Source: Metarhizium brunneum
Lineage: Eukaryota > Ascomycota > Sordariomycetes > Hypocreales > Clavicipitaceae
Reading direction: 5' to 3'
DNA length: 64,000 nt
Assembly: GCF_013426205.1 (NCBI RefSeq)
Contig: NC_089424.1
Span: 3,348,001-3,412,000, forward strand
Below the pieces are notes generated by a model, which ran no database searches, was not told the origin of the DNA, and saw nothing but the letters and a program-made list of their open reading frames with translations. Positions 1 to 64,000 of the stretch are shown here, piece after piece; positions within the stretch are counted from its first letter, which is position 1, and every line of letters begins with the position of its first letter. The position numbers were made by a program, and so were the translations under genes.

Positions 1-255
1 CTGTTCTGATTCGCTAGCATCCTGCACGTTCGTAACAGCCAGTGGCAGACAAGCTCCACTTGCTCTGGTGCGTGGCCACGTTTAACGTCCTCTTGGAAGC
101 AGGTCCGTGGATTTGCACCCACGCATATGGCGCAGGTTTTCCGACCGTGTTGCATCTTGTTGCTTCTCAGAAATAAAACAGAACGACCCAAAATCGAGAT
201 GAGTTAGGGACTTAGCCCGAGGTTGAGTAGGCCCCTATGTTCATTAGTTACTGCC

Positions 256-1709
256 ATGCGTGACAAGATGGAAACCCCGTCGCGTCCAAAAGGCAAGAAA
301 CTTCCTTTCAAGACAACGGTTTTGTGCAAGGTGGCTTCACAGAATGTCGAGACAATCCATGATGAGAAACTGTCGGCGGAAGACGATGGACTCGACTTAT
401 TTCGCAGATCTAAGGAGATGGAGCCTATAATAGCTGCGGAGCTTCAGAGAAGCCTAAAGAAGAGGCAGAGGCTGGAGGACGAACGACGTCAGTCCGCCAA
501 GTCCAAGAGACCTCTCGATGACAATATCGAAAGAGAAGTTATAGCAAACGCCGAATCTGGAACGTTCTCTCAGGCAGCTCGAAGCACGCCCCCCGTCGTT
601 AGTGAGCTTGTTAAAGACAGCAGAGAAGTAGTCAGGTTAGTATATATATGCGTGATATGGGCGTCATGCAGCTTACAATCACAAGCAAGTTTGTCACGCC
701 ACTGGCATCGAAGCGAATGCGTCTAGACTCAACACTCCTAAGGAATGCAAGTCTTGATATGGACAATGCGGACACCACACTAAACAACTTATCATCCACC
801 CGATTCTTGCGATCCCACCCGAAGCAACCAACAATAAATAACTTGCCCGGCGACACACTTACCTCGAACGGTTTGCCAATGGTGCTTCTTGATTCTGACG
901 ACGAGGACAGTATCCAGGTTGCACCTACGCCAACAAATCGACGGGACAGCGTCTGCTTCATAGCAAGAGACGAGGACGATGAATTTGCTCATTATATTCG
1001 CAAGGCAGAGGAACAACGTGTCCATGACGGTTCATATGAAGCTGCGGCAAAAGAAAAGATTGATATTCTTGTGACTTCAATTGTCCCTGGTACTAAGCCT
1101 TGCTGTTTCAAATTTCTCTATGATAAGCAGCTCCGGCTAGTTCGTAACGCCTGGCTCACTCTTCAGAAACACAGAGGAGTCCTTGTGGATATTGAAAAAG
1201 ACGACGACATTGTGCTTACTTGGTGCAGAAAGAAGGCATATGCATTTTCTACCTTGCTGAATATGGGTATCCGGCCACATGGCGACGGGCGGGCTATAGT
1301 GGATGGACACAGCACTAGCGGTCTTGCCCACGGTCGAACAAAGGTCCACATAGAGGCATGGACATTGGATTTGTTTCGAGAGATGGAACGTGAAGAGGCG
1401 CTTAAGCGGAGGAGAGAGACTGTGGAATTACTAGACGAGGGGGGCCCAGTGCCGGCAGAAAGGGAACCTGTCACTCCCGAGGTCAAGATACGGGTCATCC
1501 TCAAGGCTCGCGACCTCGACGACGTCAAAATGACAGTGCGACCGGAAACAACAGTTGGAACCCTTATTACTAGTTTCCGCACGCAACGCTCAATAGGACC
1601 AGACAAATATATTGGGGTTTGGTTTGACGGAGACATACTAGAGGAGCATGCCACGATGGAAGAGGCGGAGATTGATGATATGGACACATTTGAGGTGCAT
1701 ATTAAATAA
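256..1709 (+). CDS. Rad60/Esc2/NIP45-type protein with two SUMO-like domains
   Basis: Exons 256..635 and 686..1709 with a 50 nt GTTAGT..CAAG intron; the join keeps phase and gives 467 aa. The open frame extends upstream to a TTG at 223, but the first ATG is at 256, after a stop at 205. The C-terminal 75 residues (about 390-467) form a ubiquitin-like fold pattern, starting KIRVILKARD and ending in a short acidic tail. A second, weaker SUMO-like stretch lies near residues 255-345 (KIDILVTSIVPGTKP). The N-terminal half is basic and low in complexity, with an acidic LLDSDDED patch that resembles a SUMO-interacting motif. Two tandem SUMO-like domains behind a disordered N-terminus is the architecture of the Rad60/Esc2/NIP45 family, which acts in the nucleus in SUMO-dependent genome maintenance. 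The family call is good; orthology to Esc2 is inferred. Confidence 0.8.
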
Positions 1710-2034
1710 GTTCAACTTGCGGGCATATAAAAACTTGAGATGATGGGCATTCATAAAGCCGTTCAAGTGCCACTAGAGATTCAGCCTTTCTTTGCTGGAG
1801 TCTGTGACACAACAGAGGGGAAACGGCACGGTTGATTGGCCAGGAGCCAATAATGAGCCTACCATTCTTCAAGACGAAGAGCGCCTCCATCAAGCTAAGA
1901 AACTGGACGAGAAAAATGCGGTAGCCCTCCTGCTGGACACTATGGTGACACGTTTCGGAGAGCGCCCGTACTCTATCCTGTGATCCTGAAAGGATGACTT
2001 GTGGCAATCTGGAGAAAGTAGAGTGCATTGGCAT

Positions 2035-3431
2035 AACTAGCCAATGTTTAATTAATTTCCGTCATTTAAAATTCTGCACGCCAAATCGATGACGTCGTCG
2101 GCTAGGCCAGGGAGGGTATCGGACTGCCAGGGAGGGTATCGGAGTTATCGGAAATGGAGCCTTCTCTCAATAAAGACAGGATGATCTCTTGATCAGAAGT
2201 TCAAGGGCAATAGTGGGCAAGGCTGTGAGATCTTCCCCACCAGCAAACCAGGGATTGCGTATGGGCTTGGTGGGTGGGCAGGTCGGCTCTCACCACTTGG
2301 AGCCTTTTACTTGAAGTATCTGATGGCCTATCTTACGGCGATCCTTACCTCCAAGCCTACTTGTTCCTTATTTCCACCATTCCAAACAAATGGTATCTTT
2401 GAAAGTATTCGGTGCTTTTGCTATATCTTCACTTCCCGGCAACTCATTGGCGAACCAGGCACTTCGCATTGGCGACAGGCAGATTCGGAGGTGCCGCTTG
2501 CTCCACTTGCACCACATGGCTTGACGGGTTCTGTGGATGCTGGAGCTTCACGAGGTGCCTGGTGCCTGGCACTATTTTGTCGGGAAGATCTCCAACCTTG
2601 CGAGTTGGTGGGAGGGGGTACGGTGTTGAAGTTTTTCACGTGTGTGTAGGGAAGGGTAGTGAGTCATCTGAACAGTGCTCGGTGGGGCCTTTCATCCTTC
2701 TGTCTCACCCATGCTCAAGTCATTCTGGAACCAGACTGTACGGGCCAACAGTCTTTACTTGCGGCGCCGGGTCTATGGAAATCGACATGGGCTGGATCAC
2801 GGAATTACATTTGCGTCTGCTCTCAAGCTGTCTGGTGTTGGGAATATTGACGTAGCAACGGCGTAGAGAACTTCCAGGTAGAACCTCCACTCCCAAACTG
2901 CGCAGAACATCTGTATTATCTCGCGCCGTCGGATAGACTAGTCGGACCTAGGTAGAGTGCTCTTATACCTCTTACATACGCCAACTCATCGCCCGACGGC
3001 ATGATGTTCCCCGTAACACAGAGGTTGAACTAGATACCCAAAACTGTAAGATCGTAAATCCGTCGTCTAATGTCTATGATGCTGCGAACCTACATAAGTG
3101 GCAGGGGAGAGTAACTGTAGGCTGGGTACCTTGCAGAAGTCAGCGTGGCAGGAACGAGCCCGACCTATGTTACCATGGCTGGTAATGTGTCACCACCAGG
3201 AAGCGTGTACCCGTGCTGTCCGTCATCAATTCACGTCACCATCATGACAAACTTGGAGCAGTCGTCCATCACTGTGGGGCACTGCATGCAGGAAAGCAAG
3301 TGCAGTGAGCCAGCGACTGGCAAGAGTCGATTTCTGGGTGTCCGTTGCTTAAAACTGGCCACGCCCCTGTTCTCATCCTCTCCCCTTTTCCTCCTTTCTT
3401 TCTCATTTTACCTTTCCATACCACAGGTGTA
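2035..3431. other. Intergenic stretch without a supported gene
   Basis: About 1.4 kb with only short overlapping open frames on both strands. It holds a perfect 18 bp tandem pair (GCCAGGGAGGGTATCGGA, at 2106 and 2126) and pyrimidine-rich DNA at 3355-3425 just before the next start codon, as in many fungal core promoters. I see no protein family, RNA gene or transposon end. Confidence 0.5.
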
Positions 3432-5058
3432 ATGGCTATTCTCCCTAGTGATCGTGATCAGACAACAGCTCCGTCTATATTATGCAACACCAGCAGCGGG
3501 CAACCTACGTTCAGTGTTCCAGAAGTGGGTCGCCCGCCAATCTGAGGAGTGTACGCTAACTATCAGTTGTCTGTAGCTCTTGCATACATTTGATGCCTTG
3601 ATTGGCCAGAGCCGCAACGAGATTGATGAGTACCTTTCTCGCCATCCAAAGCTGGCATCAAACATCCGATCTCTCCAGTCGATATCTGCCGCTGAAATAT
3701 CCAATGATATACCCACACCGCCGCCAGAGAACCCCCAGCAAGAGAACCCGCCGCTGGATGAGGTAGGTGCCACCGATCGTGGGGCTTGTGTTAAGGACAA
3801 TGCGAGCCTGAAAACAAAGATCGAGGCCCTGTCTGGTCGCTCTGAATACAGGAAGCTTCGACCCCGTCCCTCCGAGACACCACACCCATCAGTTCCAGGC
3901 CCCGTAAGCCACGATGACTCTTGTAAGCCCCTCCGGAAGAAAGGAGACGGCAATGCAGAAGTCGGCCAGGAAAAGACAAAACGTAGCTGCTCCCAACATT
4001 CAGATGGACTGAAGCGCGACTACATATTAGCCAAAGCTGCCGCTGACGTAGTTGCCAACGAACTCACGGCGCCGGATACATTGATAGAACTCCGAGAAGT
4101 CATACTTCAAGAAAGGAACCGTATGTCCTTTAATGCCCAAGAGCCATTAAGCGCATTTACAAAAGGTAAGACAGCAAGTGAAGGAGAGATTGCTGAACAG
4201 CTCGAATGCCTCCATACTCATTTTGAGAAACTTCGACAAAATGAGCACATCAAGACTATTGCCGACAGATATCACTCTGCATTAATTGTACAGCTTTACG
4301 ATCATTACAATAAGCCAAAAAGGACGAAGTATTCTTTGGGCGTTATATTTACCAAAATCTTATTGAAGGATTGGGTCCGTAAAAAATTGAAGAATACGAC
4401 AGAACGAACTAGAAGGAAGAAAATGCAAACAAAATGGAAGGCAGAAGTTCAAATGCATAGAATTTGGCTTGACTTCAATGACGAGTTTGGGTGCGGGGCT
4501 CTATCCCTCATACCTAAACAATTCAGGAACACACAGTACGTTACCCAGCCCGTTTTGGAAGCGACGAGTCCCTCCACTCACAATTGTGACAGCGGCCTCA
4601 GGCTTAATCGCCCTGATGAGCAGGAGCTGTTATTAAGGATTAAAGCACAACATCCATACTTGAAGAAAGATATCGAGGACCTCTCCTTTCTCATGTGGCA
4701 TTTGCTTACTTATGGTGTATTGCCACCACAAAAGCTTCTATTGGAGACACTTAATGAGCTTGAGATCAGGGAAATGAGCCAAAAGAACTATCGGGAGCTC
4801 CTAACCTTTGTCGACTTCCCCGTACCTGCAGATGTGAATGGCGCCTTGGAGTGGCCGAATCGTCCGCATGACAATGACTTCTTCAGCGAAGACCCCGCCA
4901 TGCTACCTCAAACTGCAGAACAAAATGCTGCCGAGCAACAGTCGGCTGTAGCGGGCTCAGGCTCAATGAGACAGTTTGACGACCTTATGGAAGAGTGCAT
5001 TGATCCGGCTGTGCTAGGGCCAAATGCTGCTACTCCTTATGACGGAGCCAAGATGTAA
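3432..5058 (+). CDS. Orphan protein, 524 aa
   Basis: Exons 3432..3524 and 3577..5058. The 52 nt intron has donor GTGGGT, branch GCTAAC and acceptor TGTAG, and the join is in phase, so the second exon needs no non-ATG start. I do not recognise the family. Visible: a Ser/Pro-rich, charged first 150 residues; an Arg/Lys-rich helix near residues 270-310 (KDWVRKKLKN..RRKKMQ); a probably helical region around 360-430; and an acidic, Gln/Ala-rich tail. There is no signal peptide or membrane segment. The length, single small intron and codon-like composition suggest a real gene. The basic helix would fit a nuclear or nucleic-acid-binding role, but that is only inference. Confidence 0.6.
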
Positions 5059-5643
5059 ATTAGACGACCAGGCTGGCGGGCTGGGTATTAGTGCTACGAC
5101 CAGAACGCCGTAACCTGATTGGCTGCAAGCAAGACCTGACACTCTGAGGGATGGTGGCCTAACCATCAAGAGGTTCAAAAGGGTTAGTACTTGTATATCT
5201 GCTATTTTTCTTCTTTTTTTTTACACGGCAGTTCCAGGCTTAGCAAGATTAGGTGATAATCAACAATCAGTGGGATGGTTACCAGTAACAACCGCTCCCT
5301 CTGGGCGCCAAAAAGGGATTGTCGGCGCTTGAGTAACTATTGTATTTTGTTTGAATCACGCTGGTGAATATCAATACCCGACAGAAACGCTATGTAAATG
5401 ATTGCGAATCTTCTACCTCTCTAGTTGTTTCTTTCGCTATGCTCTTGTCTAGTCCCACATTGCTCTACGAGGTCGGAAATGCGCCAGAACATAAATGGAG
5501 AACACCTCCAACTCCCTGGAAATCCACCTTGGTACTACTCCTTTGCACGACTGTCTGATTCCGATGCTACACTTTCTTGACGTGCCATATCTGCAGCGGT
5601 CACCTGAAGGGGCAGTGGGAAGGTGTTCTCCTATCACTGGTTG
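5059..5643. other. Intergenic
   Basis: About 580 bases between the tail-to-tail orphan and MADS-like genes. It contains a poly-pyrimidine run (5205-5222) consistent with a 3' end region. No gene supported. Confidence 0.5.
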
Positions 5644-5892
5644 TTAGCTATTGCTCTCAAATTCCCCGCGCCTCGGAGTGTGTCTCACAATTTCCTCTGC
5701 AGACAAAGGCCAGGCTTTGTCAGTGGATTTAAATTCGAATATCCGACCGTTCCGCCTTAGCAAAATATACACATCGGCTCGGTAGTCTTCATGGACACCG
5801 CATCCGCTTTTTACTAAAGTGTTCCACCTCTTCTTGAAGTTTTCATTACTTCTGTCTCTTTTCTTTGGCTTACCTGATGCTACAGCGGACAT
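5644..5892 (-). CDS. Small MADS-box-like protein, 82 aa
   Basis: Single exon, ATG at 5892, stop at 5644. The middle of the protein (FKKRWNTLVKSG, then DVYILLRRNGRIFEF) follows the pattern of a MADS domain: a basic helix that binds the DNA minor groove, followed by the beta strand of the dimer interface. Everything after the MADS-like core is missing, so it is far shorter than MCM1- or RLM1-type factors (200-600 aa). A TATA-like TATATAA (minus strand, 5946-5952) lies about 55 bases upstream. It could be a stand-alone dimerising regulator or a truncated remnant. The resemblance is at motif level and was not tested by alignment. Confidence 0.5.
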   Translation of the reverse strand: MSAVASGKPKKRDRSNENFKKRWNTLVKSGCGVHEDYRADVYILLRRNGRIFEFKSTDKAWPLSAEEIVRHTPRRGEFESNS

Positions 5893-6568
5893 TGGAAAAG
5901 TATGGAGAACAAAGGCTGATCCAAAGCAGTAGGAGGTTCGGCCGCTTATATAGTAGGATTTTCTCCATCAGGGTCGCCCAACCGCACATGCCGTGTTGAC
6001 GTAAACTTAAGTCGCTCATTGCCATATCCAAGCGATGACATAAAACGAGTAGTTACACTTCCGTCCCAAGTGTTGACACAAGCAGACACCTCCTTGACAA
6101 GCCCCACCCATGACTTGGTTCGTTGAAATCGAGGATCAAATGTTTGTTTCGTCCCCTCCAAATTACAGTACAAACGTCAACGCATGATACAGTTGTATTA
6201 ATGTACATATAACAAACGAGTAATCCCCCAAACAAAATTTCGAAACTGAGACGAAATAAAATTGTTCTCTTTGCTCAGCGGATCGGGCATTCATCGCATC
6301 GTTCCTTTGGATCCAGGTGCAGTGGGCCACTATTAGGACGCAGCATCGCCTCTCCCTTGCCAGACAGTCGGTTGGGTCACTGTGCTCACACTAACCCAAT
6401 GGCCTATTTATGTCACCGTCTCTCTCGTAAACACGTTCCCAGCTGCCGCTCATAAATGGGATGAATATGCCCACCCGTTCTCGATCCATTCTACTCATCT
6501 TCATTTGTAAAGAGAGGTGAGGAACTTGCACTTTGTCCCTTTGGAACTTTTTATCTTTAGAAATAAAC
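5893..6568. other. Divergent intergenic region between MADS-like and recombinase genes
   Basis: About 680 bases separating two divergently read genes. If the recombinase marks one end of a mobile element, the element boundary would be expected in or near here. I saw no convincing terminal repeat or target-site duplication by eye. Short minus-strand open frames (5946-6235) have no recognisable product. Confidence 0.4.
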
Positions 6569-9281
6569 ATGACTGGCAAACAAATGCACGATACTGTTTT
6601 GCGAACCCTCGAGGTCGCGGCTCGGCGACGCCATCGAGCTACTCTAGCTCGGAAAGAAAGGCAGAAACATACAATAAGTGCACTTGGCTATCACCGCATG
6701 CAGAGACAGCTGAATGAGGAAACATTTCTGGCCCCAATAGATGCAGACACTACTATGGCCAACATTTACTATATTAGAAAGAAATTTATGAGGTGCAGTC
6801 CAAAACAAGCCCTAATTCAATAAGAGGAGTTGTCTAACCGGTTAGCTAGATTTTGCCGGGAAAAGAAACATGGCAATTGGCGGAAAGCTATTAAGTGGAA
6901 ATACTGTAACAAGGGTCTAATAATGACATTTCTATTTTTCATTTGCGAGACCTACATTCAGCCCAGACGCAAGCGAGCCAAATTGAAGACAGTGAACCAA
7001 TATTGGCGCGACTTCAAGATGTTGTACCGCCGGTCAAACCAGGGCAGAGTCGTTAATGCGAATGACTGCGAAGAAATTCGAAAGGTGGTCCCTGTGTTGG
7101 CTGATGGAAGTGCGCGTTGCATACTAACAGTCGACAGCATATCCACGGCCGATTGAAAAGCCAATTCAATTTAGATGACCAGCCCGGATCCAAGCCTGTG
7201 ATGGGAGTGGATGATCTCCTGTTGGGGCTGACACAACACTGGTGCCGCGACAGGAGTGTCTTCCCCACCGAAGACGACCGTCTTGACCTTGCCACCATTA
7301 TGCTCTTCCAATCGTATACTGCTTGTAGGCCTGCTGAGCTTGTGGATGGCACCAAGTGTAGGGGAGGACAAGATCCGTTGTTTGAAGATTTGAACCACGA
7401 TGACGCAGCTACCGGGATGACTGCGAAGCGCAGTCTTCCCATGTCGCAGGGCATCACGCAGTACGTCGACGAACATAGCGCAGTCTCGGGTACTGGGCAC
7501 AAGCAGGAGGAGTCAGAGCAAGAACACGATTCAGATTCTGACAACTCTGTGTTGGACACCGATGACCCCTATGACAGTGATGGCGCAGAGGATACCGAAT
7601 CTGACGACGAGGACTCCAATGGCACCACCCACCAGGGCGGCGGGAAATGGCAATTCAAGCAAGCTGGTGAACCCATGGATCTAGATGAGGCTGAGGAAGA
7701 CCACGAGATAGTTCGAAAGCACAAGGCTCTGTGCTACGAAGACATTGTGCTCTGGCTTGTTCAGGATCCTAATGGTGGGGATAGGGACGTTTTGGCCATG
7801 GAAGTCATGTTCCGACACCACAAAGGAGCTAAAAACAAGCCCAAGCCGTATGTTAGCACCCTTGTTGAACATGACAGTGATGCTGCTGTGCCCTTACTAA
7901 CCATGCGCTTAGCACCATCTTTTTATTTCGCGAAAACCCGTTGCCGATTCTATGTCCCATAAGTCATATACTGGCTCGTGCCATACGGGACGATGCTATT
8001 GAAGTAGAAGGGTTCAATAAAGCTTCTCGCCTCTTCTCATCTCACATTCGCAGAAGTGCAACCAGGGTTTACTGGAAATCCAGTATACTGAAAACGCCTG
8101 TGTTTCGACGGTCAATCCGCACCGCTGGCGGATGGGTCAAGTCTAACACGGAGCCGATGAAGTATTCGACATACGCTTTCTACCTCGATAGGATAGGTAC
8201 CGAACTGGGGTCAGAGGAGAAATGGACGTCGTATTGCTTCCGTCGCGGCCACGCAAATGCTCTGCTTGGCATCGCTCCCGATTCCATTGTTGATCAGGTC
8301 ATGAGGCACGACCCTCTCACTGGGTGCCTGCAAAATGCATACCAAAACAGTCGGGTAGGATTTAATACGCAGGACGCATTCCTTGAAAGAGACCCATCTG
8401 CCGACGGTCTGACCCGGGCCTTCACACATATGAGCATCAAATGCAATCCTGAAGTTCCAAAGCAGATCCCCAAAGCTGAGTTAGCCAAGCTACCTCCTGA
8501 TCCCGAAGTCGTCCGTCTTGCGAAACAGGTTGAGGTAATGGCACGTCGCATGAGGCAAGACTACGGATTCATCAAGGCTGCCCCCGAGACGGTCAGGGAA
8601 GAGTATCAACAACTGCGGAAAGACCTCAGAAACACTGAAAAGGCTTTTCGGGATGACATGACGAAAGTTTACCAAGAGGAGTGTCGTCGGCGCCTCCATA
8701 ACGAGGAGTTGCAGAGACAGTTAAGCGAGATGCCAGTAGATCCCGAACTTGGTGAAAGAGCCAAGCTCGAGCCAAGTGTGCAGCATCAACTAGAGGAGCG
8801 AACAAAACTACAAGCCATCCTGAGTGACTTCAGACAAGATTTAGATGCAAAAGCCACCACAGACCGCAAGGTCCGAGCCGTTGAGCTGATGGTTCTTTTA
8901 GCATCTCTCAGAGAGGTGCGTAGGCCCACCGTATCCACATCCTCCTCGCTGTGCCAAGGCAGCATTCGTCCAGGCTCTCCCGACATCAAGCCTGCAGTTC
9001 CCAATGTCAAGGTTGAGGAGATACCCCTTGTACTTGGTGAAACGCAGTGCATATATTGTGTCGGCGAAGAGCAACTCCCGTATAGCAGGCGCATGCGCTC
9101 ATTCGGGCGCAAATCTCACATGTGGGATCACGTAGAGAATTTGCATCTCAAGTACGAGCGCAAGAACGGGCCTTTTACTTGCCCCCACCCGCACTGTAGG
9201 CCTTTAGGAGATTCCCTACGGAGTTTGACTACCTTCAAGAACCATGTGCAACGAGTACATGGTGTAAGGCTTCGGGGGTGA
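6569..9281 (+). CDS. DUF3435 tyrosine recombinase with C-terminal zinc fingers (Starship captain-like)
   Basis: Exons 6569..6792, 6850..7084, 7138..7847 and 7913..9281; introns of 57, 53 and 65 nt; all joins in phase; 845 aa. The first intron removes an in-frame TAA at 6821 and joins KKFMR to FCREKKHGNW. The family core is complete. Tyrosine-recombinase catalytic residues can be placed: Arg about 217 (TACRPAEL), Arg/His about 500-503 (CFRRGHAN) and Tyr about 533 (LQNAYQNSR). An acidic linker (residues about 285-335) interrupts the core, then comes a coiled-coil-like stretch (about 570-690), then Cys/His pairs (about 769-840; CIYC.., PFTCPHPHC, HVQRVHG). DUF3435 proteins include the captains that mobilise Starship elements, but many DUF3435 genes are not attached to an element. 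It reads as intact. Earlier annotations of this family may say FluG-domain protein. Confidence 0.85.
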
Positions 9282-9913
9282 CTAGCTTTTGCAAGAGCCT
9301 TGCAGGTGGTCTTACGGCAGACAACATGACCTGGGCTGGGGGACGTGCTTGCTCTGAAGCTAAGCACGACCCAAGCGTTTTGCCGCCAACGTCCAGGTTC
9401 CCTGTATTAGATTATTACGTAGCCATTTACGTGAATTACGCCACTGAAGAATAAATATTTAACTGATTAATATATTAAAAGCATGTAGTTATTTAGTTAC
9501 GCGATTAAAAAATTACCATTGGGACCATGCACTCCCCATAACATGACTAGAGGAAAATGAGGACCAAGTAGAGTCTAGGCCACGGCGGAGTGTGTGCAGC
9601 GGCACCATGTATTTTCGAGGTCTCTGTATATTTAGCACTGTTTACGTTGCCAGGACTACTTACTCTGGCCCCTACTACGGGGTGGTTCCACTGCTTGCGC
9701 AGGTCATTAGTAACCCCATGTTGGGGACCAATAGTGTGGCGCTGCTTGATTCTCCTTGACGATAGGCAGCGCGCCTACCTTCGAGGGCAACGGGGGCATA
9801 ATTTCTACACTATATATGTCGAACAAAAAAAACTATCTGGGGGCTGATTTCAGACAGAGGGGTACGATTTCGGACCCCTGCAGCTGGGCAAGCAGTAGTG
9901 GTTGGTGAAGAGT
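9282..9913. other. AT-rich intergenic DNA downstream of the recombinase
   Basis: A strongly AT-rich block lies at 9415-9520, with repeated TTAC and TTAA words, followed by unremarkable DNA. No gene supported. Confidence 0.4.
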
Positions 9914-10783
9914 TTATTGACTCATTGCCTCTGTACGTGAAGCCACAGGCTTAAGATCGAAGATTCGTGAATTGTTGTGATGCTTCAGCAGATGAGTCGT
10001 GAAACTCCTGACCATTGCCAGTTCCTTATCAGCGCAGAATGGGCAACGATATAGTTTTTTTGAAGTCTTGTATATGTCGGGTTTTGGGCTCTCATTGTTC
10101 GATTTATCCGTCATTTGATCGATAAGGCACTGTGGAAGGGCCAATGGCCATTCATTGCATTCAGATGTAACCGACCTGCGATGCGACCGGTCATCGAAGC
10201 GTAACTGCCGTGCCCTCTTTATGTCTCCCACCACGTCACAACTAGGGCATTTAATACCTGGCGATCAAATTTCCGTAGACATTTGGGACATATTCGCCAG
10301 CTCTTGAATCGGAACCGCTTCGTTGTTTTCCGACATGTCGGTTTGTCTTGATGGGATCTCCCCCGCTGCTTCCGTGTGCTCGATCAACGTACCCGAGCAA
10401 GATGGCTGCTGGCATATTTCGTCGCTCGCGAAACTTGTCCAAATGCTCTTTGGTGTGGATATGGAACCGTTGGTAATGTTTGCTTAGCTCGCTGCATCGC
10501 TTGAAAGGGCCGGTAGTGCAATTGGGGAAGAGGCAACAGAAATGGAGCTCATCTCTGCATTTAATCGTTAGCATAAGACAAAATTGGCGAAAGCTCAAAT
10601 CGTACGATTCGTGGGCATGGTCACCAGAATGATGACCTGGAAAAGTGACGGTTTCTTGTGCGTAATCGCGGATGACGCATCAAAAGACTGGATTGCCCTC
10701 GAGGAGCATTCCGCACATTTAGTTCCACAGATAGCATGGTTCGTTGTTGGCGCACCGTCGGCATCAGTGCAGGCATCTCTCAT
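9914..10783 (-). CDS. C2H2-type zinc-finger protein, intact or frameshifted (model uncertain)
   Basis: Three minus-strand open segments belong together: about 10783-10635 (CGTKCAECSS), 10568-10260 (CCLFPNC..SKHYQRFHIH, a clear C2H2 finger) and 10250-9914 (KCPSCDVVGD, then YRCPFCADKE..THLLKHH, a second finger). A splice with branch GCTAAC and an acceptor near 10565 plausibly joins the first two, but the donor could be 10642, 10630 or 10615. Between the second and third segments no ordinary intron restores phase. The frame that reads CPKCLRKFDRQ appears to continue into IKCPSC only with a one-base shift near 10256. So this is either a pseudogene with a frameshift or a gene whose exon I could not resolve. 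A nuclear nucleic-acid-binding role is inferred from the fingers only. Confidence 0.4.
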
Positions 10784-13220
10784 ACTTCTCAAGTATATAG
10801 TCACCAACTTCCTGGCATACTCTAGTCTCACTCTTTAATGCATACTACAGTGCGAGGGACATTAGTCTATATTTATGGACCAACGGTCGGATGCAGACCC
10901 TTCCATGTAACGTGGGCCAAATTAGGCTGCAGTTTACCCAATAAGCAATCATCTCTAATGTTCTGGTACCATAGCTCATCAGAGAAAGTGCACAGAACTG
11001 GCTGGTGCGAGCGAGCGAGAGTTCGAGCATCACAGTGCTCAAGTTAAGTTGCGAAGGTGTTCAGGTAGTTTGAGCAGCTCGACGCAAGAGAGGGATGTCG
11101 TGATAAAAAGAGCTGGGTGTGTGGAGGCAAAGTCTTTGAAAACTGGCTCGTAAGAGCCGATTTGTAGGCAAACTGGGTGCCTTCGCAATTGCCTAAGCAG
11201 CTAACCAAAACACGCTAACCACCATTTTATGACAGCAGACCTTGGGCAGCTTGAAATACGGGGCAGCAGCGACGGGGCAGCACAACAAATTGACCAGCAA
11301 GGCTACGCTAGCCATCCAAGGGGGATAGCACTGGCGTGTCAGCAGAATCCTGCTATCCGGAACCTGCTGTCCTACAATTCAGGCTAGCGCAGGCATGCCA
11401 GTGCCCGCCGCATCCCCGAGCACGAATTGATCTAGGGCCGATCCAGCGCTAGTGCCACACGTGTACTGGTACAAGAGAGGAACCAGTTTACCCACGAAAC
11501 TAGGGTGAAGGTGGCTTTGGTTCTGGAAGTGGCCTGCTGAAGGAACAGTGCCAGGGCTAGTAACTTGCCAGCACACCATTCTCACCAGTCCTGCATGTGT
11601 CCTCGTTCAGCAGGTCCTCCAGTCTGCGTCTCCGCCTAGCACAAGAGCTCCGGTTCAGTGACGGAACCAGAGCAGATCACCTAGATTCCATTTTAAAGCA
11701 GAACACATGTACGAGGGCAGACCGCGGCCCATTTCGTATGACCTAGGGCCTCACACGAACTGGATTACTTGAGGCGAACCTATATGTGCTGATCCAAACG
11801 TCTCTGGATAACGAAGCCCCGTATGCGCCGACACCTTGGTACGCCCAAGTAACTAGGCTTGAAGGTAAAGGGTTGAGCTGGATGTCGAGCAGGCGTGGAA
11901 GCAGCCGCCTACCTGGGCGCTTGTTTTTTGGCCTGAGCGAAACTTGGCTCGTGCTAAGTGTGTTACGCGGCATGTGGCGCAGACTGATGGGCTGCATAAT
12001 TAATGGGCTGGAGCCGACAGGCCGTCGCAAAATCTGGGCGTCATCTCCCTTCATCTGCATCCCTCTGCATTGCTGCACAACTAGGCCTCATAAGGTACCC
12101 TACATAAGAACCACGGGAACTAAGGCAAGATCGTCGCCAAACACGGTGCCCAAAATACTATTATTTAGTGCAGGTTGCTAGAAGTACCTATATTACGGGT
12201 TGACTGAAACTAATTGATACCACCCAACCCAAATGCGATAGTCACCGTCCGGACCCAGGAGAATCGTCCGAGGTGACGAGAGCAGCTTTAAGTATAACCA
12301 TACGAAAGAGGGTTTGGGTTGTTCAGCATGAATAGTAAGCGCTTACGCCAGAGACATGTTTTTTTGAGCGAGCGCCATCTGATGGGACACACCAGTTCGC
12401 ACATGGCGCCTACACCGGTAGGCAAAATCGCTAAGACCCCGGCCGTCCCAAATCCTCGCAAGCCACTCTCCTCCCAAGGTAGTCTCCCGAGCCCGACAGC
12501 ATCTCCCACCTTAGCTAGCCAGAAGAAAGGTTCGGCTATGCAGACGGTAGTGTGATCACACAACGCATCTGGATATTTGTGAAAGTTCGTCAACCGGAGC
12601 ACCATTACTGACATGGTCTTTTAACACTGACAGGACGGGAGCCGTGCAATCCGCGCGCTGGCCGACCAATTGCCATGATCCCGTCTGCCATGGTGATGTA
12701 GACAAGCGCCCGTCGCGATTCGACACTGAAAGCAGCATTTGTGTCTGTCGGTCGCGCCCCCCGGCCGCCCGTTGCCCCCCACAAAAAGCCAAGCGTTTTA
12801 GTTTTCGGCCCGCATCAAGTCAATGGATAAAAACGTGCATCCCCTAGCGAGTCACTTGGACCTATTAGATGTTAATTTAGAATGTGCCTCGAGCCGCTGG
12901 AACCCTCTGTTGTGACTTGCTACAAAACTGGCTATCGCTTCCAACCTCTCTACTTGAGTTGCTCCCCACACTCGCCCGGCGACGAAGTATTTAGGTATAA
13001 GTACGGCGATCGAGCGGCCAACGAGCCGGCAGATTCTATTCCGAGACTAACTAGCTTCATATTGCCTCTGCTCAATCAGATATTTGACCTTGGCTTTCAC
13101 TAAATAACCCCTAATACCGCTGTTGGGCTGTTAAATGTCTGGGATAAATGGTGCTTGCTCTTTTGCGAAGTCGTGGAGATTCGTGTTGGGGAGTAGCGGA
13201 CACCGGCCGGTACGTTGCTG
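10784..13220. other. Gene-poor stretch
   Basis: About 2.4 kb with short overlapping open frames on both strands and no recognisable product, finger, membrane or catalytic motif. The word CGACGGGGCAGC at about 11270 recurs near 30218, hinting at a shared degenerate repeat. No tRNA-like cloverleaf seen. Confidence 0.4.
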
Positions 13221-13529
13221 TCAGTACCGGGTGCCTTGGCGACAGCGACTGCAAACCTCGTGCGTACAATTCGTTCCCGAGCACATCTTGTATCGATTGT
13301 GTCCGTAATCACATTCGTGGCACTTCCAATATCCACCAAAATAGCTGACAAGGCAACGCCTAGTGTCACCACAGGCATTGGCAGATTCATACATGTAGGT
13401 TCTTGCAGTTCTTTGGCCACACATGACTCGGCGACCACTAGAGGATCTGCCTGCGTCCGGGCAGTACATAATTCCACCAGTGTACTTCTGACAACCACAT
13501 CGAAACTGGACCTTTCTTCGTCCACACAT
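13221..13529 (-). CDS. Small Cys-rich zinc-binding-like protein, 102 aa
   Basis: Single exon, ATG at 13529. The protein carries 13 cysteines, with a dense C-terminal set: YWKCHECDYG, then KMCSGTNCTHEVCSRC. This spacing of CxxC pairs around an aromatic YWKCHECD core resembles the small treble-clef or RanBP2-like modules common in short fungal proteins. There is no obvious signal peptide at this start, and an upstream exon cannot be excluded because the first residues (MCGRRKVQFRCGC) already look domain-like. An alternative frame (13100-13675) covers the same DNA but has no Cys pattern. Function unknown. Confidence 0.5.
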   Translation of the reverse strand: MCGRRKVQFRCGCQKYTGGIMYCPDAGRSSSGRRVMCGQRTARTYMYESANACGDTRRCLVSYFGGYWKCHECDYGHNRYKMCSGTNCTHEVCSRCRQGTRY

Positions 13530-14231
13530 GTCGGAAAGAAGGGTGTTGTGAGATTAATTTGACTGAAAAGACAAGCTAATTGACTGCTGACAGGCCAAAA
13601 TATTAGCCAGAAGAAATATTGGGGTGGCATAAAGACACTGATCGAGGTCGTTTGCTTCTGCCGTATATATACCAAGATGCTTAAGCGCTGTAGTGCTCTG
13701 TAGCCGTATCAAAGATTCACAGGGCTGACAGAGGATCATCGATTTCGATAGAAAGCAAGCTGATTTCCGTCAACGCTAGTCCCATCGTGGCGATGAGGTT
13801 TGTGGGGAAGTGCTATAAGCTGGTTTCATTTCGCGCCGGGAACATTTAAGCGCTCGGAGGCTTCGATTGTCCAGTGCTGCTCGGAGCTGGTCTCCACCAG
13901 AATATTGGCCGAGGCCACCGACATGCTTCAGGCACGGCAGATGCAGCCAAGCAGTCACCATTAATACTGAGCAGGTTACTCTTGACATAACTAGTGGTTG
14001 TGATAAGAAATTATTCTTAGGTCGCGCTTATTCGGGCGCTGTAATTGGACCCCTCACTGCAAGCCAGTGGAAGGGTGCTTTTGCGGGGCAGTCCACACGT
14101 ACTACTACTACCTTGTTTATTTCTTTTCAAGCCCACCACTAGAAGCTTGACCTCTTCATCAAATAAATTTGCCATTGTTGGCGATCACCAGTAGAACCGT
14201 ACTGCAGACGCTCATCTTCCGAACCTTCAAA
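13530..14231. other. Intergenic
   Basis: About 700 bases upstream of the kinase-like gene. No gene or repeat supported. Confidence 0.4.
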
Positions 14232-15308
14232 ATGGAACCTCTGGAAGCCGACGCTACTACACCCTCTTTTTGCATGCTAGAACTGTCAGTGCATGGCGAC
14301 GACGTTGTTTACGCGTTCTTGTACAACGGTACTCGATTCTTTGTCACCATTACAGCGGAAAAGCTGGAAGGCGAAGGGGAGATTCTGCATCAATTTAATA
14401 GCTTCAGAGAGGACATCGATGACCCTGACAACATGTTTCTCTTCGAGGAATGGGTTCTCGGTGCCTTGGACGATTTCATACGCCAAGCAGCCCCTACTCG
14501 GACGGCTGACGCCTCGAAAATCAACACACTTCTCGAATACTTTTCCCCGCCGACTTTTGCATTCAAGCTCGTCAACAAGGAAGGCCACCTTTGCGCCATC
14601 CAAGAATGCTATGATCCTGACATGCACGGTGATATGAGTCCTCGAACTCAAATCGTCGACTCCCTGGTGGACTTCTCGGGTTCACACTGTTTTGATCCGG
14701 AAGAAGTCATCATTCGGTCTACCCTTCCACCCGTTCCAGTTATTTCAGCGTCGAAACTTGAGCGAGTGACTGATGGTTTACGTCCTGAGGAATTGAGTGA
14801 TGTGCCAAAGAAAGTACGGCGGACTGGAACCGATGAAGTGTTCTTCTTCAAAGCCGGTTTTAGGGAACACGGCCATCTACGAGAGCTGGAAATACTTTCA
14901 AAGATCAATTTCAGTAGCTATTCAGATCCGTCCTTGCGAACATCGAGACTTGTTGGGCTTGTTGTGTGGGATGATGATGTGTCATGCTTGATGGGGTTTC
15001 TCCTGGAATATGTCGAGGGAGAAACCCTCACATTGCGAACAAGAAATGCTTCTGCAGCAAGAAAAATGAAGTGGATGCGTCAGGTGGAAGCAACAGTGAA
15101 GCGACTGCACCAACTCGGTGTGGTTTGGGGGGATGCGAAACCAGACAACGTCATAATAAATGCAGAAGGAGACGCGATTGTTGTAGATTTTGGAGGCGGT
15201 TATACTCCTGGGTACATTGACAAGGAGCTTCAACAAACATTCCAGGGAGATTTGATAGGGTTGGATCAAATGGCAGCTGAAATAGGCTTGAGGCAGAGGT
15301 TTGGTTGA
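14232..15308 (+). CDS. Fungal protein-kinase-like protein, 358 aa
   Basis: Single exon; the frame opens at a TTG at 14169 but the first ATG is 14232. The last 140 residues show kinase subdomains: an LLEYVEGETL hinge-like stretch (about 255-265), a catalytic loop VVWGDAKPDNVII with Asp about 301, Lys 303 and Asn 306, and VVDFGGGY in place of DFG with Asp about 319. The usual HRD is WGD, as in several atypical RIO/Bud32-like kinases. The preceding 200 residues have no domain I recognise; TGTDEVFFFKAGF (about 195-210) could carry the ATP-binding lysine. The protein ends soon after the activation-loop position, as in short fungal-specific kinases. A decayed AAA ATPase 3' end begins only about 30 bases beyond the stop. 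Confidence 0.65.
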   Translation: MEPLEADATTPSFCMLELSVHGDDVVYAFLYNGTRFFVTITAEKLEGEGEILHQFNSFREDIDDPDNMFLFEEWVLGALDDFIRQAAPTRTADASKINTLLEYFSPPTFAFKLVNKEGHLCAIQECYDPDMHGDMSPRTQIVDSLVDFSGSHCFDPEEVIIRSTLPPVPVISASKLERVTDGLRPEELSDVPKKVRRTGTDEVFFFKAGFREHGHLRELEILSKINFSSYSDPSLRTSRLVGLVVWDDDVSCLMGFLLEYVEGETLTLRTRNASAARKMKWMRQVEATVKRLHQLGVVWGDAKPDNVIINAEGDAIVVDFGGGYTPGYIDKELQQTFQGDLIGLDQMAAEIGLRQRFG

Positions 15309-15334
15309 CGAAGTTTAGGTTGTCTGTCGCGGCT

Positions 15335-15660
15335 CAGTATGTCCAAGGCGGTATGGCAGTATTTCTTGGAGCAGGCAATAACCAATAAGGGGACACCGGA
15401 TTGCCAAAAGCCGGTTGACAGTTTAACAGACGTGGATTTAAATGGCCGCGAGGTTCGTTTGTACTTTCCCCTGTTCTTAAATTAAACGTCTTCTCGCTCA
15501 CCCTCGCGCAGATCCGAAATACCGTTCTCGTAGCAAGGTGCATGGCTGAGTATGAGAACTCGATTGTGTGCGAGAGTCATCTGAAAGAATGAGTCCATTG
15601 CAACAAGGAAGCAATTCCAGCGCAATTTCCCAGGAGCGGGTGCAATTAACAGCCTAATCT
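15335..15660 (+). pseudogene. Decayed 3' end of an AAA ATPase gene, paralogous to 37962-40381
   Basis: The DNA matches 40066..40385 closely: the end of exon 6 (VWQYFLEQAIT.. through DLNGRE), an intron with the donor GTTCGT and acceptor GCGCAG still in place, and exon 7 (IRNTV.VAR.MAEYEN). The copy lacks everything upstream, including Walker A and B. It also has a premature TGA after ESHLKE (near 15589), about 25 codons short of the normal end. It is therefore a non-functional fragment, not an alternative exon. Confidence 0.8.
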
Positions 15661-15987
15661 GGTTTCGTCAGGTCCGTTTTTGGTGGAGATATTTTTGGGG
15701 GACCGAAGGTATTTCAAGTACCTGCCGACGGGTACATCCACTCATTTGATTAAACATAGTTTTCTCTCACCTGCGCGGCCTGAGTGTCCCTAGCGGCATA
15801 GTCCAACCTGCGTGAACTCAAAGATAGTTGACCGCATGTGAATTGACCTACTGTGCCTGTGATAAAAAGCTATTCAAGCTGGGCAAACTCCGCGTGCCTT
15901 TTGCTCTACTCAAAGTGAGTTGGCCCACTAATCTCAGCCAATGAGGCAACTTGGCTTTGGTTGTGTTGACAGTACCGATGCTGCGTA
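15341..15987 (+). repeat. Direct segmental duplicate of 40071..40718
   Basis: Colinear similarity, with small indels, to 40071..40718 in the same orientation. It spans the AAA gene tail and about 330 bases of 3' flank. Shared words include GAGTGTCCCTAGCGGCATAG and CACTCATTT.ATTAAACAT. The similarity fades after GTGTTGACA.TACCGATGCTG. The two copies bracket about 24 kb. Confidence 0.85.
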
Positions 15988-16678
15988 TCCCCTGGTCGGG
16001 CATACATTGGCACGCTAGCAGGGGTGTCGTTTTTAGTTGGGCAAATGACCAAGCTCGCGCTCTTATTGGCTACATATACACCAAAATTAGGGGCTTTATC
16101 GCTAAAATGCCTCCGAAGCGCAAAAGCCCAGCCACAACTGTACATTCCGTGAAGTAGCACTCAGGGATGCTAAATAGTGCTAGACACGATATTATAAACG
16201 GGAAGAAATTTAATTGATTTCAGGGCATAATAGTTCCTTGTGCTACCTCGCCATAGTTTACCTCAGGCACTCAGGCCCACTGGGCGCGCTTACTACGCGA
16301 TGCCTGCCCAAAAGAGGTAATGGCTCCCAGAGGGCCCGAGATATATTTGGCAGATTTTGGTGGGCCATCTAGTAACTTCGCAGTTCACGCATCATCAATG
16401 TCAAGAACAGCGCTGTTATGCAACTCAACTAAGCCGAGACGTGCAATGGGAACACCTACGTCGCCACTTTCATCAGCCCACTCTATGAGCGATCCTTCTG
16501 CCTTCACATGCCGCCACCCCCGTCAGAACTCAAGGCGAATATACAGGACTAGTCTTCCTGCCTTCAAGTAATGCTGGCGAACTCGTGGCTGCGTTGAGGG
16601 TGTATGGATTGCAGCCCGAAATCAGAGATATTGATCTGGCCTACCAAAAACATGACTTGGTAAGATACCACAATCCTA
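15988..16678. other. Intergenic
   Basis: About 690 bases after the duplicated block, with no supported gene or repeat. Confidence 0.4.
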
Positions 16679-16980
16679 TCAATAATAGGAGACTAACCCG
16701 TCCTCTTCTGGAAGAGTCAGCGGCATAATCATGATGCCTTCGCCGCTTGGAGCTGGAACTGCCTGAAAGATGAGACCACACTCTTGCCCCAGCCAGGAGG
16801 TGCAATCAAGAGTTGATCTTGCTGACCCACCACGACCTTGTAGACCGCTTCCACTTGTCCGGGTCGCCGCCTGAATCCTACTGCACCTTCCTGCATCTCC
16901 ACAGGTTGGGAGCACCAATTAAATGATACAGATTCGGGTGTAGGCTCAATACCATACCCGGCGTGCCCTACTGCCTCCAT
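16679..16980 (-). pseudogene. RecQ-type (SF2) helicase relic, Walker A region
   Basis: Minus-strand reading from 16980 gives EAVGHAGYGIEPTPES, then a QxxxVYKVVVGQQDQLL lead-in and LIAPPGWGKSVV, a helicase motif I (Walker A, GKS). The frame then shifts: the sequel IFQAVPAPSGEGIMIMPLTL, which fits motif Ia of RecQ-like helicases, is in another frame. No later helicase motifs follow. It is a short frameshifted fragment. Two other fragments of the same stretch lie at 20125 and 27264. Confidence 0.6.
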
Positions 16981-17001
16981 TGTCGGTCGCAGTGCAGTCA
17001 A

Positions 17002-18090
17002 TTTTCGGAACCACTATACTGAAGTAAAACCGGATCGCTGCAGCGAATCCAGAATATAGCGAAAGCATCTCGTGGAATGCAAAGATAACTAAATTTGTTT
17101 TGCAGTTGAAGGGAACTCTCAATTGGTACACAGTGTTATAAAGCAGCCACTTTTACTGTTCGCTATCGGCGGGCATATCGCCTTCAGCGCAACTCCCCGA
17201 ATTTGATTTTTGGGATTTGGGACGCCCGGGGAAAGCACGGTTTGTGGACAGCGCGTCATTGCGTTGGTTGACCATTCTGGGACCCAAAGCCTTTTGGTGG
17301 TACCTGGTGATGATGGATGCCCTTGTAGATGATCCAATCCGAGCCATGTCTATTCCCTTTGCATTGCGAAGCATGCCACTGAGTGAGCGGTAATAATTAG
17401 CCGCTTCAACCCGCTGTGAATTGTATGATCCTTTGGGTTCAGTTGTGTCATCCACATCAATTCCCGTATTTGTCCTTCCTTCTCGAACTGGCACAACTCA
17501 TTGACATTGCCAGCGAAGGCAGAAGTGACGATACTGCAATCCCCCGGAAAATGCCTTGCATTCCGGTGTCCGTATACTCGTCGTTGGTCAAGTATTATCT
17601 GAGATACTAAATTCCCTTCTACATTAGTCGTGCACTTCACCTGTAGTCGTGATGTTGGTATCCTCAGGCTCCTCGTACCGGCGAATATTCCGTGGGTGCG
17701 ATTCCATTTAATTCTGCGACGCAACATGGTTTATGTCCGGGGTGGTGGCACATGGAGGAGAATCTGTAGGAAAATCTCCGACATTATTGGCAGCCAATTT
17801 CAACCGTTGTGGGAATATGCTTCGGAATCTCTGCGATGGTATCCATGCACCTGGCTGGGCTGCTCATGGAGAGTCAGAAGCAAACGGGCGTTGTGACGGT
17901 AATCCAGTGGCTTGTGCCTGAGAGGAGGCCTTTCTTCATGGGCTCGAATTTCATGTTCAGCGTCTGACCACACAAGTTCCAAGCAACGGCCTTTTCATGC
18001 CGCTTACCACTACTGCCTCCAACGCTTGTGAGATCGCGGGCAATTCCTGATCCAGAACTGCCTGGGACGAAGTGCCAAAAGTAGCGAGTG
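17002..18090. other. Degenerate coding-like debris
   Basis: Minus-strand frames at 17153-17727 (for example ANYYRSLSGMLRNAKGID) look like decayed protein sequence and may belong to the same helicase relic upstream of its Walker A, but I cannot identify them. No intact gene. Confidence 0.35.
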
Positions 18091-18348
18091 GTGGATTCTA
18101 GAAAAGGAAGTGAGTTCTTTAGCAAGACCAGATCCGATTCCGTCGCTGTTTCTCCACTCTCCCTGAAAATGGATGCTTCGCACATCCCAGGATCACGGCC
18201 TAAAGTGGTACACGTCAGAAATTGGATGTCACTGATGCCAGGAGTACCTACCAAAGCCGTCCAAAATGGATCTTTCAATCCGAGGGGCGCGGACGCTGCC
18301 GATGTCAGGAGTTTTGATCCCAGGAAGACAGATGTCAAAGTACTGATT

Positions 18349-18393
18349 GATCCGAGGAGTGCCGATCCGAGGAGTGCCGATCCGAGGAGTATG
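18349..18393 (+). repeat. 15 bp tandem repeat, three units
   Basis: Three units of GATCCGAGGAGTGCC, the last diverged at its end. They share a GATCCsAGGAGy core, on the plus strand, with the 18 bp array 35 bases away, which carries the core on the minus strand. Confidence 0.85.
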
Positions 18394-18426
18394 AGCCCAA
18401 GAGACCACGCATCCAAAATTGGGGGC

Positions 18427-18540
18427 CAGTGCTCCTGGGATCATCAGTGCTCCTGGGATCATCAGTGCTCCTGGGATCATCAGTGCTCCTGGGATCATCA
18501 GTGCTCCTGGAATCATCAGTGCTCCTGGGATCATTGCTCC
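18427..18540 (-). repeat. 18 bp minisatellite, six units plus a partial
   Basis: Units of CAGTGCTCCTGGGATCAT run head to tail from 18427 to 18534, followed by a partial copy; one unit has AATCAT in place of GATCAT. Because 18 is a multiple of 3 the array stays open in frames on both strands (CSWDHQ on plus, LMIPGA on minus). I regard these as repeat artefacts, not proteins. Looser versions of the core continue on both sides from about 18240 to 18850. Confidence 0.9.
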
Positions 18541-18899
18541 TGGGATCAGTATGGGGTTCATTTTTGGATGAGTATTTCTGGACTCAGTACTCCTAGCATC
18601 AGTAGAACCCAGGAGCACAGGTCCCAGGGGCACAAATCCAAAAGTGGGACCCGCTGGTCCCAGGAGCAATGATCCCAGCGTACCAGGAGTGTTGATACCC
18701 GGATCCCCGTAATGTTGACCCCAGGAGTACGGATGGCAGGAGTACTTATCTCAACGAGCTTCCCTACAATATTGAGCTCTCTCGCCCCCTCATCGCCAGC
18801 ATTATTGATCCCAAGAGCACTGATCCTACCCCCTGGATATCGTCGGAGGATGGATACCAAATGCTCAATGATTTGAGTCCAGGATCCGGTATCACACAT

Positions 18900-19560
18900 T
18901 GACAGCGCCGGGGTCTAGTTGGCAGGAAGTGGATAATAAACCTGAGTCTAGGTGACCTGGGTCTCTATAATTATCCAAAAATGGCAGCAGACCTGAGTTT
19001 ACATGGGTCAAGTATATCTGCTGGTGTCTATTTGACCTGTCTCTACACATTGTCCAAAATGTCACAAAGGATGCAGGACCTGAGTCTGCATGGACTATTT
19101 CTGGCCACTGCATAGACCCCAGTCAGGTAAACACAGGTCCATAGATCCATATCTGGCTACTGCATAGACCCTAGTCAAGCAAACACAGGTCAGACAAACA
19201 CAGGTCAGACAAACACAGGTCAAGTAAAACACAGGTCAAGTAAAACACAGGTCAAGTAAAACACAGGTCAAGTAAAACACAGGTCAAGTAAAACACAGGT
19301 CAAGTAAAACACAGGTCAAGTAAAACACAGGTCAAGTAAAACACAGGTCAAGTAAACACAGGTCAAGTAAACACAGGTCAAGTAAACACAGGTCTATAAA
19401 TCCATTTCTGACTACTGCATAGACCCCAGTCAAGCGAACACAGGTTATAAATCCAGGTCGGCAGCAGGCGAATGAAGATTACCCAAGTCCAGCAGACGTA
19501 AGTCAAGAACCCAGATTTACGATCTCCTGCCAACTTGACCCAAGTCGGGAAAACCCGGGT
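18900..19560. repeat. Degenerate CAGGTC/GACCTG repeat region
   Basis: A larger field of imperfect repeats built on GACCTG(G/A)GTC and its complement. It includes two or three copies of a block of about 75 bp carrying CTACTGCATAGACCC and AGTCAAGC.AACACAGGT (near 19098, 19156 and 19411). It encloses the tight array at 19177-19392. Confidence 0.75.
19177..19392 (+). repeat. 16-17 bp minisatellite (ACACAGGTCAAGTAAA)
   Basis: About thirteen head-to-tail units. The first two have CAGACA in place of CAAGTA, the central ones are identical 17-mers, and the last ones are 16-mers with one A fewer. The internal homogeneity suggests recent expansion by slippage or unequal exchange. Confidence 0.9.
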
Positions 19561-20124
19561 CTATGAAATGATGAGTGGATCGTCCGAAAAAGGATGGTGG
19601 TACCCAGTTAACATGTATGCACCTGTCGTCGGAAAATGGCTGAACTTCGGGACATGGGCTGGCGGGTTCCTGGTTTGTCAATTGGCAAAAAGTGGATGCT
19701 ACGCCGTGCGTCTGTTTTATGGCCAGAAAGTCACCAACTGGTCTAATTGTGGAGCAGCACGGAGGTTTTTGTGGTACTGTCAACACAAGCATACTGACCA
19801 GATAGTAGCAGAAACAGTCGCCTTGCCCGCTGTTAGAACGTTGTTACTTTTCTCATTCGTTCCTGTATTGACTTCCTGGCTTTCGATTTTGCTTATTTTG
19901 CTTCTGTTGATGATAGCGCGACACCCGAAATGCCCAGCCCAGTCTGACCTCATGCACTTCCCACCTTTGTAGCTTCTGCCGCGGCCGTACCGGTAAATCC
20001 TAGTTGTACATAAAGTATATTTCACTAGTTAGAAGGTCCGCCCTGTGTGAATTTATCCATCGACAGAAAAATACTTCTACATCTGCATGGAGAGGCTCGC
20101 AACACATTTACGTGAGTGATAACT
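19561..20124. other. Intergenic
   Basis: A plus-strand frame with a TTG start (19535-19972) contains a hydrophobic run but no ATG start or family pattern. Not supported as a gene. Confidence 0.4.
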
Positions 20125-20211
20125 GAGTTTCAGCAAGTCGTTGGCTGTCGTAGTGGTATTGAACCTACGCCCGAATCCAGTGCATTTGATTGGCGCTCCC
20201 AATCTGTGTAA
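20125..20211 (+). pseudogene. RecQ-type helicase relic, short copy
   Basis: Reads EFQQVVGCRSGIEPTPES, then SAFDWRSQSV and a stop. This is the same segment as 16980-16880 (minus) and 27264-27360 (plus). Only about 29 codons remain. Confidence 0.55.
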
Positions 20212-20741
20212 TGCACGAGCCCTGCCCTTTTTACAGAGTTTAAACCTTCTGGCAAGACCTGGCCATTGTCCCCCGGTGATATTGGGTAGAAAATGCTGCG
20301 AAGGTATAGCTAATGTCTGGCAACAGGATTTATCCTTCCCACCATTTCGACGCCTCAAAGTAACAATGGAGTTTTTCCAGATCGTCGCTCTCAATGGTGA
20401 GCTGTTCGATATGTTTGAAGCTAATGAGTGAATTAACGGCAATTATAACTATGTGTCAGGGACCTAAACAATACATATATGCGCGGCGTTAGCGGCAGTC
20501 TTGCGCTTCATACGCATATATATAATGGGCGACCTGCTTCTCGCCCTAGATCTTCAATCTCCGCTGCCTCGCGACCCATCGACAGCATCGGGTGTGCCAT
20601 GCCAGACTCATTCCTTGAAATGTATCCACAGGAACAATGTTTTCTGGACCTTTAATTTCGCTGCTGGTAGTCAGCTCTCTGTTCTTGTCAGAGTTTCCAG
20701 CGGAATGTTCATTCCGGGGGGCTACGGGTGCTCTCAGCAGC

Positions 20742-22985
20742 TCAGATAGGTGCCGACCGTGTGATCTCTCCAGAAGAATCCCCAACTGCATCAAACCCAT
20801 GAGATCCAAATAGAAGATCTGGAGAACCCAAAGCGAGAGACGGCAGAGCAGAAATATTATCATGAGAATTGATGGGACGCATCGCTGTGATATCGGTCTG
20901 AATCTCGTTGATCGTCATCGACCCAATGCGGGGGCTGGTAGTCTGTTCAATAGACGTTGTGACGATAATAGCCTTCTTCAACATCCCGATTGGGTGGAAA
21001 GCTCCGTTACAACCCTGTGGTTCAGCCTCTGGCCAGTGATCTCCGTCATCGGATGTAGAGACCTTATCACAGGATGGCTTCTCCTTCCTCCAGCCTTGGA
21101 TGCCGGAATCGCCGCAGTCAACTTCAGTCATTTTACGAGCTCCATGATCCAAGGTGAAATCCATGTCAGTGTCCCAAATTTGAGAATTACGGTCGCAGTT
21201 GGTTTTGCTGCGATGATCTTGCACAACTAGCTCCGGCTCGGCGCCGGCACCTGCATCAGGCGGAGCGGAAGTTCTATGGACAGTGGACTCGCCGACGGCA
21301 CTCAAGAGAGGCGTGGAAGCACAAAGCGATGGAGGCGGAGAGACACTACATCCTGGTTAGCTGCAAAGTCTGAATGCTTGTCTGTTATGAGAAGGACTTA
21401 CGGTATAAGCAGTTTTAAGTCGGGAAACTTCTTGGTCCTCTTTATTCGGCTCTTGGCGGGCTTTTCCTCGTCATAATCTTTCATCCACAAGCCGTCTTCC
21501 AAATGCCGAACAGTCTCTATAGATTCCTTACACTTTCTTTCTCCATCCTTGACTGGCTTCTCACTTGGTGCAAATCCGACCCAATCATTGGCTTCCTTCA
21601 ACGCGTCTTCAGCCGAGTCCTTATGCTTTAAGAGATGAGACATGATCTGCGCCGTGCTGAATTTGAGTTCTGGGACCTTCTTGGCAAAATCTGCTGCAAG
21701 TCTGCTCAGTTCCAATAATGTCTCGTCGTCAACGGCGTCATGTTGATTTTTAGGCCCGAACACGAAGCTGAACAGGTCTTTGGTCACATCTGAATCTGCC
21801 AACGGAATTTCAAGTTTCATGTCAATACGGCCCGGTCTTATGAGCGCTTCGTCCAGATTTTCAATATGATTTGTAGTCATGATCAAAATTCGTCCTTCTT
21901 GAGATGCAACACCATCCAAGGCGTTTAGAAGTCCTGATAGAGAGAGTGCCTTTGCCTTTTTTCCAAATTTGTCTGAACCCTGTCGATCCGTTCCAATGGC
22001 ATCAATATCCTCCAACAAAACAACACATCTCTCAGGAAGTCTGTTGAATAGTTCCTCCAGCGCCTGATCATCCACGGTGGGGGCACTGATGATGTAAATG
22101 TCCAGATTAAATTCTCCGGCCACCGCCGAGCCGAGACTTGACTTCCCGGTGCCAGGTGGACCGTGAAGCAAATACCCTCTTCGATATGGGATGCCGCGCT
22201 GCGTATACCAGTGTTGAGTTTCCTCGCTTAGAAAATTCTTGATGTCGTCCACCAACTTTCGTTTCAGAGAGCCACTGATAATGACAGTGGCAAGTGGCCG
22301 TTTTTCTTTAGTTGATATCCTTTTCCAGTAGTCGCCAGAGTTTTTGAACATTGTTATCTTGTTTTCAATATGCTGCAAGTATTCCTGTCGACATTCTGCA
22401 ATAAAATTCTTAAGAACTTGAACAGATCTACCAAGGCAACTAATGGTAATGACCTCCTCTTTGTGCAACCCCGTGGTGACAGTTTGCATTTCGAAGGAAA
22501 GGGTTTTGTGCCCAAATGAAAAAGTAAAAGATCCAGTCCATGGTGAAAAGGAAATCATTTTCTTTTCGTCGTTGTCGGCGCCATCTCTAGACTTCGACTT
22601 CCCTACTTGAGCGATAATTGATCTTGCCGCGTTATCAACTCCACGAGACGAGAGCCAGGCCATAAGCATATCAAATGCCTCGTCGGTAGCTTTTACATGG
22701 AGTGTTACGGCTAAGCGAGGTCAGAGAGGGACTTTATTGCAGAGATAGATACTAACTGAAGTGACCTTCAAGCAATGACTGTACTTTGCCAAGGTAGGGT
22801 TTCAAGACTGTAAAAAATCCATAGATGCACATCATAGGACCATAGATGTTAAACGCCCAGGTAAGAAGCTGGGTGAAACCTGGCAGCGAAGGATCAGGCT
22901 GGGAGAAATCCACGATTCGAATAGGTTCAGCTGAACCAAGCATATTCCAGGTCCATGGAATGCTGTCGTTCGAGTATGTTGGCAT
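20742..22985 (-). CDS. BCS1-like AAA ATPase, 713 aa
   Basis: Minus-strand exons 22985..22757, 22710..21402 and 21345..20742. Intron 1 is 46 nt, GTTAGT..CTTAG. Intron 2 is 56 nt, GTAAGT..TGTAG, with branch CTAAC. An N-terminal hydrophobic helix (about residues 37-65) precedes a BCS1-N-type region, then the AAA core with Walker A GPPGTGKS (about 260-267), Walker B VVLLEDIDA (about 306-314) and the second-region-of-homology NHIENLDEALIRPGRID. Family founder Bcs1 is a mitochondrial inner-membrane translocase of the Rieske protein; fungi carry many divergent paralogues of unknown role, and the Ser/Asp-rich 230-residue tail here marks it as one of these. If intron 2 is retained the protein stops at LLIP after 512 residues, so the tail rests on the splice. 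A TATATAAA box lies about 136 bases upstream. Confidence 0.85.
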
Positions 22986-24357
22986 AGTTGCGTGGTTTTG
23001 ATATGCAACAGAGTCTACTGACGAAAGACAGCCGTGGAATGATTGATGAAGTTATGGGAGAGCTGCTATCTCCATCGAAGTTCATCATGTTTCTTCCGTT
23101 CGTGGGACGAATGAGTCCACTTTATATAGGGCCAAACCATCCGTTCCGTTCGATGCAGGTTTTGACGTATCCCAAAGCTATGGGCAGCGTTCAATCCAAC
23201 GTCCAACCAACAACGCCACATCACAGCCGATGCGATTGCATGCATGCATGGATAATCTATTCCCAGCCCAGTCGGCAAGGAGGCGACAAATTCATCATCA
23301 TAACTGGAAACAATACCCGTTGACGGCAAACACTCCCAACTCATCATCCCGTAACATCATCTTGTGGAGGCTATTCCAGAGGCAGGAACATCGATTGTCG
23401 AGATGCGTTGTCGCCCCACACATCCGGCAGAGTGTACATCCATGGCATGACCGAGATTGCCTTGGACATCTTGCCGCTGGTAGCTCACCGCAACGACAAC
23501 ATTGACTTCAGCCACATGTGACGAGCCTCTTGATTGGACGCATTTTCCGTCCTAACCCGGCTTAGGTCTCGTTCTCTGTGGACGAATGATGCAGTTCTCC
23601 GTTGATGTGGGGATGTCTGCCGTTTTGTCTGAACGAATGATGCCGGTCTCGTTCTTTGTTCCCCGTGGACGAATGATGTCGGTCTCGTTTTAATGGACGA
23701 AGAACCCTGTTCCAGGTGAACAACTGATGCCGATGTAAGCGAAATGGCGTTTTGCTCTAAAACGAGTTAGCACGGTACGTAAGCTATCTTCTGGACGGGA
23801 ACCTGGAAGGATGCAGAGACAGGCATTCAGAGGAAATGAGGCATTCACATAAAATACAATTTGTCTAATTGTCGTTACACGGCCCAGTAGCGATAGTAGC
23901 TTCAGCCTTACTTCTTCCCCTCGCCCTTGCACTCTGTGCATTGGACACCCCCAGTCTCCCCCTCGCCCTGGCAGAAGGGGCAGTCCTCAGGCATACTTTT
24001 TCTCCGTACGGATGTTCTGCTAATAGGCCGAGCTCAAGACACGTCCTGCAACCTCAGTCATTAAAGCACCATTCGATATCGAAGCATGGGCTAGGACTTA
24101 CTGCACAAGCTTTTTTCCAGTGAAACTTGCTGTGTGCACAATTTTTTATTGTCTTTCGCCAGGGAGGAGGAACTGCGGGTTTTAATGACGATGTGGAGGC
24201 TCCACATATTGGCCGATGATTACCGCTAATGTGCTCCATTCGGGTTACGAGACTTTTCTCCGCTTTATTCCGGGCCAGTCTCCTAAATCGTCCAACTTCT
24301 CAATGCGATAATGAGGTGCCATCTTCTTCTGATGACTGACCCATTGACGACGAGAAC
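22986..24357. other. Divergent intergenic region
   Basis: About 1.4 kb between the BCS1-like and C2H2 genes. Besides the TATA box of the former and the small repeat at 23565-23700, nothing is supported. Confidence 0.4.
23565..23700 (+). repeat. Three imperfect copies of GGACGAATGATG..GGTCTCGTT
   Basis: Copies near 23578, 23629 and 23664 combine (GT)GGACGAATGATG with a following GGTCTCGTT of variable spacing. Probably a decayed local duplication; no known element recognised. Confidence 0.55.
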
Positions 24358-25556
24358 ATGCCAGTGCAATGCCAAACCTGTTCCAAGCCCTTCCCAAGAG
24401 CTGCGGATCTACACGAACACGTTGAATTTTTTAAGGTAATTAACTTCGTTGCCAGGTTGAGCCCATACTTACTCATTACACACAGGATCGAGCCCGATAT
24501 TTGACTCTCGAATTACTGAAATGCATTACACACACTTATACGACCGGAGAAAGGCGTGAAAATCCTAGCGACAGCGCCGAGACCGAAATACACGATGGAA
24601 TTGACATTGGCGGCGTAGAGACGGAGAGGGAAGAAGCCACCTTGGGGGGTGATCATGAAGTGGAGATAGAGAGTAGTGATGATGATGATCCTTGCTTGGA
24701 GACTATGGTGAAGAATGATGATGTGGCCAGTGAATGTTCTCAGATATCATGCCCTCAACCAAAGTGTGACGCAAAGTTCCCGTCACGAACAAGAATGAAG
24801 CGGCATTATCAAACACGTATGGTCTTTGTGCCCTGTCTCTGAGACATTACTGACTGCCTTTAACTTGTAGATGTCAAATGCTACGAAGTATGCTTCCTTT
24901 GCAATCGGACGTTCGATCGGGTAAGCCTATACATCGACCACAAGTGCACGAAAGTAGGGGGCACCGAAAAGGCCCGTATCTTGGCGAGGCGAAATGCGCT
25001 TAGGATATTGGTCAAAAACGATATGAAAAAATGTATTGCGGCGAAACAGCGCACGACTGCAAATCCGCAACGTGAACTCTCACCGCCACGAAAACGCTTG
25101 AAAATACAGGCGGCTAATGACGTCCAGTCAAGCTCAGGAGATCCTGAAAGGGTTCCCACCGGATGCAGCGATCCAATACTCGACGAATCTCAGACTTTGA
25201 CGAATCCCTCACAACTCCTTTGTCCCGATGCTTTCGATCTATCCACCAACCATATTTCGTCAGACGTAATGCCTCAGCTTGCCATTCCTACCGGCCCTCT
25301 CAGAGGAAGCATCTTTGGAACCCAGAATGTCGGCTTCCCATTCATGGAAGAGACTCAATCAGAGGCGAGAGGTGCCCTGTTCTTCGCAAGTAGATTGGGT
25401 AGTTCTTGGCAACCCATGCGCGATTGTTACCCTCCAGAAGGAAGTTGGCCGACAATAAGTTTAAAATCACAAAGCACCCATACCGTTCAGAATGAGGAAA
25501 TTATGACTAGTGACGGAATGCTTGTCGAAGATCTAGCGGCGAAGGCATACAGATAG
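24358..25556 (+). CDS. C2H2-type zinc-finger protein, 364 aa
   Basis: Exons 24358..24435, 24486..24816 and 24871..25556; introns of 50 and 54 nt; all in phase. Each exon carries a finger-like piece: CQTCSKPFPRAADLHEHV in exon 1, CPQPKCDAKFPSRTRMKRHYQTH across the second splice, and CFLCNRTFDRVSLYIDHKC in exon 3. Between the first two is an acidic stretch (DIGGVETEREE, ESSDDDD). A basic segment with PPRKRLK (about residue 205) could be a nuclear localisation signal, and the rest is low-complexity. It is likely a nuclear DNA-binding protein with unknown targets. It is convergent with the orphan gene at 25607, with only 50 bases between stops. Confidence 0.7.
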
Positions 25557-25606
25557 TGGACTACATGGCCATCTCGCAATTTTGCAACTGAGAGATTGCT
25601 TCAGTG

Positions 25607-26364
25607 CTAGACAAACGTGAAGTTCGTCCATATTCCACATTTCTGCATTTCGGTAACCTCTTCTTTTAGATCGTCAATTGTTCGCAGTTCTATTTTGTCC
25701 CACTTTTGTATTTCATCGCCGTTCTTATCAGCGAATATGCCAATGATCGCATGCCCTTTTAAAGCCCGGAACCCGAGTCGAGTGTCCGAAATAACCCTGT
25801 AGCCCTCATTAGCTGGAGTTGCGTTACGTATTTTGCAAACTTACATGCCACCACACTTTAGCTCAACTTCCTTGCCCATGATACCTGCCTTTCTCAGAGC
25901 TGCGTTCGCAACTACCAACAAGCCATTTGGTGCATGCCATGTTTTAAAGATCTTCAACTGCGAGCCCTCAAAAAGCAATAAACGTGTCTCGGGGGTGAAT
26001 AGATGTACCACAACGGCTGGTGGGTCTCGGCCTTCTTTTTTCGTGAAGATGTATGTCTGATTTGGGTCACAAGTGTACCAGTGGAACACACCAAGACAGG
26101 GTGAGTCGTAGAAGGAGTAGAGGACACGTTGAATTCGCTGAAAAGTTAAGAAAAAACCCGCTTCATGTTTTAGATGCCTGCACGTACCTCGTCCTCGAGA
26201 AGCCTCTGCCTGCAAAATTTCAACCCCTCTCGAGTGGTTTTTAGCGGGAAACCAACGCTGCGCAACTGGTCGACTTCTTGGCCAACGGTCGCATCCTCAA
26301 CAAACACGAAGCCCTCCGAGCGCAGCCCAGAGGGATTTAACTGAAGTGCTGGTTCTAACGCCAT
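25607..26364 (-). CDS. Orphan protein, 219 aa
   Basis: Minus-strand exons 26364..26188, 26137..25845 and 25796..25607; introns of 50 nt (GTACGT..TTTCAG) and 48 nt (GTAAGT..CTACAG); all phases agree. I do not recognise the family. The protein has alternating short hydrophobic strands (GVFHWYTC, QTYIFTKKEG, AVVVHLFTPETRLLLFEG) that suggest a compact beta-rich domain, then KGHAIIGIFADKNG and a charged helical C-terminus. There is no signal peptide or membrane helix. Clean splice signals and preserved phase over three exons argue for a real gene. Confidence 0.6.
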
Positions 26365-27263
26365 AGATGATCCGCCTTGGGGATGACGCTCAGGCGAAAT
26401 ATTCCATGTGGTGAGAAGACAGCGCGTTCGTCGTCGCCCAAACGCTGAACCCAAGACTAAGATATTTTAGTTGCATGACCGCCCTGTATTCATATACCGG
26501 GGTATGGCGACCAGTGATATATACCACTTCAATGGTGGATACAAAATGACGTAGTATAGACACACTAATCACAAATACACTCATTCAGAATCGGCCTCGA
26601 CAATCTCCTAGGTTCCCCCAACCAACGGCCAGCCTCACTGTGAAGTCGAGGACCAAATTAACCCGATCGGGTTTGGTACGAGAGAAGGAAAGTGCGCGAA
26701 GGAATACTTCGAACCTAAAAGGGAGGCTTTGCTTCGCTGGAAAAGAAATTTGCGTTCTCATAGTCGCAAGCGACCGATCTCTGGCACATACACGACATCT
26801 AGGGATCAGAAATCTAGAAAAAGTGCTTACTTGCTCCGCCCCACTTATTTGCGCGAGGCAGGGCGATTAGAACTCCATCGGCTATACACGAGACACAAAT
26901 GCGAACGTGCCCTTACAGGGCTCTGTGAAAGTGTCACACAACGAACAATGAAAAGGAACAATATGCGCTGGAGTAACCAGAGGAATGAACAGGAAAGAAA
27001 GGAGAAGTAAAGCAAAATCGGCCTATTTCAAGAGCTGGTAGTACGACTCTAAATGCTGCAAATATTTAGGAAGCCACTCGTCAATCTCAAATCTATTATT
27101 CATATACCTGGCCCTTATGACGTAACAATGCATAAATATACATCGGATAGAGCGCGTTCTTTTTGTTGATAAATTTAGTAATATTTACATCCCCTAGGAG
27201 ATCTACCCCATGTGAATTCAGGTGTCGACTCTAGCGCTCTACATACATGCGCTGTACCTAGCT
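26365..27263. other. Intergenic
   Basis: About 900 bases. A basic plus-strand frame at 26640-27010 ends in Lys/Arg/Glu-rich residues but shows no domain. Decayed mobile DNA is possible. Confidence 0.35.
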
Positions 27264-27407
27264 GGAGTTCAGCAAGTCGCTGAATATGGCTGTGGTACTG
27301 GGCCTAAGCCCGAATCTGGTGCATTTGATTGGTGCTCTCAAGCTACGGGGATGCAAGTGCCCTCCGTCCCTAGACGGACCATGGAGCACACAACCAGGTG
27401 GTACTAG
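27264..27407 (+). pseudogene. RecQ-type helicase relic, third copy
   Basis: Reads GVQQVAEYGCGTGPKPES, then GAFDWCSQATGMQVPSVPRRTMEHT. It is colinear with the piece before Walker A at 16980 and with the short copy at 20125. It stops before reaching motif I. Confidence 0.55.
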
Positions 27408-27671
27408 GGGGCCTAGGTGTATGTAATAGAAATAGGAATTACCCTTTTCACAGAATATTTAATAGATGTGAGGACGAGTTCCCACCTGTTTATACACACG
27501 CACGACCAAAGAGTATTTACATCCATCTCTGTTGGGGCGCTTGGTGGATCGGACATTGTGTTCTATTTAGCGCGGGTCGTGGTCAGCTCACGTGACTCAT
27601 GGCGTCGTTACATTTTTTGTTTACATTTCCATCCCATCCTTCCACAGTACTTGCTTCTATCCATCCTCAAC

Positions 27672-29984
27672 ATGCCCCTTACGGAGCAACAAATCAACGT
27701 TATTTCGGAGCATCCGCTCAATGATACGTTAGATCGCTTCCGCGACAAGCTACGCGACCTCGACGAGGCAGACCGATCATGGCGCGACGCGACAGCGAGC
27801 ATTATATTGGCACTGGTTGATACTGGCGCCGCATTAAACCTTGGCTCTAGAGGTGGAAAGGAGACTTTAGCTGATGATCTTTTCCCCTTATATCCGGGTG
27901 TCCGAAAAGGATCCTTTAAAAGCGAGCATTTCCGTCGTCTTGCTCGTTGCATCATCGACAAAGCTTCTGACATCGACATCTGGGAAACAGTCTTTAGTGT
28001 CGTCGAATCCCTCAGTGCCCTCACCCCCCCTGGGTCCAGCATCGCACCGACATTCAAAGGAACACCTGTCAAGACCAGCTCGAGCCGACTTGCTGATAGC
28101 GAAACGCGCGACGTTGTCGAAGGGGAGCTCTTCGAGGAAATTAAAAACTGCACCTTTCGCAATGTGAAGGGATTTTGTGACAAGTTTTTCGATCCCAAGT
28201 CCTGGCGCCAAGAACAGAAAGCGATGCTGAGGGCGATGATGACAGCACACGACGGAAAGAAATGGACAGAATTTCCTTCCACTACCGACGAAAGACCCGT
28301 CTGGGACTGGCTTTGCTTACTTGAAGAGCGCTTCCTAGCCGATGCACCACACAGGCTTCATACCACCAGAACCGCCAACCAGTTTAAGGAACGGAAAGGC
28401 CAGATGGATGTTTTCTTGCAAACACCAGTCACGAACGCGAACGACACGTTTGAGTATAAACACGTCCTGGTGGTTGGAGAGCAAAAGAAGTCAAACGACA
28501 CAGGCAGGTTCAAGGCGACTCTCCTCCAGCTCGCGCGCTATGTGCGAGGCGTCTTCGCCGACCAGCCGACACGCCGGTTCGTGCACGCGTTCTCACTCTG
28601 CGCTTCCACGATGGAGCTCTGGGTCTTCGACCGCTCTGGGGCTTACAGCTCGGGGCCATTCGACATTCACGACGAGCCGGATAAGTTTGCGCGTGCACTT
28701 GTGGGATATGCTACAATGGATGACGATGCGATGGGCCTTGACACGTTCATCGAGCGAGGGGATGCGTGTCGTCATGTCACACTGGACGACGCGAGCGGCA
28801 ATGAGATGAGGGTTAGGTTGGACAAGGCGATGGTCAGGCAGTGGGCCATTGTGTGCCGCGGAACTACGTGCTACGAGACCCAAAACAGCCAGGTCGCGAA
28901 GTTCTCGTGGGCATCGGATAAGCGGAAGCTAGAGTCGGAACAACTAAAGTTGGCTGAACAACGGGGTGTCAAAGGAGTGGCCAGAGTGGTTGCGTATCGC
29001 CAGATCACCACCATTGCAGAGCTGCGGGATGGACTGGAGTTCCCGAAGCATCACAAGTTCCGAAATGAGGCCAATTTTTCTGAAGATCTGCCGTCGGCCA
29101 CCGCAAGCACGCACACATCGGATCACAAGCGCAAATCATCCGACGATGACGCCTCCGACAATACGTCAGAATCCAAGAAGCGACGGCCCAACAGTCAGAA
29201 GTCAAAGCTGTGCACGGAATTTAATGACCAGTTATCGATCGGCAAGGCTAAGCCGAGCCTGTACATGCCTGGCGAGGACCCATGGGAGAACAGGATTTAT
29301 TCCTGCCTCGTCGTCTCACCAGCCGGCCGTGTCATCAGCGACTTTAGGACGATTAAGGAACTGCTGGAGTCGATGCGAGATGCGATTAGGGCACACCAGT
29401 CTCTCTACACCGTTGGCAACATCCTACATCGCGATATTTCTTCAAATAACATCATTATTACAAACCCCGAGACGGCGGATGGCTTCAGGGGTATGCTCAT
29501 TGATCTTGACCTGGCGAAAGTGAGAGATAGTGGGCCAAGTGGGGCGCGACACCAGACTGGCACAATGCAGTTTATGGCCATTCAAGTGCTGCGGGGGGTC
29601 GATCACACCTACCGTCATGACCTTGAGTCATTCTTCTACGTTCTGCTCTGGATGTGTGCGCGCTGTTCATGGTCCAATAGGTTTGGGGGCGAGGAAAAAC
29701 CACCTCGGGAGAGCCTTCTCCGGAAATGGGGAATTGGTAGCTTCAAAGATATTGCGAATGCTAAAGGGTGGCATATGACCGTAAATGGTCTTGAAGAGGT
29801 TATGGACGAGTTTCCAGACATCTTTAATGTTGTGAAGCCGCTTTGTCTCAAGATCCGGTCCATAATGTTTGGGGAAACAGCAAGGCTAAATGTTGGAACT
29901 CCTGCAGGAAACCCAGACCAACTTTATAACGATACCATAGTGGCTTATGACGAAGCCATTGATGAGCTTTTAGAGGGTCAATAG
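27672..29984 (+). CDS. FunK1-type fungal protein kinase, 770 aa
   Basis: Single exon. The frame is open from 27417, but the natural start is ATG 27672 (MPLTEQQIN) after a pyrimidine-rich leader. The family pattern is clear: an N-terminal half with RKGQMDVFL and HVLVVGEQKKS; a middle region with RPTRRFVHAFSLCASTMELWVFDRSG-like order (about 320-345); an inserted acidic, Ser-rich segment with KRKSSDDDASD; and the catalytic loop ILHRDISSNNIII (His-Arg-Asp about 586-588). The metal-binding motif is DLD (about 611-613) where most kinases have DFG; FunK1 members commonly vary here. GTMQFMAIQVL stands for the APE-side GTxxFMA. FunK1 kinases are expanded in fungi and their substrates are unknown. The promoter abuts a helicase relic. 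Confidence 0.9.
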   Translation: MPLTEQQINVISEHPLNDTLDRFRDKLRDLDEADRSWRDATASIILALVDTGAALNLGSRGGKETLADDLFPLYPGVRKGSFKSEHFRRLARCIIDKASDIDIWETVFSVVESLSALTPPGSSIAPTFKGTPVKTSSSRLADSETRDVVEGELFEEIKNCTFRNVKGFCDKFFDPKSWRQEQKAMLRAMMTAHDGKKWTEFPSTTDERPVWDWLCLLEERFLADAPHRLHTTRTANQFKERKGQMDVFLQTPVTNANDTFEYKHVLVVGEQKKSNDTGRFKATLLQLARYVRGVFADQPTRRFVHAFSLCASTMELWVFDRSGAYSSGPFDIHDEPDKFARALVGYATMDDDAMGLDTFIERGDACRHVTLDDASGNEMRVRLDKAMVRQWAIVCRGTTCYETQNSQVAKFSWASDKRKLESEQLKLAEQRGVKGVARVVAYRQITTIAELRDGLEFPKHHKFRNEANFSEDLPSATASTHTSDHKRKSSDDDASDNTSESKKRRPNSQKSKLCTEFNDQLSIGKAKPSLYMPGEDPWENRIYSCLVVSPAGRVISDFRTIKELLESMRDAIRAHQSLYTVGNILHRDISSNNIIITNPETADGFRGMLIDLDLAKVRDSGPSGARHQTGTMQFMAIQVLRGVDHTYRHDLESFFYVLLWMCARCSWSNRFGGEEKPPRESLLRKWGIGSFKDIANAKGWHMTVNGLEEVMDEFPDIFNVVKPLCLKIRSIMFGETARLNVGTPAGNPDQLYNDTIVAYDEAIDELLEGQ

Positions 29985-30508
29985 ACTAGTTTCAAGCCAT
30001 ATGGGTGTATATATACATTATGCGTTGGTCCTGCCTGATGGACCGTGCTACTCCAGCTTGACTACACCACATGCCGCAAATAGATCCTGCCAACTGCACA
30101 ACAATCGCCTGACCAGCTTCCTGGAGGACAATCAGAGCTCGGGCTCCTGCGGCTAGCACCTAGATGTCAAGACTTCTGTGGGCTATCAAAGCAATGTCAA
30201 AGTTTCTGTGCCGTCCGCGACGGGGCAGCTTGGGAAGTTGGATCTCAAAGAAATTATTAATAACAGGTCTAGCCAGCCCCCAAATCCAGAAGCCGCGATG
30301 CTAGTGACTTAGTGCTCGATTTCGTATCTCAACCAGGTGGTCATTTTGACGATGCTCATCAATGTGCTTGTCAATGAAGCGAAAGCGGGGAGGTATCTGG
30401 AAAGAAGGAAGGACTCCTTTAGTGGTGATGACACGCGATGAAGCCGCTCAGCGGCACGGTTATTCGGCTTGAAGCTATATAAAGGCTTTACGAGAGGGCC
30501 TACTTCCT
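29985..30508. other. Intergenic
   Basis: About 520 bases after the FunK1 stop. The word CGACGGGGCAGCTTG near 30218 echoes about 11270. No gene supported. Confidence 0.4.
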
Positions 30509-30859
30509 CACTATGACGGCACACGGCGTTTTCAGCAAGATAATGCTCGAATTCACACCTCTCATACTGTTACTACCTTCCTACAACATCAGGGCATCGA
30601 GTATATTGACTGGCCGAAGAACTCGCCGGATTTGAACCCGATTGAGCACTATTGGGCCATTCTGAAGAGACAGATTAGAAGAATGTTCCCTCATCTACGT
30701 AATTTACGTGACAATAGCATCGATATGATAGAATTCCAACGCTGTGTGCAAATTGCGCACAATTCAATCCCTCAGCAGCAGATTACAGCACTTATTGACT
30801 CTATGGAGCGTCGCTTGCGCGCTGTGATTCGGGCGCGAGGATGGTATACCAGATATTAA
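30509..30859 (+). pseudogene. Tc1/mariner-type transposase, C-terminal remnant
   Basis: The frame gives RRFQQDNARIHTS (second catalytic Asp), WPKNSPDLNPIEHYWAILK (catalytic Glu) and the usual family end RGWYTRY followed by a stop. About 115 residues remain; the N-terminal DNA-binding domain and the first catalytic Asp are missing, so it cannot be active. Downstream, GGTCGCAAACTTTTGTCAC (about 30979-30997) resembles the end of a Tc1-type terminal inverted repeat. The matching 5' end was not found. Confidence 0.85.
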
Positions 30860-32336
30860 TTGACGTTTCAAGCGCTAAGAATTGATATATACAACTTTCT
30901 ATTTGAATAAATATACATAGAGGAATCATTGGTCAAAGACACTGTGCATGTTGCTATCGACTGGAGTGTGGTGGGGTGGTCGCAAACTTTTGTCACATTA
31001 CCGTAGCTGTAGGCGCCTTTGCTGGTACCTGCAGTAGTTATATGATCAAGTCGCTACCAGTATTTTAAGCGCGCCTGCGATAAACCACGGCACTGCCCTG
31101 CAGCTCGGAGCTCATAATCATCAGTTGCTCTTTCATTCGCCTCGTAATATATCAGCCACTGCCATAAAACGTATCAAAGATCGTTCAATGAAATAAAAGG
31201 ACACTTCAGAAACACTAAAGCATGCGCATTCAGACTATCGACTGGCACCAATGCACTATAGCCACGGGACACGTGGCTGTACCGCGTCCCGAGACGAGGG
31301 TATTTCGAAGAATTGCAAGGGGGGAGCCAAAAAGCTATGGCTTGCCGCCAATGCAAACCTGGCCTTGGCATCCCCGTTAAAGAGTTCGTCCAAAGAGTAC
31401 TTTCTTCTTGGCTCTTTCTCCTACTGTGTATACTTTGATTTACTTTGGCAGCACAGCAGGCTTGCAAGATAGACCCATGTGGGAGCACGTAAACGTCTAA
31501 CGGCTGTGCCAGTTTTTGCTCGGTCCCCGTCGTATCTAACGCCTTTCAACACCATCAATCATCAGCCATTTTTCGCTGCAGAACCAAACAGCCACGGAAG
31601 ACGGGCTTTAGCGGTGTACCGTTCAGCCAAGGTCGACGGTGAACTCGTCCTGGCTTTGGATTAGTGCTGTTGACACTTACTACTCCCTTCAGCTTTGGTA
31701 AGCATATGCTGCAGCTCCATGGAGGGTGTGAGGCCTGCCATAATTTCTTCTCTCAGCGTCTCTCTTCCCTTGGCAGAGTAAAAGCCCACGACCAGCAGTC
31801 ACGTACATTGTCACGTTGAGCCGCAGTTTATTTTTATGTTTTACGAAACTCAGCCAAATTTCTGTGTGGTTATTGATTACGCAGGCTGATAATCTAATTC
31901 TACCAACTCAACTCTGTCGTCGACGTGCCTTTGCACAATGGCTTGCAGATCTTTCCGTAAGCCAGTGGATGCCGCAACCTGGTCTGTTAGTCATAATCCC
32001 AAAATAGGTGTTCCAATATTACTTGCCTGTGACAATCAGGTCGCCTCGCGCAGAGGCTTTCTCCTGCACCCGTTTGATGTATTTACCCGCGACCTCTTCT
32101 CTCGTTATAGAGTACCAATCGGGCAAGCCCTTGATGACTTCAGCCCTTGGCCTTACTTTTTCCTGCCTGTCACGATCTCTACATACACTGATATCTGCAG
32201 AATCTTCAGTGGAAGCGCTTTCGGACGATGTTATAGCCCTCGTCGTTGATATGGATCAAGTAACAGGGTCCTTGAATTTTTTGCTGTCTCCGAGTCCGAT
32301 GACGAATACAATAAAAATGGCTCAGATTCTCTCGCT
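30860..32336. other. Gene-poor stretch
   Basis: About 1.5 kb with short frames on both strands only. Apart from the putative Tc1 terminal repeat at its start, nothing is supported. Confidence 0.4.
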
Positions 32337-33893
32337 TCACAAGCTAACCATGACGGCATCTTTGACATGATAAACCTCTGCAACTCTGTTAAGGATATCT
32401 GCAAGATTTGTCCATAGGAATAGCGTGACTCGTTTAGTCTCCTCGCCCACTTTGAATTTTTGGGCGTGCCGTCTGGATACGGTTTGGGCTACATTGCCGT
32501 GTAACAGCTTCTCGACGGCTTTGAGATCGAGATTTGTCAAATAGACCTTGCGCGCCAAGGACATAACATCAAAAATTGTGACCACAATTTCTTCAGCATG
32601 ACGGACACATCTGACAAGATGAGAAGATTCGGTAATCTCACAATTTTTCTCCACTCCGTCAACCTGGACTGAGTCGGTACTAAACGTGAAACGAGCATAT
32701 CTCACTTCTTCCGCTCCCCAGTTGTCAACTACTCGGTCGAGATCATGCGCCAAATATTGTAGTCGCTCGTCATGCCACGTTATCTCGGGGCTCTGGAGCC
32801 CTGTCCCGTTGTGTGCGGCTGATTTTGACAGGCGTGGTTTTTTGTTCGGACCGAAAGGCCCCTTCTTTTGTCGCTTGAGCGAGACAGCTGGTTCAATCGC
32901 ATGGCGCACGGGAGCTGCCGTATCAAGCTGCCGCCTGACCTCTTTCTCGCTCTCAATTGCTAATGCCAGGTCTGCTTCTGCCTTTTCTGCCCGTGCCTCT
33001 GCTTGCCTTGTCGACGTAATCATCCATACCTGATTTCTTTCCAACTCCTCTTTATGTTTTTCCGCCAATGCTTTAGCTTTCTCAGCTTCAAGCCTTGCTC
33101 GGTCTGCTTCTTCAGCGCGCCTCTCCTTTTCCTGTCGGGCCTGTTCTGCATCTTCGGCTCGCTTCTCAGCTTCGTGTCGGGCCTGTTCTGCATCTTCGAC
33201 TCGCTTCTCAGCTTCGTGTCGGGCCTGTTCTGCATCTTCGGCTCGCTTCTCAGCTTCGTGTCGGGCCTGTTCTGCATCTTCAGCTCGCCCTTCTGCTACT
33301 TCTCTGGCGTGGTATGACTCCCTCTCCCTATTGACCGCTGAGCTCATTTCTTCCTCGGCTCTTTTGGCATGATCATGCGCCGCGACGTTTGACTGAAGCG
33401 CCCTTTCAACCTCGGCTTTGGCCCACGTCTCATAAGCTTTCGCAGTCTGTTGCGTCTCTTCTACTACCGCAATTGCCAAGTTTCTTCCTTGCTCGAGCTC
33501 GCTGTAGGATTGTGCTGCTATTTGCAGCGCTTGCCAATTCTGCCGGATTTGTTCGTCCTTTTCCAATGTAATTGCTTCCAGTTTTAAGTATTTCTCTTCC
33601 ATTTCGTGAATACGATGCAAGACGGCTGCATTTTCCAGCTCCAAAGTCTGGAGTTTTTTCTGCATCATAATTTGACATTGCTCTGCTTTTCTTGCATGCT
33701 CAGTTCTCTTGAGGAGCTGCTTAACAGCAGCTTCCAATTCTCGCGCACAGTCATCAACTTTGGAAACGGCGTCCGAGTGATCCGGGATGGATTGATATTG
33801 GGTTGAGGAATTACTTGCTTCAATGATCATGGGCTCATCCTTCTTTGCGTCGCAGTCCCCTCTGCCGTCTCCATGAAAGGGTTGAGGCATCAT
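32337..33893 (-). CDS. Coiled-coil protein with internal 14-residue repeats, 518 aa
   Basis: Single exon; the open frame begins at a TTG at 33908, the first ATG is at 33893. Residues about 55-330 are a long heptad-rich coiled coil, including about four near-perfect 14-residue repeats ([14 protein letters not shown]) encoded by a 42 bp minisatellite. After a basic link with [15 protein letters not shown] (likely nuclear signal) comes a C-terminal globular region of about 150 residues ([16 protein letters not shown] through VKDAVMVSL) that I do not recognise. TATATAAA on the minus strand lies about 130 bases upstream. It is divergent from 34485 with about 590 bases between starts, so the two may share regulation. 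Structural or scaffold role is inferred. Confidence 0.75.
33125..33295 (-). repeat. 42 bp in-frame minisatellite inside the coiled-coil gene
   Basis: Four copies of a 42 bp unit (14 codons, two heptads), the middle ones nearly identical at DNA level. Copy number can change without breaking the frame, so length polymorphism between strains is likely. Confidence 0.85.
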
Positions 33894-34484
33894 GGTATAA
33901 AATGACAATCGCGGTTATTGATATTGCTCGCATGGGTTGTGACTTTATTAGAATCACTTCGCTTATGTTACGCGTGAATTGTTGAAGATGATCAGGAAAC
34001 ATGTTTGGAGAGTAAGTGGACTTTATATAGACGTCTAAAGAGTCCTTGGGATGTATCAATAACAAGCTATCCAGTTAAGCTTTGCGGCCATGACTCTGAG
34101 ACTACAAGTGTACAGAGGGACAGTACGAGCCGAAGCATGGGACCACATGTTGGTTTGTGATTCCAGTCGCATGCAAGTTTACGCAATGGCGCGGCTCATC
34201 CGCCATCGAGCTTCCCCGTTGGTCGAGGTTACGTCTTGGATCTAGCCCCACAGCGGCCCTGTATTGTGGCGCGGCTGCGTATGACTGCATATGTGCAAAT
34301 TTAGGCTTGCTTCGCTAAAACAAGAGCAAAATTGCGTTCTAGTAGATGTCGATGTGCTAACCAATCGGATCAACAGAATAAATGGCGTGACCTTCCGAAC
34401 AAGTGTCAAATCTGCAAAGTTCCCTCACTCCTCTCGCAAACTTCCTTTGGCACCGATACATTCAAATTGCCATAGCCTACCTAA
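33894..34484. promoter_or_regulatory. Shared intergenic region of a divergent gene pair
   Basis: About 590 bases between the start codons of the coiled-coil gene (minus) and the 397 aa orphan (plus). It includes a minus-strand TATATAAA at 34022-34029. No operator-like repeat recognised. Confidence 0.5.
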
Positions 34485-35678
34485 ATGATGGACGACTCCT
34501 ATGACGGCTGTGCACGTCTGGATGCAGCAGAGCCAGGTCCTGAACTAAACCAAGGCATTGAAGAACCAGTTGAGATCTTTCGCAAATATCTAACATCTGA
34601 GTGGACGCGTAAGAAAACACCATACGGGCTTGATGCTGCCTTGGCGAAAGCGGCGGATTCTGAGTCGGATGCGACAGAACGAGTCTTTCTAAGCACGGGA
34701 TTCACGGCCTGGTTAGCGTACTTCCTTGCGTCGACTGGCGAAGGTCATTACGAGGGACGATACGCTCAACTCCAAGCTATTGCTGCCTTTAATCAGCTTC
34801 CTGTTGAAGAAAGAAAAGCGGCTGCGAAGAGAGTGGCCGAAACCGTGCCTCATGATACCGTCAGACATGCGATTGGCAAAATGCTACAAGAACCAAAGCG
34901 TCGTCGTGAGTTACCTATCTACTTCTACATTCCCTCTTTAACACGAGAATCAGGGCTACTGTCTCCCACAGGTGATCATGAGTCACGAATACAATCATAC
35001 TCTACATCGCCGACGCATTCGATAAGCTCCAGCGCAGGGCTTCTTCCTAGCCCGACACAACGAGATACAACAGCGAACCTCGATAATTCCCAAACTGACA
35101 TCAGTCTCACCTCTGACCTACAACAGCAAGTCCTCTCACATGCTTCTCTCCAGGGGACTGCTGACATTTTCCCTGAATACATGAGTGGCGCGATCAGAAG
35201 AGATCTTATGGAGAGCGATGGAAGCTCCTGCTGGAGAGCTGCCGTAACGATGACCTTTCCTTACCTCGGGAAAGTCGATTGCCTCATGAGTTTGGCCATC
35301 AGAGAAACCAAGGTAGAACACAGTGCAATGGCCTTGTTCAATGTGCACGTGGACGTGGAATCTGCCGTTCAGGCTCGACAGGTTGTACTACAACACGGGG
35401 TCAGGCTGACGCCTAACCCGGAAATTACTTTACAAGGCGTCCGGGATGAGGCCATCCAAAATTTGCTTGGCCTCGAGATATATGAGGCAATCAAATCCAG
35501 TCGTGTATTCCAGGAGGAACTGCAGCAAGGAACTCGTGCCACAAGATGTGTATCGATGATCATTCCAGGCAATCCTAATATTGGGGCTGTTATTAACCTG
35601 AACTTAGGATTGAAAGAAGGTTCTCGGATAAGAAACAAACTGTACAGAAGGTTCGCCAGTAAAGACAAACCGGTATAA
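34485..35678 (+). CDS. Orphan protein, 397 aa
   Basis: Single exon from ATG 34485 (MMDDSYDG; a second ATG follows directly). I do not recognise the family. The first 145 residues look like a helical domain (EIFRKYLTSEWTRKK.., RVFLSTGFTAWLAYFLAS, EERKAAAKRVAE). Residues about 165-220 are a Ser/Thr/Pro-rich linker, and about 220-397 form a second, alpha/beta-like domain (WRAAVTMTFPYLGKVD, ALFNVHVDVESAVQ, VSMIIPGNPNIG) with a basic end. There is no signal peptide or membrane helix. It is divergent from the coiled-coil gene, which also ends in an unrecognised alpha/beta-like domain, so the two could work together. Confidence 0.65.
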   Translation: MMDDSYDGCARLDAAEPGPELNQGIEEPVEIFRKYLTSEWTRKKTPYGLDAALAKAADSESDATERVFLSTGFTAWLAYFLASTGEGHYEGRYAQLQAIAAFNQLPVEERKAAAKRVAETVPHDTVRHAIGKMLQEPKRRRELPIYFYIPSLTRESGLLSPTGDHESRIQSYSTSPTHSISSSAGLLPSPTQRDTTANLDNSQTDISLTSDLQQQVLSHASLQGTADIFPEYMSGAIRRDLMESDGSSCWRAAVTMTFPYLGKVDCLMSLAIRETKVEHSAMALFNVHVDVESAVQARQVVLQHGVRLTPNPEITLQGVRDEAIQNLLGLEIYEAIKSSRVFQEELQQGTRATRCVSMIIPGNPNIGAVINLNLGLKEGSRIRNKLYRRFASKDKPV

Positions 35679-35712
35679 TCAATTGAACCACCCATGGTTG
35701 TCCTAAGCAATG

Positions 35713-36016
35713 TTATGCTTCTTTGAGTTTTCCCCCTTCACCTGCAAAATATAGTTCAACATTCGAGGGCACAGTGCCTTGCCCATCACGCTTCTTGAGG
35801 CTTACCCCGTCACCCCTCTTCCCGGTGCTGTCTTTTTCGTAAGCGGTACCATAGCAACCGTGCCAGTACACACGTTGACCCCTCCCTTCAATCCACTTTG
35901 GCGTTTTTTCAGTATCACCCGTTGTGAAATCTATAGATGGATCGAGGTCTTCTTCGGTAAAAGCCTGATAACACATCAGCAACTACCATCGATCTTGGCC
36001 TGGAGCACCTTACCAT
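35713..36016 (-). CDS. Possible small protein, 84 aa, start codon on its own exon
   Basis: Minus-strand model: ATG 36016..36014, a 49 nt intron (GTAAGG..ATCAG, 36013-35965), then 35964..35713. The ATG ends exactly at the donor and joins to AFTEEDLDPS. The product is hydrophilic, with QRVYWHGCYGTAYEKD in the middle, and I do not recognise it. The reading frame also stays open for about 40 codons upstream of the ATG, so an earlier exon with another start is possible. Convergent with the 397 aa orphan, 34 bases apart. Confidence 0.35.
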
Positions 36017-37961
36017 CGTATCCTGTTCCTTCTCCTGTATTATAGCTGACCTGTGACGTAATATCGGAACACGCTCTCTGCGCCCTGGATGAGAGGCGAT
36101 GGATCGGTCGAAATGGCAGTAGACAACTACAGGCCGTAGAGGCTGACTTCAAATACCTATCGTATAAAATGCTTTTAAATCGGTGGTATTGTAGAACGAC
36201 TGCTCTTCGCACATCTTAGGCTCCGATACCTGCGACGCGGGATGTGCGTTACATACCTTGTTTGTTGGTAGTGTAGTCGTCGCCCCTCAGCACAAGGTTG
36301 GACGGAAGTATCTGCGGAGACAACCAGCCTAGGCGACGAAGTCATAGTCGCAGCTCAGAAGAATCAAAATCTGAGTGTGCGTTGTTTTCGGAAGGGAAAC
36401 TAGCAAGAATGGGGAAGCTCAGGCGGGGCTGGTTGTTGATTTGCTCAGCAATCCAACCTTGATCAGATGACGTCGATAGACTTAGGCATGAATTGCTTTG
36501 GGAATCACTCACACGCAGGCGCACGAGGTAGTGGACGTAACTGGAGAGACAGCGGTTGATATGAGTCCTTCGTCTGTTTGCTTGCCGGGCAAATTATGAA
36601 TAGCCGAGGTAGTTAGCACATTACCGGTTTCCTTCAAAGCATCATGCATGGCTGACCCTGCCCACCAAGACCACCAAGACAGTTTGAACGGGAAGTTGGG
36701 CAGGGTGTTTACCGGTCGTTGGTTCGGGTGGGAACCGGAGAGCCAAAACGTGGAACCCTGCCTGGTTGGAGCCCCCTTCTGCCGCCAACATTCGAAAAGC
36801 CAAATCTATGATGAAAAGGAAGACCGAAGAATCATTTACTTCCTCCTTCTTCATCTGGAGAATTTCTGTTACAGACCTCTCTACTGGCCACTGACATCCG
36901 TGAAACCGCTCATCCGCACCAACATGTGTTTATTGCTTGTCTCAACATCAACTCGCCGCTGTTTGCTTATGATACATCGATGACAGCGAAGTGTCGGGGA
37001 AATGGCAAGGAGATAATCCGCGACTGGATGGACACCTCCGATCGCCGTTTGGTTGGACGAGCGCCCACAGCCGAAGGAAACTTTGCTTCAGGCAAGATTG
37101 CGGCTAGCGAGGACAGAACCCCACCCATGCGGCTTGTTCGAGGCTGCTATTGGCCAGACTCGATTTTTGATGTCGCCAAGATTCGCAGGGGTCAAGGAAA
37201 GTTTTCTTAGGTGGCTAAATGCGTGTTGGTGCAGCATGCATGCACTTGCTTCTTCCAACGCTCACGAGGCCAATCGTTGCTGATTGGCCATGCATGTTGG
37301 CATTCTGATGTATGTTGATAACTTCTCATCTAGAAAGGAACATAGGATGTTTATTGTGTTTTCGGTGGGCGACAAACAACGCGTATCTATCATACAATGA
37401 GAATTGGCTAGCGACTGATTGTAAGAGATATTTAGTCATAGTAGCTCCGGAGTTCAAAGGCCTCAGTTTTTTTTTTCATCGCGGTGCGATTAGCAAGCCT
37501 GGATTACGGTGAGCCAGCACTCTGCAATGGTACCAGTCATGCGTGGATGGAACTCCATCCATCATGACCAACTCCGGGATGCGACTAACAAGAACAGCTT
37601 GTCGCCTGCATATGCAACCGCTATCTGATGTCTTGACTTGTTGACATGGGTCTAGTCAATGTATCAACTTGGAGGGCTGTAAGATGGCTGTTGTCCGCGA
37701 GAGAGAACAATGTCGGGTATTGCGGCCGAGGAATGATTGAATGTCTATATAAAGGCATGCTCACCCGACGCCAGTTCTGGTCTCTTTTGTGTCCTTATGG
37801 CAGCATGATCCTCTCCTCAGATAACACGCGCCAGCTAGCACATATATCTCTTCACTTACGTACTTAGAACACACATCACGAGCTTGGTACTCTACGCTGC
37901 CTTTACCCATAATCTGCCACACTCTTTGATACCTATCATAACCTCGTCAAGTTGATTCACA
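36017..37961. other. Gene-poor stretch ending in the AAA gene promoter
   Basis: About 1.9 kb without a supported gene. TATATAAA at 37746-37753 lies about 216 bases upstream of the next ATG and is probably its core promoter; the CT- and AC-rich DNA after it suits a fungal 5' leader. Confidence 0.45.
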
Positions 37962-40381
37962 ATGGATTCCAACAAGAAAGCACACGTTGCTGACATGTCT
38001 TGGCCTTTCTCACCTCCCAGGCCAACTGCGCCAACCAGTCCTGCTACATCTATCGCATCGGACACCGTGTCGGATCGGGAGGTTGACAGTATGGCCTCTG
38101 CTGAACGTTTCGTGAATGCCATCGAAAAGCTTATAACGGCAAAGCTCTCTGATAATCCTTCATCAAGTGATGAAGCCGTAGAGCCGGTAAGGAGAACAGT
38201 ACGGCCCAGCCGCGCTTCAACCCTGGCATTCAAACGCGTGGAAGAAGCGTGAGTAACCAGCCTTTGCCCCTTTGAATCTAACTAACAGCGTTGCAGTTGG
38301 GACGACAAGACATACAAGTACAAAATTGTTGAAGCAGCGAAGTCCAGCGTTGGGGACCTCGATCAATACGTGTTTGTCGTTCGGGAAAGGATTGGTTGGT
38401 TTCCCTCATAGTGTATAATAGAGACCCGCTAACGAGATCCTTGCAGACAGGAGGACCTGTGAAAAAACGCCGTTCATCGATATCAAATCTCCGTCATTGA
38501 GAGACATTCTACGAGAGGCTTGTCGCGACATTCGAGGTGTCTCTCTCGCTGAAGATGCCCCATCGGTAAGAGTTCTTGTACGCCAGATGTGTGGATATCT
38601 AACAATGTTTCACAGGTCGAGCAGAATGTGCTTTTCCACGTCCGGCGCTTCTTGAGATGCCGCCAGGATCGCGCTGTCGACATCCAGGACACAGTTACAC
38701 AAAGCCACTTGGACCTGCTGGTGGGCTACATCGATACAACGTTCAGATCAGTCGAGGACCACCTGTCAGCCCTTCTCGTGAAAGGCGAGATCACGTATGA
38801 CTTACTGTGGGCCCTCTTCGAGCCAAATACTGAGGTGTACACGACCTGTCCCGGAACCGGTGCTCCTAGATGTGTGCTATACAACCATTGCGAAGAGATG
38901 CAGGAAATGGATGGGTCCAAGTTTATGCACCTGGAGACTCGCTTCCTGAGTACGAATGGCAAGTTCCTCGGCGAGGCATCCGACAGAAGCAGGATCCCAT
39001 TTTTCCGAGGTGCTAAGAGAATTGAGCTTCTTCCAGCGTATCCTCTGCAATACCATCCAAATCGCGAAAGGGTTGCGCGGGAATTGACCCAGTGCGGCCG
39101 TCGATTTGTCTCGTTAATCGGAGCTCATCATCGTCAGTACATAGGAACGGCTTTCTACGTGGACAAGGAAGGGGAAATCGTGAAGCGTCATGTCAAAGGG
39201 CGCATTATGGTGGATGCTGTCTGTTTTCAGGAACAAAATCCGAACCATCCAGTGCCGCGCGTCCGCAACGTGAGACCAAGGCTCTCGGACATAGGACCAG
39301 GTGAAACGGCCAGCCTCGAACATCTTGACGTGGCTCAGCTGGAGGAAATTGACCTTCTTATCTGCAGCGCAACGGTTTTGGGGTTCTGCCTTGGGACCAA
39401 AACATTCCGTTAGTGGCAACCCTTCTCTGTGATGTCGATTCACTAATGGGTAGGTATAGTTGAGTTTGCGGTTGCCCACATCTCTGACATTTCTTGGAGT
39501 CCGTCGTCCTATGAAGATGTCAAGATGCCAGAGCAGCAAAAGAAACCTATCTGGGCTCTTGCAGAGACCTTTTTGAGTCGTGACAAAACCAGCGCCTTTA
39601 AAGACCTCATACAAGGGAAAGGGCGAGGCATCAATTTCTTGCTTTAGTTCGTGAACCCCGGAATTGCTCATAGATGCATAACTGATACTTCAAAACAGCG
39701 GGCCTCCTGGTGTCGGAAAGACTTTGACGGCCGAAACAATCGCAGAGTCCTACAAGAGACCCCTTTACACGGTACCGGCAGGGCAAATCGGCGTGGACCC
39801 AGTGGGTGTGGAGAGGGTCTTAACGACAATCTTCAAGATTGCAAGCCGCTGGAAGGCCATCCTGCTTCTGGATGAGGCGGATGTGTTTTTGGCTCAGCGC
39901 TCTGACAGCCCACATGCCAACGCTCTCGTCTCTGTGTTCTTGCGTGAACTGGAGCAGTATGATGGCATTCTTTTCCTTACAACCAACCGAGTGCAGTCGT
40001 TCGACGAAGCGATGATCAGCAGAATTCACCTTGCCTTGCATTATGAGCCACTGGGAAAAGATGCACGTAAGGCGGTATGGCAGTATTTCTTGGAACAGGC
40101 AATAACCAAGAGCGGGACACCGGATTGCCAAAAGCTGATTGACAGTTTGGCGGACGTGGATTTGAATGGCCGCGAGGTTCGTTTATACTCGCCTCGTTCT
40201 CGAACGCATTCTCACCGTCGAGCAGATCCGAAATACTGTTTTCGTAGCGAGGTCCATGGCTGAGTATGAGAACACGATTGTGTGCGAGAGTCATCTCAGA
40301 GAATCCATTGTTGCAAGGAAGCAGTTCCAGCGCGATTTCCGTGGAGCGGGCGCAATTGACAGCCTGAGCTCATACCTCTAA
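37962..40381 (+). CDS. AAA ATPase of the fungal DUF7025-like type, 705 aa, seven exons
   Basis: Exons 37962..38248, 38297..38394, 38447..38565, 38616..39408, 39460..39646, 39699..40176 and 40226..40381; six introns of 48-52 nt; every phase agrees. The N-terminal 95 residues are Ser/Pro-rich. Residues about 96-440 form the conserved pre-AAA region of this family (WDDKTYKYKIV, IDIKSPSLRDILRE, LWALFEPNT, FRGAKRIELLPAYPL, GRIMVDAVCF). The AAA core follows: Walker A GPPGVGKT (about 496-503), Walker B ILLLDEADV (about 548-556), sensor LFLTTNRVQSFDEA, then arginine-rich SRIHLAL. Function is unknown for these abundant fungal proteins; soluble, cytosolic or nuclear is likely because no signal is seen. 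Its last exons and 3' flank are duplicated at 15341. Confidence 0.88.
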
Positions 40382-40718
40382 TCTGTTCGTTTGTCAACTG
40401 TTTTGGGGGACGGAAGTATGACAAGTTCTGCCTAATTGCGGATGGAAATTACGGCTGAAGGTACTGTAGTTAGCATCCACTCATTTAATTAAACATGATT
40501 TTCTCTCGCCTGCACGGTCCGAGTGTCCCTAGCGGCATAGTCAACTGTACGTAAACTAAAGACAGTGTGACCATTCGTAATACAGTAAAAAAGCCATTCA
40601 AATTAGGGCAAACCTGGCAGGCGCTTGCTCTTTTTGGAAGCCTTCCCTAATCAGACGCCCCACTAATATCAACCAATGGGGCAAGTTGGTTTTGGTCGTG
40701 TTGACACTACCGATGCTG
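40071..40718 (+). repeat. Direct segmental duplicate of 15341..15987
   Basis: This copy contains the intact AAA gene tail and about 335 bases of its 3' flank; the other copy has decayed. Confidence 0.85.
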
Positions 40719-41036
40719 GGTATGAAGGTCCTACACTGCTAACACATTTCATTCTTCTTTCTGCAGTATTAATAGAATGCATCACCCTTTCTGACGAACG
40801 GTATTAATAGTACTGCACTGATGCATCACCCGACGTGACCTTTTTCGCCTTATCTCGGTTATGACCGTCTGCCGTCGCTTTTAGATTGTCCAGCAGTACT
40901 AGCGAAGTGGTCTGACCACCGTAACCAGGCACAGCAGTCGGTCCGACGAAACAAGACTAATTGATCGTTGCTTTACTTCCCAATTAAATCTCGCTGACGC
41001 CCGGCCTGGACTTGTACACCACTATTTGTGGAAGAT

Positions 41037-43064
41037 ATGTTGGTCAGGTTGCCACCGGAAATTTTAAATCTCATAATTGAAAATGTTTGCCAGGTGCTCC
41101 TATTTTGTTAGCCTAGCTGCATGTGCTGACTCTGATCGTGGCAGTTATGGAGAGCAGATCTGAAAGCACTCTCCCGAACTTCGAGATACATGCACGAGCT
41201 TGTTGCCAGCAAGCTTTGGCAATCTGTGGCAATCAAGCCGCGGAGCGAATATGACCTTCATCGCATTTCAGTTGCGGCCTTTCCGCAATCTTGTCTGCAA
41301 CTTGCCAAAGAGGTTCATTTTCGCTCCGAGGTGCAATATGCTACTATCAGAAGATGTCCCCATGCTAAGGATCACGGCGATCCATGGCGCTCTGACGATG
41401 ACGATGACGACGATATCAATGCTGAATATAACAATGACGAGGACTCGGATGATCTGCGCTTTGTTTGCCTTACCAAGAAAGCCGAATCATTACTACGACG
41501 ACTCGAGGACACCCAATTGCGCAGCTTCAGGTAGACACTCGTTATTCGTACCGTGTTCATTCTACCAGACAACTGACACTCTTGTTTAGCTGGAACTTGG
41601 GTACATGCGTTCCACCTGAAATTCTCGGTGCCGATGGTGTTATCCCGCAAAAACAGCCCCTAATTCGATCCTTACGCTTGACAACCGACTTTACCTGCCT
41701 TCACTATTTCGATGCAGAATGCGGGATAGATCTATCACGTTTCCGCCAGCTTCGTCAACTAAGTTGGAAGGCACCTAATGCTGATAATCTCGACACCCTT
41801 TCCGTCGCTATCCGAAATAATTCAACGCATCTGGAGAAGCTGGAGTTAGATTTCGTACACTGGCAAAAACTTCAGGATGACCTAGGTTATTACGATGATA
41901 ACGATGACACTAGTGGCATTTTGCCACAAAATTACTTCATTCGCAGAGTTCTCTTTTTGAATAAACGCTCTCCGCGTCCTTTGTTACCAGCAAACCGCGT
42001 CCTACTCCTTTCACAGGTGCCCATTGCAGCTGAGATGACAGACGTCATCAATTTCGACATCCTTGTTTCCCTGACGCTGCGGATCTGCCTCGGCTGGGAC
42101 CGATTTTTACAGCGTGTCATACAGCTCAACGTTCCGATAAATCTGAAGACACTCGAGATTCAAGAATCGAGCAGTGTATCATGTAGCTGGACGGAGGATA
42201 TCCTCGCAGATTTCCTGAATGCATTTGAGGGACTTGAAGAGCTTTACATAAGTCACGTAGGGCCGGTTCCAGGCCTTGGTTTCTGGAACCGTATCATCCA
42301 TCGTCATACAACGCTCAAAAGGTTTGTACATCACCAGAGAACCATCGATATTGACGATGAGTCACCTCACTTTGAAGAGGAGCATGACTTATCCGATCTT
42401 GCCATTCTCGGACGCGAATTGCGCCAGATAAAAGAAGCCCCTTCGCAGAATCCCTTGGCTTGGCTCAATCTTGAATTCATTGGACTAGCCTGTGTCCCTG
42501 AACGTTTGGTGAGTGCCTGCGAGCTCCCTCCCATATGCCACTCCTAATAGCAACATCCTGTAGAAATACCTGCTGCTTCCTTTCAAGTCGAAGACCTCCT
42601 TGAAGGTACTCCACATTCGCCAGTCAGGTTCAGACCTTAAACACTACGCATCCTGGGCCGTGGAGGGGCAGGATCGTACCTCGAGACAAGGAAGTGTGGC
42701 TTCGCATAATAGTATGGAGTCTGTACCCTGGACTGACTCGAGCGTCACAAGTCTACCTACCGAGATGGAGGACGCGACTGTAAGACACGAGGCTTGGCTT
42801 AGGCATAGAATGCGGAATGAATTTTGCCGCTTCGCTGAGTGGGTGTTTGGACCATATGGAATTAGCTCGCTGCAGATCATGGCATTCGGAGACTTTGCCT
42901 ATGGAGGCCGCTCAATCACGAATAACTTCCATTTCGGCAGAAACACAGAGGGAAACAGTCATTTCCGCCTCCTCAGCGAATACGAACCAGAGTGGAAGAA
43001 TATCCGAGACGAGTATCTCAATGCATTAGGTGCTTGTCCAGTTGAGCCACTTCTTGGAGATTGA
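41037..43064 (+). CDS. F-box protein with LRR-like C-terminal region, 620 aa
   Basis: Exons 41037..41093, 41145..41530, 41590..42508 and 42564..43064; introns of 51, 59 and 55 nt; phases agree. The N-terminus LVRLPPEILNLIIENV, then ADLKALSRTSRYMHELV, is an F-box, which recruits SCF ubiquitin ligase through Skp1; the domain is split by intron 1. An acidic DDDDDDDINAEYNNDEDSDD stretch follows. The rest has the loose Leu spacing of fungal F-box/LRR substrate receptors (LRLTTDFTCLHYF, LEKLELDFVHW, LKTLEIQESS, LEELYISHVG). The protein would select a substrate for ubiquitination; which one cannot be told. Confidence 0.75.
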
Positions 43065-43336
43065 TGCGGCTAAGGTGCAAGGAATCTGGTCATCACACTC
43101 CCACACCTGCCAGAAAGGCTTATGTCTTACACCATATCTAGCCAATCAGCGGCCTCATTTCAATTTGTGGAACAGGTGCAATCAGACCTTCACCGATTTT
43201 GCTACGCTGTTCAAGAGCCACCGGGCCAGTCTAGCATGACGGACGACTCATCTAGGCCACGCTCTAGGACAGCATGTCCTCATAGCACCTCATGGCAATC
43301 ACATGATATTAAGACTCTTTGAGGGCGAGAGAGCAT

Positions 43337-44969
43337 TCAATTGATCTGGTCTTCATAGCTAAATGTCTGCGCCCTAGGTTGGACTTGATGATGACGGACT
43401 CTCTGGACTATCGGTCCCCGACGAGTCTTCAGTTTTGTGCAGTACCGAACCTGCAGGGACTCCTTTGAACGTGTAGGGAATTGGCGACTGTGTCCTTGGT
43501 GAATTCGGTGAATTTCTGTCCACGGTAGCTGCTGCTCTTCCTTCAACGCAGCGATCAGATTATCTTCATCCAGAGTAAATTTGGCTCTTGTTGCGGAGTC
43601 ATCAGTTGTCCGTTTAGGACGATCTGAGCCATCGAGCTTGTTGCGCCTCTTCGGGATCGCCCGGCCAAGTTGACTGTGTGTTGCGCATAAATTCCAGTCA
43701 AACTGCAACTGGAACGTGGCCACACCATTTAATGTGATACGTTTTAGAAGAACATTATGTAGTGGCCACTCTCCAAACTCCGCCATGCCGACGTTATCTT
43801 GAGAATCAGTAGTCGCAGTGTCAGCAACTGGTGACTCGGAGCTGTTTAGCGCTGGCGTTGATGTATGGGGCTCAACTCGTATCGTACTGTCTACTGAACA
43901 GGGGCGGCTTCTACTTTCTTCATCGCGCTCATTACCATCTTTCGACGATCGATCAACCTTGCGGCGTTTCGGCGGCGGCGGCTCAACGGAATTGTCCCCC
44001 AGCTGGTGATTACCACCTGTGAAGCTTGGTCCACAACCTAGAGTAGGGCGATGCTCGTCGGCCTTGGCTCTACGACCATCGCTGGTACCATGTGGAACCT
44101 CTATGTCGGCCAGTGAAGCCCGCTTACGCAACCTTTGATCGGGATTTGCAGCACGCATGAGGCATCCCCGAATTTCGCCTGGGTCGCTTTTACTCCCAAC
44201 CGCCCGCCAAGACGGGTTCGAAGCCGCCGAACAGCTGGGGCTGTCGGAAGCATAGCAATTCAGTGCCAAACCCAGTCCATCCCGGGGCAACAGAGAATTT
44301 TCTGGTGCGACAGTGTCTGATGCATCTGGTGCGCTACCAAGATCAATAAGAGGATAGCATGTTGAGCCACAGTCAAGGACAAGACCAGTGAGAGCAGGGT
44401 CAATGGGATATAGCTCGCTGTTTCTGTAGTCCGAAAGCATATTCTCGTCCGGTGTCGTAATAGGTGTAGATTGAGATCCAAAGGATGTTGAAGACGGACT
44501 TGAAGGACTGGCTAGTTGAGGAGCCAGATTTTCCACGTCATCAGTCTTCTCGGGGTCGGATACTATCGCCGGTGCTTGTTGCTGAAATCCGTCAATTCCC
44601 ATCTCGCATTCACAGCTTGATGCTCGGGACCTTGCTAGGTTTCTGTCAGCTGTGGCTCTGTTGGAAGAGAAGCTATGACGTTCACTTACCCACGTCATCT
44701 ACCGAGAAGTCTTGTTGACGAGGCACAGTTGGAAGTCTGACCGCATTGTCTAATTGCCAGGTTCCCATATTGCCATTAGCATTAGCAGTGTTATTGTCAG
44801 TGCCGTCTGGTGATTCACAACTGGATATGCAAGTCGGCCCATCCATAGATAGCTCGTGGACATATGGTGAAACAATAGGTTTAGATCTCGCAGAGCCGAC
44901 AAGAGTCCTATGTTTTCTGCGTGGTTGAGTCCAGAAAAATTGGTTGTCCAGAGAGACTCCAGGCGCCAT
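43337..44969 (-). CDS. SANT/Myb-like nuclear protein, 525 aa
   Basis: Minus-strand exons 44969..44690 and 44634..43337 with a 55 nt intron (GTAAGT..CCTAG). The natural start is MAPGVSLDN at 44969, inside a longer open frame. Residues 1-330 are Ser/Pro/Thr-rich and probably disordered, with a basic PPPPKRRKVDR patch (nuclear signal). A short conserved-looking module EWPLHNVLLKRITLNGVATFQLQFDW sits at about 360-385. The C-terminus has a SANT/Myb-like helix set (FTLDEDNLIAALKEEQQLPWTEIHR..SKESLQVRYCTKLK, about 450-500). This order is seen in fungal SANT proteins thought to act on chromatin. Specific function unknown. Confidence 0.7.
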
Positions 44970-46693
44970 TGCGAGACACCAAGTGTTGGCAAAATAAAAT
45001 ACAAGCGTGATCTTCAACGAGAGTTTAAGAACAGATAGGTTTCTCGCTTATTCAACGCAGGAATGTATTAATAGTACGGTAAAACATCAGGAGAGCATGA
45101 GGTTTACAGGCTGCACGCTGCCAGGACCTATAGCCAGCCATTTTATACTCGTTTGGTCACAGACGCCCCGAGGCCGGCTCTAAGCCTGAGCAATGTATTG
45201 TGCCGGTCCTAAAAATACAGCAACCAACTTACTCCCTCAAACGCAGATATCCGTAATACTGCCGTCTCCTGCATGCGCGGCCAGATGATTTCTGTCTCGG
45301 GAAACTTCCGACTGTTGGATCAGAAGAAATAGTCCAAATCACTTGAGCCGTCCGTAGATCTGAGCCGTATCCGTGAGCAAATGCATGAAGCTCCCCAATG
45401 CAAAAGTGGATAAACAGTTGCGTCGATGAAATGCTGCATGGAAACTACATTGCAAAATACACGCTTGTGCCATGGGCTGCGGAGTTTTGATTGGGTCGAG
45501 AGAGTAGATCGTCATGAAGGCTAGGCAGACTGTTGAAAATACAGGCTAGCTGCATGAAGCTGAACCGCACGGATTGCACGTCTGACGAATGCGATGATGA
45601 AGCGCCCTCACGTGGTCCAAGACATAGCCTCATGGCTGGTTTTAGCTCGGTGGATTATCGTACGATTCGGAGATGACGCGTAAGCTCGTATGATTGCAGG
45701 AGGCCAGGCGGTCGCTCAGGCCTTGTAGGTTGAAGCCGGTCAGGTTGACTTCCTGCAGAGGCGAATGTCAGACTTCTGCCAACGGCCAGCAAGTTTCTGT
45801 TACTCCAACGCTTTGGCAAATTTCATGGCGAGAAGATGCCCAAGGGCCGTCATAATGGGATTCACTTGTCCATTTCGATTCAGAAATATGTGTGTAACTT
45901 CAGCGAACAAATGGTGGATGGTGGGCGAACCCAACCCGGTCGTTAAGGGCACAAGTGATTGGTACGTGTATGGGGTCGGGGGTTCGGTAATATCCGTCAA
46001 TTCGCCTTGTTGGCTGTGCAGAAAAAAATGCGAGTAGAAAGCAACGACGCAAAAAAAGGACGGGAATGGCAAGGAGGAGGGGGTGAAGGACAGAGTCAAG
46101 TTGAGGAGGATGGACAGAGGTCGGCGAAAGGGAGAGGGAAGAGAGGGGGGTCTTTATAGGTGTGGTCAAAAGCAGCGACGCGACCGACATGGGTGGGGTG
46201 GGTGCCGCCAAACCCGGCGGGGAAGGCCGCGACACTGATATTATATAATTATAAAAACTTAAAAAATATTAAATCATTATATTCTATCTCGCCGGCTACA
46301 CACAATAGTCAAGTAACTAACTATCCACCACCACTAACATCAAGACTGTTGAAGTGTCCTTTCAGCCAAGTAGCGCCGGTTTCTCGTTGAGCCGTTCTCC
46401 TCGCCCTATTTGGTCATACTACCAGAGAAAGTCCCGAGCAAAGGAAATGCAAATGTCAATACTATAAATGGAAAAGAGAGCAACCCAATAGCATAAAGCA
46501 TTCGAAGGCGAGGTACAAGTACTCACACATTTCACGCCACTTATTGTCAAGGAACAACTTGAACAATGTATAACGTTGCGCCTCACTTTGGTAGTCCAGT
46601 CCAGTTCGGATGGTCCTTCGAATCCTAGTCCTAGCAACAAATGAAAGCGATTAGCAAACGCGACAGAGATGTTAGCGAGAGTGCCGATTTCCA
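44970..46693. other. Intergenic region with AT-rich and G-rich patches
   Basis: About 1.7 kb. A purine-rich, G-rich tract at 46040-46160 is followed by a very AT-rich patch at 46235-46285. Only short frames without family pattern. No gene supported. Confidence 0.45.
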
Positions 46694-49084
46694 CTACTCC
46701 TGGCTAGGCAAATCGGGCACCATAGGAGGAAGGTCGCCCGGGGGCGCCTCGACAGCTTCGACAGACGTCGTGCCGGGATGCTCGACTGCGACAGTGATAT
46801 CAAAGGAGGTATGGAGCGGCTGCAGCGACCCCTTTGCAGCCCCGGCAATGGTGGCCTTGGCCTTGCCCGCGGCTCGGGCGTAGAAAACGAACCTGCCCTC
46901 CTCGTCTGGCGGGCCTCGCGGCACCAGCACTTCGATGTTGTCGCTAAACGACGTCATGGAGGCAAACCGATCCGTGTCCACGGCAACACGCAGCTCTTTG
47001 CCGATATGCACCACATCTGGCAGGCTGGCCCAGTCAGGCTTGATGCCGGTCGGCAGGTGAGGGGCCGCCTCGCGAGAGGCCAGCTGCGCATCGATGTCGG
47101 CCGCGAGGGCGGAGATGTCAACCTCTAGCTCGAGCTTGGGCTCGGGCTCGCTGGAGAAGTACTGGGCGTGGATGAACAGGTTGCCGCGGATCCAGAAAGC
47201 GCTTGTGGCGGTGCGGAAGCTGTAGGCGCCGAGGCGCGGCCCGTCCGTATGGACGACAGCCGATAGCGGATGGATCTGGATGCTCGCTAGGAGGGAGACG
47301 AGGGCGTGCATGGGGCCCTCGAAGTCCTCGAAGGCGTCAATTGTCACGGTAGCTGTGTCACTGCCGTGGCGGAAGGCGTAGGTGGTGTGAGAGGACGTCT
47401 CGAAGACGGATGTGGTGGTGCCGGCAGCGGCAAGATTCTTGCTCACGGCACTGCGGAGGGTTGCGTCCTGCACGTCGACCCGATTGAATTCCGGCTTGGC
47501 TGCATCCGGTACCTTGCCCTTTTCCACCAGGGTCTCGATCTCCTTGGCAAGCTCCTCGGGGATCATGGCGGAGAGAGGGGCAGGTCTTCCCCACGGGTTG
47601 TAGACGCCAATGCGTTGTAGACTCGTGGATGGGTTGAGGGCTACAAGGATGCGATTAGCGTTAGAATACAGACAGAGCAACATGAACATTGTGGTCAAGC
47701 ACATACAACAACTCCCAGAAGGATTGGCCGTCGTTTTTGCTTGGGCGTTGCCACGTGGTCTGGCGGGATCCAGGGTGGCAGTAATATAATCCTGGCGGGT
47801 TTGGGTGCCGGCTGGTGGCGTCGGCGTCGGGGCCTGAAGTGCGTGTGTTGCATCGACAACCGTTGTGACTCCGCTCCGCGTCACCTCGACCCAAGCGTGG
47901 TTTCCGAAGCTAGTCCTGTTGCTCGCGGTGGGGGGCACATAAGGTGCGGTACCTTGATCGAGTCAGACCAGACATGATGTTCGGGTCAAATAAGCAACTT
48001 GACTGCACATGAAGAATATACTGACCTGCCGACTCCCAGAAAGGCGTGTTGCACCGCAGATTGTCCCCTCCAGATGCCACCCACCTAATGAGGGGCCCAG
48101 GGTTAATGAAGCCATTGGGCGATTGGAAGACCCAATGGGAGTCGGTCAACTCAGCGCCGTTTGCATCCATCAACATGGACAAAGCAAGCTGCGAAATCCC
48201 AGCCAGATCGTAGCAGTTGCATCTTGGATAGAGTGTATCAAACCATTCCTTGAGTTTGAAGCCACCACCGTAGCCCGAAACTCCATAGTAAGCCATTCCA
48301 CGAGACGTATCGTACCTGGGCGTTGTCAAGCTGGCGTTCCAAATCACGTTGACAACTGCTCGATGAATATAAAACGCGACATCTTGGCTGGCTGCGGCTG
48401 GTAATTCGGACGGGTTTGGTGCAAAGAGACGCCACAACAAGATGGGATAGCCAGGCGTCATGTCAACTCTGGTTCGTACGGTAGGCGAGGGCGCCGTGAC
48501 GGGACCCGTGGGAGCGGTTGCCCGCGCCCAGCAGAGCTCGAGGCGAGTTGTCGTGCTCGGAGCCATGCTGGCGACTGTGCCCATGGGTCAATAGTCTGCC
48601 AGGAACACTTGACCTTGGCTCCATGTCTTCTCTGGGACTTACTATATTCCTTGCCATTCCAGAGCCAAAGTTGCCAACTAAAGTCGCCACCGTACCTGAA
48701 TGGGATAACCACTTGTCTAGTTTTAAAGTCAGGCGCCATAAGATACAAACCATTCACAGCCACCGCGTTACCAGTCGCAGGGACTGGGACCAAGGGGCTA
48801 ATCAAGGCAAGTCTTCCACCGACATGTCCCGCGACGACGTAGGATTTTCCTCTCCAGATCGCAGAAAACGGGGCTGTTCCGTGGACATTAATCTTGTAGA
48901 AGCCAGTGGCAGTGGGCATGGTGTTCAAGAAAACATTGGGTCGAGTTGAGCCCGTTGGGCCGTCGACCCAGCTGCCTGTGTTATTCCAGACTGTCTGGTT
49001 ACCCAAGGGAATGGTTATTCCACCCGACGTGACTACATTGAAGCGGTTTTCAGCCTCGATTTTGGTGATGGTCCACGTTGCCAT
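46694..49084 (-). CDS. Transglutaminase-like superfamily protein, 727 aa
   Basis: Minus-strand exons 49084..48643, 48574..48026, 47952..47707 and 47640..46694; introns of 68, 73 and 66 nt; phases agree. The catalytic triad of the papain-like transglutaminase fold is visible in order: Cys in RCNCYDLAGIS (about 250), His in FGNHAWVEV (about 345) and Asp in TTVVDATHA (about 360). The N-terminal 150 residues are beta-rich (TGFYKINVHGTAPFSAIW). The last 300 have no domain I recognise. No signal peptide is evident. The enzyme could be a protease, peptidase or transamidase; fungal members are uncharacterised as far as I know. TATAAATA on the minus strand lies about 190 bases upstream. Confidence 0.75.
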
Positions 49085-50468
49085 TTTTAACAGCGACGAA
49101 CCAGTGAACCGGTGGATGAGCTTTCAGGAAATCTAAATATCTTTTGGAGCGGCTACTCTGTGACAAGGGCTCGGAAAGAGTGCTTGGAGCAATAGCTCAA
49201 TTCATCTAATAACAGTCTTTGGTATCAAAGGTCCTTGGTTTTCCTCAAGGCCTTGAGGGACCGAAGACGTCTATTTATACAAGAAGTCGGTGAGGACCTT
49301 CTGCCCTAATCCCGTGACCGTAGCCCTTGTGTAACAGGGCGATTTCCGTGTAACATACTCCGATCTCGAAGATTGATAGCAGTCTCAGGGTCTGCAAGTA
49401 CCCCTGTGACTGAGAAAAAATGGTTCGATGCTGAAGAGAATTGGCAGATGAGATTTTAGAAAATACAAATATAAATCGGACTATTATGTGTCTACCTCAG
49501 CCTTCCATTGGAACCCAACAACGCTACTGTTTGAAAGTCCTCCCCTTGAGGGCAGATGTTTCGGCCCTGCCACCGGCCCTCCATGACCCTGCCTATCGTG
49601 GTAGCACTGTGAGTATCTCTGGTATGGATTCTGTTTAACTAAATGATGTAGCTATTCACTCTTACCTCACTTTCCTCTAGTCATCGGAATGGTCTGATTT
49701 GTCTCAGTTTTAGTCTGGACTAATCTGTCTTGGTTTTGGTCTAGACTAATCTGTCTTAGTCTTAGTCTGGACTATGTCTTAGACAGTGAGCAGCCTGATT
49801 AAACTAGCGGAGGATTTTACTAACGAGGTTAGGTATCCCTCGCCCTCTAAAGCCGACTTCCCGACAATTGTCTTTGCTTCTTCTCCTTCCGAAACCATGT
49901 AGAACCCTACAATTATTAGTAGTAGAGACAAAAAAAAAAAAGAGAATTCGGAGAAAATAACCTCCTATACCTTATTAATTTTAGGTCTTAGCTCTCTAAT
50001 ATACTGCAGCTAGCCGACAGCTATATCGCGGTTATTTAAAATTAATTTTTACGTGAGGTTTGATTGCTGCGGCCGACGTTAGCAAAGGGTTGCAGTGTGC
50101 TTCCGCGAGCTTTGCAGAGCCAGGACTGACGAATGGTTGCCAGGGTCTTGATAGCAGAAGAGACAGAGGTCTTGGATGGAGACGAATGGGGTGGACCCTT
50201 GGAATGCGGACAAGACCTCGCTGATATACGTTATATGTGGCTATTTTAAGTTTTTAGAGTAAGTTACTAACATAAAGTCTGCAGGTTTGAGTTTGCTTCT
50301 ATAAAGTCGCAAGATAGGTTCAGGGAGTGGACTGCTCTAAAGTTAATCTATAGAAATCTATAAATTTAACACTTCGCAAGAAGAGTGCACTTGTCCTGCC
50401 CATGTGCACGTTATACAAGCACAAGCTGTTCGCTGATACACCCTGCCTCAACACACCTGGGAACACAT
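49085..50468. other. Intergenic, partly AT-rich with a small repeat
   Basis: About 1.4 kb. AT-rich DNA at 49905-50045 and 50225-50370 with many TA steps would fit old RIP-mutated repeat DNA, though no element can be named. Contains the repeat at 49692. Confidence 0.45.
49692..49783 (+). repeat. Imperfect 30-36 bp tandem repeat (AGTCTGGACTAATCTGTCTT)
   Basis: Three degenerate units built on TTAGTCTGGACTAATCTGTCTT, each with an internal AGTCTGGACT-type palindrome-like core. Confidence 0.65.
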
Positions 50469-52233
50469 CTATCGTCTATCCAAAGTTGAGTGAAGCGTAT
50501 GATGCCTCATCAAAGAAACACAAATTAAACCGGCAATGGCCAGCACAAACATGGTAAGCCAAACGCCTCTAAATGCTTCCATGAACGAATCAATGACTCC
50601 GTCGTACCAGCCATCGGGCAGATGCTTTAGTTCGCCCAGATCGTCTCTGATACGGCGAATTTCATCAGCGGCGTTGGGTTGATGACCGAAACGGTCCCAA
50701 AGACGGTTCTTGAGGATGTTTTGGTAGACAGCGGAACCAATGGTGATTCCAAGCGTGCCGCCAAGACTTCGGGCCAAGTCTATTGAACTTGTTAGCAACG
50801 GGCAACTCGACGAAGCACTTGGCGCGAAACCTACAAGTCGCAGAAGTAACGACCGCTTGTTGCGAGTGATCCACAGCCGCAATACAGGCGAGCAAGGTTG
50901 TTGTGAGCATAGCACCATAGCCGCCGCCGACGAGGAAGAAGGCAGAGCTGCTAAGCCAGACAGACGGATCGCGGCCCATAAGTGTCAGCAACACGATACC
51001 GGTACCGATCAGGACCATGCTGGCGATACCGACTGCGACGAATCGCCCCGTGCGCTTCATAATATAGCCAGATAGAACCGATGAAATCGACACACCAATA
51101 GGTGAGGGTAAGATTCTCAGACCAGCATCTGTGGCTGATTCCCCCAACACCTGCAAGTACATTGGTAGGTAGAAGATGAGAGTAAGGACTACCATTGTGC
51201 CAAGCAGGTTGGTAAAGCATGCCGCCAACACGGTCCGCGTCATCAGCAGCCTAACAGGAATGATGGGCTGACGGGCACGACTCTCCCACCACAAGAAACT
51301 GACAAATGCCACCAGGGATAACGGAATAGTTGTCAAAGGCAGCGGGTGCGTCCATGGAACCTGGTTTCCTCCCGAGTTTAAACCTAAAAGCAGCAGAATA
51401 AGAAACGACGATGTCAAGAAGACGCCGAGAAAGTCGATACGCGCCAAGTACGACTTGTCAGATTGCTTGGGCGGCACGGTAACCAAGAAGTGGACGGCCA
51501 CGGCGGACAATAATACCGGCGGGACTTGGATCAGGAACGCAAGTCGCCATCCAAGCTTGGTGTGATCATTGATCAAGCCGCCGAAAACACCGCCCAACAT
51601 GGCACCCGAGCCATAGCAAATATTGCCAATGCCCTGGACGACGCCTCTTTTACGCAACGGGATCAAGTCGGACCCTAAAAAGGTAGAAATGCTCATGAGG
51701 CCGCCGCCGCCGATGCCAGCAACGACACGGCCCAGTATCATGGCCTTTTCGTCCCGAGCCAGCCCGCAGATCAAGTTTCCCAGTGCAAAGAAGACGTTAC
51801 TGAAGACGAGACCTGGGCCGCGGCCGAAAATATCCGTCAGCCGGCCGGAAATAGGTTGGCAAGCAGCGTTGGAGATGAGATACGCCGTGGCAAGCCATGA
51901 CATTAGGCTCAGCGACCTGAATTCACTGGCAATAGGTGCAGACAAGGTGGCAATGATGGTAGAGTCGATGGCACCCAGAAACACGCCGACCCAAGTGGTG
52001 CCCATGATGAGCGCCAGTCTACCAAATGACTCCTCCTTCGCCAGGACGGTCTGCTCCTCGTCTTGATGGCCAGGGACGCCGGAATCATTTTGTTGGGGGG
52101 CCTCGGTGACGGGCGTGTCGGCACGATCATTCACGTCGTCATTCGGCTTGAGCAACGGCGTGCGCTCGGAGCTGCCAGCATGAGCTGCCTCTTCGTCAGG
52201 GCGGCTTGAACCGCCACCGCGGGTCCCAGCCAT
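50469..52233 (-). CDS. MFS transporter, DHA2/VBA (Fnx1-like) type, 569 aa
   Basis: Minus-strand exons 52233..50835 and 50779..50469; 55 nt intron GTAGGT..AATAG; the join gives VTSATYLARSLGGTLG. About 14 membrane helices. Family motifs: WVGVFLGAIDSTIIATL in helix 1, GRLTDIFGRGPG (motif A) after helix 2, and GRVVAGIGGGGLMSI (motif C-like region). A hydrophilic 70-residue N-terminus with SSERTPLLKP, a dileucine-type sorting signal, suits a vacuolar protein. DHA2 members of the VBA/Fnx1 branch move basic amino acids into the vacuole; others export drugs. The long N-terminus and the helix 1 sequence favour the VBA side, but the substrate is inferred. TATATAA lies about 115 bases upstream. Confidence 0.85.
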
Positions 52234-53652
52234 GGTTGCTATCGCTTAGGGCGTCAGACGGCAGATCAGCACACAGCCGGCGAGCTTCGATGACTTGGGG
52301 ATGAATGGAGGATGAGAAATAGGAGGGATGTCGGTGGTTCTGCGGATTATATAGATGGCAGCTGGCCTAGAAACTAGAGTCAATACAGTACAAGGCCAAG
52401 GCCAAGGCCAACGCTCTATCTAGGACCACTGAAACTAAGAGAACTTTGAGCCAATTAAGTTCTTGTACTCCGTAGATGCAGTCACTGACGGGACTAGACG
52501 AGTTAGTTCCGGCCAGCTCCAATCAGATCCATTGATGCTTGCCGAGACCGGAAGAACGCACATTTTACTTGGGCCATTCTCTACCATTTTTCTACAAGGC
52601 AAAGAAATCGGCTTATATACAGTCTATTCAGGTGTTGATGGAGGGCGATGGTTTCATGCGAGAGGTGATGGGGTCGCAGCGAGTTGACATGTGGGGGACG
52701 AGGCAGACACTGCTTGGTTCAGGCACCAAGACACCAGACAGCTCTGGTAGATGCGGTTAAGGAGTATTTTTACCCCGCTCCTCTGTGCCAACTGGTCCGA
52801 CGACTTCCTGGCGTCATGGTTTGATTGAACGACCATAGCTTGGACGAGGAATAGGTGGCACATCTTTTTTTTTTCGTCTTTTGTGTTCCCCGGCTTTTAC
52901 GCCGGCATTCGAATCCCGCACGTCTAGCAGATACCCTTGTTGATTTTTTATTTTTTATTACTACCTACGCCGCAAAAGTCAAGGTCAACCAATGCGATTC
53001 ATCACTGTAAAGGAAAGAGATTTCTGGAGACTACAAGCGCAGCCCCCTGACTTCATATCTTGCGAGGCTGATGCAAGCCATCATTAATTGCTCTACATGA
53101 CAACATTGAAGTCGCTGGTTCTACTTATCCTCTAAGCTGCTATATTAGAAATATTGAACGGATCCAAGCACCGCGGAACATGTCTCGGAATAGGTCAACC
53201 ACCTTTCACCCCTCCGTATCAAGCAAGCACACCCTAAGACGGGATTTGGAGAGTGAATGTCTGAGCTTGACTATACACACAGGGGGAGGAACCACCAGTA
53301 ACAAAAAGTGTACTTCATTGGTCAATACCCAATACCTTCTCTCTTTATTGCACAATGTTCTCAAAATCTCCACGGACTGGTTCACATAGCTCTGGGCTGC
53401 ACGTCGTTTGAAGGCAATGCAGTGCGTGTACAGCCTTTCGTCAGCCCTCTTCTCTCTCCTCGACTTAGCTAGCAGGCCTCACATCTCTATTTTTCAGAGA
53501 ATGAACTGCATCATAGTTGAGCATCCTCTGTCTAATCCTCGATACAAGTTAGACTTAGTCCGGCACAAGTGATTTGTTCTGCCTGCCAGTGAGCCTATTA
53601 CTGACTATTCAGATGGAATGGGGTAGAAAAGGCGCATGAAACAAGCTGCTCA
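52234..53652. other. Intergenic
   Basis: About 1.4 kb. GCCGGCGTAAAAGCCGG-type inverted repeat at 52889-52907 forms a small hairpin next to T-rich DNA. No gene or tRNA is supported. Confidence 0.4.
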
Positions 53653-54151
53653 ATGATAGCAATACTATTTAAAATTATAGCGAGGCGCTGGTACGGAAAT
53701 TTCGTCATCACTGGCATCACTACCACCCTTCTCCTAGTTGCTATTATTTCACATTATGGAACCAACAGCGTATGGATTCTGGGATATCACCCAGTGTGGC
53801 CCAACACCAATCTACAAGCATGCATCAGCTATCAACCGCAAGATGTTACATGCAATGGGGAAAGATGGACTAGGAGACAGGCATTTAGCTCGCAGCCCTC
53901 ATCCTATCCCTCCCAAAATTTGGCAGACACATTTGCCAAATAAGATGTCGAGCCATAACGCACCTTTAGACGTTAAAAGGCTTAAAAAAGACTGCGACAT
54001 GGCTGGCGATGAGTGCGAGCTATGCACATCAAGTCGCTTCTCAAACAGTCAACATCTAAGCACTTATGTTTTCCTTGCTGTTTTTGAAGGCTGCTTTACA
54101 AAAGCCCCCCAACCTTGGAATGGGATCGGATCTCGGAGAGGCGATTCATGA
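53653..54151 (+). pseudogene. Truncated Och1-like (GT32) glycosyltransferase fragment
   Basis: The frame from ATG 53653 gives a short cytosolic tail and one membrane helix (FVITGITTTLLLVAIISHY), as in type II Golgi proteins. About 60 codons on, in another frame, comes RSPHPIPPKIWQTHLP, the conserved PKIWQT entry of the Och1-like glycosyltransferase family. The DXD catalytic segment and the rest are absent before the stop at 54151. I could not find a splice that joins the frames cleanly, so I take it as a decayed 5' fragment. Confidence 0.4.
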
Positions 54152-55185
54152 TGATCACTAGGAAGAGTTTTGCCACTCACAGTTGCTTTGTCTTTGGCCA
54201 CGATAGTTGACAGGACATGGACAAGATTCTGAGCCTGCTTCAAGAATCACAACACATGGGCGGTGGTGACAAACCAAACCATGGCTAGTTAGCGCCAAGC
54301 CACCCACTCGAGGGAACATTGAATGCTGTCGCCACCATCAAGCCTCCCTAGAGCCATCAATTGATGCCCGTCGGCAGTCGCCGGGCCACGGCCAGGCTGC
54401 GAAGAGACGGCATCTGGATGCAAATCGTCAAGTACGCCTGGCACGGCAACAGACTTGCACCACAGCCAGAGGACCAGTGACCCAATCATCCTTTTGCTCA
54501 TCCTCACTGGCTGGAATGGCCTCCGTAAAAAATCATGCCAGGAAATACCAGTGGAACTGCACTCCAGATGTCCATTACCCCTGAGGCGCAAGCGCCAAGA
54601 CTGCAGGGATCCATGATTCGTCACGCCAATAGAATACGAATTGGCTTGACCACATGAAGAAAGACAGAAGGCCAACTTGCCAGCCAACGGAGAGGCGCAG
54701 GGGCCACCCAGGTCGTGCCCTTGGGATCCCTCCGGATTGACATAGCCTTGCATGTTTGTCACTTTAACCTTTTGTTTCGCATTTTCCCCTCGTGCGCGTG
54801 TCTTCTTTCTTGATCCCACGGCATACGCTACCTTGGTCATTTGCAGGCATATACCGCGACAGTCATTCCTTTGCATATTTTGCTTCATACATACATTTCG
54901 TTGATTGCCCTTTTGTTTCCATCTAGAGCCCCTATCAAGCCCAGCTATCTTCCCGCCCGGGCATCGCACGACGACCATATCGTTCAGTCAACCCCGGAAT
55001 TCCTTCCAAACACGATCAAGTTGGAGCCTATTATTTTAAACCCCCCTGGGCAAGCATACATGACGGCGACTTCTTAAAACCATCCGCCGTCGACGCTGTC
55101 GATCTGCATTCGCACTTCCTAGTTGGCTCGGCCAAGCTAGTCTTTCTCCCATTCACCGACTCGCCCCGATCAAAACACCGCCAAA
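54152..55185. other. Promoter and leader region of the FLC-like gene
   Basis: About 1 kb. A 229-codon minus-strand frame (54289-54978) shows no family pattern and a composition like non-coding DNA. Pyrimidine-rich tracts at 54870-54930 and 55130-55160 precede the ATG. Confidence 0.45.
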
Positions 55186-57416
55186 ATGAGACTCTTTCGA
55201 TCGTTAGCGAATATTATGGCGGCCATTGTGGCTCTCCCATCACTGGCCTCGGGCGAAAAGATGCTCATATCAAATTCACTCAACAGCTGCCAAACCAACT
55301 CCAAGTTCGAGGCCAGCCTTTTCAACGTCGTATACACACCATCCAACAACTCTGCAACTATCGATGTAGTCGCCACTTCCTCCGTACAGGGAAAAGTCTC
55401 ATTTCACGTGGTCGTTCTGGTCTATGGTCTGAAAATCATCGAAACCGACTTTAATCCATGCGGGAAGAAGGGATTGGAGGGTATCTGCCCCATGGTGGCG
55501 GGCAAGACCAAGTTTACCTGGACCATTCCTGTCCCTGCCGAAAGCACCAAGGACGTCCCCGGCATTGCCTTTGGCATTCCCGATTTGGACGCGATGGTAC
55601 GCGTAAAGATGAATCTGATTGACACCAAGGATCAAATCGCCTGTGTCGAGGCTAGGATTTCCAACGGGAAAACCGTCGATCTCAAGGGCGTCAAGTCGGC
55701 GACGGCCATCATCGCCGGCTTGGCCCTCTTGTCGTCCGCGGCCGTGAGCGGACTGGGCCATCTAAACACTGCTGCTCATGTTGCTGCTAATTCGCTCTCC
55801 TTATTTGGGTACTTTCAGGCCCAGGCCATTGTTGGACTGACTGGCCTCCGCCTCCCTCCGATCGTGCAAGCCTGGACCCAAAACTTTCAGTGGTCCATGG
55901 GAATCATCCACGTTAGCTGGATGCAGAAGATATTTACTTGGTACCAACGTGCCACCGGTGGGACGCCGTCAAGCCTCTTTTCTACTCTGAGGACCATCTC
56001 TGTTCAGGTTGAGAAACGTGGTCTAGACGTAGCCGAAGCCGCCGAGTCACTCGCTAAACGTGGTCTCTCCATGCTTCCCGAAAGTGTGTCTAGTACGGCG
56101 GCGCTCATCCTGAAGCGTGCAGGAAACATCACAAATGATTCGGGCTCCTACCTGGTCTTTGGCATCCAACGTGTGGCATTCCGAGCCAAAATTGAGTCGA
56201 CTAACCTCTTTCTCACGGGTCTAGTCTGGTTCTCCTTGTTCGTCATCGTCACCGCCATTGGTGTTGTTGCATTCAAGGGGATTCTCGAGTTATTTGCATC
56301 AAGAGGTCTCGTATCCAAGGACAAGTTTCTGGAATTTCGGAACGGCTGGCGCATTATTCTCAAGGGCATCATGTTCCGCGTGTGCCTTATTGGATACCCG
56401 CAGATTGCCATTCTTTGCCTGTGGGAACTGACGCAAATCGATTCGCCAGCATTGGCAATCTTGGCCGTGGTCTTCTTTGCCGCTGTTTCCATCATTCTCG
56501 GTTGGGGTTCTAGTAAGGTCATTCGAATTGCGCGTCGGTCAATTGCCATGCATAGAAATCCGGCCTATATCCTCTTCTCTGATCCGCAAGCCTTAAACAA
56601 ATGGGGATTTCTATATATCCAATTCCGTGCGTCGGCCTATTACTTTATTGTCCCGGTCCTCGGTTATATCCTAATCAAGGCCATGTTTGTCGCCTTTGCG
56701 CAAAAGGCTGGCCTCGCACAGGCAATCGGCTTCCTCATCCTTGAACTAGCTGCTCTTATTGCATGTGCTGTCCTGCGTCCCTGGATGGATAAGTCGACCA
56801 ATTCGTTCAATATCGGCATCTACGCGGTAAATTTTGTAAATGCAATTTGCTTGCTGATCTTCTCTGACGTTTTCGGTGCACCTGGTATTGTTATTGGCGC
56901 CGTGGGTGTTGTATTTTTCGTTCTTAATGCTGCGTTTTCATTGATTCTGCTACTTATGGTCATTATTTCTACGATCTTTACCTTCTTCCGGAAAAATCCA
57001 GACGCGCGCTATCAGTACATGGCTGATGATCGTGCTTCGTTTATGCGATCACAGACTCATCTGACAACCACCACCGAACTGGACGCCTTGGCTGCCACGG
57101 CCCGTGGTGACAAAGGAGGATACAAGGCGCAGCTGGACTTGGAAGATGACGGGCATCTTCATCCGATGCATGGCGGCAACCGATCCGCTAGCCCGTCTTC
57201 ACCGGTAAACCCGTCTATGCCGCTGTTCCCGTCCAGCAGGGAGCAAAGTCCATTCCGAACCCCGTCTCCTACTCCCAGCGTTGGACCGTATGGAGGCGCA
57301 CCGCCGTCTTACCGGCAGGTAAACAACTCAAGGTGAGTTTCCACCGGACCTAGTTGAATCTATGCCCGCTAACACCAGCAATCAGTCCATGGAAACGGGG
57401 GGCAGGATATGAGTAA
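55186..57416 (+). CDS. FLC/TRP-like membrane protein, 725 aa
   Basis: Exons 55186..57332 and 57386..57416; intron GTGAGT..ATCAG with branch GCTAAC. The short second exon replaces a stop after NNSR and adds the tail SPWKRGAGYE, which is typical of the family. A signal peptide (residues 1-23, cut near LASG-EK) leads into an ML-like lipid-binding domain (about 24-165, with paired Cys). Then come an extended region and about nine membrane helices (350-620), followed by a disordered Ser/Pro tail. Fungal FLC proteins are TRP-related channels of ER or plasma membrane, linked to haem/FAD transport, calcium signalling and cell-wall integrity. Length fits. High confidence for the family; the transported substrate is not settled. 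Confidence 0.9.
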
Positions 57417-57595
57417 TATTCAAGTCCGTCAATCATTCTTGGGCAGTGCGGGTACGATATCGCAAAGCATATGTATATTAAAGGGTTAACATGCACAAAT
57501 GGGCTTCGTTGAGGTTAGTTAATATGATGATAATTGAGATCATAATGCCTACTTTAAACGACGATGCCGTGGCATCTCCTAGACAACAGCAATGA

Positions 57596-58935
57596 CTATA
57601 CCAAGATACCGTCAAATACCGTCACCACGTTCTCCCAAAACTCCAGCTGCAAAGTCTGGTCGTCAACCGCCTCAGCAGATGGACAAAACTTGACAATGCC
57701 CGCAAACACGTCACCAGCCTCTGATTTAAGTGTGGATATGCCTTGTGGGATAGAAGTTGTGTCTTGACACCCTTCGCCGCCGGAGCCCTGGGCCGTTGCT
57801 TCCGATCCAGCCCGAACACGATATGAATCGGCTTCCACACTGCGAGCTCGTACAGGACAACCCCAAACTGTAGACATTGTACGATTTTTGGAATCATTTC
57901 GCCCTTCTCGCGGCACGGTGGACTGCGTCTTGGGATGGCGGTACAGGTCGAACCACGGATTCTCCAATGGTCTCTCGGTTGTCTCGTCCCGGTCCGCTGG
58001 CCGTGGGTAGTCGAAGCCGCACAATGCTGGTGAGATAAGCCCACACTCACCATCACTAAACACGATATGCTCACTTCGAAGTCCCTTGTGAAGCCATTGA
58101 GCTGAATGGAGATGCCATCTGGACCCTGGTGGTCAACGACGGTTTCATCATCGTGCTCGGGGCATCGGAGAGGCACATTGGCACTGATAGATCCTCCTTC
58201 GACTCGGGTTCTGTTTCCCATCTTGGACAAACCCTAAACAAGTTGGGATATCGAATTCGCGGGGTCTCTCGGGGTCGCACAACGGCTGGGCCATCTTGGA
58301 GATGCGTCTCTGGATCGATGCCGGCGCAGGGGCTGGTAGTATCTCCATTCGATCCAGACAGGCGTTTGTGCAAAAGTCCCCAGCGACCTGGGTGGCTGGT
58401 CTTGGTCATCTGCTTGTGAAGGGTGCAGCACGAGATTTAGATTGGAATAGTCCAACAATGCGCCGTCCTGGATCACATTCTGGCCATCTAGGGGTTTATC
58501 GGTCTCGATTGCAAGGTTGATAAGCCTTGAATCCTGTCATGCGCATGGCTCGTTGGCCAGGTGTTGTCTGACTGGTCCGACAGACCACCGAGATTGACGG
58601 CTTGGAAATATCCAGCAGCACTATCTGCATTCCGCGAAATTCATTATGGATAGTATGTCTGCTTCATCAAGGAGCGTGATGAAGCGATTCCTCACTCTCT
58701 GATACCCTCGCCAAAACAGCCCAACCGAGAAGCTTGCCCTTTTCCATCTGCAGGCGAACGAGTAAATGGCGGTATTCTCCAGGCATATTGTTTGCTTCTA
58801 ACAGGGGCTTGTACGCTACCGGCTGTCAGAACCGGCTCTCGACTCTCTTGTCCTTTTCTCCCAACCCGAGAATAGCTCGAATGTAAGCGAGGCAATGCTC
58901 AGCGCCAGACCGGCGACACTTGGAGGGTCTGCCAT
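57596..58935 (-). pseudogene. HeLo-domain/kinase-like (prion-inhibition family) relic
   Basis: Minus-strand pieces in family order but in different frames: MADPPSVAGLALSIASLTF at 58935 (start of a HeLo domain); EYRHLLVRLQMEKGKLLGWA near 58780 (HeLo middle), ending in stops; then GFDYPRPADRDETTERPLEN and DLYRHPKTQS near 58020-57930 (C-terminal kinase-like domain); and FGVVLYELAVWKPI near 57860 in another frame. Family members use a HeLo domain for membrane attack or signalling in heterokaryon incompatibility. Frame changes and stops between all segments point to a pseudogene, although some breaks could be introns. Catalytic loop is not seen. Confidence 0.65.
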
Positions 58936-59178
58936 TTCGGACAGAATTGAGAACTCAACGTCACTTTTTTTTGGGACACCCACGTCCAGAACAAGGAATG
59001 TGTATGTGGAATAGTCTGCCCACGGCGATTCTGCCCCTGTGGTCTGGAACATCAGCCTGCATGGGCGTGGGTTGTGCGGCTGAGCATGCACGGGGTGCTC
59101 GTCTCTGCACACTAGCTATCTTCTTCATCAGCCTTATTCCCGCTTTCATTTCATACTCTCCTACATTCCGTGAGGTGC

Positions 59179-59419
59179 AGACTCGGGCAAGACGGTCATC
59201 TATGCCGCTCCCGAAGTGGTTCGCGTGGAAAGGAGAAACACGGCCGCTGACATATGGTCGCTCGGGTGCGTGTTTCTGGACATGTTGACGGTTCTACAAG
59301 GCAAGACTGTTCAAGATATGCGAAACTACTTTCGTGAACAAAGCGACAGTTCATCATTTCATGAGAATGCCGAAAGTATCAGCGTCTGGGCGGACCGCTT
59401 GACAGGCATAGCACAATAA
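59179..59419 (+). pseudogene. Protein-kinase C-lobe fragment
   Basis: Reads DSGKTVIYAAPEVVRVE, then NTAADIWSLGCVFLDMLTV, the APE motif and helix F (DxWSLGC) of a Ser/Thr kinase, and ends at a TAA 45 codons on. Upstream, no frame supplies the N-lobe or catalytic loop, so it is a fragment. It lies head to head with the HeLo relic and may come from a different, ankyrin- or HET-type kinase gene. Confidence 0.6.
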
Positions 59420-59464
59420 ACGGTGACGGCTGGCAAGCCCATCTTTTGTTGCTACTGCAAAGGT

Positions 59465-60415
59465 TTACAACGTCTTTTCAATCTCCATCACCTCCCGAAT
59501 ACCCTCCTCAATGGCCTTTAGTCTGGCCTCGTCCAATCGCTTCAACGGCCGCCGCGGGTACCCTCCATAGCCGAAATGCATCTGAATCGCCTGCTTCGTC
59601 CCGGCAATAGCAGCCTTAGTCAGAGGCCAATCACCACGGCTCAGAATCTTCTGCAGGGCCTGGGCTTCGTCCTTCTTCCCCTCCGCATACAAGTTCCACA
59701 CACGAGCGCAGACCTTGGGCATGACATTGGCGCCACCGGCAATGATGCCGCTACCGCCGCTAGCCAGAGTCTGAAGGGTGAAGTCGCACATGCCGCCAAA
59801 GGCCATGTATCCTGAGCCCTCCTGGAAGGGGGTCCTGGCGTTGGTGCCGAGGGCCACACGGGTCAACTTTCCGGTGTTGCCGCAAGTGAACTTTGTGCCG
59901 ACAATATTGGGATGCTGCCCCAGCTTTATGAGGACGTCGCTGTCCAGGTCAATTCCGGACACGGCGCCGGGGTAGTTGTAGATGATGACGGGGAGAGGAC
60001 TGGCGTCAGCCACGGCAGTGAAAAAGTCGACGATGGACTCCTCATCAATCTGGGCGCGGTAATAAGACGGGGGCAGCAAGAGGGTGTAGTCGGCACCGGC
60101 TTCCGCAGCCAGCTTGCTCAATTCGACTGTCCCTCTAACGCTGCCTTCGGTGGCACCCAGAATGATGGGCGTCGAGGTGAAGCCAGCCTCGTCGAGGGCC
60201 TCGCGGGTGGCCTTTGTGACGGCTAGCTTCTCTTCTCTGGTGCAGTGGACGGCTTCACCGTTTGAGCCCATGGTGACGAGGCCAACCAGGCCATCGCGGA
60301 TAAGGCGCTGGGCGTGCTTCTTAATGGTCGGGATGTCGACATCTTCGGTTTCAGGGTCGAAGAAGGTCATGGTTGGGGCGTATATGCCCACGGGTAAAGA
60401 GCGTCTTGCCGGCAT
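59465..60415 (-). CDS. gaaC: DHDPS-family aldolase, probable 2-keto-3-deoxy-L-galactonate aldolase, 316 aa
   Basis: Single exon, ATG at 60415. The TIM-barrel aldolase family is clear: GSNGEA (about 50-55) stands for the GTTGE motif, IIYNYPG has the catalytic-site Tyr (about 146), and GTKFTCGN carries the Schiff-base Lys (175). The family includes dihydrodipicolinate synthase, HOGA and the fungal aldolase LGA1/GaaC, which splits 2-keto-3-deoxy-L-galactonate to pyruvate and L-glyceraldehyde in D-galacturonate catabolism. The choice of GaaC rests on the divergent neighbour, a GaaA-like reductase, and on the shared promoter with a galacturonate-response element, an arrangement known from Aspergillus. 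Cytosolic. Confidence 0.85.
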   Translation of the reverse strand: MPARRSLPVGIYAPTMTFFDPETEDVDIPTIKKHAQRLIRDGLVGLVTMGSNGEAVHCTREEKLAVTKATREALDEAGFTSTPIILGATEGSVRGTVELSKLAAEAGADYTLLLPPSYYRAQIDEESIVDFFTAVADASPLPVIIYNYPGAVSGIDLDSDVLIKLGQHPNIVGTKFTCGNTGKLTRVALGTNARTPFQEGSGYMAFGGMCDFTLQTLASGGSGIIAGGANVMPKVCARVWNLYAEGKKDEAQALQKILSRGDWPLTKAAIAGTKQAIQMHFGYGGYPRRPLKRLDEARLKAIEEGIREVMEIEKTL

Positions 60416-61241
60416 TTCGAGTATACTCTACGCGATTGATGAAAACTCAATACTCTACAGAATACAGGACTAAGCGGCAGGTGATATTGGAAATAAAATA
60501 AAGCATAAAATCAAACAGTTAGCGGTGGGAAGCAAGTAGCAGCCGCGTCGGTTTATAACTTGTTCACCCGACGGAACATTGTCACAAATAGCCACAGAGG
60601 GGCATTGAGGGGTCCAATATTCCGTCAAGTGTACGTACGTACCTGGACGGCATCTCGGGCGAGCGCGGGGCGGGGCCGAAGCACCAAGCTACTCCAGGTC
60701 GACTCGGGGTCAGCTGCAGGACTGCGGGTAAATGCATTCAGCATCAGGCGACCTTTTACACTTGAATATTAAAACCCTTGAACCCGCTCATGCTCTCCGA
60801 TGTAGTCCTCTGGCACAGACGCATCTCGCGCGCTGAGACACCGAGAGCCGATGTCGCAGACGAGACGACGGCTATGGAGGATAAATACACGACGGAATAA
60901 TGTTCCACCAATCAGAGGACACGGTCAATTGCCGCGATGAGCGGCATGTCAGAGCTGTTGCCGCTGGTCAATGCCCCGCGTTCACTCATTAGCCATCGGA
61001 TAGCTTAAGCTGGGGTAAAGTACATAGCTCCACAGTGTCGCAGACTCTCAAGTCGCAACGCTCGCACATCCTACTCGTACTTGGTCACAGTCTTCAACAC
61101 GGCGCTGCCAGTTCATCCATCTACTTCGCATTTTGCTATTTTCCCTCACTCGCAGCTGCTTGTTTGTCTGCCTTTATATTTTATTTCGCCGGTTTCAAGA
61201 TACCACGTCCCTCTCTCTCCCAATAGCTGACAGTCTTCAAA
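60416..61241. promoter_or_regulatory. Bidirectional gaaC/gaaA promoter
   Basis: About 830 bases between divergent start codons. It carries a perfect galacturonate-response element (separate entry) and two overlapping GCGGGG words at 60665-60675 that fit the CreA carbon-repression consensus SYGGRG. So galacturonate induction and glucose repression are both plausible for both genes. Confidence 0.75.
60904..60912 (+). promoter_or_regulatory. Galacturonate-response element TCCACCAAT
   Basis: An exact match to TCCNCCAAT, the element bound by GaaR in Aspergillus and conserved in galacturonate-induced promoters. It lies 330 bases upstream of the gaaA-like ATG and 489 upstream of the gaaC-like ATG. 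Confidence 0.7.
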
Positions 61242-62617
61242 ATGGCACCTCTAAATGTTTTAATGGTACGACAACACTTTCCCCAGCCCTCATTGGAAAT
61301 TCCTCCCCAGCTTACAAGGCTAGATTGGCACCGGCGAATACACCACGGGCTTTGTGGGCACAGGAGCGTCAGGTTCGGACAAGAAAGTTGGCGTCGTAGG
61401 CCTCACGCTGTTTGATTTGCGTCGTCGCGGCAAAGTCGACAAGCTGGGCATGGTTGGCGTCAACGGCTCCAAGTTTCCCGCCATTCGTACGTCTCATTTT
61501 TATACCAAACTCCATTTTCCTCAAGCTGTGGAAGCTCATGTGACAACCTCCAGGCCAGCACTTGGACAAGAATATCACCCAAGTCTACAACGGGCTCGAC
61601 ACCTCTTTCGACAGCTTCCCGGCCAACGACCAAAAGGATCCAGACGCCTACAAGACGGCCATTGACCGTCTCTCCCCCGGCGACGCCATCACCGTATTCA
61701 CCCCCGACCCGACGCACTATCCCATTGCTCTGTACGCCATCGAGCGCGGCATCCATGTGCTTCTCACCAAGCCCGCCGTCAAGGAGCTCTCCCATCACCA
61801 GGACCTGTTGCGGCGCGCCCGCGAAAAGGGCGTCTACGTCTTTATCGAGCACCACAAGCGCTTCGACCCGGCCTACTCGGACGCCCGGTTCAAGGCCAAG
61901 ACGCTCGGCGACTTCAACTACTTCTACAGCTACATGTCGCAGCCCAAGTACCAGCTCGAAACGTTCAAGTCATGGGCAGGCCGGGAGTCGGACATCTCGT
62001 ACTACCTCAACAGCCACCACATCGACATCTGCGACTCCATGGTCCAGCAGCTGGGCTATCTGCCCGTCAAGGTGTCGGCCTCGTCGTCCAAGGGAGTGGC
62101 CACGGACTTGGGCTGCGTCGCCAAGACAGAAGACACCATCTCCCTGCTCGTCACCTGGGCCAAGACGGGCGACCCGTCCAAGCGCGCCGTCGCCGTGTAC
62201 ACGTCTTCGTGGACGGCACCCGAGCGTGCCGGCGTCCACACAAACCAGTACTTTCACTATCTGGCGTCCAATGGCGAGATCCGCGTAGACCAGGCTCACC
62301 GCGGCTACGACGTTGCCGACGACGCCGCTGGTCAGATTCAGTGGTTCAACCCTTTCTACATGCGCTATGCGCCCGACGAGGACGGCAACTTCAACGGCCA
62401 GACCGGCTATGGGTACATTTCGCTCGAGAAGTTTGTGGACGGGTGCACGGCCGTCAATGAGGGACGGCTGAAGCCCGAGGATTTGGATTCAAAGGGCTTA
62501 CCGACCCTCGGCAACACGATTGCCACGACGGCCATTCTGGAGGCTGGCAGGCGGAGTATCGACGAGGGGAGGGAAATTGGCATCGTTGTCGAGGGGAATA
62601 CTTGGAAGCTGATGTAG
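61242..62617 (+). CDS. gaaA: Gfo/Idh/MocA oxidoreductase, probable D-galacturonate reductase, 416 aa
   Basis: Exons 61242..61265, 61324..61486 and 61554..62617; introns of 58 and 67 nt; phases agree. The first exon codes for only eight residues (MAPLNVLM), and the splice completes the NAD(P)-binding glycine motif as [13 protein letters not shown]. The C-terminal half has the family's catalytic region: a LLTKPAVKE stretch (Lys about 135, the EKP position), [12 protein letters not shown] (about 161) and [11 protein letters not shown]. Many features ([38 protein letters not shown]) match the fungal GaaA group, which reduces D-galacturonate to L-galactonate with NAD(P)H, the first step of the pathway. 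Divergent from the gaaC-like aldolase. The intermediate dehydratase gaaB/LGD1 is not in the window. Confidence 0.88.
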
Positions 62618-62822
62618 AATGTAGCTGCTAGCTAATTTATTTATTTTTTTCATCAAAAATATATATACTCCTTATTCTGGTTCACATCATGATGGCATCG
62701 AAAAAGAAACCCAAGCATGAGCTGGGGTGTGTAAGTGATGAAATTGTGGATCCAAATTCAAACACGAAATTTCAACCTCGAGAGACCGACTCAAGACTCA
62801 AACTCCACGCCCATCAACCACA

Positions 62823-64000
62823 ATGACGAACCCCAACACCATAAACATAAACGACATAGTATTCCCCTCGCAGCCATCCCTGTCCACACTCCTCACATCC
62901 CTCAAACGCTCCACCCTCAGCATCCACAACCGCCTCACGTCCATAGTCTCTGACGCCGAATTCGTCCACCAAGCCGCCGAGGCACTCAAGCAGCCGCCGT
63001 CAAATAATAACGCGAACCAGGAAACCCAGGAACGAGCTCCGCGCCCCTTGGTTGCCAACGAACGCTGCGGAAGCTGGTACATCCCGCCCGGGGACAAGTA
63101 CGCCTCTGCGTACTTCAAGAGCACCGATGGCCATGAGCGGGCGTGGAAGTTTAGCACCCGGAGGCTCAACCTCCATCTACTCGACATGATTGAGAAGCAC
63201 GACGGGTAATGGATACGCTACACCATCTCATTGCCCCTTTCCCCAGACAAACCAAGCTAATCTAGTCAGGATAATCATTGTCGATTCTACGAGACGGGGC
63301 AAGCGTACACACAACCACCACCACCATCCCAATCTCACCACATCCTCCATCTAACAACAACACCAGGAATGCCCGACGCCCTCTCGACCACAATTCCAAT
63401 CTGGTGCACCGTCCTCAACACCGTCCTGCTGCCCTCGCACCCGCGCTCCTCCCAGCTCTTCCTCCCGCCACACCTCCTGCCCACCACGCACGCCCAAATC
63501 ACCGCCCTCGTCCCGCAGTTCGTCGCCTCCTTCAAAGCCCTCCACCTCCAGGATCTGCCCAAGATAACGAAACCGCTGCGCCCATTCTGGGTCACGCAAA
63601 ACTCGGCGCTCGGCCCCGAAACGCACGCCCTGCCCCCCGAGCCCTCCGCAGAAGCCCAAGACCAAACAGCCCCCGGCACCATATACGCCTCCTACAGGCC
63701 GGTGATTTGCCTCACCGCCTCCCGCCGCAACACGTCGTCCAGCGAGATCGACTCCAACGGCTACATCCAAGGCGCGGCCGACGACACGGAAAACTGGGCG
63801 CACGGCCTGACGCCCGCCGCCTTCTGGGCCAACCGGGACCTCCTCCTGTCCACGCCGGAGCCAGATCTGCCGGGCCTCATCGCGTCCCTGTCCCTGTCCC
63901 CGTCCCCGGCGGCACAGGCGACGCCGGCATCCGCGCCCGACAACAACCCGACGACCCGCCTGACGCCGCAGATATCCGTGTGCGCGCTGCCCCCGCCGCC
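62823..64000 (+). CDS. Rit1-type initiator-tRNA A64 phosphoribosyltransferase, 5' part
   Basis: Exons 62823..63205, 63270..63304 and 63367 to beyond 64000; introns of 64 and 62 nt; phases agree. Exon 2 codes for only 12 residues (IIIVDSTRRGKR). Family segments seen: ANERCGSWYIPP, YFKSTDGHERAWKFSTRRLN, DSTRRGKRMPDALSTTIPIW and PLRPFWVTQ. Rit1 adds 2'-O-ribosyl phosphate to A64 of the initiator tRNA, which keeps it out of elongation. The window ends inside exon 3 after about 350 codons, in a Pro/Ala-rich insert; yeast Rit1 has 513 residues, so the C-terminal phosphatase-like part lies outside. Confidence 0.88.

What the first reader, a model, noticed from the sequence alone, without database searches (positions are those of the whole stretch)
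6569..9281. Apparently intact DUF3435 recombinase at the edge of an accessory region
All four exons join in phase, and the Arg (about 217), Arg/His (about 500-503) and Tyr (about 533) of the tyrosine-recombinase site are present. The DNA that follows on the gene's 3' side is gene-poor, repeat-rich and full of signalling-type genes, as in Starship cargo. If this is a captain, the window shows the 5' part of a giant mobile element with everything to about 43 kb as possible cargo. Against this, zinc-finger-bearing DUF3435 genes are common outside elements.
Basis: partly seen in the sequence, partly recalled or inferred. Interest (0 to 1): 0.75.

Follow-up and report, generated by a model that had tools for sequence, protein, structure and literature searches.

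The report
Intact captain-like recombinase beside accessory DNA
A fungus that infects insects carries an intact gene for a DNA-moving enzyme of the kind that drives giant fungal transposons, next to a block of dispensable-looking DNA that resembles such transposons, but no complete element with both ends could be shown.

Summary

An intact paralogue "B" (73% aa) lies 21.6 kb upstream on the same strand; dN/dS is about 0.15. Core-type genes lie between them, so they are not one element.

DNA 3' of A (11.8-33.8 kb) shares segments with other places: of 16 found, nine lie within 100 kb on the 3' side of another DUF3435 gene, at four loci. Controls gave 0 of 6 and 0 of 38. One locus, behind another zinc-finger DUF3435 gene, is collinear.

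Against an intact Starship: no terminal repeats found, no DUF3723 here although it marks five other loci, no second copy of A's 5' flank, and A-type genes, apparently damaged, already in three sister species.

Verdict: a captain-like recombinase, long resident, at the edge of Starship-related accessory DNA. Captaincy is unproven.

The parts
6569..6792 (+). gene A, exon 1 (ATG at 6569)
   Evidence: conserved in paralogue B
6850..7084 (+). gene A, exon 2
7138..7847 (+). gene A, exon 3 (R217 codon 7327-7329; acidic variable region; K382 codon 7822-7824)
7913..9281 (+). gene A, exon 4 (R500/R501 8241-8246, H522 8307-8309, Y533 8340-8342, stop 9279-9281)
9048..9260 (+). C-terminal double zinc-finger-like motif of A (residues 769-839)
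6401..6429 (+). block shared with paralogue B at nearly the same distance (168 and 172 bp before ATG); the exact A/B pattern occurs only twice in the genome, same orientation, no inverted copy
615..1706 (+). gene with SUMO-like Rad60-SLD domain, taken as core-type (inferred from the domain) and as upstream limit of any element led by A
11771..12023 (+). segment shared with C2:223703-223956 (77%), 11 kb 3' of the DUF3435 gene at C2:211.3-212.6k
20396..22850 (-). BCS1-like AAA gene and flank, shared with C2:269768-272314 (79-82%)
27417..29981 (+). fungal-type protein kinase (Pkinase_fungal); 28009-29976 shared with C2:294178-296154 (85%)
31003..31260 (+). short segment also at C7:2648042, C7:2454434 and C1:8978028, each 3' of a DUF3435 gene (3.8, 19.6 and 80 kb)
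31295..32208 (+). segment shared with C2:229368-230298 (88%)
32318..33914 (-). coiled-coil ORF (32340-33914, 525 aa); 32318-33829 is 95% identical to C7:2635634-2637145, 3' of the zinc-finger DUF3435 gene at C7:2652k
46697..47962 (-). long ORF without Pfam hit, used as a conservative downstream limit of the gene-poor block; the first domain-bearing gene after it is the MFS transporter at 50668-52245
   Evidence: its coding-bias score is no evidence, as it was in the training set

Best explanation
Gene A encodes a working-type tyrosine recombinase of the DUF3435 (Starship captain-like) family with an extra C-terminal zinc finger. It and its paralogue B, 21.6 kb away, are old duplicates that have stayed at this chromosomal site and kept their coding sequence, and apparently parts of their promoters, under selection. 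The block 3' of A (about 9.3 kb to at least 33.8 kb, at most 46.7 kb) is accessory DNA of Starship origin or exchange: its segments recur on the 3' side of other DUF3435 genes. Inferred mechanism: a tetramer of the protein would bind element ends (zinc finger and N-terminal part for DNA recognition), cut with Tyr533 assisted by R217, K382, R500 and H522, and cut and paste the DNA behind it. Shown: gene structure, conserved residues, predicted fold, selection, segment sharing. Inferred: that A ever moved this block, and that the block is a degenerate element now lacking recognisable ends.
Against: Accessory compartments may collect both DUF3435 genes and dispersed families, so the enrichment need not mean transposition. 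The nine places come from only four loci, five of them from C2, and one of the nine is also 98 kb 5' of yet another DUF3435 gene; seven of 16 are near none. At C7:2454k the shared segment is inverted relative to its DUF3435 gene. The tested DNA behind B shows no such sharing. The A/B upstream match by itself is modest: 2 of 60 shuffles score as high. No terminal inverted or direct repeat stands above shuffles. DUF3723, found 3' of DUF3435 at all five loci where it was detected, is absent here.
Confidence: 0.55

Rival explanations
1. A and B are host-resident ('solo' or domesticated) DUF3435 genes kept for a cellular role, and the block 3' of A is an unrelated accessory pile-up.
For: Local same-strand duplicates with dS above 1, low dN/dS and matching upstream blocks. 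Core-type genes between them. Clavicipitaceae sequences group together, as do Purpureocillium/Hirsutella and Beauveria/Cordyceps/Lecanicillium. The tested DNA behind B shares nothing with DUF3435 loci. [quoted passage not shown]
Against: A-type genes look damaged in the sister-species models (P0005, P0014, P0015, P0020), unlike an essential host gene. The family shows cross-order near-identity, Mariannaea (Hypocreales) versus Bombardia (Sordariales) 90.8%, against about 63% for Mariannaea-Beauveria and Bombardia-Rhypophila, which suggests mobility. Sharing begins only 3' of A.
Confidence: 0.27
2. A is the captain of an intact, still mobile Starship running from somewhere between 1.7 and 6.57 kb to somewhere between 33.9 and 46.7 kb (roughly 27-45 kb).
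For: Intact recombinase facing the block; segment sharing with 3' asymmetry; collinear cargo with a zinc-finger DUF3435 locus on C7.
Against: No second copy of the 5' flank, no end repeats found, no DUF3723, A-type genes already in three sister species, and paralogue B parked 21.6 kb away.
Confidence: 0.15
3. The apparent sharing is only the habit of dispersed gene families (fungal kinases, BCS1-like ATPases, a Metarhizium coiled-coil family) in accessory regions; A is irrelevant to it.
For: The kinase belongs to a very large family (465 proteins at E<=1e-50); the coiled-coil family has three members under one M. anisopliae gene prefix. Seven of 16 shared places are not near a DUF3435 gene.
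Against: Two shared segments have no frame open over their length (31003-31260: 52 of 86 codons; 31295-32208: 105 of 304), and each of the four DUF3435 loci shares one of them. Controls 0 of 6 and 0 of 38.
Confidence: 0.15

Closest known systems
Starship captain tyrosine recombinases (DUF3435, PF11917)
   Same: Domain, conserved R-K-R-H-Y set, Cre-like catalytic fold in the model, accessory DNA on the gene's 3' side
   Different: C-terminal double zinc finger that a strict pattern does not find in the DUF3723-associated DUF3435 loci of this genome, though the C1 and C7:2537k genes have a weak match to that region (29%, E about 5e-4); ends of an element not found
Voyager-type Starships with DUF3435 plus DUF3723 (PMC10128009, passages)
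   Same: Five other loci of this genome have DUF3723 on the 3' side of DUF3435
   Different: The window locus has no DUF3723
Solo DUF3435 genes (PMC12134995, passages)
   Same: No demonstrable element; paralogue B looks solo
   Different: Gene A is followed by shared accessory DNA
Cre, XerH and Tn1549 tyrosine recombinases
   Different: 8-14% identity in those alignments; no sequence match to them in the PDB sequence search

Membership tests
DUF3435 tyrosine recombinase | PF11917 match above cut-off | tested here: met
   43.7 and 147.6 bits against 25.8
DUF3435 tyrosine recombinase | Catalytic R, K, R, H, Y | tested here: met
   R217 56/56, K382 55/56, R500 56/56, H522 50/56, Y533 55/56 in my selection of homologues; activity itself not tested
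DUF3435 tyrosine recombinase | Tyrosine-recombinase catalytic fold | tested here: met
[quoted passage not shown]
   A faces the accessory block and core-type genes lie upstream, but the 5' end is not located
Starship element | Flanking direct repeats and sometimes terminal inverted repeats | tested here: inconclusive
   5061-6568 against 33915-46690: inverted score 13.0, 42 of 60 shuffles as high; direct 13.0, 38 of 60; short repeats would be missed
Starship element | Insertion absent at the orthologous site in a relative (empty site) | not testable with these tools
   no relatives' genomes are held for this one
Starship element | Cargo on the captain's 3' side shared with other elements | tested here: inconclusive
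   9 of 16 places within 100 kb 3' of another DUF3435 gene, at four loci; fits an element but the four loci are themselves not delimited elements
Starship element | Common auxiliary gene DUF3723 (frequent, not required) | tested here: not met
   0 of 10 genome matches lie in the window
Starship element | Captain placed in a named captain family | not tested
   no labelled reference captains among the sequences I had

The most novel reading that the evidence does not exclude
A and B are a co-regulated pair of zinc-finger tyrosine recombinases, kept together for a long time, that act jointly (for example as a mixed tetramer) either to move Starship-type DNA in trans or to carry out a regulated host DNA rearrangement. 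Neighbouring pairs recur: two DUF3435 genes have consecutive numbers on one contig in Beauveria bassiana (MY4038_002993/002994). They would form a class of captain-like genes distinct from the DUF3723-associated ones.
Probability: 0.08. Interest if true: 0.75.

Novelty: new member of a known kind. Interest (0 to 1): 0.42.

Why it matters
My searches of the held library found no report of Starships in Metarhizium: three papers hold both words (searches are narrower), and in the passages I saw each speaks of Metarhizium in another connection (and 99 for the one DUF3435 paper). This genome shows five DUF3435+DUF3723 loci and zinc-finger DUF3435 genes (A, B, C7:2652k), with segments shared between loci. 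That makes a common biocontrol fungus a place to test how captain-like genes become resident and how cargo spreads between elements.

Tried and rejected
Rejected: A and B as the two ends or two captains of one element (core-type genes lie between them). Rejected: a recent segmental duplication (coding homology at dS about 1.25, little homology outside the coding sequence apart from upstream blocks). Rejected: the block at 6401 as a terminal repeat (only two exact copies, same orientation, both 5' of DUF3435 genes). Rejected: H503 as active-site histidine.

Led nowhere: PDB sequence search (one hit at E 0.11, taken as chance); Rfam and tRNA scans (none); repeat search for ends; upstream of A against upstream of the C7:2652k gene (15 of 60 shuffles as high). 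The age of the A/B split relative to Conoideocrella is unresolved (AU p 0.096 for the Metarhizium rows held together). The C7:2652k gene sits on a very long branch (2.53), so its place in the tree is not used. That the coiled-coil protein search listed none from M. robertsii is not used as absence, because only the 7997 best-sharing candidates were scored and 90% clusters hide members.

The list of 16 places: searches gave 3, 9 and 15 rows. I dropped five that lie in the window's own locus (one, two and two) and merged six neighbouring pairs, leaving 2, 5 and 9. The rotation test used the 10 DUF3435 loci known then, B included and A left out. A further weak DUF3435-like frame at C5:777917 found later is not in it; no listed place lies within 100 kb of it. 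The distances of 25, 50 and 100 kb were chosen after seeing the hits.

Full report

The paralogue. PF11917 gives 17 exon-level matches in the genome. One pair is B at C3:3332981-3335690, same strand, 21.6 kb upstream of A. B also joins in phase (849 aa). Identity is 73% over 835 aligned residues. By Nei-Gojobori counting dN/dS is 0.15 overall, 0.086 for 346-570, 0.03 around R217 and 0.25 for the zinc finger; the N-terminal and acidic parts are saturated at synonymous sites. DNA homology found by BLAST is confined to the coding sequence. A direct alignment shows matching blocks in about 270 bp upstream. The best local match, at 168 bp before ATG in A and 172 bp in B, is reached by 2 of 60 shuffles, but its exact pattern occurs nowhere else in the genome. 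Between B and A lie a transglutaminase/YccV gene and a SUMO-like Rad60-SLD gene, taken as core-type from their domains, so the two do not bound one element. Nop16 lies upstream of B.

Relatives. The search with A listed 110 homologues. A-type genes form one fully supported clade with M. majus, M. robertsii and M. anisopliae (57 and 23 rows chosen by me). The four sister models all look disturbed: P0005 lacks the R217 region and the MRHDP stretch; P0015 and P0020 are truncated or gapped; P0014 is interleaved with PIF1-helicase sequence. These are gene models, two of them on contigs under 9 kb, so part of this may be annotation or assembly error. Metarhizium groups with Conoideocrella (same family), Purpureocillium with Hirsutella, Beauveria with Cordyceps and Lecanicillium; Fusarium sequences fall in two places. 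Across orders there are jumps: Mariannaea and Bombardia 90.8%, Stachybotrys and Ustulina 83.0%, Xylaria and Diplogelasinospora 85.8%, against about 63% for Mariannaea-Beauveria and Bombardia-Rhypophila (orders of Mariannaea, Bombardia, Ustulina and Diplogelasinospora; the others recalled). So this zinc-finger family seems to move between fungi, although A's own lineage looks vertical within Metarhizium.

The block 3' of A. Searching 9282-13100, 13100-26000 and 26001-45900 against the whole genome gave 16 distinct outside places (the counts are lower bounds by the tool's own note). Nine lie within 100 kb on the 3' side of another DUF3435 gene; one of these nine is also 98 kb 5' of a further one; seven are near none. 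At 25 kb it is 5 and 0. Rotating the hit set along the genome reached the observed 3' count in 9 (100 kb), 27 (50 kb) and 7 (25 kb) of 20,000 trials. The nine belong to four loci: C2:211k (five), C7:2652k (two), C7:2434k and C1:9058k (one each). The independent evidence is therefore smaller than nine. Control stretches gave 0 of 6 places near DUF3435 genes: 5000-6568, only itself; C3:3340001-3350000; the 4.3 kb behind B; and 45901-64000. A short repeat at 49.16-49.36 kb has 38 other listed places, none 3' of a DUF3435 gene within 100 kb and two on a 5' side.

Two loci stand out. At C2, DUF3435 at 211.3-212.6k is followed by DUF3723 at 225.0-226.7k and by six window-related stretches out to 296k (two adjoining ones counted as one place), in a different order and with inversions. 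At C7:2652k the DUF3435 gene is the only one of nine other loci scanned, besides B, that carries the zinc-finger pattern without a stop; the C1 and C7:2537k genes do show a weak match to the same region of B (29%, E about 5e-4). The C7:2652k gene is followed by the 31.0 kb segment and then by a 95% identical copy of the coiled-coil ORF, in the same order and orientation as behind A. At C7:2454k the 31.0 kb segment is inverted relative to its DUF3435 gene.

What is missing. DUF3723 has 10 matches at five loci, all on the 3' side of a DUF3435 gene at 12-69 kb, none in the window. I used this as the genome's own yardstick for Starship-like loci; the association of DUF3723 with Starships is from PMC12134995 and PMC10128009 (passages seen), and PMC12134995 also reports Starships without it. 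No inverted or direct repeat joins the 5' side of A with 33.9-46.7 kb above shuffles. The 5' flank of A is single copy in the search. Empty sites could not be sought.

Reading. An intact, selected, captain-like recombinase sits at the edge of accessory DNA that shares material with Starship-like loci. Its neighbour B, the upstream matches and the presence of A-type genes in sister species say it has been at or near this place for a long time. I judge a degenerate or resident Starship relic most likely (0.55), a solo or domesticated pair next (0.27), and an intact mobile Starship (0.15) or a pure compartment effect (0.15) less likely; these overlap slightly.

Literature seen: passages of PMC12289983, PMC12134995, PMC10128009, PMC12257634, PMC13066641, PMC13041039 and PMC11018114; other papers only as search listings. 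Two core Starship papers were not held.

Noticed in passing
L034 (C1:9053001-9063000) and L035 (C7:2532001-2542000): A 4.4 kb stretch with a DUF3435 gene is 95.5% identical on C1 and C7, and each has DUF3723 22-25 kb on its 3' side: probably two copies of one Starship; the 5' edge of homology is at L034:7652 / L035:7786.
   Followed up: partly
C4:583-653 kb and C4:794-844 kb: Two oppositely oriented DUF3435 loci, each with two DUF3723 genes of very similar score on the 3' side.
   Followed up: no
C7:2534713-2534841 and C4:631264-631341: Short A/B-like gene fragments (67-69% identity) lie 3' of DUF3723-type DUF3435 genes; a further fragment was seen at L034:3085-3160.
   Followed up: partly
window 49159-49355: A 197 bp repeat with at least 38 other places in the genome at 89-98% identity, probably a short non-autonomous transposon.
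   Followed up: partly
window 15345-15990 and 40069-40723: Two dispersed copies of one sequence 24.7 kb apart in the block (73% over the whole, 84-91% in patches).
   Followed up: no
P0014 (M. anisopliae BRIP 53293, H634G_11327): The gene model interleaves PIF1-helicase and A-type DUF3435 sequence on an 8.1 kb contig; either an insertion or a misassembly.
   Followed up: no
P0006 and P0056 (Beauveria bassiana MY4038_002993 and 002994): Two DUF3435 genes of the same family carry consecutive gene numbers on a contig of the same length, another neighbouring pair.
   Followed up: no
C5:777917-778384: A DUF3435-like frame (34% to A) that the Pfam model search did not list.
   Followed up: no
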